Assembly (NCBI GenBank): GCA_019751755.1 | Contig: JAIENA010000148.1 | Span: 1 to 46,898, forward strand | Source of the DNA: Burkholderiaceae bacterium | GTDB lineage: Bacteria; Pseudomonadota; Gammaproteobacteria; Burkholderiales; Burkholderiaceae_D | Reading direction: 5' to 3' | Length of the DNA stretch: 46,898 bases | In this document: piece by piece, positions 1-46,898 of the stretch | How positions within the stretch are numbered: the stretch's first letter is position 1 | Layout: each line of letters opens with the position of its first letter | Program-made: the position numbers and the translations under genes | The notes under the pieces: model-generated | Seen by the model: only the letters and a program-made list of their open reading frames with translations | Told to the model about the DNA's origin: nothing | Database searches by the model: none

Positions 1-4
1 GGCC

Positions 5-1597
5 TCACAGCGCGATCGCGGCCAGCCCCCGGTGCTGCGCCGGCATCGGCTGGAACACCGACACCGCCGACTTCAAGCCCTCGGCCTGCTCGGCCAGCAT
101 GCCGGCGGCCGCTCCCACCTGTTCCGCCAGCACCGCGTTGCGGCGCGTGACGTCTTCCATGTCGCCCACCGCCCGGCTCAATTGGGTGATGCCGGCCGAC
201 TGGCTTTGCGATGCGCCGGCAATCGCGCCGACGATGGCGGCCACTTCGCGCACCGACTGCAGCATGCGCGCCATGGTGGCGCCGGCGTCATTGGCAATCG
301 CCGCGCCGGCCGTCACTTCACGGCTGGAGCGCCCCAGCAACTGGCCAATGTCGCGGGCGGCCGACGCTGAACGCTGCGCCAACTCACGCACTTCACTGGC
401 CACCACCGCAAAACCGCGCCCATGTTCGCCGGCGCGGGCCGCTTCCACGGCCGCGTTGAGCGCCAGGATATTGGTCTGGAAGGCGATCGATTCAATCACC
501 GAGACGATGTCGCCCACCTGGCGCGCCGTCGCTTCAATCTGGCCCATGGTGGCGATCACCCGCGCCACGGTCTGGCTGCCTTCCTCCGCCACGTCGCCGG
601 CCTGGCGCGCCAGCGTTTGCACTTCGGCCGCGCTGGCCGCGTTGCGCAGCGCCGATTCCGCCACCGCCCGCACATGCGCCGAGGCGCCATGCAGCGCCGC
701 CGCCTGCCGTTCCGAGCGGGATGACAGCTCACCGGCGCTGCCGGCGATGCCCCGCGTGGTGTCGCCCACCTCGCGCGCGCCATCCTTGACGGCCGACACC
801 GTCTGCGACAGGTCGCGCTGCATCACACCGAACGCCGACACCAGCCGCCCCACTTCGTGCCGCCCCGCCACGGCCGGCAAGTCGGCGCGCAAGTCGCCGG
901 CCGCGATCCGTTCGCAATTGCCGACCGCCGCCTCCAGCGGCGCCAGCAAGGTCCGCACGAAGTTGCGGTGCAGCCAGGCCGACAGCACGCCCCCGGTCGC
1001 GATGCAGGCACCGGTCAGCGCCGTCAGCCAGTCAAAGAAGCGCACGCTGTCCTGGTAGCGCCCCTCGGCCAGGCGCTTGTGCGCGGCCACCAGCTTTTCG
1101 GTGGCCGCCACATAGGCGTCCCAGACCGGATCAATGTTCGCCTCAATCGCCGCCACCGTTGCCTCATCGCCGTTGGCGCCGGCCTGCAAGTGACGCTGGG
1201 TTTCGCGCAGCGCCGCCATCAACGCCACCTGGTAATCCGCCGCGCGCGCCGCCGTCGCCGGCATGGCGGGAATCGCCCGGTAATGGGCCCAGCTGGTTTC
1301 CGCCTGGCCAATAAAGCCATTCGCGGTGTGCAGCAAGCCGGCGCGGCGCTCCGGCGCCCCCAGCATCATGCGCGACGTGATGACCGCGTCCAGCATATTG
1401 CTGCGGATATCGGCCAGCATTTCAATCGCCCGCGCGTCACTGCGGTAAATCGTGTCCATGCTGCGCAGCGCTTGCCGTCCGCCCATGATGCCAAGCGCGC
1501 CGAGCATCGCCAGGCACAGCGTGAACACGCCGCACAGCACCAGCAGGCGGGTACGGATGCCGGCGTCGCGCCAGCCGGCCAGCCAGGCCGGCCTCAT
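5..1597 (-). CDS. Methyl-accepting chemotaxis protein
   Basis: A 530-residue transmembrane chemoreceptor that signals to CheA/CheW. Seen: a first membrane segment at about residues 17-40, a periplasmic helical region (about 41-185) resembling the four-helix-bundle ligand domain, a second membrane segment at about 188-208, a HAMP region (about 210-262), and a long cytoplasmic coiled coil whose conserved hairpin tip includes [19 protein letters not shown] and [13 protein letters not shown]. No NWETF-type CheR-binding tail is present; the C-terminus is short. The start ATG overlaps the stop of the upstream YCF48-like gene by ATGA, so it appears translationally coupled to the amine-oxidation operon and is its last visible gene. 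I infer that it senses the substrate or a product of that operon; the ligand cannot be read from sequence. Confidence 0.95.
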
Positions 1598-2562
1598 TTG
1601 ACGACCCCGCGACGGCTATAGCGCAGGTAGGCGCCGCCGGTGCGCGCCACGATCGCCGTCAACGGCTCCCCGGCCGCGCCCACGGTTTGCCACGAACGGC
1701 CGTCGTCGGCGCTGCGCAACAGGCGGCCATCGAGCGAACTGGCCCACACGCCTTGCGCATCGGCCTTCAGCTGAGTGATGGAACCGGCGGTGCCGGTATC
1801 GACCACGCTCCAGCTGGCGCCGTCGTCGACACTGCGCAGCATGCGCCCGCCCAGTCCCGCCACCAGCAAGGTGTGGTTGCCGGCCGCCGTACCGCTCCAG
1901 AGCGAGGCCTTGCTGCCGGTGGCCAGATAATGCCAGCTCGCACCATCGTCCTTGCTGCGCAAGACCATGCCGCGTTCGGCCGCGATATACAACTGGCCGC
2001 CCTGCGACGGGAAGATTTTGAGCAAGTTCAGGTCGGCGCGCTTGCCGCCGTCCTGGGCCGGCAAGTCGACTTGCCGCCAGGTCTTGCCGCCATCGCTGGT
2101 CGCCAGCAACAGCGACCACAGGCCCGCCGCCCAGCCATGCTGCGCGTCGCGGAAGTAGACCGTCAGCAGCGGCTGGTCCACCGCACTGTCTTCGCGCTGC
2201 AGCTTCCAGGTTTCGCCACCATCGGCGGTATGCACGATCACGCCGCCATGGCCGACCGCCCAGCCGTTCTTCTCATCGGCAAACGACACCGATGTCAAGG
2301 TCATGTCGGCCGGCACCGCGCGCGCCTGGCGCTGGGTCGCGCCGTCGTCATCCGACAACAGCACGTGCCCATGTTCACCGACCGCCACGATGCGGTTGCC
2401 GGCGCGGGCCGCGTCCAGCATCATCGCCTGCGCCGCGTGGGGACCGCTGCGCGCCGATGGTGCTGATGGTGCTGATGGTGCCGCGCCGGCCGGCGCCAGC
2501 ACGATCGCCAGCAAAGGCGTCAACAGTGGCGTCAACCACGCCTGTTTCAAGGTTTGCTTCAT
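1594..2562 (-). CDS. YCF48/BNR-repeat beta-propeller protein, exported
   Basis: About 322 residues. I start at the ATG at 2562 because it has an AAGGGA ribosome site just upstream and begins a signal peptide ([19 protein letters not shown]); longer frames extend into the RND gene. The mature part consists of repeated propeller blades with S-x-D-D/G-G-x-x-W motifs such as [43 protein letters not shown] and RSADDGRSW, matching the photosynthesis-system-II assembly (YCF48) or BNR propeller family. In non-photosynthetic bacteria this family sits beside DUF1302, DUF1329 and RND genes, as here; its biochemical role there is not settled. It starts 10 bp after the RND stop and overlaps the chemoreceptor start by 4 bp. 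It may be a periplasmic accessory or scaffold of the envelope system. Confidence 0.85.
2456..2482. repeat. Three 9-bp tandem repeats in a signal-peptide region
   Basis: Three consecutive copies of GATGGTGCT (the last base of the third differs) lie inside the YCF48-like gene and encode the Ala-Pro-Ser repeats ([10 protein letters not shown]) just after its predicted signal-peptide hydrophobic core. The 9-bp unit keeps the frame, so copy-number change would only alter linker length. Confidence 0.8.
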
Positions 2563-2572
2563 GCGATCCCTT

Positions 2573-4948
2573 TCAATGTTGCAGCGCCGCGCTGAGTTTA
2601 ACGGGCACCTTGCGCGGGAACAGCCGTTCCAGCAGCACGGCAATCGCCGGCAGCGCCGTCATGGCCATCACCAGATTCACTATGAACATAAAGGCCAGCA
2701 ATTTACCCATGTCGGCCTGGAATTTCAGCGCCGAAAACGACCAGGTGGCGACGCCGATGGCCAGCGTGATGGCGGTAAAGATGGTGGCGATGCCGATTTC
2801 CTGGATCGATTTTTCCAGCGCCACGCCAATGCTTTCACCGTGCGCCAGGTGCATTTGCAGGCGGCTGTAGATATAAAACGCGTAATCGACACCGATCCCG
2901 ACCGCCAGCACCATCACCGGCAAGGTCGCCACGGTCAGGCCGATCTGCAGCTCCTTCATGAAGGCGTAGCCGATAAACGTCGCCACCGTCAACGGCAGGC
3001 AGCAGGCCACCACGGCGCGCACGTCGCGGTAGACGGCAAACACCAGCACGATGATCGCGCCATACACGTACAGCATCATTGGCAACTCCGACTTCTCGAC
3101 TTCGTCATTGACGGCGGCCAGCACGCCGGCATTGCCCGCCGCCAGACGGATGTTGATGCCGGGCAGGCGATTGGCGTCGCGGTAGTCACGCACCGCCTTG
3201 ATCACGCCATTGATGGTAGCGGCCTTGTGGTCGGCCAGGTACAAATGGCTGGCCAGCATGGCGCAATCCTTGCCCACGAAGCCACGCACCCGCCCCACTT
3301 CGACGCCCAGCGCCGCATAATTGGCGGCATCGAGCGGCACCGTGAACATGCGCGGATTGCCTTCGTTGTAGCCCTCGTTATAGACCTTGACCTGGCCGGC
3401 AAACGAGCTGACCGACATCACCCCCGGCACGCTGCGCATGGCGCTGTCGAAGCCATCCTGGTAGCGGCCGAAGCGCACCTGTTCACAAGCGTTGGCGGCG
3501 GGGCCGGCCTGCACTTCCAGCACCACGGTCAGCCAGTCCAGTCCTGTCGCGTAATTGTCGGCGATCGACTTCGCGTCGAGGTTGTAGCGGGCGTCGGCGC
3601 GCAGTTCCGGCGCGCCCGGCTGCAAGGTGCCGACCAGGCGGTCATGACTGAACCAGGCCGACCAGCCCAGCAGCGCCAGCGTCACCACGGTAATGCCGAC
3701 GGCGGTCTTCGGTTGCGCGGCGCGCGACAACGGGCGCAGCCAATGGCCACGCTCCTGCTGCAAGTGCATGGCGTGGCGCGCATAGCCGGGTCCGACCTTC
3801 AGCAGCGACGCCGCCAGCGGCAGCATCACCAGGTTGGTGACGATCTTATAGGCCACGCCGATCGAGGCGGTGATCGCCAGTTCCTTGACCATCGGGATCG
3901 GAATCAGGACCAGCGTGACGAACGAGACAAACGCCGTCAGCAGCGCCAGCACACCGGGCACCAGCAAGCCACGGAAACTGGCCTTGGCCGCGTGCTCGCA
4001 GTCCTGCCCGGCCGCGATGCCGCGCACGATGTAGTTAATCTGCTGCACGCCATGCGACACGCCGATGGCAAACACCAGGAACGGCACCAGCACCGCCAGC
4101 GGATCGAGGCCATAGCCCAGCAGGCGCAAGGTGCCGAACTGCCACACCAGCGACACCAGCGAACAGGCCACCGGCAGCAGCGTAAACGGCACCGAGCGGC
4201 AGTACCAGTAGACCGCCAGCGTGGTCAGAATCAGCGCCACGATGCAGAAATGCACCACCCCGGCCGCGCCGTCGGCCACGTCGCCGATCTGCTTGGCGAA
4301 GCCGATGATCTGCACTTCAAACTCGGCGTCTTCGAACTTCGCGCGCAACTGCTGTTCCAGCAAGCGGTTATAGGCGATGTAATCGACCTTGTTGCCCTGC
4401 GCATCGAATTCATTGATTTCCGCCACCACCATCGCGCTGTCCTGGCCTTTCGATACCAGCGTGCCGACAAAGCCGCCATTGAGCGCGGCCTGCTTGACCT
4501 GCTCGATGGTGGCGCCATCCAGACCGGCCGGCGTCACCGTCCCCGGAATCACCGGATCGGCGCGAAAGCCTTCCTCGGTGATTTCGTTGACATAGGTGTT
4601 CGGCGTCCACAGCGACTGCACGCCGAGCCGGTTGATACTCGGCAGGAACGTCACGGCCTGGGTCAGGTCGTTCAGCCGTGTCAGGCCGGCGCGGGTCCAG
4701 ATCGTGCCCTGGCGCGCCTTCAGCACCACGTTCAGGCGGTTCGCGCCCAGCACGTCGTTGCGGTATTGCTGGAACGTCTGCACGTACTCGTGGCTGGACG
4801 GCATTTGCTTTTCAAAGCCGGCATCCATGCGCAGTTGCAGGGCAAACCAGCCCATGGCGGCGGTCACCAGCAACAGCGCCGCCAGGATGGGCAGGCGCAG
4901 CCGGAACACCAGCTCCTCGATGCTGCGCAGGTTCAGAAAACGCTTCAT
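2573..4948 (-). CDS. RND-superfamily (MMPL-like) permease
   Basis: A 791-residue inner-membrane protein of the RND superfamily (predicted exporter, MMPL/HpnN/Patched type). Seen: one N-terminal membrane segment (about 17-37), a large periplasmic loop, a cluster of five segments around 225-375 (including the GVSHGVQQINYIV helix), another at about 415-432, a second periplasmic loop, and a final cluster from about 625 to 780 with GIGVDYAFYIYSRLQ, the usual RND helix-10-like motif with an Asp. The duplicated layout and length fit the family. It lies 11 bp after the DUF1302 stop and 10 bp before the YCF48 start. This four-gene set (DUF1329, DUF1302, RND, YCF48) recurs in proteobacteria, often near steroid or other hydrophobic-compound catabolism. 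Direction of transport is unknown; I infer a hydrophobic substrate or lipid. Confidence 0.92.
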   Translation of the reverse strand: MKRFLNLRSIEELVFRLRLPILAALLLVTAAMGWFALQLRMDAGFEKQMPSSHEYVQTFQQYRNDVLGANRLNVVLKARQGTIWTRAGLTRLNDLTQAVTFLPSINRLGVQSLWTPNTYVNEITEEGFRADPVIPGTVTPAGLDGATIEQVKQAALNGGFVGTLVSKGQDSAMVVAEINEFDAQGNKVDYIAYNRLLEQQLRAKFEDAEFEVQIIGFAKQIGDVADGAAGVVHFCIVALILTTLAVYWYCRSVPFTLLPVACSLVSLVWQFGTLRLLGYGLDPLAVLVPFLVFAIGVSHGVQQINYIVRGIAAGQDCEHAAKASFRGLLVPGVLALLTAFVSFVTLVLIPIPMVKELAITASIGVAYKIVTNLVMLPLAASLLKVGPGYARHAMHLQQERGHWLRPLSRAAQPKTAVGITVVTLALLGWSAWFSHDRLVGTLQPGAPELRADARYNLDAKSIADNYATGLDWLTVVLEVQAGPAANACEQVRFGRYQDGFDSAMRSVPGVMSVSSFAGQVKVYNEGYNEGNPRMFTVPLDAANYAALGVEVGRVRGFVGKDCAMLASHLYLADHKAATINGVIKAVRDYRDANRLPGINIRLAAGNAGVLAAVNDEVEKSELPMMLYVYGAIIVLVFAVYRDVRAVVACCLPLTVATFIGYAFMKELQIGLTVATLPVMVLAVGIGVDYAFYIYSRLQMHLAHGESIGVALEKSIQEIGIATIFTAITLAIGVATWSFSALKFQADMGKLLAFMFIVNLVMAMTALPAIAVLLERLFPRKVPVKLSAALQH

Positions 4949-4959
4949 CCCACTGATCC

Positions 4960-6672
4960 TCAGAAGTTGCGCGACACCGTGGCGCCGACAAAGCTGCGGT
5001 CGCGCAGTGGCTGGTCAAACACCGACGAGCCACCCCAGAAGCGCGCATAGTTGATGCTCAATTGCCAGGTCGCCGGGTTCTTGATGAAGCTGACCACGAC
5101 GTTGGCCGACTTCGCCCCCTGCATGAAGGTGGCGGTCATGTTCGGCGTGCGGCCTTTGACGGCATGGAAGAAATACACTTCCGGCACCACTTGCCAGCCC
5201 GGCACCAGCGTGCCGTCATAGACCCAGCTGAAATTGAAGTTGTAGCCATACGAGCTGCGGCTGCCGGCCGCTGCCGGCACGCCGGCGCCGGTGCGGTCGG
5301 CATCGGCCGTGCTGGCATAACCCCAGCCCCAGCCGCCCGCCGCCACCGGCACGCCCTGGTAGGACTGTTGCAGGTCCGGATAGCGCACCAGCACCGCCTC
5401 GGCCAGCAACGTGGCCGTGCTGGCGCCCAGCAAGTCCAGCAGCGGCCCATGGTCGCCCGGCGTCAGGCTCAGCAAACCCGTCACGTGGGCCTGCAGCTTT
5501 TTCTGTTCGACATAGCAATGGCCATCGGCCAGGCAGGCGCGCGCGCCGGACGCCGGTGTCAAACTGGTTGCCGCCAGGCCGGGCGCCGAGGCATTGAGCG
5601 CCACCGCATCGCGCGGACGATAACTGAGCTCGGTGCCGATGGCCCAGTTCCCGACCGGGAAGTTGGCCGATACCCCCAGCATCTTGCGGTCTTCCAGGTA
5701 ACGGTAGGCAAAGCCGCTGCCGGAGGTGGCGGAGGCCACCAGCACCGGCGACTTGTCGTGGTAATTGATGGCGTACAGTCCCAGATTCAGCGCCGTGCCT
5801 TCGGGCTGGTAGCGCAGCGCCGCGCCATATTGGCCGCCGTGGCGCGGATCGCGCACCACCGGCACGCCATAGTCGGCGGCGCTGCGGCCCACCGTCGCGG
5901 TCGACCAGTAGCTGCCGACCGGCGGGAAGTAATTGCCATTCCAGCCCTGCTGCACATAGGCTTCCAGCGACAGACCGGCGCCCAGCCCCGATGACACATT
6001 GACCATCGGCGCCGGCAACACGGCTTCCTTCAGTTGCGTGCCCGGCTGCGCCAGGCGCATCAAGTCCACCGCGTTGGTCTGGTTCATGCCACCCGGCAGG
6101 AACAGGCTCTCGCCCCAGTTCACCACCTGGTTACCGACCCGCACGCGGACCCGCTCGTCGCCCACCGTCAACGACTTCGACACCCAGAAATCGAGCAGGC
6201 GCACCTTCTGGCGCAAGTCCTCGCGGGCATCGTCGCCGAACGGCGCCGGCGTGCCCACCCCGCTGGCAAAGCCGGTGGTGCGGGTGGCGGCGAAATCGCG
6301 CAGCCAGCTGACGCGGCCCATGAATTTCACGTCGTCCGGGAAATTGAGCAACAGTTCGTGGGTCCCCTTCAGGTACGTGGTGAAGCGGTCATGGCGGGCG
6401 TAATTCAGGTTGCCTTGGTCGTTCAGGGAACTGAACGCATCGGCGCAGCCGGCTGGCGCGCCAGGGCCGGACGCCTGCAATGGCGTGGCGCTGCCGGCAA
6501 CGCTGCCGAGCACCAGCGAACATGCCGGGCTGCCGACGCGCACCCCGGCGCCGGCGGAGACGGTGGAATCGATACTGCCGCTGACGGTATCGCCCTTGAT
6601 TTCAACCGCCTGGACGGCGGCGCTGCACAGCAGGCCCGCCGCAATCGCAATGTGACGCAAATTCTGGTTCAT
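4960..6672 (-). CDS. DUF1302 family outer-membrane protein
   Basis: A 570-residue predicted outer-membrane beta-barrel of the DUF1302 family. Seen: a clean signal peptide (MNQNLRHIAIAAGLLCSAAVQA, cleavage after AQA-like VQA), alternating aromatic strands, the family-typical region around VNWGESLFLPGGMNQTNAVD, and a C-terminal Phe (TVSRNF) as expected for BAM-dependent barrels. It follows DUF1329 by 15 bp in the same operon and is followed by the RND permease. Family function is undefined; co-occurrence with DUF1329 and RND suggests moving hydrophobic molecules across the envelope. Its position downstream of amine dehydrogenase and aldehyde dehydrogenase genes suggests uptake of an amine, or export of a product; the sequence does not decide which. 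Confidence 0.9.
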   Translation of the reverse strand: MNQNLRHIAIAAGLLCSAAVQAVEIKGDTVSGSIDSTVSAGAGVRVGSPACSLVLGSVAGSATPLQASGPGAPAGCADAFSSLNDQGNLNYARHDRFTTYLKGTHELLLNFPDDVKFMGRVSWLRDFAATRTTGFASGVGTPAPFGDDAREDLRQKVRLLDFWVSKSLTVGDERVRVRVGNQVVNWGESLFLPGGMNQTNAVDLMRLAQPGTQLKEAVLPAPMVNVSSGLGAGLSLEAYVQQGWNGNYFPPVGSYWSTATVGRSAADYGVPVVRDPRHGGQYGAALRYQPEGTALNLGLYAINYHDKSPVLVASATSGSGFAYRYLEDRKMLGVSANFPVGNWAIGTELSYRPRDAVALNASAPGLAATSLTPASGARACLADGHCYVEQKKLQAHVTGLLSLTPGDHGPLLDLLGASTATLLAEAVLVRYPDLQQSYQGVPVAAGGWGWGYASTADADRTGAGVPAAAGSRSSYGYNFNFSWVYDGTLVPGWQVVPEVYFFHAVKGRTPNMTATFMQGAKSANVVVSFIKNPATWQLSINYARFWGGSSVFDQPLRDRSFVGATVSRNF

Positions 6673-6687
6673 ACGCTGACTCTCCGA

Positions 6688-8061
6688 TTAACGTTCGCTG
6701 ATGGCGCGCAAGCTGTCCGCGCTGAAAAAGCCGGGCTTGAAGCGCGGGCTGGCCTTGGCGTCCGTCACCCAGGTCATATCCTTGCCGGCGCCCACCGCGT
6801 GCAGGTCGAACACGTAGCGGCCTTCGGCCAGGTTGTATTGGGCAAACGCGGACACGTCGCAGGTGCCGGTTTCATAAACCGGAATCAGGTAGCCTTCGCG
6901 GTGCTTCCACAGCTTGCCCTGCGCGTCATAATCGTCGGCCAGCATCAGGTTCCAGCTGTCCTCATCGATATAGAAGGTGCGCTGCGGCGCCGAATGGCGG
7001 GTGCCGGCCTTGACCGACGCCTGCACCACCCACACGCGGTGCAATTCATAGCGCCGCGCGCTGGCGGCGATGCTGTCGTCCTTCGCCACGTCCTCGAATT
7101 TCGCCTGCGCGTTGTAGGCGCCGAACGAGGCATAGGGCACGTAGATTTCCTTTTTGCCCACCAGCTTCCAGTCGAACCGGTCCAGCGTGCCGTTGAAGAC
7201 AAATGGTTCATCGAGCGTGTACTGGTTTTCCATACCAATCTGCGGCGCGTCGTAGGCATAGGCCGGCATGCGCCGCACGCGGCGCTGGCCCGGGAAGTAA
7301 TAAAACGTCTCGGACGCCGGCTGGTTCAGGAAGAACGTCACAGACAGCGCCTGGCCCGCCAGCGCGGTCGGCGTGGAATAGGCGAAGTAGGTGTAATACT
7401 CGACACCCGGCAGCGCGCTCAGCTTGTTGCTGCCCTTGGCGCCCCACGGGAAGAACATGGTCTGCTCGGAGCCGGCCCGGATCCATTCGCTGCTGCCCTT
7501 GCGCGGCGACACGGCGGTGGTCACCTGCTTGTATTCGATGCCCACGCCACGGTAGCGCATCTTGGCGTTGTACATCGCTTCCAGGCCATTCTGCGGAATC
7601 GGGAACGGCGCACCCGGCACATTGGCCTCGGCCAGGCTCCAGCCATCGGCGCCGACCTTGGCGAAACCGGCGTTCTTCTTCGTGTTGTCCTGTACGAAGT
7701 CCGGCGCGCTGCAATAGCGGTGGCTCGGATAGATTTCCATCTTGTAGCCCTTGACCTGCTTGAACAGCGCCAGCTGGCCGGGCGTCAGGTGCTCCGCGTA
7801 CTTGTCCGCATTGGATGCGTCGATCACCTCGAGCGGCTTGTCATCCTTGTATTTGAAGTAATCCTTGCGGTATTTGCCATGACTCCAGCCGGACGACTGG
7901 ACCGCCTCCGCGCTCCACGCCGGAATGGTTTTTGCCGCGTTGCCGGTCTTTTCGCCGCCCAGCGGCGTCAGGCTGTTGCCCAGATCCTGGACCGAGGCAG
8001 CGCCGGCGGCCCCGGCCAGCACGGCGCATGCGACGCCGATCAGGTTTGCTTGCTTCAACAT
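6688..8061 (-). CDS. DUF1329 family periplasmic/outer-membrane-associated protein
   Basis: A 457-residue secreted protein with a signal peptide (MLKQANLIGVACAVLAGAAGA). Family-typical stretches include LTPLGGEKTGNAAKTIPAW near the N-terminus, GQRRVRRMPAYAYDAPQIG in the middle and YIDEDSWNLMLADDYDAQGK towards the C-terminus. These resemble the outer-membrane-lipoprotein-sorting (LolA/LolB-like) fold suggested for the family: a hydrophobic-cleft carrier. No lipobox is visible. The gene is separated from the aldehyde dehydrogenase by 73 bp containing a strong stem-loop and from DUF1302 by 15 bp. Likely partner of the DUF1302 barrel and RND permease in a transenvelope path. Confidence 0.9.
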   Translation of the reverse strand: MLKQANLIGVACAVLAGAAGAASVQDLGNSLTPLGGEKTGNAAKTIPAWSAEAVQSSGWSHGKYRKDYFKYKDDKPLEVIDASNADKYAEHLTPGQLALFKQVKGYKMEIYPSHRYCSAPDFVQDNTKKNAGFAKVGADGWSLAEANVPGAPFPIPQNGLEAMYNAKMRYRGVGIEYKQVTTAVSPRKGSSEWIRAGSEQTMFFPWGAKGSNKLSALPGVEYYTYFAYSTPTALAGQALSVTFFLNQPASETFYYFPGQRRVRRMPAYAYDAPQIGMENQYTLDEPFVFNGTLDRFDWKLVGKKEIYVPYASFGAYNAQAKFEDVAKDDSIAASARRYELHRVWVVQASVKAGTRHSAPQRTFYIDEDSWNLMLADDYDAQGKLWKHREGYLIPVYETGTCDVSAFAQYNLAEGRYVFDLHAVGAGKDMTWVTDAKASPRFKPGFFSADSLRAISER

Positions 8062-8099
8062 GATGGATTCCCCTTGATGTCTGTCTAGTTATGGTTGAT

Positions 8100-8120
8100 G
8101 GGCGCCATGGGTCGGCGCCC
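8100..8120 (-). other. Intercistronic stem-loop between aldehyde dehydrogenase and DUF1329 genes
   Basis: A perfect 7-bp inverted repeat (GGGCGCC / GGCGCCC) with a 7-base loop sits in the only sizeable gap (73 bp) of this part of the operon. No U-tract follows it on the minus strand, so it is not a canonical terminator. It may act as an RNA-stability or attenuation element separating the enzyme genes from the envelope genes; that is inference. Confidence 0.5.
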
Positions 8121-8134
8121 CGGGTGGCAGGCGC

Positions 8135-9604
8135 TTACAGCACCACCGTGATGACTTTTTCTTCGGTACACGCCTCAATCCCGCTGTAACCGAGTTCGCG
8201 CCCCAGGCCACTGGTTTTCACGCCGCCCCACGGCAGGCGCGCATCGATCGGCGCCCAGCCATTGATGCCGACCGCGCCGGCCTGCACCTTGCCGGCCATG
8301 CGGTGCGCGCGCGCCAGGTCGCGGGTCCAGATGGTCGCGCCCAGGCCATATTTGCTGTCGTTGGCCAGCGCCAGCGCTTCGGCTTCGGTGTCGAACACGA
8401 TCAGCGTGCCGACCGGGCCAAAGATTTCCTCGCGGGCGATGCGCATGCTGTTGCTGGCATTGGCGAACAGGGTTGGGCGGATGAAGCAGCCCTTGCCTTC
8501 CAGCGCACCGCCGGTGACCAGCGTGGCGCCGTCTTCGATGCCGGCGCGGATATAGCGCGCTACGCTGTCGTATTGCGAACGCTTGGCCACCGCGCCCATC
8601 GTCACGCCCTCCTCCAGCGGATCGCCCACCTTGATGCTTTCGGCGGCGCCGCGCAGGCCCTGCAAGAGTTGGTCATAAACGCCGCGCTGCACCAGCAGAC
8701 GGGTGCCCGCCGCGCACACCTGTCCCTGGTTGAAGAACAGGCCCATGGCGCAGCCCTGGATGGCGGCGTCGAGGTCGGCGTCGTCAAACACGATCTGCGG
8801 CGACTTGCCGCCCAACTCCATTGCCACGCGCTTGAACAGCGGACCGGCATGGCGCATGATTTCCGCGCCCACCACCGGGCTGCCGGTGAAGGTGACCTTG
8901 TCCACGCCCGGATGCACGGCCAGCGCCGCGCCGGCCACCGCGCCACGGCCGGTCACCACGTTGATGACACCGGGCGGGAAACCGGCTTCCTGCGCCAGTT
9001 GCGCCAGGTGCAGCGCCGACAGCGGGGTTTCCTCGGCCGGCTTGATGACGATGGTGCAGCCGGTGGCCAGCGCCGGCGCCAGCTTCCAGCAGGTGATCAT
9101 GAACGGCGTGTTCCATGGCACGATCGCGCCGATCACGCCGACCGCTTCGCGGAGGGTGTACGACAGCGTCGGACGGCCGAAATAGCCAGGCGTGGGAATG
9201 GTGCGGCCTTCGATCTTGTCGGCCCAGCCGGCAAAGTGGCGCAGCGTCGACAAGGCGTTCGGCAAGTCCAGCATTTGCGGCTCGATAAACGGACGGCCGA
9301 TGCACAGCGCGTCATAACGGGCGATCAGTTGCGCGTCGCGCTCGACCAGATCGGCCAGTTTCAGGATCAGCGCGCCACGCTCGGGACCGGACAGTTGCGA
9401 CCAGGCGCCGCCGTCGAACTGGGCACGCGCGGCCCGTACCGCCGCATCGATTTCTTCCACGCCGCCGTTCGGCACGCGCGCGATGACTTCCTCGCGGGCG
9501 GGATTGACCACGTCGATGTGGCCGTCGCCGCCCTCGACCCAGGCACCGCCGATATGGTGGCGGTAGGTTTGCTGCAAGTTGAACTGTTCTGCAAGGTTGC
9601 TCAT
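8135..9604 (-). CDS. NAD(P)-dependent aldehyde dehydrogenase
   Basis: A 489-residue cytosolic aldehyde dehydrogenase. Catalytic features are all present: PWNTP with Asn165, the cofactor-binding Lys188 in VIKPAEETPLSA, the general base Glu263 in MELGGKSPQ, and the nucleophile Cys297 in FNQGQVCAAG. Length and motif order match the betaine/phenylacetaldehyde-type superfamily. It sits 44 bp downstream... in transcription order directly after the two cytochromes c and before DUF1329. The context suggests it oxidises the aldehyde produced when the TTQ amine dehydrogenase deaminates its substrate, giving the carboxylic acid (for example a phenylacetate-type acid). Exact substrate is not readable. 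Start ATG has the expected N-terminus (MSNLAEQF) and no better alternative. Confidence 0.95.
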   Translation of the reverse strand: MSNLAEQFNLQQTYRHHIGGAWVEGGDGHIDVVNPAREEVIARVPNGGVEEIDAAVRAARAQFDGGAWSQLSGPERGALILKLADLVERDAQLIARYDALCIGRPFIEPQMLDLPNALSTLRHFAGWADKIEGRTIPTPGYFGRPTLSYTLREAVGVIGAIVPWNTPFMITCWKLAPALATGCTIVIKPAEETPLSALHLAQLAQEAGFPPGVINVVTGRGAVAGAALAVHPGVDKVTFTGSPVVGAEIMRHAGPLFKRVAMELGGKSPQIVFDDADLDAAIQGCAMGLFFNQGQVCAAGTRLLVQRGVYDQLLQGLRGAAESIKVGDPLEEGVTMGAVAKRSQYDSVARYIRAGIEDGATLVTGGALEGKGCFIRPTLFANASNSMRIAREEIFGPVGTLIVFDTEAEALALANDSKYGLGATIWTRDLARAHRMAGKVQAGAVGINGWAPIDARLPWGGVKTSGLGRELGYSGIEACTEEKVITVVL

Positions 9605-9648
9605 ATTGGTCTCCAGTGGTTATTTGATTGCTTGTCTTGTGGCTTGTT

Positions 9649-10188
9649 TTACTTGGGAAAACCTGCCGCGATCGCGGCGCGCGCACCGGCCACGTCGAGC
9701 GGCGGCGCGGCGCGCCAGCGCGCCACCTCGTCCGCCGTATAGGGTTGAAAACCGGCCGGCAAGGTCGGCGCCGAGAATTCGTGCAAGGCCCAGTTGGTCA
9801 GCGCGGCCAGTTCCGCATCCGTGATGCCGGCATTGCGCGCGCCGGGCGCCTGCACCAGGAAGGCACGGCCGGCCAGGGTTTGCTGGAAATGGCCGAGCGT
9901 GCCGCGCATGCTGGGAATGCCGAATTCCGGCGAACCGCTGCCGTCAACCTGATGGCATCCGGAGCAGTACAAACGGAACAGGGTGCGGGCGCGCAACGGG
10001 GTGATGGCCTGCCCGTCCGCACCCGGGCGGGCCTGCGGCGCGGTGCCGGACGGATGCAGTGGCAGCGCCATGGCGTAGCGCCCCTGCACCGGCGCCGCAC
10101 TCTGCGCCGTCGCGGTGGCGCCGTGCAGCAACAGGGCGAGTGCCGGCACCAGCAGCAGCGCCAGCTTGCATGCGGGCGTGGCGCTCAT
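9649..10188 (-). CDS. Monohaem cytochrome c, periplasmic
   Basis: About 179 residues from the ATG at 10188, chosen because it overlaps the stop of the preceding cytochrome gene (ATGA) and starts a signal peptide (MSATPACKLALLLVPALAL). One haem-binding CSGCH lies at about residues 75-79, with possible axial Met in GIPSMRG and further aromatic and Leu-rich helices typical of class I cytochromes. A C-terminal segment with the YTADEVARWR motif resembles one in the neighbouring cytochrome. It probably accepts electrons from the amine dehydrogenase, directly or through the neighbouring cytochrome. It has a single haem site, so it is not a MauG-type dihaem enzyme. Confidence 0.88.
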   Translation of the reverse strand: MSATPACKLALLLVPALALLLHGATATAQSAAPVQGRYAMALPLHPSGTAPQARPGADGQAITPLRARTLFRLYCSGCHQVDGSGSPEFGIPSMRGTLGHFQQTLAGRAFLVQAPGARNAGITDAELAALTNWALHEFSAPTLPAGFQPYTADEVARWRAAPPLDVAGARAAIAAGFPK

Positions 10189-10625
10189 TTTGCCAGCGCC
10201 TGCTTGCGGACCGCGCGCCACTGCGCCACCGACAGCGGCTTGGCGCGCAGCGTCGCCACCTCGTCCGCCGTGGCCGCTGGCGCGTCCTTGTGGCCGGCCA
10301 GGTCGTGCACCAGGTAATTGGCGACCGCCGCGATTTCGCCATCGGTCAGGCGGTTCTGGGTCGGCATTACGCCGTTGAACGTGCCTTCATCGGTGCTGAT
10401 CGGACCATGCATGCCGGCCAGCAGCACGCCGGGCGCATAGCCCGGCACCCGCGACAGCTTGCCCCAGTGGCTGCCCTTGAGCGGCGGCGCGACGCCGGCC
10501 GCGCCCTGGCCCTGGTCCTGGTGGCACATGGCGCAGCTCGATTTGTAAATCTCGGCGCCATTGACTTGCTGCGCCTGGGCGGTGGCGCCGGCCAGCAGCG
10601 TGGCCAGCAGTATCAGTGTGCGCAT
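10185..10625 (-). CDS. Monohaem cytochrome c, periplasmic (amine dehydrogenase electron acceptor candidate)
   Basis: About 146 residues from the ATG at 10625, which follows the amine dehydrogenase small-subunit stop by two bases and begins a short signal peptide (MRTLILLATLLAGATAQA). One haem site, CAMCH, lies in IYKSSCAMCHQDQGQGAAG, followed by VAPPLKGSHW and a Met-containing loop (NGVMPTQNRLTDGEIAAVA) that is a good axial-ligand region, so this is a standard class I cytochrome c. From memory of the published Alcaligenes faecalis aau cluster, a small monohaem cytochrome follows the aauBEDA genes there too. I infer that it takes electrons from the reduced TTQ cofactor towards the respiratory chain. 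Confidence 0.9.
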   Translation of the reverse strand: MRTLILLATLLAGATAQAQQVNGAEIYKSSCAMCHQDQGQGAAGVAPPLKGSHWGKLSRVPGYAPGVLLAGMHGPISTDEGTFNGVMPTQNRLTDGEIAAVANYLVHDLAGHKDAPAATADEVATLRAKPLSVAQWRAVRKQALAK

Positions 10626-10627
10626 GC

Positions 10628-11164
10628 TCAGGCCTCCGCCAGTCCGACCACGGACGCCGTGGTGCAATGGAACATCGAGTTGTCGTTGCTCATGCACCAG
10701 TTGATGTCGTTGTGCAGGCCCATCGCATAGCCGGGACGCTCGCGCAAATTGGTGTTGCACATGCACTTGCCGCACGCGGTCTTGCCGCAGCAATCGTTGT
10801 AGCTGACCAGGTAGTCCTTGCCATCGTTCGGGTTGTGACAGGTGCCGACCCAGCTGACCTTGGACGCATTGGTGCCGGGCGGACATTGCGTCAGCGAGCC
10901 GCCGCAGCATGAGCACAGGAAACCGTCAATGGCGCAGTAGCGCCAGTATTCGCACGCGGTCGGGTCGCCGGCGGCGGCCTTGGGATCGGCCTTGCCGCCA
11001 CCGTGCGCCGCATGCGCCGTGCTACGGTCGAACGGCAGCACCGGCAAGATGAAGGCGGCGCCCACCAGCGCGCGGCTGATGCGGTTGAGCGCGTGGCGGC
11101 GCGACACGGTTTGCGCCAGCTTGCGGCTTTGCCGCTCGGCGAATTGATCGAACCAGTTAAACAT
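10628..11164 (-). CDS. aauA: Amine dehydrogenase small (beta) subunit carrying TTQ
   Basis: A 178-residue protein of the methylamine/aromatic-amine dehydrogenase light-chain family, which carries the tryptophan tryptophylquinone cofactor. The N-terminus has a long twin-Arg-like leader (SRRHALNRIS followed by a hydrophobic stretch at about 32-44). The mature part is Cys-rich (CEYWRYCAIDGFLCSCCGG, CPPGT, NDCCGK, CGKCMCN), the expected disulfide network. The two TTQ-forming tryptophans are Trp105 (SKVSWVGTC) and Trp156 (NDINWCMSN). They are 51 apart, as in methylamine dehydrogenase Trp57/Trp108, and Asp124 (SYNDCC) lies 19 after the first, matching the catalytic Asp76. Symbol follows the aau gene order (B-E-D-A plus cytochrome, no mauG); mauA is the alternative, and substrate class cannot be proven from sequence. 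Confidence 0.93.
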   Translation of the reverse strand: MFNWFDQFAERQSRKLAQTVSRRHALNRISRALVGAAFILPVLPFDRSTAHAAHGGGKADPKAAAGDPTACEYWRYCAIDGFLCSCCGGSLTQCPPGTNASKVSWVGTCHNPNDGKDYLVSYNDCCGKTACGKCMCNTNLRERPGYAMGLHNDINWCMSNDNSMFHCTTASVVGLAEA

Positions 11165-11176
11165 TGTCGCTACTCC

Positions 11177-11818
11177 TTAATGTTGATGGCCAGGGGCGCC
11201 ATGGGCATGGCCATGGGCGTGCTGGTGTTGCTGTTCCGGCGCCAGGAACTCCTGCACCGACGCCACGCCCAGTTCTTGCGCGGTCAGCAGGCTTTCCAGC
11301 TGCTCGCGCGAATTGATCAAGCCTTTGGCGCTGACATTGCCCTGCGCATCGATCAGCACCGCGTATGGCAGGCGCGACACGCGGTAGGCCATGCCCAGCG
11401 GCGCCGACAGCACATACGGGAAAGCGGTCAGGCCATACTCGCGGCGGAACGCCTGGTGTTCGACGGTGTCGCCGTCGCTGGCCAGCACCATGCGCAGCCA
11501 GCCGCTTTCGGCGCGCTGCAGCGACTTCAGGACCGGCAACAGTTTCTTGCACACCGGGCAGGTCGGCGACAGGAAGAACAGCAAGGTGCTGGCGCCCGCA
11601 GCGCCCGGCAGTTGCAGGCTGCCGTTGTCGAGCGTGCGCAGCGCCATGGCCGGTGCGGCGTCGCCGACCTTGGGCCCGGAATCGGTCACCAGCGCCCCCA
11701 TCGGCGCCACCCGTTCAAACAGCACGCCGACCTGGCGCGCCAGCGCCATCACCATGGCCACCAGCGCCAGCAACACGCACCACACCAATCCGTTCGATAC
11801 CAGCAAAGCGGTTTCCAT
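11177..11818 (-). CDS. aauD: MauD-type thioredoxin-like maturation protein
   Basis: A 213-residue membrane-anchored thiol-disulfide protein needed, in the mau and aau systems, for folding of the disulfide-rich small subunit. Seen: one N-terminal membrane anchor (about 7-28), then a thioredoxin fold with the redox motif CPVC in FFLSPTCPVCKKLLPVLK (about 94-110). The start ATG has an AAGGAG site seven bases upstream. Unusually, the C-terminus ends in a His-rich tail (QQHQHAHGHAHGAPGHQH, seven His) that could bind metal. The gene lies 36 bp after MauE and 12 bp before the small-subunit gene. A MauD homologue is established by context and CPVC; the tail's function is unknown. Confidence 0.92.
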   Translation of the reverse strand: METALLVSNGLVWCVLLALVAMVMALARQVGVLFERVAPMGALVTDSGPKVGDAAPAMALRTLDNGSLQLPGAAGASTLLFFLSPTCPVCKKLLPVLKSLQRAESGWLRMVLASDGDTVEHQAFRREYGLTAFPYVLSAPLGMAYRVSRLPYAVLIDAQGNVSAKGLINSREQLESLLTAQELGVASVQEFLAPEQQHQHAHGHAHGAPGHQH

Positions 11819-11854
11819 TTGTTTTCTCCTTCAAGTTTGATAACGTATTTTTTT

Positions 11855-12397
11855 TCAATCGAGCACGCGCTGTGGCGGCAGGTTGGCCAGCACCTGGTTC
11901 AGCGCGAGGTACATGCCCATCAACACCAGCGCGCCGGCGTTGATGCTGAGCCAGTCGATCCAGCCCGGCTCACGGGACAGTTCCCATGCCACCGGCAGCG
12001 CCAGTGGCAGCGCCGCCAGCGCCAGCAAGGCATTGCGCGCCACCAGGGCCCAGCGGATCACTTGCGTGCCGTCTGCCCCGCCGCAACCGCAATCGATGGT
12101 GTCGCGGCCCCGCTGCAGGTTGCAGGCCATGGCGCCGGCATAGGCCAACAGCAGCACGGCCGACAGCAGCGCGGCAACCGGACGGCTGATGGCATCGAGC
12201 CAGCCCAGCGCGGCCAGGGCTTCCAGCAGCGGCACCGCGACGGCGGCCGGCGTGGCCAGCGCGCGCGGCAACACGCGGTAATCGATCAGCTGTTGCTGGA
12301 ACAGGCGCCACGCCAGCAGCTTGTGGGTGGCGGCGACGCCAAACAGCAGGGCAAAGAACGCGCCCGGCAACAACATCAGAACCGGATCGGTGCTCAT
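11855..12397 (-). CDS. aauE: MauE-type membrane maturation protein
   Basis: A 180-residue integral membrane protein of the MauE/DoxX-like family. Four to five hydrophobic helices are visible (about 5-25, 45-65, 72-90, 118-137, 148-170). The hallmark cytoplasmic/periplasmic loop LQRGRDTIDCGCGGADG with its CGCGG cysteines is present. MauE works with MauD in small-subunit export and disulfide formation. Its start overlaps the large-subunit stop by ATGA. Gene order large subunit, MauE, MauD, small subunit is identical to mauBEDA and aauBEDA. Confidence 0.93.
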   Translation of the reverse strand: MSTDPVLMLLPGAFFALLFGVAATHKLLAWRLFQQQLIDYRVLPRALATPAAVAVPLLEALAALGWLDAISRPVAALLSAVLLLAYAGAMACNLQRGRDTIDCGCGGADGTQVIRWALVARNALLALAALPLALPVAWELSREPGWIDWLSINAGALVLMGMYLALNQVLANLPPQRVLD

Positions 12398-13575
12398 GGC
12401 GCATCCACCTGCAGCGGCGCGTCGCCCACCGGCGCCGACACATAGACTTCACGCATCGATGGCAGCGCGTACGCCACCACCTGGTTGGTGACACCGTTCA
12501 GCGCATACAGGTAGCCCGGCGCGCTGTCGCCGACCTGCAGCGCGATCGCGTTTTTCGACTTGGTGCGCGCCAGGCGCTTGCCGCTGGCCAGGTCCACGGT
12601 CCAGATTTCCTGCGCGGGGAACTTGTGGCTGCCCTCCTGGCCTTTCGGATGCATGCCGACCAGCAGGCGGTTGCGTTCCCGGTCCAGCGCAAACGCCTGG
12701 TAGCCGCCCGGGCGCCAGCCCTGCTTGCGGTCGGCCTCTGTCACGAACGGGACGGTGTGTTCCAGCACGGGTTCGGCGCCGCGCAAGTCGGCCTTGTGCA
12801 GGCGGCCGTGGAACGTCACGAAGTAATAGCGTCCCGCATGCGACGGTGACGGGACGTACACCGGATCGTCACCGGCGTCGAAAAACTTGGGCGACACGGC
12901 GCGCTGCGCCACCTTGCCCGTGGCATCGAGTGTCACGGTGGCGAACCTGCCGTCACCGCACAGCATGGAAATGCGCAGCGCCTCGGTTTGCGACGGATAG
13001 ATGCCATAACAGCCGGGGCTCGGCACTTCGGCCAGCACGGTCTTTTGCTGCAAGTCGACCACCGTGACGGAGGTCGCCGGCGTGGCGTTTTGTACATACA
13101 GGTAGCGCCCGTCAAAGGACGTTTGCAGCAGGTTATGCAGGAACGCGGCTTGTGCCTTCTTGTTCGGGATCGCCACATCGCCCACCATGCGCAACGTGTC
13201 CGCGTCATAGATCTCGACCATGTCGTGGCGCTCGCCGTGCGTATGGCGCGTCATATACGTCGCCGCCACATACAGCCGCTTGCCATCCGGCGACGTGGTG
13301 AACGCCCCCGCATAACCGGCGTCAACCACCCCGGCAAATTTGCCGTTGCGGCCATCGAGCACATGGACCCGGGCGTCGGACAGGTGGCCGATCGAAAAAT
13401 CGGACACGTACAGGCGCGGCATGGCCTCTGGCAGCGCCACGCCATCCTTCAGGCGTTCCGGTTCGAATTCCGCGGCGTGCACGCCGCAGGACAGCAGCGC
13501 CAGCGTGGCCAGTGCGTTTGCCAATGGATTTACCGCACTGCAAGTTTGAAATATCGACATCATGCTCTTTCCCAT
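12394..13575 (-). CDS. aauB: Amine dehydrogenase large (alpha) subunit
   Basis: A 393-residue secreted seven-bladed propeller that holds the TTQ subunit and shapes the substrate channel. Seen: a signal peptide ending near SCGVHAAEF; family motifs RLYVSDFSIGHLSDARVHVL, TTSPDGKRLYVAATYMTRHT with the ERHDMVEIYD region, SPGCYGIYP, YFVTFHGRLHKADL, WRPGGYQAFALD and AQEIWTVDLASGKRLART. The ATG at 13575 has little upstream Shine-Dalgarno; the ATG at 13563 or 13560 is preceded by GGGAAAGAGC and may be the true start, with no effect on the mature protein. This is the first gene of the operon and faces a divergent AraC regulator. Confidence 0.93.
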   Translation of the reverse strand: MGKSMMSIFQTCSAVNPLANALATLALLSCGVHAAEFEPERLKDGVALPEAMPRLYVSDFSIGHLSDARVHVLDGRNGKFAGVVDAGYAGAFTTSPDGKRLYVAATYMTRHTHGERHDMVEIYDADTLRMVGDVAIPNKKAQAAFLHNLLQTSFDGRYLYVQNATPATSVTVVDLQQKTVLAEVPSPGCYGIYPSQTEALRISMLCGDGRFATVTLDATGKVAQRAVSPKFFDAGDDPVYVPSPSHAGRYYFVTFHGRLHKADLRGAEPVLEHTVPFVTEADRKQGWRPGGYQAFALDRERNRLLVGMHPKGQEGSHKFPAQEIWTVDLASGKRLARTKSKNAIALQVGDSAPGYLYALNGVTNQVVAYALPSMREVYVSAPVGDAPLQVDAP

Positions 13576-13895
13576 CGTTTGTTATCTGGTCATGCCAGCT
13601 TTGCAAGCGGCATGACCGAACTGTAGGGGCCGGGGCGCGATGGCGTTATCCGGAATCGGCAGATCGTCGGCGCTGCCGTCGCCGCGTGGCCGGGGCGGTG
13701 GCGCGGCGGCCGGAAAAACCGCGCGCCGACGACCGGCACAGGCGCCGGGCGGAGCGGTTGTGGCCTAAAAGGGGAAAATAAATCGGCGCAATTGCGTGGC
13801 AATGCCGCCACAAACGGCGATGGATTTGCGAATTCCGGATATTGCCGTCGCTAGCATGGCGGTAGCATCAGGCGTACGTCATCTCGAAAAGCACC
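13576..13895. promoter_or_regulatory. Divergent control region with a 10-bp inverted motif
   Basis: This 320-bp gap separates the amine operon from its divergent AraC-family regulator. It contains TATCCGGAAT at 13647-13656 and its exact reverse complement ATTCCGGATA at 13832-13841. When both are read in the same sense, flanking bases also agree (GGC-NN-TATCCGGAAT-NN-GC). One copy lies about 75 bp upstream of the operon start and the other about 55 bp upstream of the regulator start, so they are good candidates for operator sites of that regulator. A smaller dyad GTGGC-AATGCC-GCCAC lies at 13796-13811. No convincing sigma-70 hexamers stand out. Confidence 0.5.
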
Positions 13896-14888
13896 ATGCA
13901 CACCGTCCCCACCACCATCCAGCGCTGGCAAAGCCAGGACATCGATGAGCAATCGAGCTTGTTGCATGGCTGGGAACAAGAATACCGCCAGCTCAGTTGC
14001 GGCAAATTCCTCGGTACCGTATCGACCGTGCACGGGCCCCGCATCACCATCGTCGGCGAGCAAACCAACCAGGCGCTGCACCAGCGCGTGACGCCGCCCG
14101 AGGACAGTCTGGTGTTCGGACTGGTGCTGAACCGCGACAATGCGCTGCAGGTGGACCGCCGCAGCGTCAGCACCTCGTCGCTGATCGTGCTCGAAGGGGG
14201 CAAGCAATACGACTTCCGCACCGACGGCAGCACGGAATTGCTGGGCATCGCCATGGAAAGCAGTTTGTTCATGAACCGTGACGGCGGTATCCATAGCGTG
14301 GTGGAACAGGCGCTGGCGCAAAACGTGGTGCCGATGGCGCAGGGCGCGACCATGATGCTGCGCCACTTCTGGCTGATGCTGTCGCAGATTCTGCAAAACG
14401 AAACCACCTGGCCCGCCAGCATGCCGATGTCGCTGCTGGCCGACACCGCGCTGAACAACCTGCTGCTGGCGCTGAACATGAGCGCGATGCAGGAAACGCC
14501 GCCGCAGCCGTATTCGGGCGATCGCCAGGCACGCGTGGTGCGCCAGGCGATCCGCTACATGCAGGACCGCCTGGACCAGGAATTCAGCATTGCCGACGTG
14601 TGCGCGGCGACCCATGTCAGCCAGCGCACCTTGCAATACCATTTCGAAAATTGCCTCGAGATGTCGCCCCAGCAATACCTCAAAGTCATGCGCCTGAACG
14701 CCGCACGCAGCCTGCTGCGCAGCCACGCCGGCGGGCGCTCGAAATACCCGCCCAGCATCGCCGAAATCGCCGCCCAGTGCGGCTACGACCACCCCAGCCG
14801 CTTTGCCGGCGACTATAAACGCCAGTTCGGCGTGCTGCCGTCGGAAACCCTGCGCATGCCGGCCGACGTGGCCCTGCCCTCGCCTTAG
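13896..14888 (+). CDS. AraC-family transcriptional regulator
   Basis: A 330-residue regulator. The N-terminal two thirds resemble the AraC-binding-domain-like fold (cupin-type strands, e.g. SSLIVLEGGKQYDFRTDGS). The C-terminal DNA-binding domain has two helix-turn-helix motifs: FSIADVCAATHVSQRTLQYH (about 230-250) and SIAEIAAQCGYDHPSRFAGD with YKRQFGVLPSETLR at the end, the classic AraC signature. It is transcribed away from the amine dehydrogenase operon and very likely controls it in response to an amine or its aldehyde. The ORF starts at an ATG with a weak purine-rich upstream stretch (GAAAAGCACC). AraC regulators next to amine oxidation genes (EutR/FeaR-like) are common; the ligand is inferred only. 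Confidence 0.92.
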   Translation: MHTVPTTIQRWQSQDIDEQSSLLHGWEQEYRQLSCGKFLGTVSTVHGPRITIVGEQTNQALHQRVTPPEDSLVFGLVLNRDNALQVDRRSVSTSSLIVLEGGKQYDFRTDGSTELLGIAMESSLFMNRDGGIHSVVEQALAQNVVPMAQGATMMLRHFWLMLSQILQNETTWPASMPMSLLADTALNNLLLALNMSAMQETPPQPYSGDRQARVVRQAIRYMQDRLDQEFSIADVCAATHVSQRTLQYHFENCLEMSPQQYLKVMRLNAARSLLRSHAGGRSKYPPSIAEIAAQCGYDHPSRFAGDYKRQFGVLPSETLRMPADVALPSP

Positions 14889-15026
14889 GCTTAGGCTTAG
14901 CGCTCGCCTTCGCCTGCGGCACGTTATACCCGCCAGGTATGGAACGTGATCCAATCGGTCTTGGACGCGCGCGCCGCCGCTGCCTATCATCGGTAGCACG
15001 ATCCAACCCGGTTATAGCGAGGCCCC

Positions 15027-16169
15027 ATGCACCATACCCCGATAGATATCATCAGCGTCGACGTGCTGCTGTTCGATGTGCCCACCATCCGCCCGCACCA
15101 GTTGTCGGTCGCCACCATGCGCCGCCAGGACCTGGTGCTGGTCCGCCTGCGCTGCGCTGACGGCCACACCGGCTGGGGCGAAGCTACCACCATCGGCGGC
15201 CTGGCCTACGGCGAAGAAAGCCCGGAAAGCATCCGCGCCAATATCAACGCCTATATGGCGCCGCTGCTGGTGGGGCGCGACGCCAGTCTGCCGGCGGCCC
15301 GCATGGCCGACTTGCGCCAGCACCTGCAAGGCAACCGTTTTGCGCTGTGTGCGATCGAGACCGCGCTGTACGACGCGCAGGCGCGCCGCTTGAACGTGCC
15401 GCTGTCGGCCCTGTTTGGCGGCCGCCTGCGCGACAGCCTGCCGGTCGCCTGGACCTTGGCCAGCGGCGACACCGCGCGCGATATCGCCGAAGCCGAGCAC
15501 ATGCTCGAGATCCGGCGCCATCGCGTGTTCAAGCTGAAAATCGGCGCCCGCGCGGTACGCGCCGATTGCGCCCACGTGGCCGCCATCAAGCACGCGCTGG
15601 GCGAGCGCGCCAGCGTGCGGGTCGACGTCAACCAGGCCTGGAGCGAGACCGACGCCATGCTGGGCATGGCGATCCTGGAACAGGCCGGGGTCGACCTGGT
15701 GGAGCAGCCGATCGCCGCCCACAACGTGGAAGGCATGCGCCGCCTGCGCCATCAGCACCGTATCGCGCTGATGGCGGATGAGGCGCTGCACGGCCCGATC
15801 GACGCTTTCCGGCTGGCGCAACAGCGCGCCGCCGATGTCTTCGCGGTCAAGATCACCCAATCCGGCGGCCTGGAAGGCGCGCGCCAGGTTGCCGCCATTG
15901 GCGCGGCCGCCGGGATCGAACTGTATGGCGGCACCATGCTGGAGGGCGCGGTTGGCACCATCGCGTCGGCGCAACTGTTCGCCACGTTCGCGCAACAAGC
16001 CTGGGGCACGGAATTGTTCGGTCCCCTGTTGCTGACCGAGGACATCCTGCGCACCCCGCTGCAATACCAGGACTATGCGCTGCAATTGCCGTCCGGCCCC
16101 GGCCTGGGTATCGACATCGATGAAGACAAGGTCGACCACCTGCAGCGCCACGGCCGCTTCGCGCGTTGA
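15027..16169 (+). CDS. catB: Muconate cycloisomerase
   Basis: A 380-residue enolase-superfamily enzyme that converts cis,cis-muconate to muconolactone in the catechol branch of the beta-ketoadipate pathway. Active-site residues are visible in order: Lys169 and Lys171 in VFKLKIGA, metal ligands Asp200 (VDVNQAW), Glu226 (LVEQPI) and Asp251 (MADEAL), and Lys275 in AVKITQSGG. N-terminal capping domain starts IDIISVDVLLFDVPTIRPH. A GAGG ribosome site precedes the ATG. It leads a three-gene catBCD run with catC 30 bp downstream. Chloromuconate cycloisomerases are close relatives, but catC and the lactonase downstream fit the ordinary catechol route. Confidence 0.96.
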   Translation: MHHTPIDIISVDVLLFDVPTIRPHQLSVATMRRQDLVLVRLRCADGHTGWGEATTIGGLAYGEESPESIRANINAYMAPLLVGRDASLPAARMADLRQHLQGNRFALCAIETALYDAQARRLNVPLSALFGGRLRDSLPVAWTLASGDTARDIAEAEHMLEIRRHRVFKLKIGARAVRADCAHVAAIKHALGERASVRVDVNQAWSETDAMLGMAILEQAGVDLVEQPIAAHNVEGMRRLRHQHRIALMADEALHGPIDAFRLAQQRAADVFAVKITQSGGLEGARQVAAIGAAAGIELYGGTMLEGAVGTIASAQLFATFAQQAWGTELFGPLLLTEDILRTPLQYQDYALQLPSGPGLGIDIDEDKVDHLQRHGRFAR

Positions 16170-16199
16170 CCTCCACCCACTCCGATTGAAAGGATCACC

Positions 16200-16490
16200 A
16201 TGCTGTTCAAAGTTGCCATGACGGTCGCACTGCCACACACCATCAGTGCGGAACAGGCCGAGCGCCTGAAAGCCGAGGAACGCGCACGCGCGCAGCAATT
16301 GCAGCGCAGCGGCACGTGGCGCCACCTGTGGCGCGTGGCCGGGCGCTATGCCAACGTCAGTATCTTCGACGTCGCAAGCGCCCAGGAATTACACGACATC
16401 CTGTCGTCGCTGCCGCTGTTCCCTTATATGGACGTGACGGTGGAAGCCCTGTGCCGCCACCCTTCGTCGATCCATGATGATGACCGCTGA
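16200..16490 (+). CDS. catC: Muconolactone delta-isomerase
   Basis: A 96-residue protein of the muconolactone isomerase family, which isomerises muconolactone to 3-oxoadipate enol-lactone as a ring-shaped homodecamer. Seen: MLFKVAMTVALPHT start, conserved EERARAQQLQRSGTWRHLWR helix region, ANVSIFDVAS and LFPYMDVTVEAL near the end, and full length for the family. An AAAGGA site lies six bases before the ATG. It overlaps the downstream enol-lactonase by 17 bp, so the two are translationally coupled. Confidence 0.96.
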   Translation: MLFKVAMTVALPHTISAEQAERLKAEERARAQQLQRSGTWRHLWRVAGRYANVSIFDVASAQELHDILSSLPLFPYMDVTVEALCRHPSSIHDDDR

Positions 16491-17280
16491 CATGACGCGC
16501 GTGCTCGATACCGGTGCGCGCCGGATCGCCTATACACTGGAGGGCCCGGCGGGCGCGCCGGTGGTGGTGCTGTCGAATTCCCTCGGCGCCACCATGGCGA
16601 TGTGGGCGCCGCAGGCCGCCGCGCTGGCAAGCCGCTGGCGCGTGCTGCGCTACGATACGCGCGGCCATGGCGCATCCGGCCCACATGACGCCAGCGCCGG
16701 CTACGCCTTGGCCGACCTGGGCGGCGACGTGCTGCGCCTGATGGATGCGCTCGATATCGGACAGGCCGACTTTTGCGGCATTTCGATGGGCGGCATCACC
16801 GGCCTGTGGCTGGGCGTACACGCGCCAGAGCGGCTGCGCCGGCTGGTGGTGGCCAACAGCGCCGCCCGCATCGGCACGGCGAAGGGCTGGCGCGAACGCG
16901 CGGACCAGGTCTTGGCTTGCGGCATGGACGGCGTCGCCGCTGGCGCGCCAGAGCGCTGGTTTACGCCAGGCTTCCAGCGCCGCGCGCCGGCCACTGTGCA
17001 AGCGCTGCTCGCGGACTTGCGCGGCACCGCGCCGGCCGGCTACGCGGCCTGCTGCCTGGCGCTGGCGCAGGCCGATGTGCGCGACGACATCACCGCCATC
17101 ACAATCCCGGCGCTGCTGGTCGCGGGCGCGCACGATCCCGTCACCACGGTGGCCGATGCGCACGCCATGCGCGAACGCATGCCGCAGGCGCACATGGTCA
17201 CGCTGCCGGCAGCGCACCTGTCCAATCTCGACGCCGAACAGGGCTTTACCGACGCTTTGCTGACGTTCCTCGGCGCCTAG
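16474..17280 (+). CDS. pcaD: 3-oxoadipate enol-lactonase
   Basis: A 268-residue alpha/beta hydrolase that opens 3-oxoadipate enol-lactone to 3-oxoadipate (beta-ketoadipate), the last step of the catechol branch encoded here. Catalytic triad: Ser104 in the nucleophile elbow CGISMGG, Asp221 in VAGAHDP, His248 in LPAAHLSNL. The oxyanion-loop motif VLSNSLGATM is typical of PcaD/CatD. Three ATG codons are in tandem at 16474-16482; the first is used here, although any may start translation. It ends four bases into the convergent LysR gene. catD is an equally valid symbol. Confidence 0.95.
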   Translation: MMMTADMTRVLDTGARRIAYTLEGPAGAPVVVLSNSLGATMAMWAPQAAALASRWRVLRYDTRGHGASGPHDASAGYALADLGGDVLRLMDALDIGQADFCGISMGGITGLWLGVHAPERLRRLVVANSAARIGTAKGWRERADQVLACGMDGVAAGAPERWFTPGFQRRAPATVQALLADLRGTAPAGYAACCLALAQADVRDDITAITIPALLVAGAHDPVTTVADAHAMRERMPQAHMVTLPAAHLSNLDAEQGFTDALLTFLGA

Positions 17281-18173
17281 CCAGACGGTGTTGCCAGACA
17301 CACTTGCGCCATGGCGCGGAAGCGCGCCAGCAGCGCGCCGCCGTCGCCGGCGCGGCAATTCATGATCACCGGCGACGTCACGCCGGCATCGGCGATCGCG
17401 CAATAGGCCACGCCATTGCCATGCGCGTGGCGCGCCGACGCCGGCACCAGGGCCACGCCCAGCCCGGCCGCCACCAGCCCCAGCGCGGTCTGCATCTCAT
17501 TGGCTTCCCGGGTGGCGGCCGGCCGCAAGCCGCGCCGCGCAAACAAGTCCAGCACCTGGTCGGCATAGCCGGGCCGTGGCCGGGCCGGATACACCACCAG
17601 CGGCTGGTCCGCCAGCGCCGCCATGGTCACCGCGCCCTGCTCCAGCAAGGGGTGGCCAGCCGGCATGGCGGCCAGCAGCGGTTCGTGCATCAGGGTGACG
17701 CAGGCGATTTCCGGGTCGTGCAGCGGCAGCCGGCCAAAGCCGACGTCGATGCGGCCCAGCTTCAGCGCTGTGGCCTGCGCGATCGTCATCAATTCCGTAA
17801 AGCCGGTCTCGACGCCCGGTTCCGCCAGGCGGAAGCGGCGGATCAAGTCCGGCAGCGCGCCGCACATGACGGACGGCACGAAGCCGATGCCGAACCAGGT
17901 TTTCCCGCCTTGCGCCAAACGGCGCGTATCGTCCTCGATTTCGCGCAGGCGCGACACCACGTGGCGGGTCTGCTCGTAATAAAATTTGCCGGCCACCGTA
18001 AGGGCGATCGGCCGTGATTCGCGGTCGATCAATGTCACTTGCAGGCATTGTTCCAATTGGCGGATCTGCCGGCTCAGCGGCGGCTGCGCCATGTGCAGCA
18101 GTTCGGCGGCGCGGCTGAAGCTGAGTGTGTCCGCCACCGCGTGAAAATACCGCAGATGGCGCAATTCAATCAT
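17277..18173 (-). CDS. LysR-type regulator, CatR/BenM/CatM-like
   Basis: About 298 residues from the ATG at 18173. The N-terminal winged helix-turn-helix (MIELRHLRYFHAVADTLSFS, AAELLHMAQPPLSRQIRQLE) closely matches the BenM/CatM/CatR subgroup, including the PPLSRQI recognition helix. The effector domain has subgroup motifs such as IGFVPSVM and GRIDVGFGRLP. Known members respond to cis,cis-muconate and control cat and ben genes. Here the gene does not diverge from catB as usual: it converges on pcaD with a 4-bp overlap and is the last gene of the monooxygenase operon, its ATG overlapping the flavin reductase stop. It may control catBCD, the monooxygenase operon or both. Confidence 0.92.
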   Translation of the reverse strand: MIELRHLRYFHAVADTLSFSRAAELLHMAQPPLSRQIRQLEQCLQVTLIDRESRPIALTVAGKFYYEQTRHVVSRLREIEDDTRRLAQGGKTWFGIGFVPSVMCGALPDLIRRFRLAEPGVETGFTELMTIAQATALKLGRIDVGFGRLPLHDPEIACVTLMHEPLLAAMPAGHPLLEQGAVTMAALADQPLVVYPARPRPGYADQVLDLFARRGLRPAATREANEMQTALGLVAAGLGVALVPASARHAHGNGVAYCAIADAGVTSPVIMNCRAGDGGALLARFRAMAQVCLATPSG

Positions 18174-18697
18174 GCGTGGACCTGCGGGCGCACCGTATGA
18201 AACAGACGCTTGAAGTAGACCAGGCTGTCCTGCTCCGCGTCGACGGCGATGTCGTCCAGTTCGACGAACATCACGGAATGCGAACCGACTTGCTTGCAGT
18301 CGCGGATATGGCCTTGCAGCTGCACCAGCGCGCCGCTCAATACCGGCTGGCGCGCAACGCCGTCCTGCCAATGGTTGTGGGTGAAGCGTTCGGCCATCGG
18401 CAGCTTGGTCGCGCCGGCGAAATGCAGCGCCAGCTGTTCATGTTCGCCGCCCAGCACATTGACGCACAGGTGGCCGTTTTGCGTGAAGACGTCGTGCATC
18501 GCACTGTTGCGGTTGATGCAGACCAGCACCGTGGGCGGGCTGTCCGTCACGGAACACACGGCACTGGCCGTGATGCCACAGCGGCCGGCGGCGCCGTCGG
18601 TGGTGATGATGCACACGGCGGCCGGCAAGTGCGCCATGGCGTTGCGGAAGGCGAGTTGCTGTGCGGTCAATGGCGTGGGGGTGGCAGGGGCGGTCAT
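18170..18697 (-). CDS. Flavin reductase (HpaC-like, NAD(P)H:FMN/FAD)
   Basis: About 175 residues. I start at the ATG at 18697 because a GGAG site lies seven bases upstream; another ATG 12 bp earlier lacks one. It belongs to the flavin-reductase-like split-barrel family: FRNAMAHLPAAVCIITTDG, GITASAVCSVTDSPPTVLVC, NRNSAMHDVFTQNGHLCVNV and GHIRDCKQVGSHSVMFVELD are characteristic of reductase partners of two-component monooxygenases (HpaC, HsaB type). They use NAD(P)H to supply reduced flavin. No two-component oxygenase partner is adjacent, only a class A FAD monooxygenase, which normally reduces its own flavin. It is coupled to the LysR gene downstream by ATGA. Confidence 0.92.
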   Translation of the reverse strand: MTAPATPTPLTAQQLAFRNAMAHLPAAVCIITTDGAAGRCGITASAVCSVTDSPPTVLVCINRNSAMHDVFTQNGHLCVNVLGGEHEQLALHFAGATKLPMAERFTHNHWQDGVARQPVLSGALVQLQGHIRDCKQVGSHSVMFVELDDIAVDAEQDSLVYFKRLFHTVRPQVHA

Positions 18698-18795
18698 GGC
18701 GGTCTCCATAGGTTGGTGAAAACCAGCATACGGGACCGCCCCGGTGCGGACAATCCGGTTGAATGGCAAGCCGGCTAAAGAAATCCCCTAGCAGG

Positions 18796-19005
18796 CTAGC
18801 CGTGGGCCTCGGCCAGCGCCGCGCGCAGCACCGCCAGGTCGCCGATATGGTTCGACAGCAGCAGGATCAAGCGGGCATTGAACATGCTGCTTTGTGCCGC
18901 GTCCAACCCCTGGTGGGCGTCGATCAGCGCTTCATAGTAGGCGTCCGGATCGGACAGGTTCGGCGCCAGGTTCAGTGTTGCCGGGGTCATCGCGTTGCGG
19001 TTCAT
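18796..19005 (-). CDS. DUF2783 domain small protein
   Basis: A 69-residue acidic protein. LAPNLSDPDAYYEALIDAHQ and LDAAQSSMFNARLILLLSNH match the DUF2783 family, short proteins typically encoded directly after class A FAD monooxygenases. Its ATG overlaps the monooxygenase stop (ATGA), consistent with obligate coupling and possibly a subunit or stabiliser of that enzyme. No membrane segment or metal motif is seen. Function is unknown for the family. Confidence 0.88.
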   Translation of the reverse strand: MNRNAMTPATLNLAPNLSDPDAYYEALIDAHQGLDAAQSSMFNARLILLLSNHIGDLAVLRAALAEAHG

Positions 19006-20669
19006 GCCGCCTCCTGATTCAAGTCATGACCGCTGGCGCGGGCCACGGCGGCGCGCACCCGCGCCGGGTTGAAGGTGCGCCAGCGCGCGCAGACGTGCTG
19101 ATCGGGGCGCAGCAGGTAATAGGCGCCGGGCGTGGCGTCATAGCGCGCGGCCGCCAGACCGTCACGATCGACCAGCGCGCCGCCGGGCAGCCCAGGCCAC
19201 GGCCCCTGCGGCGCAAGCACCAGCGTTTTCACCGGCACCGGGCCCTCGGCCAGCGCGGCAAAGTCGGGCAGCGCCGCCGCGTCGTCCGGTGCGCCGGCGA
19301 AATACACGCCGGTGAACTCGCCGCCGGTCTGGCGCAACAGCCAGTCGGCCACGCCGTCGGCCGTGACCGGCGCATCGGCGGCCGGCGCGCCCGGGCGCAA
19401 TGGACTGGCGAAGCGATCGGTATCGACGGTATTGAGGGCCGAGTCCCGGTAGGTGGACGGCAGCGACAGGCGCCCGCTGTTGACCAGCCTGCGCGCGAAC
19501 GCATGCGTGCGCGCCAGTCCCAGCACGGCGTCGCGGAACAGACGGCTGACCTCACTCTTGGGCGTGATGAAATCCGTGGCGCGGGTCGAATTCAGGATAT
19601 TTTCATCGGCCGCGAATTCGCGTTCACGCGCATAGGTGTCGAGCAGGCCGTCCGGCGCGTGGCCGTCGAGCACCAGCTTGAGCTTCCATGCCAGGTTTTC
19701 CGCATCCTGCACGCCACTGTTGGCGCCGCGCGCGCCGAATGGCGACACGCCATGGGCGGCATCGCCGGCAAACAGCACGCGGCCATGACGGAACGCCTCC
19801 ATCCGCAGGCACGAAAAAGTATAGATCGAGACCCATTCCAGCTCGAATTCCACCTCCTCGCCGAGCAGCGCGCGGATACGGGGGATCACGCGCTCCGGCG
19901 CCTTTTCCGCCACCGGGTCGGCATCCCAGCCCAACTGGAAGTCGATGCGCCACACATTGTCCGGCTGACGGTGCAGCAAGACCGACTGGCCCGGGTGGAA
20001 TGGCGGGTCGAACCAGAACCAGCGCTCGGCCGGAAAGTCGGCGCGCATTTTCACGTCGGCGATCAGGAAACGGTCGCGGAACGCGCGGCCATGGCTTTCC
20101 AGCCCCAGCAAGGCGCGCAGGGTGCTGCGCCCGCCGTCGGCCGCCACCACGTACTGCGCCTGCAGGTGATAGTCGCCATCGGGTGCGCTGACCGCCAGCG
20201 TCACGCCATCAGCGCGCTGCGTCAGGCCGGTGACTTTGCTGCACCAGCGGATCTCCAGGTTGTCGAGCTGCGCGGCGCGCTCGTACAGGTAGCCTTCGAC
20301 ATAATACTGTTGCAGGTTGATAAAGGCCGGATACTGGTGACCCGGTTCCGGCAACAGGTCAAAGCGGTACACCGGCTGGTCTTGCAGGAAGACGCGGCCG
20401 ACATGCCAGCTGACGCCCTTGTCGAGCATGCGCTCGCCGCAACGCAGGCGGTCGAAAATTTCCAGCGTGCGCTTGGCAAAGCAGATCGCGCGCGAGCCGG
20501 CCGACAGCTTGTTGTCATCGTCAAGCAGCAGCACGCGCACGCCCTGCTGCGCCAGGTCGATGGCGGTGGCCAGGCCCACCGGTCCCGCGCCCACCACCAC
20601 CACCGAATGACTGCCGCCTTCGCGCTCGGCGCCGGGGGCGTACTCAAAGGTCTTGTTTTGATAATCCAT
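19002..20669 (-). CDS. FAD-dependent aromatic monooxygenase (class A)
   Basis: A 555-residue flavoprotein hydroxylase of the PHBH/MhpA/PheA type. Seen: ADP-binding GxGxxG in VVVVGAGPVGLATAIDLA (residues 23-40), the DG motif region VVAADGGRSTLRALLG, and the second FAD motif RVLFAGDAAHGVSPFGARG with GANSGVQDAENLAWKL after it, followed by a thioredoxin-like C-terminal domain (LLRPDQHVCARWR is typical of the family end). Length fits 3-(3-hydroxyphenyl)propionate hydroxylase and phenol-hydroxylase relatives. It would hydroxylate a phenolic ring with NAD(P)H and oxygen. It follows the MBL-fold gene by 15 bp and overlaps DUF2783. The substrate is unknown; proximity to catBCD suggests a catechol-forming step but is not proof. 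Confidence 0.93.
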   Translation of the reverse strand: MDYQNKTFEYAPGAEREGGSHSVVVVGAGPVGLATAIDLAQQGVRVLLLDDDNKLSAGSRAICFAKRTLEIFDRLRCGERMLDKGVSWHVGRVFLQDQPVYRFDLLPEPGHQYPAFINLQQYYVEGYLYERAAQLDNLEIRWCSKVTGLTQRADGVTLAVSAPDGDYHLQAQYVVAADGGRSTLRALLGLESHGRAFRDRFLIADVKMRADFPAERWFWFDPPFHPGQSVLLHRQPDNVWRIDFQLGWDADPVAEKAPERVIPRIRALLGEEVEFELEWVSIYTFSCLRMEAFRHGRVLFAGDAAHGVSPFGARGANSGVQDAENLAWKLKLVLDGHAPDGLLDTYAREREFAADENILNSTRATDFITPKSEVSRLFRDAVLGLARTHAFARRLVNSGRLSLPSTYRDSALNTVDTDRFASPLRPGAPAADAPVTADGVADWLLRQTGGEFTGVYFAGAPDDAAALPDFAALAEGPVPVKTLVLAPQGPWPGLPGGALVDRDGLAAARYDATPGAYYLLRPDQHVCARWRTFNPARVRAAVARASGHDLNQEAA

Positions 20670-20684
20670 GCGATCCCCCTGGTC

Positions 20685-21647
20685 TCAGTCTTGCAGCGCG
20701 TGCCACATTTCCTGGTCGCGCTGCGCGGTCCAGATACGCGGATGCTTGATGCCGCGCGCTTCATCGACGGCGCGCGTGACATCGAACGGCAGGCAATGCT
20801 CGTAAATAAACACATGGCCAAACTTCGGGTCCATGTGCGCGCGCACGTGGCGCATCGCGCCCTTCAGGTCGAGCCCCGCCGCCACGGCCTCCTTCGCGCT
20901 GGCCAGCAGCGTCGTGACGAAGTCCTTGGTGTAATTGATGCCGGCGTTGACCTGTTCCGGCGTGACCAGCGCCGGACCACGGCCCGGTACCAGTTGCTGC
21001 GGTTCCAGCGCGCGCAGCGCCTCCAGCGTGGCCGGCCACTCTTCGAGCTGGGCGTCGCCGGTATAGGCGGCCGCATCGAATTCCACCAGGTCGCCCGAGA
21101 AGCAGATTTTCTGCGACGGGATCCAGGCGATGGTGTCGCCCTTGGTATGGCCCATGCCGATGTGGGCCAGCCGGACTTCCAGGCTGCCCATGAATATCGT
21201 CATTTCCTTGTCAAACACCATGGTCGGCCAGCTCAGGCCCGGCACCGACTCGACCCCGGCAAACAGGCGCGGGAAGCGTTCGATTTCCGATTGCATGTCT
21301 TGCTCACCGCGCTCGACGATCAATTCATAGGTGCCGCGCGACGCGATAATCTGCTGCGCGCCCTCGTTGACGTAGGCCGACGCGCCCAGCACGCGCACCG
21401 CGTGGTAATGCGACAGCACCACATATTTGATCGGCAAATCCGTCACGCTGCGGATATGTTTGATCAGCGCCTGCGCCATCACCGGGGTCGCGGTGGTGTC
21501 GATCACCATCACGCTGTCGTCGCCAATGATCACGCCGGAATTCGGGTCGCCTTCGGCGGTGTAGGCATAGGCGTTGTCGGACAGCTTGATAAAGCTGGTC
21601 TTCTTTTCTTCCAGGTCGGCCTGCGATGCGAATTGTTTCCCTGCCAC
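20685..21647 (-). CDS. Metallo-beta-lactamase-fold hydrolase, non-canonical metal motif
   Basis: About 320 residues from a GTG at 21647, chosen because GGAGAAG lies just upstream; earlier ATGs read through the divergent promoter. MBL fold is shown by SGVIIGDDSVMVIDTTATP, the first-motif region YVVLSHYHAVRVLGAS, AHIGMGHTKGDTIAW and CFSGDLVEFDAA. The usual HxHxDH is replaced by H80-Y-H82-A-V-R: both the Asp and the third His are missing, while the later His and Asp (MGHTKGD, SGDLVEF) remain. The same HYHAVRVLG pattern occurs, from memory, in other MBL proteins beside FAD monooxygenases. It is first in the monooxygenase operon and divergent from a LysR gene. Activity and substrate are unknown. 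Confidence 0.88.
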   Translation of the reverse strand: MAGKQFASQADLEEKKTSFIKLSDNAYAYTAEGDPNSGVIIGDDSVMVIDTTATPVMAQALIKHIRSVTDLPIKYVVLSHYHAVRVLGASAYVNEGAQQIIASRGTYELIVERGEQDMQSEIERFPRLFAGVESVPGLSWPTMVFDKEMTIFMGSLEVRLAHIGMGHTKGDTIAWIPSQKICFSGDLVEFDAAAYTGDAQLEEWPATLEALRALEPQQLVPGRGPALVTPEQVNAGINYTKDFVTTLLASAKEAVAAGLDLKGAMRHVRAHMDPKFGHVFIYEHCLPFDVTRAVDEARGIKHPRIWTAQRDQEMWHALQD

Positions 21648-21732
21648 GATGCTTCTCCAATAAGGGTTGCCGAGCCAGTTCCTCGGTAGGCAAACGATAC
21701 GGCGTGGCATATTATGTGTAAATCGCAAGCCA

Positions 21733-21749
21733 TTCATTAGAACTATGAA
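21733..21749. promoter_or_regulatory. Putative LysR operator overlapping the regulator start codon
   Basis: A perfect interrupted dyad TTCAT-N7-ATGAA spans 21733-21749 and includes the ATG of the LysR gene. A CATTCAT element is also repeated in direct orientation at 21731 and 21753, about two helical turns apart. The 97-bp divergent gap with a dyad is the usual layout for a LysR-controlled promoter, and the position suggests self-repression. Confidence 0.45.
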
Positions 21750-22668
21750 CGACATTCATAACACGGAGTTGGACCTCAATTTGCTGCCGGTGTTCGACGC
21801 CATGATCCGGGTCGGCAATGTCAGCCGCGCCGCCGAGGAACTGGCCATGTCGCAGAGCGCACTGAGCCATGCGCTGAAGCGCTTGCGCCTGTTTTTCGGC
21901 GATCCCTTGTTCCTGAAGACCGGCAGCGGCATGCAGCCGACGCCGAAGGCGCTCGAACTGCGCGCGCCGATCCTGGCTGTCATGGGCACCGTGCGCGGCG
22001 AATTGCTGGTGCGCGAAGGGTTCGATCCGTTGCAGGCGCGGCGCATGTTTTCGCTGTGTCTGACCGATATGGGCGAACTGATTTTCCTGCCACGGCTGAT
22101 CGCGCGGCTGCGCGAGGCGGCCCCCGGCTGTACGCTGCGCACGCTGCAAGTGCCATCGCGCCAGATTCCCGCCGTGCTGGAATCGGGCGAGGCGGACCTG
22201 GCGCTGGGCTCACTGCACGCGGTACCGGACGGGCTGTTCCAGCAACAACTGTTCACCCGCTCGTTCATCACCATCGTCAATCGCGGCAACCAGCAGATCG
22301 GCGCCGAGTTGCCACTGGCGCAATTCATGGCCATGGAACACATCGTGGTGTCGCTGTCCGGCCGGCGCGAAGATGGCTATGACGCCATCATCGACCAGTT
22401 GGCGGGACCGCGGCGGGTCTACCTGACCACGCCGCACTTCCTGACCGTGCCCATGATCATCGAGCACAATCCCGACCTGATCGCCACCGTGCCGCGCGAA
22501 CTGGCGACCCGCTTCGCCACCTACCAAAGCGTGCGCATGGTGGACACGCCGGTCGGCGTGCCGCCGTTCGCGATCCGCCAGCACTGGCATCCACGCTTCC
22601 ACCACGACGCGGCCAATGCGTGGCTGCGCAGGACGATCAAGGAAGTCTTTGATACCTTACCGGAGTAG
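21745..22668 (+). CDS. LysR-family transcriptional regulator
   Basis: About 307 residues from the ATG at 21745. The N-terminal helix-turn-helix (LDLNLLPVFDAMIRVGNVSR, AAEELAMSQSALSHALKRLR) is of the NodD/PcpR/LeuO-like branch of LysR proteins, recognisable by ELDLNLLPVFDAM and the FGDPLFLKTGSGMQPTPKA segment. The effector domain follows with LCLTDMGELIFLPRL and LVGE-type repeats less conserved. It diverges from the MBL-monooxygenase operon across 97 bp, so it is the natural regulator of that operon. Two LysR regulators therefore bracket the monooxygenase operon. Effector unknown. Confidence 0.93.
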   Translation: MNDIHNTELDLNLLPVFDAMIRVGNVSRAAEELAMSQSALSHALKRLRLFFGDPLFLKTGSGMQPTPKALELRAPILAVMGTVRGELLVREGFDPLQARRMFSLCLTDMGELIFLPRLIARLREAAPGCTLRTLQVPSRQIPAVLESGEADLALGSLHAVPDGLFQQQLFTRSFITIVNRGNQQIGAELPLAQFMAMEHIVVSLSGRREDGYDAIIDQLAGPRRVYLTTPHFLTVPMIIEHNPDLIATVPRELATRFATYQSVRMVDTPVGVPPFAIRQHWHPRFHHDAANAWLRRTIKEVFDTLPE

Positions 22669-22821
22669 ACCGGTGGCGGCGCGCACGGCCAGGCTTACAG
22701 GGCAACAACACCGCTATGCATTTTTACAACAATCATCTTGCAAGTCAGTTGTCGGCCGCCCATTTGCTGGCAGCGCATGGGATACTGTTTGGTACCGGCA
22801 GTTTGCCACGGAGGCAGTGTC

Positions 22822-24894
22822 ATGCCCGAAACCGCACCCGCTCCATCCACGACACTGCGTGAGTCCGCAGACGCTCGCCTGCAGTTGCTGCGCGAGTGTC
22901 CGACGGCGCACCAGTTGCGGCATTACGCCGACATCCTGCAGCAGTTGGCCACCGACCACCTCGATGGCCAGCTCAATAGCGCGCAAGCGCTGGAGCTGCA
23001 GGCATTCCAGTTACACGCCATGGCGGCGGACATGAACCAGCCGGTCGAAGCCATGCTGGTACAAGCCATGGACTTGCACTTGCGGGCCCAGACCGCCCAG
23101 TACCTGCCGGCCCAGGCCGCCGCCCTGCGCGCGCTGCACTGGATCCAGATGCGCATGCGCCTGCACCACGCGTCGCTCGACAGCCTGGCCAGGGCCGCTG
23201 AACTGTACGAGCGCTGCGGCCAGCCACAGTTGGCGCTGCTGGTGCAGGCGGCGCGCTGCCGCGTGCTGCTCAGTGCGGAGATGCACATTGAACTGCATGC
23301 GTTCTGCGCCGGCTTGCTGGCCCGGCCGGAAGTGCTGCCGCCGACCATCCATGCGATGCTGCATGATTACGCCGCCTCCGCCTCGTACTACCTGGCCGTC
23401 GAGCAGATTGACACGCCGGCGGCGGAACCACACTGGCGCGATTGCCTTGCCCACCGAGAACAATTCCTAAAAGCAACACGCAGCCACCAGTTGCGCGCCC
23501 ACGAATGCCTGGCCCTGCTGAACCTGGCCATCGTCAACGCCACCTGTGAACACGCGGACGCCAGCCGCGCCTACATGCGCCAGTTGCGGGAACAGTTCGT
23601 CATTGATGTCAACTGGGAATCCTGGCTGCAACTGTGTGAACTGCTGATCCAGTGCGTGGAAGGCGAGCGCGCCGTCGCCTGGCAAGCCCTGCTCGACTAC
23701 GATGCCTGGCTCGACAGCCAATCCGGCGACGCCGTGCGCCAGCGCGAAATCAGCCTGATCTCGATCCGCCGCTATGGCCGCCGCTGGGGCCACCTGGAAC
23801 AGGCACTGCAAGCCTGCGCCACGCAGATCGCCTTCGAGCGCCAGCACAAGCGCGAACTGGCACGGTCGCTGGGCGATACCTTGAACGCGGTGATGGAGCG
23901 GCCGCAACTGCTGTACCAGAATGCCGTATTGGCGCAGCAAGGCACCGAGTTGGAAAATGCCCTGATGCAGCGCAACCTGGAGTTAAACGATGCGCTGGCA
24001 ACCCTGCGCCAGGAAGCCGCCGTGCGCCAGCAAGCCGAAGCGGCGCTGCGCCAGGCACATGACGAACTGGAGCAGAAAGTACGCGAGCGCAGCGCCGAAT
24101 TGGCACAAGCCTTGCAGTCCTTGATGCAGCGCGAAAAACAGCTGGGGCTGTCGCGCCTGGTGGTGGGCATGGCGCACGAGATGAACACACCGCTCGGCAA
24201 TGCGCGGGTGGCCGCCAGTGTCATCACCGGCCGCGCCGGCGAATTGACGCGTTTGCTCGATAGCGGCACGCTGCGCCGCAGCCAACTGCTCGATTTGTTG
24301 GACAACCTCACCGAGGGGGGCGGCCTGATCGAACGGGCGCTGGGCCAGATCAGCGAGCTGGTCGACCGTTTCAAGGGCCTGTCCGTCGATCCGACACAGG
24401 AAGCGCGGGTCGTCTTCAACCTGAGCGACCGGTTGCGCTTCTTCCACTATCACAGCCAGCAACGGCTGCGGGCGCGCGGCATCCACATGACGTTGTCGTT
24501 GCCGGACAACCTGTGGCTGGAAGGATATCCGGGCGCCTTGCAAGTGGTCTTCCAGCACCTGCTCGACAATTGCCTGCAACATGCCTTTGCCGGCGACAGC
24601 GGCGGCACCGTGACCGTCAGTGCCCGCGGTGACGGCCCGGCACTGCTGCTGCAATGGGAAGACGACGGCTGCGGCATTGCTGCGCAACACCTGTCACGGG
24701 TGCTGGACCCGTTCTACACCACCCAGTTGGGACAGACCGGCAAGGGCCTCGGCCTGTCCAGCGTCCACAGCATCGTGGTCAACCTGATGCAGGGCCAGGT
24801 CGCGGTGGAGAGCGGCGCGGGCCGGGGCACGCGCATCGTGCTGCGGCTGCCGGTGGCGCCAGGCCAGCCGCCGGACGCGGCGGCGGCACGCTGA
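22822..24894 (+). CDS. Cytosolic sensor histidine kinase with helical N-terminal domain
   Basis: About 690 residues from the ATG at 22822, which has GGAGG upstream. No membrane segment or signal peptide is visible, so it is soluble. The first about 370 residues are alpha-helical and Ala/Leu-rich in a TPR-like pattern, followed by a coiled coil (about 375-440, ALRQAHDELEQKVRERSAEL). The dimerisation/phosphoacceptor box VVGMAHEMNTPLGNARV has His452; the ATPase domain has VFQHLLDNCLQHAF (N box), WEDDGCGIA (G1), FYTTQLGQTGKGLGLSSVHS (F/G2). The gene is alone: no receiver domain and no response regulator beside it. Its sensory input is unknown; the 153-bp gap before it contains nothing I can name. 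Confidence 0.92.
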   Translation: MPETAPAPSTTLRESADARLQLLRECPTAHQLRHYADILQQLATDHLDGQLNSAQALELQAFQLHAMAADMNQPVEAMLVQAMDLHLRAQTAQYLPAQAAALRALHWIQMRMRLHHASLDSLARAAELYERCGQPQLALLVQAARCRVLLSAEMHIELHAFCAGLLARPEVLPPTIHAMLHDYAASASYYLAVEQIDTPAAEPHWRDCLAHREQFLKATRSHQLRAHECLALLNLAIVNATCEHADASRAYMRQLREQFVIDVNWESWLQLCELLIQCVEGERAVAWQALLDYDAWLDSQSGDAVRQREISLISIRRYGRRWGHLEQALQACATQIAFERQHKRELARSLGDTLNAVMERPQLLYQNAVLAQQGTELENALMQRNLELNDALATLRQEAAVRQQAEAALRQAHDELEQKVRERSAELAQALQSLMQREKQLGLSRLVVGMAHEMNTPLGNARVAASVITGRAGELTRLLDSGTLRRSQLLDLLDNLTEGGGLIERALGQISELVDRFKGLSVDPTQEARVVFNLSDRLRFFHYHSQQRLRARGIHMTLSLPDNLWLEGYPGALQVVFQHLLDNCLQHAFAGDSGGTVTVSARGDGPALLLQWEDDGCGIAAQHLSRVLDPFYTTQLGQTGKGLGLSSVHSIVVNLMQGQVAVESGAGRGTRIVLRLPVAPGQPPDAAAAR

Positions 24895-24926
24895 GCCGGC
24901 CCATCAACCACCGCCCGGCGGCAACG

Positions 24927-25517
24927 CTACGGCGTGTCGCCAGGCTGCCACCCCAGGTTTTCGGCGGGCAGCAGCGTGACGGAGCGACTCAAGCCGAACG
25001 ACATATTGATCAGCGGGAAGGCGCTCTGGTAGCGGACCGCGACGCAGTCGGCGCTGTTGGCCGGATCGCAGATCCTGGCCCTGACCAGGCGGATGCAGTC
25101 GCCAGCATAGGGATTTTGCACGCAATTGACATGGTTGCGGGCCGGACTCGCGGGGAGGCTTGCGGCCGGCATCGACGCATAAGTCATCACGCCGCTGGCA
25201 TCGCGCGTGATCGACAGGTAGTCGATCCGCACATGCGCGTCGGTCACGGGCGCGCCTAACGGCAAGCGCCCGCCAACCGCATCGAACACCGCCGACCGGC
25301 CGATGGCGCTCATGGTTGCGCTGTTGGTGAAATCGGCCAGCGCCGCCGAAGTTGCCGCCCGGCGCGTGACCTCCGGCAGCATATTGACCACGTAGAGCGC
25401 ACGCGCCAACTCCAGGACGGCAAACACAAACAGCAAAAAGAACGGCAGGATAAGGGCCAGTTCGACCATGGCGCCGCCGCTGCGCCGGCAGCGCAGGCAT
25501 GTTGTTCGCATCACCAT
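24927..25517 (-). CDS. TadE-family pilus assembly protein (third of three)
   Basis: About 196 residues. The ATG at 25517 overlaps the preceding TAA by one base (TAATG) and is preceded by GGGGAAA. After a basic start comes the TadE-like signal GGAMVELALILPFFLLFVFAVLELARALY; the cleavage/recognition GxxxVE motif with Glu five residues after the Gly is the pseudopilin hallmark. The rest is exported and has two Cys pairs (NCVQNPYAGDCIRL, RICDPANSADC). It is the third gene of a minus-strand set of minor pseudopilins of a Tad/Flp-type pilus. Core tad genes (flp, tadA-C, rcpA) are absent from the window. Confidence 0.85.
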   Translation of the reverse strand: MVMRTTCLRCRRSGGAMVELALILPFFLLFVFAVLELARALYVVNMLPEVTRRAATSAALADFTNSATMSAIGRSAVFDAVGGRLPLGAPVTDAHVRIDYLSITRDASGVMTYASMPAASLPASPARNHVNCVQNPYAGDCIRLVRARICDPANSADCVAVRYQSAFPLINMSFGLSRSVTLLPAENLGWQPGDTP

Positions 25518-25972
25518 TATTTCCCCAGGTAGGTCACGCTGGCCTCGGCGGTGACGGCAATCGACATTTGGGTGTACTCCGGAAAAAAGATGTCCTGCAC
25601 CGTCATCTGAACCGCCACCCGGACCGTCGTCGGGGTGGAATAGCCGGTACAGGTCAGGCCGTTGCATAGTTTGTCGACGACGGCAGGGAATTCGCCGGGA
25701 TTGAGTTCGCCCAGGTGCGCCCGCACAATGTCGTCGGTCAACTGGATCGCATAGCCAACCATGTTGGGATCCCGCATGATGACCAGCGGCACCGAGGCGA
25801 GAAAACGGGCGCCATTTTGCGCCGCATGCTGCATTGCCGCGTAATGCCACAGGATGCGGCCCAGATACAGCGGCAACGCCAGCAGCAGGATCAGCAATGG
25901 CAGCACCAGCGCGAACTCGACAGCGGCGAGGCCCTGCTGGCGATCAAGGGGGGGGCGGTGACGTCGCGTCAT
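25517..25972 (-). CDS. TadE-family pilus assembly protein (second of three)
   Basis: A 151-residue TadE-like minor pseudopilin from the ATG at 25972. It has the TadE signature QQGLAAVEFALVLPLLILLL (G-x-x-A-V-E-F followed by a hydrophobic helix at 14-38) and a mature part ending YTQMSIAVTAEASVTYLGK. In the present sequence the reading frame is open through this start from the upstream TadG-like gene because of a +1 G7 tract (see that entry). With the tract corrected to six G, the upstream stop and this ATG would form a normal ATGA overlap. Its own 5' coding region contains a C8 run (25948-25955 on the plus strand as G8), another slippage-prone tract. Confidence 0.82.
   Translation of the reverse strand: MTRRHRPPLDRQQGLAAVEFALVLPLLILLLALPLYLGRILWHYAAMQHAAQNGARFLASVPLVIMRDPNMVGYAIQLTDDIVRAHLGELNPGEFPAVVDKLCNGLTCTGYSTPTTVRVAVQMTVQDIFFPEYTQMSIAVTAEASVTYLGK
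25948..25955 (-). repeat. C8 homopolymer near the start of the second TadE-like gene
   Basis: Eight G on the plus strand, C8 on the coding strand, spanning codons 6-9 of the TadE-like gene (R-P-P-L). It is in frame as read, but slippage here would abolish the protein close to its start. Confidence 0.8.
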
Positions 25973-27469
25973 TGGATCAACTCCACCGGTCCACCAAGCG
26001 ACTGTTCCTCGGCCACCCCGCCAAATTCGGCAAACAGGCTGGTGGCGGTGGCCGGCACGGTCATGAAAAATTTGCCGATGCCAATCACACTGGCGGCCAC
26101 CGTCGCGCCCCCCCGCGACCGGACAGGACAGCAGGGCCACGTTGAGTACCCGCCGATTGGCCACACCGGGCTGGTGTGGCACCGATGGCGGCAAAAAGTG
26201 GGTGCCGGCAATCGCCTTGTAGGGCACCGCGGTGCCGCCTGGATAGTTGCTGTTGGCGCTGGGTGCACCCGGACTGTACAGCGTCGCCCAGGCCGAGGTG
26301 GCAAACGGGGTATAGCCGGCAGCCGGTTCGCCGGCCCCGGCCGCAGCCGTGTACGACGCAAACGGCACCGCCCTGGCATAGGTCCATAGCGGCCCGTACT
26401 TGGCCGCCGTATTGCCGGCCGGTGCCGGCAGCGGGTCGGCAATGGTCCACAGTTTGCCGGCGTCGGTCAACGATTGCGCGGCCTGGCCGGCGGGCGCCGT
26501 GGCCATCCAGTTGATGCCGGCATAGGGATAGGATTTGATGTTACGGTCCGGCGGCGCGCCATCGGGCGTGCAGCTGCTGCCGGCATACAGGCCGAAGCGG
26601 GAATTGAGCTCATTAAATAGCGCGCCAAGCGGGAACGGCCGACTGGCGGTCACGCTGCCGCCGGTGACCCGCGGCATGGCGAGGACGCCGCCACAGACGA
26701 ACGGCGCCAGCACCGCCGGCGCCATGTTGGCGGACGCCCCCGCCGTGCCGGGGATGGCGAACGGGTCGAGGGCGAAGCTTTCCGGCGCCGTGCCCGCCGG
26801 ATTCAACTGCATCAGGTCATAGCTGACGCCACGCCGGAAGCCGAACTCGACCAACTCCGGGGCGGCCGGTCCGGCGTTGGCGCGCGAGGCGGCGGCCACC
26901 GGCGACAACGCGCACAGCGCCAGCGGCGTCAGGTGGATGGTCCGACGCCCCGCGACGGCGGTGGCGCGGACGCTGGCCGTGACGTCACCGGGGGAGAGCA
27001 CGCGCATCAGGTGCAGCGGCACACGGCCGTGCACGGGGTCCAGTTGAGCGGTGTCGACTTTGGCGTAGAGCAACCCGTGGGGGCTGGCTTGGGCCGCGCC
27101 CGCATCCAGCCAGGGGCCATTGGTGCTCGCACTGAACGTCAGCGCATTGGCATGCCAGGCGACCGCCTGGTTGTGATAGCGGTAGGTCCACTGGCCAGCC
27201 GTGCCGGCCGCCTGGGCCAGGGCAGCGGCCACGCCGGCGGCGGTGCCGTTGAGTTCACGCGCGGCCGACAACGCCACGGCATTCGCCAGCCCTTGCAATT
27301 CGCTCTTGCGGTGACTTACCTGCGGCAAGTCCAACGCGAAGCCGCAGATCCCGAGCATCACCAGCAGCATCAGCGCCAGCGTGATGGCGATAACGCCCTC
27401 CTGGCGCCGGCTTGCCATCGGGCGCGGCAGGTCGTGCTGCAAGTCTGGCAGACGGTGTCCCGTACACAT
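25969..27469 (-). pseudogene. TadG-like pilus protein, frameshifted at a G7 tract
   Basis: Begins at the ATG at 27469 (GGAGG five bases upstream). N-terminus carries the TadG/TadE-like signal SRRQEGVIAITLALMLLVM followed by LGICGFALDL; the body (about residues 60-450) is the Tad-secretion-associated domain with conserved NRRVLNVALLSCPV near its end. At 26108-26114 (G7 on the coding strand) the frame shifts. The expected family ending VIGIGKFFMTVPATATSLFA and FGGVAEEQSLGGPVELIQ is encoded only in the +1 frame and ends at 25969-25971. As read, translation continues about 45 unrelated residues and then in frame through the next gene, giving a 650-residue fusion. With six (or nine) G the normal product and an ATGA junction return. 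It may be a sequencing error, a true mutation or a phase-variable site. Confidence 0.8.
26108..26114 (-). repeat. G7 homopolymer at the TadG-like frameshift
   Basis: Seven C on the plus strand (G7 on the coding strand). The reading frame left of it is the TadG-like body; the correct C-terminus lies one base over. Length 6 or 9 restores the frame, 7 fuses the gene to the next. Confidence 0.85.
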
Positions 27470-27604
27470 CCGCAACCTCCCGGTTATTCAGCGATCTTGG
27501 CTGGCAATTCGGTATGCAATAAATGCTCAATGGCAAGATGATGTTACCGAGGACGGGAATCGTGTGGTTTGACGCAGGACAAAAGCTTGCGGGTGTGCAA
27601 TAGT

Positions 27605-27660
27605 TGCATCATGGCGATGCACTTTCATACCAACACACAAACTTGCATGGTAGCATGTAA
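27605..27660. promoter_or_regulatory. Two dyads in the divergent TadG / hybrid-kinase promoter region
   Basis: The 208-bp gap between the TadG-like gene and the hybrid sensor holds a perfect 6-bp dyad TGCATC-ATGGC-GATGCA at 27605-27621 and a near-perfect one, TTGCATG-GTAG-CATGTAA, at 27643-27660. Both share a TTGCAT-like half-site. They are plausible operator sites for a shared regulator, but no known consensus is matched. Confidence 0.35.
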
Positions 27661-27677
27661 CGTGTCGGATTATTCCG

Positions 27678-30600
27678 ATGCAAGCCGCGCGTATTGCCGT
27701 GGCGGCGCGTGTGTTTAATGTCCGCAGGAGCGCATCCGGTTTGTCCCGTCCCGCCATTCACTTCAGTTCCATCGCCGCCCCGGCACGCCGCATGGCGGCC
27801 GCCTTGTTGCTGGCCATTCCCGCCGCCGTGCTGGCGGCGTCCGGCGCGCCGCGCTGGGACGCCCACGCCACCCCGCTGTTTTCCCACATCGGCATGGAAC
27901 AAGGCTTGCCCCATCCGGTCGCCGTGGTCATGGCCCAGGATGCCGACGGCTACCTGTGGATCGGCACCCAGCAGGGACTGGCGCGCTGGGACGGCTACCG
28001 CATGCGCAATTTCCTGTTCGATGCCGCCGATTCCGGATCGCTGCCGGGCGATTTGATCCAGGCCTTGCACGTCGACCAAAAGGGCCGCCTGTGGGTCGGC
28101 ACCGCCAATGGCGGCCTGGCCCTGTATGACAAGGTCCACGAGCGTTTCCGGCGCTTTGGCGTCGGCCCGAACGGCTTGCGGCACGCCGCTGTCAATGCGA
28201 TCGCCAGCGATGCCGATGGCGGCATCTGGGTCGGCACGGCCGGCGGACTCGATTACCTGCCACCCGGCCTGGACGCCGTGCGGCACATCGAGCGCGCGCC
28301 GGGCCAGCCGGACAACCAGGTGCGCTCGCTGTTGCGCGACCGCGCCGGCAACCTGTGGATCGGTTCCGTCACCGGGCTCGAATTGCGCGCCGCGCGAGGC
28401 GGCGCGATCCAGGCCGTCGCCATCAAGGGCCCGGATGACGCGCGCTGGAGCGACGCCGTGCTGTCACTGGCCGAGGAACGCGATGGCCGCATCCTGTTCG
28501 GCACCATGAAAAGTGGCCTGGGCCGTGTCACGGCCCAGGGTGCGGCCGCCAGCGGCCAGGTGCTGGCCGTGGCCGGTGTCAGCGACGCCCAGGCGCATAT
28601 GGTGCTGGGCCTGGCGGAAGTCGGGGCCGGCCGCTGGTGGGCCGCCACCTATGGCGGCGGCGTGATTGAATACGACGCCGCCGGCGGCCGCGGACGCCGC
28701 ATCCAGCACAAGGCGGCGGTGGGTACCAGCCTGGGGGCCGACCGCACCGCCTATGTCTTGCGCGACCGCAGCGGCCTGGTCTGGGTGGCCAATGAGCGCA
28801 GCGTCGACACCTACAATCCGCAGGCCGAAGGGATCCGCAATATCCATGGCGCCGAAGGCATCGCCGAGACCGGCGTGTCGGCCCTGATGAAAGATGGCCT
28901 CGGCACCATGTGGGTGGCGCTGGCCGACCAGGGCATCGACCAGTATTTGCCCGATGGGCGCCGCATTGCGGCGCTGCGTCCTGACCCGACGCGGCCAGAC
29001 GATGCGCTGCCGGCGCGGTTTATTCTGGCGCTGGCGCCCGCGCCGGATCACGAGGCATGGATCGGCACCCAAATCGGCCTGTACCGCAGCAGCGCCCATG
29101 GCCGCAAGGTCAAGCGCATCAAGCTGCCGGAGAGCATGCCCTACCCCCGCATCAGCACCATGCTGGCGCAAGGCGATGTGCTGTGGCTGGGCACCTTCGA
29201 CGGCCTGCTGCGCTATGACACGGCCAGCGGTGCACTGCGCTCCCATGTTCAGGGCACCGCCCCGGGCGGCTTGTCCGACAACCGCATCCACGCCATCGCC
29301 GACGATGGCATGGGCGGTTTGTGGATCGGCACGCGCAATGGCTTGAACCACCTGCTGGCGGACGGCACGGTGGAGCAGATTCATGCCCAGCCCACCGTGG
29401 CGGGCGCACTGCGCTACCCGCTGGTGACGTCCCTGGTGCGGGACCGCCAAGACCGGCTGTGGGTCGGCACCAATGGCGGTGGCATCTTTATCCTGCATCA
29501 TCGCGACAAAAAGGGCGCGCCGGTGTTCCAGCAGATCGACACCACACACGGCTTGCCGTATGGTGCCATCACTGGCATGCAACTCGATACCAGTGGCGCC
29601 GTGTGGGCCGCCACCGCCAACGGCCTGGCCACCATCGACCCGGCCACGCTGCAGGTGCGCGCGTTCGGGCGCCAGGACGGCCTGGCGTTCGGCACCTATT
29701 TTGGCGGCGCGGCCGGACTGACGCCCGAAGGCGACGTCGCCTTTGGCGCCACCGCCGGACTGGCCGTGCTGCAGCCGCAGCAACTCCAGCCCTGGAGCTA
29801 CGCACCGCCGCTGGTGATTGGCGCGGTGCGGGTCGATGGCCAGCCGATGGTCGCCGGCGAACTGATGGCGCGGCTGGCCGGCCCGCAGCCGGTCCTGACG
29901 CTGCCGCCGGGCGCCAAGAGCCTGGAAGTGCAACTGGCGGCGCTGGATTTCTCCGCCCCCCACCTGAACCGCTATGCGGCGCGACTCGATGGTGTGGACC
30001 GCGACTGGGTCTCCACCGACGCCACCGGCCGCCTGGCCATCTACCGCAACCTGGCGCCCGGCACTTATCGGCTGGACCTGCGCGGCAGCAACCGCAGCGG
30101 GACCTGGAATACGCCGCCGCTGTCACTGCAAGTGATCGTGCAGCCGCAATGGTTCCAGACCTGGTGGGCCAAACTGCTGTTTGGGCTGACCGGCGTCGTT
30201 GCCGTCTGGGGCCTGTATCGCCGGCGCATGGGCTATCTGCTGCGCACCAAAGCCCAGCTCGAAGCCCGCATCTACGCGCGCACCCAGCACCTGGAAAAGC
30301 TCAACGCCATCGTCCGCTCCATCAACGAGCAAGTCGACTTCGACGCCCTGCTGATCACCATGCTGCGCGAAGCGACCGTCATCGAAGGCGTCGAAATCGC
30401 CTATGCGCTGGTGTATGACGGCGGCGCGGACCACTTTGCGGTGCGCGCCACCTGGGCCCGCAGCGGTGTGGCGCCGGAGCTGGCGCCGATGGCGGCGGCG
30501 CTGGCCGCGGCGCGCTTTGCACCCGAGGGCAGCGCGATTTTCGACGATATTCACATCGTGCGCGCCCCTGCCGCCGACGGCGTGGCGGCCCAGTTGGCCC

Positions 30601-33600
30601 TGTGCATCCGGGTGGAAGGCGCGGTGCAGGGTTACCTGGTGTTCGCCAACCTCGGCCACAGTCTGGCGTTCGACCAAAGCGACCAGGATTTGTTGAAAGG
30701 CTTGAAGGAACACGTGGTCTCGGCCTTCCAGAAGGCCCATGCGCTGCGCGTAATCGACCGCGCCCGCGCTGACGCCGAATCGGCCTCGCGCGCCAAGAGT
30801 GAATTCCTGGCCAATATGAGCCATGAAATCCGCACGCCGATGAATGCGCTGATCGGGCTGTCGCGGCTGACGCTGCGCACCGACCTGACAGCCAAGCAGC
30901 GCGATTACCTGGGCAAGATCCTGTGGTCCGGTGAGAACCTGCTGGGCATCATCAACGATATCCTGGACTTTTCCAAGATCGAGGCGCGCCGCCTGGAATT
31001 GGAACACGTGTCGTTCCCGCTCGATGACTTGCTGGGCAATCTGGCCGACGTCATCGTACAAAAGACCGAGGAAAAAGGCGTTGAAGTGGTGTTCCGGGTG
31101 GCCTCGGGCGTACCACGCCTGCTGCTGGGCGACCCGCTGCGCCTCGGCCAAGTCCTGCTGAACCTGGCGGGCAATGCCGCCAAATTCACCGAACAGGGTG
31201 AAATCGTGCTGTCGGTCGACGTGCTGCAACGCGGCGCCACCACCGTTACGCTGCGCTTTGCCGTGCGCGACACCGGCATTGGCATGACCAAACAGCAGAT
31301 CAGCGGCCTGTTCCAGTCGTTCTCGCAGGCCGACAGCTCGATCACGCGTAAATATGGCGGCACCGGGCTGGGCCTGGCGATTTCGCGCCAATTGGTCGAA
31401 TTGATGGGCGGCACTATCGAGGTCGACAGCCAGCCGGGCGTCGGCAGCTGCTTCACCTTCGACATCGAGCTGGGCGTCGCGCCCGCCGATGCGGCCGAAC
31501 CGGCGGCCAATCCCGCCCTGGATCGCCACCGCGTGCTGGTGGTCGATGACAGCGAAGTGGCGCGCGCGGTCCTGTGCGACATGCTCGAATCGTTCGGCAT
31601 CGGCGATTGCCATGGCGCGGCGTCCGGCCCGTCTGCGCTGGACTTGCTGCTGGCGGCGGAAGTGGCCGGCAAGCCTTACGACCTGGTGCTGATGGACTGG
31701 CGCATGCCGGAATGGGATGGCCTGGAAACGGCGCGCCGCATCCGCAGCGACGCCCGCATCCAGACCACGCCGGCGATCCTGATGGTCAGCGCCCACGCGC
31801 GCGAAGATGTGTTGAACCGTATCGACAACGCGGGACTGGACGGCTTCCTGATCAAGCCGGTGGTGCCGTCGCTGCTGTATAACAGCATCCGCGATATCCT
31901 GCAGCCGGCGCACGGCGCCAGCGCGACACCGGCACCGCGCGGTCAGCGGCCGCGCCAGCCCGACCTGTCGCGCCTGGCCGGCGCCCGCGTGCTGCTGGTG
32001 GAAGACAATGCGATCAACCGCGACGTGGCGCTCGACTTCCTGGGCGACGCGCCGGTGGTGGTCGACGTGGCGTTGGACGGCATGCAGGCGGTCGAAATGG
32101 TGCAGCAAGGTGACTATGACCTGGTGTTGATGGACGTGCAAATGCCCGTCATGGACGGCTTGACGGCGACCCGCACCATCCGCGCGCTGGGGCCATACGC
32201 GCATTTGCCGATCATCGCCATGACCGCCTATGCGCTCAAGAGCGACCAGGAGGCCAGCATTGCCGCCGGCATGAACGAACATTTGACCAAGCCGATCGAT
32301 CCGTTCGCGCTGTATGGCGTCTTGTTGCGCTGGATCGCCGCGCGTCCGGATCGCGCGCCGGCCGGCGACGCCGGCGGGACGCAGGTCGCGCCATCGGACG
32401 CGCGATCAGACGCGCCATGGAGCGGCGCAGCCGATGGCGCCGAGGCGCCCCAGGCGCCGCTGCCGGCGCCCTTGCCCGCGATTCCCGGCATCGACTGGCA
32501 GGTGGCGCTGGAATGTGTCGGCCAGCGCCACGCGCTGCTACACAAGGTGCTGGCCAGCTTCGTGCAGAATTATGGCGGCGCGGGACACACGCCGCTGCTC
32601 GACCATGATGCCGCGCCAGAACTCTTGCAGCGCTATGTGCACAGTTTAAAATCGGCCGCCGCCACGCTGGGCGCGCAAGCCGTGACGCAAATGGCCGGCG
32701 CGCTCGAGATTGCGCTGCAGCAGGACCGGGGCGCCGATGCGCAGGCGCTGCGCGCACCGCTGGCCGCCGCCCTGGCGTCGCTCTCGGCATCGATCGAGGC
32801 AGCCTTTGGCTTGCCGGCGGAGCCGGCCATGCGCACGGCCGTCGACAACAGCATGGCGCAGCCTGGCGCCCCTGCCGGCGCCGACGCGGAGCCGAACAGT
32901 ACGCCCGACCGGCAATCGGTGTTGATCGTCGACGACCAGGTCATCAACCTCGAAGTGCTGTCGATGCTGCTCGAAGACCAATACGATGTGACCACCTCCG
33001 GCGATGGCGCCGAGGCGCTGGCGTGGGCGGCCGAGCACCAGCCCGACCTGATCCTGCTGGACGTCATGATGGAAGGAATCAATGGCCACGAGGTGCTGCG
33101 CCGCTTGAAGGAAGACGCCACCACCAGCCACATCCCCGTGATGTTCATTACCGGCCTGGACAGCCGGGACGATGAGGCGCGCGGCCTGGAACTGGGCGCC
33201 TCCGACTATATCTCCAAGCCCTTCAGTGCGGCGGTGGTGCGGGCCCGCGTGGCGCTGCACCTGCAGCTGGCGCGCCAGCGCCGCCAGCTCGAGGCGCTGG
33301 CGCATATTGATGGCTTGACCGGCTTGCCGAACCGGCGCCGCTTCGATGACCACTATGCGAAGGAATGGCAGCGTGCGCAGCGCAACGGCTCGCCGTTGTC
33401 GCTGCTGCTGCTCGACGTCGACTGCTTCAAGCAATACAACGACCACTATGGCCATGCGATGGGCGACCAGGTGCTGCGCACGCTGGGCCGCGTGCTGCGC
33501 AACAGTGCGCGCCGTCCGGCCGACCTGGCGGCGCGCTACGGCGGCGAGGAATTCGTGCTGATACTGCCGGAAACCGATGGCGCGGCCGCGCTCGATATCG

Positions 33601-33848
33601 CGCAGCGGCTGTGTGCCGATGTGGCGGCGCTGGCCATCCCGCACCTGCACTCGGACTGCGCACCGTGCATCACGGTCAGCGTGGGCGGTGCCACGGCGTT
33701 CCCGCCGGGCAGCGAGTCGCGCGCCGAATTGCTGGAGGCGGCCGACCAGCACCTGTACCGCGCCAAAGCCGAAGGGCGCAATCGCACCGTATGCCGCACG
33801 GCCCACCATGGCGCCGGCAAAAAGTTCCTGGAAGCGCTGAAAGGCTGA
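27678..33848 (+). CDS. Giant hybrid sensor kinase with three receivers, HPt and diguanylate cyclase output
   Basis: A 2056-residue one-protein phosphorelay. Order: signal peptide ([20 protein letters not shown]); about 14 two-component propeller repeats ([41 protein letters not shown] and others) to about residue 735; Y_Y_Y domain (about 755-820); membrane segment (about 829-849); GAF-like region (880-1010); HisKA with His1049 (SHEIRTPMN); HATPase ([15 protein letters not shown]); receiver 1 with Asp1340; receiver 2 with Asp1486; HPt with His1655 (YVHSLKSA); receiver 3 with Asp1795; GGDEF domain with intact GGEEF at 1955-1959 and the [16 protein letters not shown] metal site. The ATG at 27678 lacks a ribosome site; a TTG at 27741 after AGGAG is an alternative start. 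It senses a periplasmic ligand and should make c-di-GMP. Confidence 0.93.
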
Positions 33849-33911
33849 TCTTGGGATACTCCGTAGTTACCACCCGTTGTTCAACCCTGTTTTTGAAAGA
33901 AGGAAGACGTA

Positions 33912-34166
33912 ATGGCAAATTTCAATCCTGGCGATCTCGATACCCTGCTCGACAAACTGTCCTCCGATGACGCGTTCCGCGAGCAAATGCTGGGTAACCC
34001 GGCCCAGGCATTGGCCGGCATCGGCCTCAATATCGACCCCGCCCAGATCCCGGCCATCCGCACGCTGCCGTCGAAAGATGCGCTGGCGGCAGACCGCGCC
34101 ACCATCCAGGCCAAGCTCGATAGCGCCGCCGGCGCGCTGCCATTCTTCCTGAGCGGTACGCTGTAA
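33912..34166 (+). CDS. NHLP-type RiPP precursor peptide
   Basis: An 84-residue small protein with a strong AAGGAAG ribosome site. The N-terminal part LLDKLSSDDAFREQMLGNPA and QALAGIGLNIDP matches the nitrile-hydratase-like leader (NHLP) pattern: Leu-Asp repeats, SDDAFR, NPxxALAxxG. Family memory: this is the group named putative modified peptide or NHLP-related RiPP peptide. The segment IRTLPSKDALAADRA links to the C-terminal core candidate LDSAAGALPFFLSGTL. There is no Cys, His or Trp, so lanthionine or thiazole chemistry is not expected; Ser/Thr and a Phe-Phe pair are present. It lies 63 bp after the hybrid kinase, same strand, and converges on a SagB-like dehydrogenase. I am fairly sure of the leader type, less of the modification. 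Confidence 0.8.
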   Translation: MANFNPGDLDTLLDKLSSDDAFREQMLGNPAQALAGIGLNIDPAQIPAIRTLPSKDALAADRATIQAKLDSAAGALPFFLSGTL

Positions 34167-34200
34167 TGGCCACGGCGCGTGGCCAGCACGCTGGTCACGC
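34167..34200. terminator. Two overlapping hairpins between the convergent RiPP genes
   Basis: Immediately after the precursor stop there is a perfect 8-bp stem TGGCCACG-GCG-CGTGGCCA (34167-34185). An alternative stem, GCGTGGCCAGC with GCTGGTCACGC (34177-34200, one G-U/mismatch), overlaps it and reaches the stop of the dehydrogenase gene. Neither is followed by a run of T, so termination is not certain; the position between two convergent genes is typical for a shared terminator. Confidence 0.5.
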
Positions 34201-35364
34201 GCCGCTGCGCAACTCCACATAATCACCGGCGCCCGCCGGCCCGCAGCCACAGACAGCGACCACCACATCGGCCAACGGGTCGAGGCCAAGCGCCTGCTCG
34301 AGCTCCACCTCATTGATCGCGGCAGTCACAAAACCACCCATCCCGGCTTCCGTGGCCAGCAGATAAAACGTTTGCGACAAGTGTCCCGCGTCCAGCAGCA
34401 GCGCGCGGTGCGCCTTGGCGTGGTTACGGTATTTCCAGAAATTGCGCACCACCCGCGCCGCCACGATCACCATGAACGGCGCGTCGGCAAACCATTGCTG
34501 GTCCGCCACCGCCACCTGCGCCAGCCGGTGCGCCTGCCCGGCCGTCAGCGCCTGCACCGGCTCGAGCTGGTGATCGACCGGATGGTAGTGGTACAGCCCA
34601 GGCGCGATGCCGTCGATGCGCTGCGCCAGCACATACGCGGCGCACGGATGCAGGCCGCCGGCGGACGGACTGGTTTTTTTCAGGACATAGGCGTCCGGCG
34701 CCATCATGCGCTGGTCCTGCGCGCCAAAGGTGCGTTGCAGCAGGCGCGCCGCCAGCGCCAGCGGCACCTGCGCCGTGGTATCAAAATTGCGCCCCGTATA
34801 ACGCCGCAGCAGCACCGCATCGAGCGCGTCGGCGGCCGGCGCGGGCAGCGCGATGGCGGTGTCGGCAGCGCCGCGCGCCACCACTGGCGGTGGCGGCGGA
34901 CCGTACACTTTCACCAGTTCGTCAAAGGTGGGGAACTGCATGCCCGATTCGCTCTGCATGCCACGCCAGCGGCTGAACATATGCGCCACGGCCGACAGCG
35001 GCCGCCAGTGCTGCGCGCGCAGGGTATCGTCACGCTGGCGCACATGGGCCAGCGGCGCCGCCAATGGCGGCTCGCCGGCCGGCGCGTCGGCCACCAGCAC
35101 GCCCGCTTGCAGCAGGTCCGCCACCAGCTCTGCGCCATGCTGTTCTTCCAGCACGGCGCGCGGCTGCCACACGGTTTGCCCGATCCGGCCCAGCGCCGCC
35201 ACCTGCTCGTCGGTCAAGTCCACTTCCCGGTCCAGGTGCGGCGCCAACCCGACCCAGCGCAGCGATGCGCTCAGTGCACTGCCACCGGAAAACATCGATG
35301 ACAAATCCAGTCCCAGCGTTTCCCTGGGTTCCATCAACAACACAGCACAGCGCCTGATCTGCAT
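34195..35364 (-). CDS. SagB-type flavin dehydrogenase (putative peptide maturation dehydrogenase)
   Basis: About 389 residues from the ATG at 35364, preceded by GGAG six bases upstream; upstream in-frame codons lack a site. The C-terminal half is the nitroreductase-like SagB/ThcOx fold: LLRRYTGRNFDTTAQVP (about 186-202), the signature TSPSAGGLHPCAAYVLA (about 231-247), GLYHYHPVDHQLEPV, and LLLDAGHLSQTFYLLATEAG near the C-terminus. The N-terminal about 150 residues (RWVGLAPHLDREVDLTDEQ, LVADLLQAGVLVADA) look like a winged-helix or recognition-type domain. Family memory: putative peptide maturation dehydrogenases are paired with NHLP-type precursors. FMN-dependent oxidation of the precursor is inferred. 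It converges on the precursor, 28 bp apart; an IS21 element lies 150 bp upstream of its start. Confidence 0.82.
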   Translation of the reverse strand: MQIRRCAVLLMEPRETLGLDLSSMFSGGSALSASLRWVGLAPHLDREVDLTDEQVAALGRIGQTVWQPRAVLEEQHGAELVADLLQAGVLVADAPAGEPPLAAPLAHVRQRDDTLRAQHWRPLSAVAHMFSRWRGMQSESGMQFPTFDELVKVYGPPPPPVVARGAADTAIALPAPAADALDAVLLRRYTGRNFDTTAQVPLALAARLLQRTFGAQDQRMMAPDAYVLKKTSPSAGGLHPCAAYVLAQRIDGIAPGLYHYHPVDHQLEPVQALTAGQAHRLAQVAVADQQWFADAPFMVIVAARVVRNFWKYRNHAKAHRALLLDAGHLSQTFYLLATEAGMGGFVTAAINEVELEQALGLDPLADVVVAVCGCGPAGAGDYVELRSGA

Positions 35365-35514
35365 GGAGAGCTCCGGTAATGAAAAATGCCGGCGCATCTT
35401 ACCATCGGGGATGGTCTTGACGATATCCGTACTGCCACCGTAATTGGAAAGGAGAGCCGGGCCGGGTCGCGGTAGCATGGCTGTCTGTCATCGGCGCTTT
35501 TCTTGCAACAAGCG

Positions 35515-35540
35515 TGTCAAACAGCGTGCAAAACTTTCCA
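35515..35540. repeat. IS21 left terminal inverted repeat
   Basis: Begins TGTCAA(A)CAGCGT and continues AAAACTTTCCA; pairs with the right end with three mismatches in 26 positions. Confidence 0.85.
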
Positions 35541-35545
35541 GATTC

Positions 35546-35578
35546 GGGGTGGAAACAGCGTCCAATAGTTTCCACCCC
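35546..35578. other. Perfect 11-bp hairpin at the IS21 left end
   Basis: GGGGTGGAAAC and GTTTCCACCCC form a perfect 11-bp stem with an 11-base loop, 40 bp upstream of istA. It could hamper read-in transcription or be part of transposase binding; no T-run follows it. Confidence 0.6.
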
Positions 35579-35617
35579 AGTATGTAACCATCCGGTATTT
35601 CGCCGGAGGTATCTGGA

Positions 35618-37126
35618 GTGTTTCACATGGACATCATTTACGAAATCCGCCGGCGCCATCTGGTCCAGAAGCAGACGATTTCCGCCATCGCCAGGGAGAT
35701 GGGAATCTCGCGGCCAACGGTACGCCGGCATCTGAAGACGGTAGAGGAACCTCGCTATGCACGGGTGCCACCGGTCTCGCCCAAGCTGGGGAAATTCGAG
35801 GCACAGCTGACGCAGTGGCTGGAACTGGAGGCAAAGTTGCCGAGGCCGCGCCGCCGTTCTGCCCATCGTCTCTACGAGGGCTTGCAGGAGCTGGGCTACG
35901 GCGGTGCTTACGATAGCGTTCAACGGTTTGTAAAACGCTGGAAGGCCAGCCACCATGGCCCCAAACTGACGGAAGCATTTATCCCGCTGGAGTTCGCGCT
36001 AGGTGATGCCTGCCAATTCGACTGGAGCCACGAGCAGGTCGAGTTGGCTGGCGTGCTGCAAACGATCAAGGTGGCCCATTTCCGGTTGACCTACAGCCGC
36101 CAGATGTTCGTCGTCGCGTACCCGCGCGAAACCCAGGAGATGGTGCTGGAGGCGCACAACCGGGCTTTCGCCTTCTTTGGCGGTGTGCCGGCCCGACTCA
36201 TCTACGACAACCTCAAGACCGTCGTCGACGCCATCTTCAGCGGCAAGGAGCGCAAATTTAATCGCCGCTTCCTGTGCCTGGCCAATCACTACCTGTTTGA
36301 GCCGGTCGCCTGCACGCCGGCCTCGGGCTGGGAGAAAGGTCAGGTCGAGAATCAGGTCGGCAATGTGCGCGAGTGGCTGTTCACGCCGCTGGCCCGCTTC
36401 GCATCCTTCGCCGAACTCAATGACTGGCTGGCACAGCGCTGCCGGGAGTTGGCGCAACGTCTGCACCCAACGCAAAGCGAGCGCACCATTGCCGCCTGCT
36501 TTGCCGACGAACAGCCGCTGCTGCGGCCAGTCACGGCCACGTTCGATGGCTACGTCGAGGATATGATGCGCGTCTCGTCGACCTGCCTGGTGCGGGTCGA
36601 CCGCAACCGCTACAGCGTTCCCGCCAGCGCCGCCGGCCAGGCCGTATCGGTGCGCAGAACGGCCGATCACGTCCACGTCGTCGCCGACGGCGAGCTGATC
36701 GCCGCGCACCCCCGTCGCTATGGCCGCGACCAGTTGATCTGTGATCCCTGGCACTACCTGCCGGTGCTTGAAAAGAAACCGGGCGCGCTGCGCAATGGCG
36801 CCCCCTTCATCGCATGGGAGTTGCCCAAGCCGATACAACTGGTGCGCGACCGGATTCTCAAGCAGCCCAAGGGCGACCGCGCTTTCGTCGAATTGCTGAT
36901 GCTCGCTGGCGAGGCTGGCCTTGATGCCCTGACGGTGGCCTGCGAACTGGCATTGGAGTGCGGCATCGTCAGCGCCCCCGTCGTGATGAACGAATTGCGC
37001 CGGCTCATCGCGCCCCATCTGCCGGCAGCGGCCATCGCCGTGCCCGATGGTATCGCACTGACGATGGAGCCACTGGCCAATTGCCAGCGTTATGACTACC
37101 TGCTGGGATCGACCAATGTCCATTGA
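35618..37126 (+). CDS. istA: IS21-family transposase IstA
   Basis: About 502 residues (an ATG at 35627 with GGAG eight bases upstream gives 499; the GTG at 35618 is also preceded by GGAGG). N-terminal helix-turn-helix: [20 protein letters not shown]. The DDE integrase core is seen in [14 protein letters not shown] (first Asp), [12 protein letters not shown] (second Asp) and [14 protein letters not shown] (Glu). The C-terminal region [15 protein letters not shown] is typical for IS21 transposases. It is full length and looks functional; it overlaps istB by 11 bp. Confidence 0.95.
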
Positions 37127-37883
37127 CCTATTGAATCAACTGAAGGCCCTGCATCTCTATGGCATGGCCACCGCCTGGAATGAACTGCAGGCCGAAAAGC
37201 CCAAACAAGCCCACCGGCCGGAACTCTGGCTCGAACGCATGCTCGCCGCCGAGCAAACCGACCGGCAACTCAAGAGCCTGCGCTACCAGCTCAAATCGGC
37301 CCGCTTCCCCATCCACCGCGACTTGCTCGGCATCGACTGGAACGAGACGCCGCTCGCGCAAGCGCTGCTGGAACAACTGGCTACGGCGGCATTTATGGAA
37401 ACGGCGCACAACCTGATTCTGGTCGGCGGCACCGGCACGGGGAAAACGCACTTGGCCACGGCAATCGGTGTGGCCGCCATCCGTCAATCCAAGCGCGTGC
37501 GCTTCTTCAATGCCGTCGATCTGGTGAATCTGCTAGAGCGAGAGAAGGCGCTCGGCAAGGTCGGCAACCTGGCCAAGCAGCTGTGCTTGGTGGACGCCGT
37601 CATTCTCGATGAATTGGGCTATTTGCCGTTTCCGCCATCGAGTGGCGCCCTGTTGTTTCACTTGGTCAGCCAGTTATACGAGAAGACGTCCCTGATCATC
37701 ACCACCAATCTGTCGTTTGGCGAGTGGGTACAGGTCTTTGGCGACGCCAAGATGACAACGGCCTTGCTAGACCGCGTCACGCATCATTGCGACATCCTGG
37801 AGACCGGCAACGACTCCTACCGATTCAAGCAGCGTAAAGGCCGCGCTCAGCGGCCCTCAAAAGTGGAAAATATTGGACGCTGA
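37116..37883 (+). CDS. istB: IS21-family ATPase helper IstB
   Basis: About 255 residues from the ATG at 37116 (overlapping istA by 11 bp). It is an AAA+ ATPase related to DnaA/DnaC that selects the target DNA for IstA. Walker A is [15 protein letters not shown], Walker B is [15 protein letters not shown], and sensor I follows in [17 protein letters not shown]. Starts with [20 protein letters not shown], the usual IstB N-terminus. Complete; the right end of the element lies 30 bp further. Confidence 0.95.
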
Positions 37884-37887
37884 AAGG

Positions 37888-37913
37888 TGGAAAGTTTTCG
37901 ACGCTGATTGACA
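37888..37913. repeat. IS21 right terminal inverted repeat
   Basis: Reads TGGAAAGTTTTCGACGCTGA then TTGACA on the plus strand; its reverse complement matches the left end. Confidence 0.85.
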
Positions 37914-38133
37914 GCGCAAAGCGTGCTCACCTGACAATGCGGCATGCGAAGGGTTCTTTGGCAGGCTTAAGACGGAGATGTTCTATCCAGGGGACTGGCG
38001 ATCCGCGACAATCGAGCAGCTTGTCGGTGCGCTTGATGACTATATTCGCTGGTACAACGAAAAACGAATCAAGAGGTCTCTTGGCTATCTAAGCCCAATC
38101 GAGTACCGTGAGAGCCTGGGGTTAACGAATTAA
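37914..38133 (+). pseudogene. IS3-family transposase OrfB, C-terminal fragment
   Basis: From 37915 the frame encodes about 72 residues with the IS3-family OrfB ending: CSPDNAACEGFFGRLKTEMF, then DDYIRWYNEKRIKRSLGYLS and PIEYRESLGLTN before a TAA. This contains the last catalytic Glu region (CEGFFGRLKTE) of the DDE domain. The N-terminal part is missing: no matching sequence lies on the left side of the IS21 element. A TGTTTTCTTGGACTC-type end, in reverse complement, closes the remnant at about 38150. It is a decayed relic, cut at the IS21 boundary. Confidence 0.85.
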
Positions 38134-38191
38134 ACGAGTCCAAGAAAACATCCGCATCCCCGCACTGGACCGCTGAAGACCAATGTAAACG

Positions 38192-38226
38192 AAAAAACCG
38201 CAGTCTCATAGTGAGAACTGCGGTTT
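38192..38226 (-). terminator. Rho-independent terminator of the tRNA-Ser
   Basis: On the minus strand AAACCGCAGT pairs with ACTGCGGTTT (10 bp), extended by an inner CTCA/TGAG stem with one unpaired base, and is followed by a T-run (GGTTTTTTCG). It starts 35 bp downstream of the tRNA 3' end. Confidence 0.85.
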
Positions 38227-38260
38227 CTTCTATGTCCAGGAGTGGTACTGGACAATGTTC

Positions 38261-38353
38261 TGGCGGAGGCGGTGGGATTCGAACCCACGATACAGGTATA
38301 AGCCGTATGCATCCTTAGCAGGGATGTGCCTTCGGCCACTCGGCCACGCCTCC
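38261..38353 (-). tRNA. tRNA-Ser(GCT)
   Basis: A 93-base gene including encoded CCA. The acceptor stem GGAGGCG pairs with CGCCTCC (discriminator G, then CCA). The anticodon loop CTGCTAA with flanking CATCC/GGATG stem gives anticodon GCT at 38317-38319, reading AGC/AGU. A long variable arm (ACGGCTTATACCTGT region) and the T loop GGTTCGAATCC mark it as a class II serine tRNA. Confidence 0.97.
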
Positions 38354-38412
38354 TAGTCGATTACTCAACTATCGTCTTCACTCTGCGTTGCTGCGTCGAT
38401 CAGACGAGCGCT

Positions 38413-38441
38413 ATAGTAATGGCCGTCATGGAATTGGTCAA
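38413..38441 (-). promoter_or_regulatory. Sigma-70 promoter for tRNA-Ser
   Basis: On the minus strand TTGACC is followed by a 17-base spacer and TACTAT, close to consensus, 60 bp upstream of the tRNA 5' end. No gene other than the tRNA lies downstream before the terminator. Confidence 0.75.
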
Positions 38442-38516
38442 GGAAACCGGCGCAAATTTTCGAAAATATTTCATGTTTGCTCATAAATCGTGCAACCGGG
38501 CATGAGGGTGTCCGAT

Positions 38517-45372
<6,856 letters not shown>

Positions 45373-45622
45373 ATCGCTCGTCTCCTTGTTGTGATGTGAC
45401 AACGCTACCATATCAATTCGAAATATCTTATCGAAGAACGCTGCCGCGTGCCACGTCCGGTGCAATTGCTCAAAACGATGATTTATTTGAATATATTCAA
45501 GGATTTGGCCTTATTAGGCATTGCTGCTATGCCAAAATTCCCGACTGTTATATGAAATCAATATGGTAACGTGCAAACAAATATCGGTAAGCTGGCGCTC
45601 ATCAACCTCCCTTGAGCCTCCT
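45373..45622. promoter_or_regulatory. AT-rich divergent promoter region of the glycan locus
   Basis: 250 bp, clearly AT-rich against the neighbourhood, between the DUF2264 gene and the divergent uronyl hydrolase. It contains a perfect 14-bp palindrome TTGAATATATTCAA at 45487-45500 and the octamer TACCATAT in opposite orientations at 45406-45413 and 45561-45568, near each start. This arrangement fits a shared regulator of both transcripts. No convincing promoter hexamers are assigned. Confidence 0.5.
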
Positions 45623-46798
45623 ATGAACCCATCTTCGCATCACGGTTTTTCCCGCAGGCGCCTGCTGGCATGCGCCGTCAGCGCCCTGGTCTTGACGCTG
45701 TCCGGCTGCGCCGCGCCGGGTGCGCCGGCAGCGGCGCAGCCGCAACAGGACGCGCTGGCGCTGCTCGAGCGGGTCAACACGTATTGGCAACGCACCACGC
45801 CCGCCACCGAAAGCGCGTTCTGGAACGTCGCCGCCTACCATACCGGCAATATCGAGGCGTACCGGGTCACGGGCAATCCGGCCTACCGCCGCTATTCGGA
45901 ACAGTGGGCCGAACATAACCGCTGGATGGGCGCGCGCTCGCCCGATCCGTCGCAATGGAAACTGAGCTACGGCGAAACCGATGACTTCGTGCTGTTCGGC
46001 GACTGGCAAATCTGCTTCCAGACCTACGTGGACCTGTTCCAGCTGGACCAGAACCGCCAGCCGCAGCGCATTGCGCGGGCGCGCGAAGTGATGGAATATC
46101 AAATGCGCACCGCCCGCAATGATTACTGGTGGTGGGCCGATGGCCTGTATATGGTGATGCCGGTGATGACCAAGCTGTACCGCGTCACCGGCGACCCGCG
46201 CTACCTGGACAAACTGGCCGACTACTTTGCGCACGCCAACAGCATCATGCATGACGACGCCGAACAGCTGTATTACCGCGATGCGCGCTTTGTCTACCCG
46301 GCGCACCAGAGCGCCAACGGGCGCAAGGATTTCTGGGCGCGCGGCAATGGCTGGGTCTTCGCCGGGCTGGCCAAGGTATTGCAGGACTTGCCGGCTGACG
46401 ATCCGCGGCGGCCGGTATTCGAAGCGAAATTCAAGGGCATGGCGGCGGCGCTGAAGGCGGCGCAGCAGCCGGACGGCTACTGGACCCGCAGCCTGCTCGA
46501 CCCGGCCCATGCGCCGGGCCCGGAGTCGAGCGGCACCGCTTTCTTCACCTACGGCTACCTGTGGGGCATCAACCATGGCATCTTGCCGCGCGCGCAATAC
46601 CTGCCGGTGGCGCTGAACGGTTGGCGCTTCCTCAGCAAGGTGGCGGTGCAAGCCGACGGCAAGGTTGGCTATGTGCAGCCAATCGGCGACAGGGCCTTGC
46701 CGGGACAGGTGGTGGACCAGCATTCGACTGCGCACTTTGGCGTCGGCGCGGTCCTGCTGGCGGCGGCGGAAATGACGAGACTGCGCAGCACGGATTGA
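45623..46798 (+). CDS. GH88/GH105-type unsaturated-uronyl hydrolase lipoprotein
   Basis: About 391 residues from the ATG at 45623. A basic leader with RRRLLACAVSALVLTLSGCA has a lipobox (LSGC), so it should be a lipoprotein. The (alpha/alpha)6 barrel of the GH88/GH105 family is shown by AFWNVAAYHTGNIEAYRVTG, YWWWADGLYMVMPVMTKLY with catalytic Asp173, DARFVYPAHQSANGRKDFWA and RGNGWVFAGLAKVL. Members (for example YesR) hydrolyse unsaturated galacturonyl-rhamnose or similar disaccharides left by pectate/rhamnogalacturonan lyases. Together with beta-galactosidases and DUF2264 next door it suggests pectin side-chain use. A terminator follows 40 bp downstream. Confidence 0.9.
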   Translation: MNPSSHHGFSRRRLLACAVSALVLTLSGCAAPGAPAAAQPQQDALALLERVNTYWQRTTPATESAFWNVAAYHTGNIEAYRVTGNPAYRRYSEQWAEHNRWMGARSPDPSQWKLSYGETDDFVLFGDWQICFQTYVDLFQLDQNRQPQRIARAREVMEYQMRTARNDYWWWADGLYMVMPVMTKLYRVTGDPRYLDKLADYFAHANSIMHDDAEQLYYRDARFVYPAHQSANGRKDFWARGNGWVFAGLAKVLQDLPADDPRRPVFEAKFKGMAAALKAAQQPDGYWTRSLLDPAHAPGPESSGTAFFTYGYLWGINHGILPRAQYLPVALNGWRFLSKVAVQADGKVGYVQPIGDRALPGQVVDQHSTAHFGVGAVLLAAAEMTRLRSTD

Positions 46799-46838
46799 CC
46801 GGCTGCAGGTGGCAGTGACGCGATCGGCGTCTCCCTTT

Positions 46839-46878
46839 AAGCCGGCGCGGGATCAACAACCCGCTCCGGCTTCTTTTT
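46839..46878 (+). terminator. Rho-independent terminator after the uronyl hydrolase
   Basis: AAGCCGG and CCGGCTT (7 bp) with an inner GCGGG/CCCGC stem and one unpaired base, then CTTTTT; an 8-base loop. It lies 40 bp after the stop codon. Confidence 0.85.
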
Positions 46879-46898
46879 AGCTTGCCACCGGGGCCTGG

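Follow-up and report, generated by a model that had tools for sequence, protein, structure and literature searches.

What does a SagB-like flavin dehydrogenase do to a small RiPP-type precursor when no other modification gene accompanies the two, and what is the product for? The question arises from the first-pass annotation of a 46,898-nucleotide stretch of a Burkholderiaceae bacterium (contig JAIENA010000148.1 of assembly GCA_019751755.1, hereafter the window), which described positions 33912 to 35364 as a minimal and undescribed locus with an unknown modification. Comparison with related genomes reveals a conserved cassette that exchanges its partner and output domains and keeps an invariant residue in the precursor tail. 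We tentatively read it as a three-gene peptide-signalling cassette in which a tail carrying dehydrophenylalanine would feed a sensor kinase, an interpretation that we place slightly below an even chance.

Layout of the locus

The precursor gene (33912-34166, + strand) lies 63 bp downstream of the ORF of a giant hybrid sensor kinase on the same strand (27678-33848, 2056 aa) and is separated by 28 bp from the dehydrogenase ORF on the other strand. Read from its first ATG, the dehydrogenase spans 35478-34195 (- strand); its relatives start near the ATG at 35364, which yields a protein of 389 aa (34195-35364). The nearest relative among the best 80 of 95 loci is that of Pseudoduganella rivuli (81%), and the host, whose draft assembly totals 6.9 Mb over 520 contigs, is taken to be a member of the Oxalobacteraceae from this sequence relationship. 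DNA homology to P. rivuli is limited to 27776-35377, which covers the kinase, the precursor and the dehydrogenase and then stops close to the ATG at 35364.

An IS21-type istA/istB pair (35618-37883) is located directly upstream of the dehydrogenase start and may separate this gene from its former promoter region. No promoter-like site was found between 33600 and 35700, and the same region contains 2 terminator-like sites for 1.7 expected. Elsewhere the window carries sugar-use genes (GH35 and GH2 beta-galactosidases and a DUF2264 protein, 38517-45465) as well as genes for an MMPL transporter, DUF1302 and DUF1329 proteins, an aldehyde dehydrogenase, a cytochrome c and a methylamine dehydrogenase heavy-chain-like protein (2573-13575). 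In agreement with the first-pass annotation, the 25 window ORFs scanned with Pfam include no YcaO protein, C39 protease or peptide exporter.

A conserved precursor and dehydrogenase pair

The 84-aa precursor has an NHLP-like leader, contains SSDDAFREQMLGNPAQALAGIG, ends in SAAGALPFFLSGTL and is devoid of Cys. It belongs to TIGR04509 (72 bits for a cut-off of 34, E 3e-20) and to the Os1348 family NF038399 (44.4 bits for a cut-off of 40). No signal peptide was seen in it. A search for a solved homologue returned only chance-level PDB matches, among them 6lk7 ('nitrile hydratase, alpha chain', 85 aa; E 0.53), which we take to be Os1348.

The dehydrogenase carries the PSAGGLHP and RRYTGRNF motifs reported initially and belongs to TIGR04511 (SagB_rel_DH_2; 508 bits for a cut-off of 240). 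This model matches all 36 aligned dehydrogenases, the window protein included, and a W-K-Y-R motif is invariant among them (3 of 38 rows with stops were left out of the alignment, as was L127). The closest solved relatives by sequence are a putative nitroreductase, CyaGox, BmdC and McbC. The WKY residues align with CyaGox, and K-Y is presumably the catalytic pair. The N-terminal region, where the PqqD-like winged helix of a leader-binding (RRE) domain would lie, is conserved and gives no PqqD match in Pfam at E 1.

The named families of precursor, dehydrogenase and cyclase mentioned for such loci in the first-pass annotation do exist, as TIGR04509, TIGR04511 and TIGR04510. What is already known consists of these NCBI names, one of which implies a cyclase partner. 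The literature search returned no description of TIGR04509 or TIGR04511 under their names, the one use of the wording referring to SagB in general. The label "undescribed" thus fails for the families, which are named, and stands, within the literature searched, for papers describing them under those names.

Precursors and dehydrogenases above cut-off occur in the identical 37 of 392 family genomes (the host genome included). A precursor is found within 2.7 kb of 43 of the 44 dehydrogenase genes, always on the opposite strand and either convergent (26 cases) or divergent (17 cases); the remaining gene (G222) is at a contig end and the G222 precursor starts another contig. Likewise, 78 of the 80 named loci (the best 80 of 95 confirmed loci) include a precursor, always on the opposite strand, the other two being L126 and the contig-edge locus L130. 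Since these loci are largely orthologous, the counts for the pair and those given below for the sensor are not independent. The association between precursor and dehydrogenase is far above chance and, together with the TIGR04509 assignment, upholds the pairing of precursor and SagB-like enzyme first proposed.

A propeller sensor kinase as third partner

The description of the locus as minimal does not hold. The pair and the adjacent kinase form, with near certainty, one three-gene unit. According to Pfam, the kinase is composed of a Reg_prop propeller, Y_Y_Y, HisKA, HATPase, three receiver domains, Hpt and GGDEF, with a weak GAF-like region that falls below the cut-off. The sensor half (propeller and Y_Y_Y, 27858-30140, + strand) is the constant part of the locus; the diguanylate cyclase (GGDEF) domain occupies 33300-33785 (+ strand). 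The propeller of such sensors is expected outside the cytoplasm. A hydropathy scan finds no hydrophobic segment in L141 and, for the window kinase and L098, only an N-terminal one, so that a periplasmic position of the propeller is predicted from the family.

A large kinase gene was recovered in 42 of 45 stretches by clustering of neighbouring ORFs, a cluster that joins on kinase domains and therefore also includes a different kinase (that of contig C128, see below). The propeller itself is more specific: in 16 chosen genomes it gives 19 matches of at least 597 bits, of which 17 fall at precursor loci. The match that follows scores 490 bits, and the five genomes chosen for absence of the dehydrogenase give no match above 491 bits. 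The two strong matches away from a precursor are L114 (2587-7635) and L115 (5281-10371), where a type A sensor kinase is kept amid the gene clusters of type A loci; tblastn detected neither precursor nor dehydrogenase at these two sites.

Among the 50 named Oxalobacteraceae loci (from the best 80 of 95), 44 have a propeller of at least 575 bits. Four of the 6 exceptions (L130, L156, L157 and L163) are no more than about 1.3 kb away from a contig end, L157 retaining a weak match of 52 bits. At L126 the dehydrogenase lacks a precursor and the kinase part lacks a propeller, and the D. lactea locus (L160/L106) has the pair with no sensor beside it. In the family search a propeller is present within the fetched stretch at 39 of 44 loci and in 12 of the 13 groups defined by their flanking genes, some groups having a single member whose flanks resemble those of no other locus. 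The five loci lacking it are L078, L088 and L108 (contig edges), L087 (propeller just beyond the stretch) and L106.

In a propeller tree of 54 rows (the window and loci with a propeller match above 300 bits, L124 being left out as a copy of L125), 49 sensors are separated from 5 other propeller kinases with a support of 100/100, at a split where long branches are flagged. The 49 comprise the precursor loci, the two sites without the pair (L114, L115) and one orphan-precursor site. The P. namucuonensis sequence (L141) falls inside this clade although its propeller is joined to GGDEF with no kinase, indicating that the sensor half is retained and the output half varies.

Type B loci (for example L097, 6558-8702) show in addition a protein of about 716 aa encoded tail-to-tail with the precursor, whose cluster is found in 12 loci. 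By eye we take it to include NHL-repeat-like and peptidase-like stretches.

Conservation of the precursor tail

The window tail GALPFFLSGTL (34131-34163, + strand), the predicted modification segment, contains the motif F-x-L-S-G. The 131 rows compared collapse to 94 non-redundant sequences, 57 from Oxalobacteraceae and 37 others. The Oxalobacteraceae consensus is [P]F[FL]LSG, with Phe in 57/57, Leu in 56/57, Gly in 54/57, Ser in 51/57 and Pro in 48/57 sequences; the hexamer is among the most conserved parts of these 57 precursors. The invariant Phe corresponds to Phe78 of the window precursor and the nearly invariant Leu to Leu80. Outside Oxalobacteraceae the tails differ (NPHxFEAG, VIFNFEAG, PIQLNV, FLVE) and the place of the Phe is often taken by His, Ile or Pro (as in NPHxFEAG and PIQLNV). 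Tail type follows partner type only loosely, as Streptomyces tails are similar to the one found in Lysobacter sp. Root690 (L182).

Among 16 chosen type A precursors, purifying selection is stronger on the 12-codon tail than on the leader (pN/pS 0.26 versus 0.58). In 11 chosen type B precursors purifying selection on the tail is not stronger (0.59 versus 0.49); the hexamer PFLLSG is identical in all 11.

A second precursor of the host genome, on contig C128 (L113, 3641-3895), has the near-identical tail DSAAGAIPFFLSGKL. No dehydrogenase gene accompanies it within this 4.2-kb contig, and one dehydrogenase may serve both precursors. Proximity of this orphan to a propeller sensor was considered and rejected, the large gene there encoding a different kinase (which by eye we take to be MASE1/CHASE-like); the remainder of the contig gave no propeller match. 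A propeller kinase does precede the corresponding orphan precursor of the relative G360 (L116). From the orphan precursor to the contig end (L113, 3880-4161), short palindrome-like units are repeated (GGGGTCAGGCGTGCATTC...).

Predicted dehydrogenation of the tail

The dehydrogenase very probably acts on the precursor. It would bind the folded leader of the 84-aa protein and remove two hydrogens from the C-terminal F-x-L-S-G segment. By analogy with the enzymes cited below, we give a Calpha-Cbeta desaturation of the F-x-L segment about an even chance. In the likeliest product the invariant Phe would carry the double bond and so become dehydrophenylalanine (-2 Da), the Leu two residues further being the alternative site; YcaO, Cys and azole would all be unnecessary for such a modification.

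The prediction of dehydro-Phe (or dehydro-Leu) follows two published systems. According to the available part of PMC12636437, the nitroreductase domain of PflD, which is YcaO-free, converts the Phe of ...AAIFD... to Z-dehydroPhe on an NHLP precursor, its homologue PosD being inactive in E. coli. The nitroreductase-like AlbAB dehydrogenates cyclo(Phe-Leu), as reported in the accessible text of PMC11055893. Alignment of the window tail with the PosA and PflA tails is no better than that of shuffled sequences (337 and 127 of 500 as good), so the dehydro-Phe site is an analogy. In view of this alignment, the prediction draws on the family of the leader, the class of the enzyme and the invariance of the Phe. 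The PflD result helps to narrow down the modification that the first-pass annotation had left unknown.

Other partners in other orders

A TIGR04510-type cyclase is located beside the pair in 24 of the 26 Lysobacterales-type loci (Lysobacterales and related MAGs, from the best 80 of 95 loci); in the other two, L203 and L204, the sequence stops close to the dehydrogenase. Of the same 26 loci, 22 have a cNMP domain. Three of these cyclases score 1145, 706 and 842 bits against the NCBIfam model (cut-off 400) and display a hydrophobic segment between the cyclase and TPR parts in a simple hydropathy scan (223-241 in L186). Both cyclase neighbours that were scanned combine cNMP_binding and GGDEF domains. 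Among 178 genomes of one family, 111 have the cyclase and 107 the dehydrogenase, all 107 being included in the 111 (Fisher p 1e-44, uncorrected for kinship), and a class-wide draw found the cyclase in 2 of 274 genomes. No TIGR04510 match over cut-off exists in the host genome or in the 392 family genomes, which give sub-cut-off matches only. The search for a third partner elsewhere in the genome, advised initially, thus yielded no cyclase; the partner is the sensor kinase adjoining the pair.

Against the PDB, the cNMP domain matches 5h5o best, presumably the XC_0249 domain. The structure of that domain is named as 4KG1 in the part of PMC3770947 available, where Xanthomonas campestris XC_0250 (886 aa, cyclase at 32-191, TPRs at 413-625) makes cGMP and XC_0249, a cNMP-GGDEF protein linked to it, answers cGMP with c-di-GMP. 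We infer that XC_0250 is a TIGR04510 cyclase.

The actinobacterial loci (4 of 4, from the best 80 of 95) have neither cyclase nor propeller. Histidine kinases of the ordinary kind and LuxR-type regulators are found at a Kribbella locus. In Kribbella antibiotica (L192, 8133-10021) five precursor-like genes in a row are followed by one dehydrogenase.

Possible function of the modified peptide

The modified tail, either free or attached to the precursor, would be the input of the adjacent propeller sensor kinase, which would pass it on to a phosphorelay and, by way of its GGDEF domain, to c-di-GMP in the window strain. In Lysobacterales, a similar peptide and dehydrogenase pair would feed the class III cyclase with TPR repeats and the cNMP-GGDEF protein. 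Gene association, a constant sensor with differing outputs and a parallel partner in another order all point to the modified peptide as sensor input, a role that we regard as plausible, if not quite an even bet. Such peptides may serve as signals rather than antibiotics. In a broader and more doubtful proposal, second-messenger sensors would have a ribosomal dehydroamino-acid peptide as their dedicated ligand, the pair being a portable input module for receptors unrelated to one another (propeller kinases, propeller-GGDEF proteins and TPR-cyclases) and providing the missing input of the XC_0250-type cGMP/c-di-GMP pathway.

The best surviving alternative, in our view unlikely, is that the peptide is an exported antimicrobial RiPP and that the adjacent sensor only times its production. 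Sensor kinases are indeed common beside peptide antibiotic clusters, and the host genome has three C39-peptidase matches, all on other contigs. Moreover, loss of Os1348, a member of a related precursor family, lowers the antibiotic activity of Pseudomonas sp. Os17 according to the accessible part of PMC7726476. However, the scanned window ORFs include no exporter or DNA-binding response regulator beside the pair, the tail hexamer is highly conserved, unlike that of arms-race peptides, and the partners seen in Lysobacterales are enzymes of second-messenger metabolism rather than regulators of transcription.

Less probable still is an uncleaved 84-aa protein that, once modified, reports the intracellular redox or flavin state by binding a cytoplasmic part of the sensor. 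The constant part of the sensor is the propeller, expected outside the cytoplasm in this family, which speaks against such a reporter. The reporter would agree with the weak, below-cut-off GAF-like region of the sensor, with the lack of a recognised protease gene beside the pair, with a topology analysis that gives no placement of the tail outside the cell, and with Os1348, which was found in cell lysates and whose crystal structure suggests a homodimer (PMC7726476, part of the text).

That the genes travel together by descent only, as neighbours without common function, is very improbable. The orthology of many loci and the persistence of sensor genes at the two sites without the pair are compatible with it, but the three partners are kept in both gene orders and in 12 of the 13 flanking groups, the homologous block stops at the cassette boundary and an unrelated signalling partner substitutes in another order. 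Finally, a classical azole route relying on a cyclodehydratase from elsewhere in the genome can practically be dismissed: the single YcaO-domain protein (734 aa) is on another contig and its first part looks OsmC-like, a type that is not known to form azoles; the tail lacks Cys, and 6 of 57 sequences carry another residue in place of its Ser.

Were the modified peptide indeed the sensor input, it would join the few modified-peptide signals known in Gram-negative bacteria. The association makes the link from peptide to second messenger directly testable through the 84-aa gene or the enzyme that goes with it. The chemistry of YcaO-free dehydrogenases becomes testable too, since the SagB-like enzyme stands alone and its candidate substrate residue is clear. 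The input of the xanthomonad cGMP-to-c-di-GMP pathway is not named in the available text of PMC3770947. Searches of openly licensed papers, which are weak evidence on this point, yielded neither the propeller-kinase version, nor a constant sensor with differing outputs, nor a link between the peptide pair and the XC_0250-type pathway.

Comparison with known systems

The window precursor and dehydrogenase pass the curated cut-offs of their TIGR04509 and TIGR04511 families and stand side by side across loci, as in the TIGR04509/TIGR04510/TIGR04511 system. They differ from it by the absence of the cyclase, in whose place the window has a propeller hybrid kinase with GGDEF.

The Lysobacterales loci resemble XC_0250/XC_0249 in that a cNMP-GGDEF protein adjoins a cyclase-TPR protein whose size and layout are similar, whereas the window has an unrelated sensor. 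XC_0251 and XC_0252 go unnamed in the main text of PMC3770947.

CyaGox, McbC and BmdC are among the closest solved homologues of the window dehydrogenase by sequence. They act in azole formation; no azoline-forming enzyme is found beside the window dehydrogenase and the locus contains no YcaO cyclodehydratase, the hallmark of azole (TOMM/LAP) clusters.

The pfl and pos clusters of Pseudomonas (Os1348 being PosA) share with the window an NHLP precursor of the Os1348 family, a YcaO-free SagB-type nitroreductase and, in the portions of PMC12636437 and PMC7726476 available, the lack of a cluster protease. Their nitroreductase is fused to MNIO and accompanied by HEXXH and GNAT enzymes and transporters, and their tail is of the form ...IFD-Qn-ARMD. 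A tail with a Gln run and ARMD, and HEXXH or MNIO partners, were not found in the window ORFs scanned with Pfam. The window locus is distinguished from these clusters by its lone enzyme, its PFFLSGTL tail and its sensor kinase.
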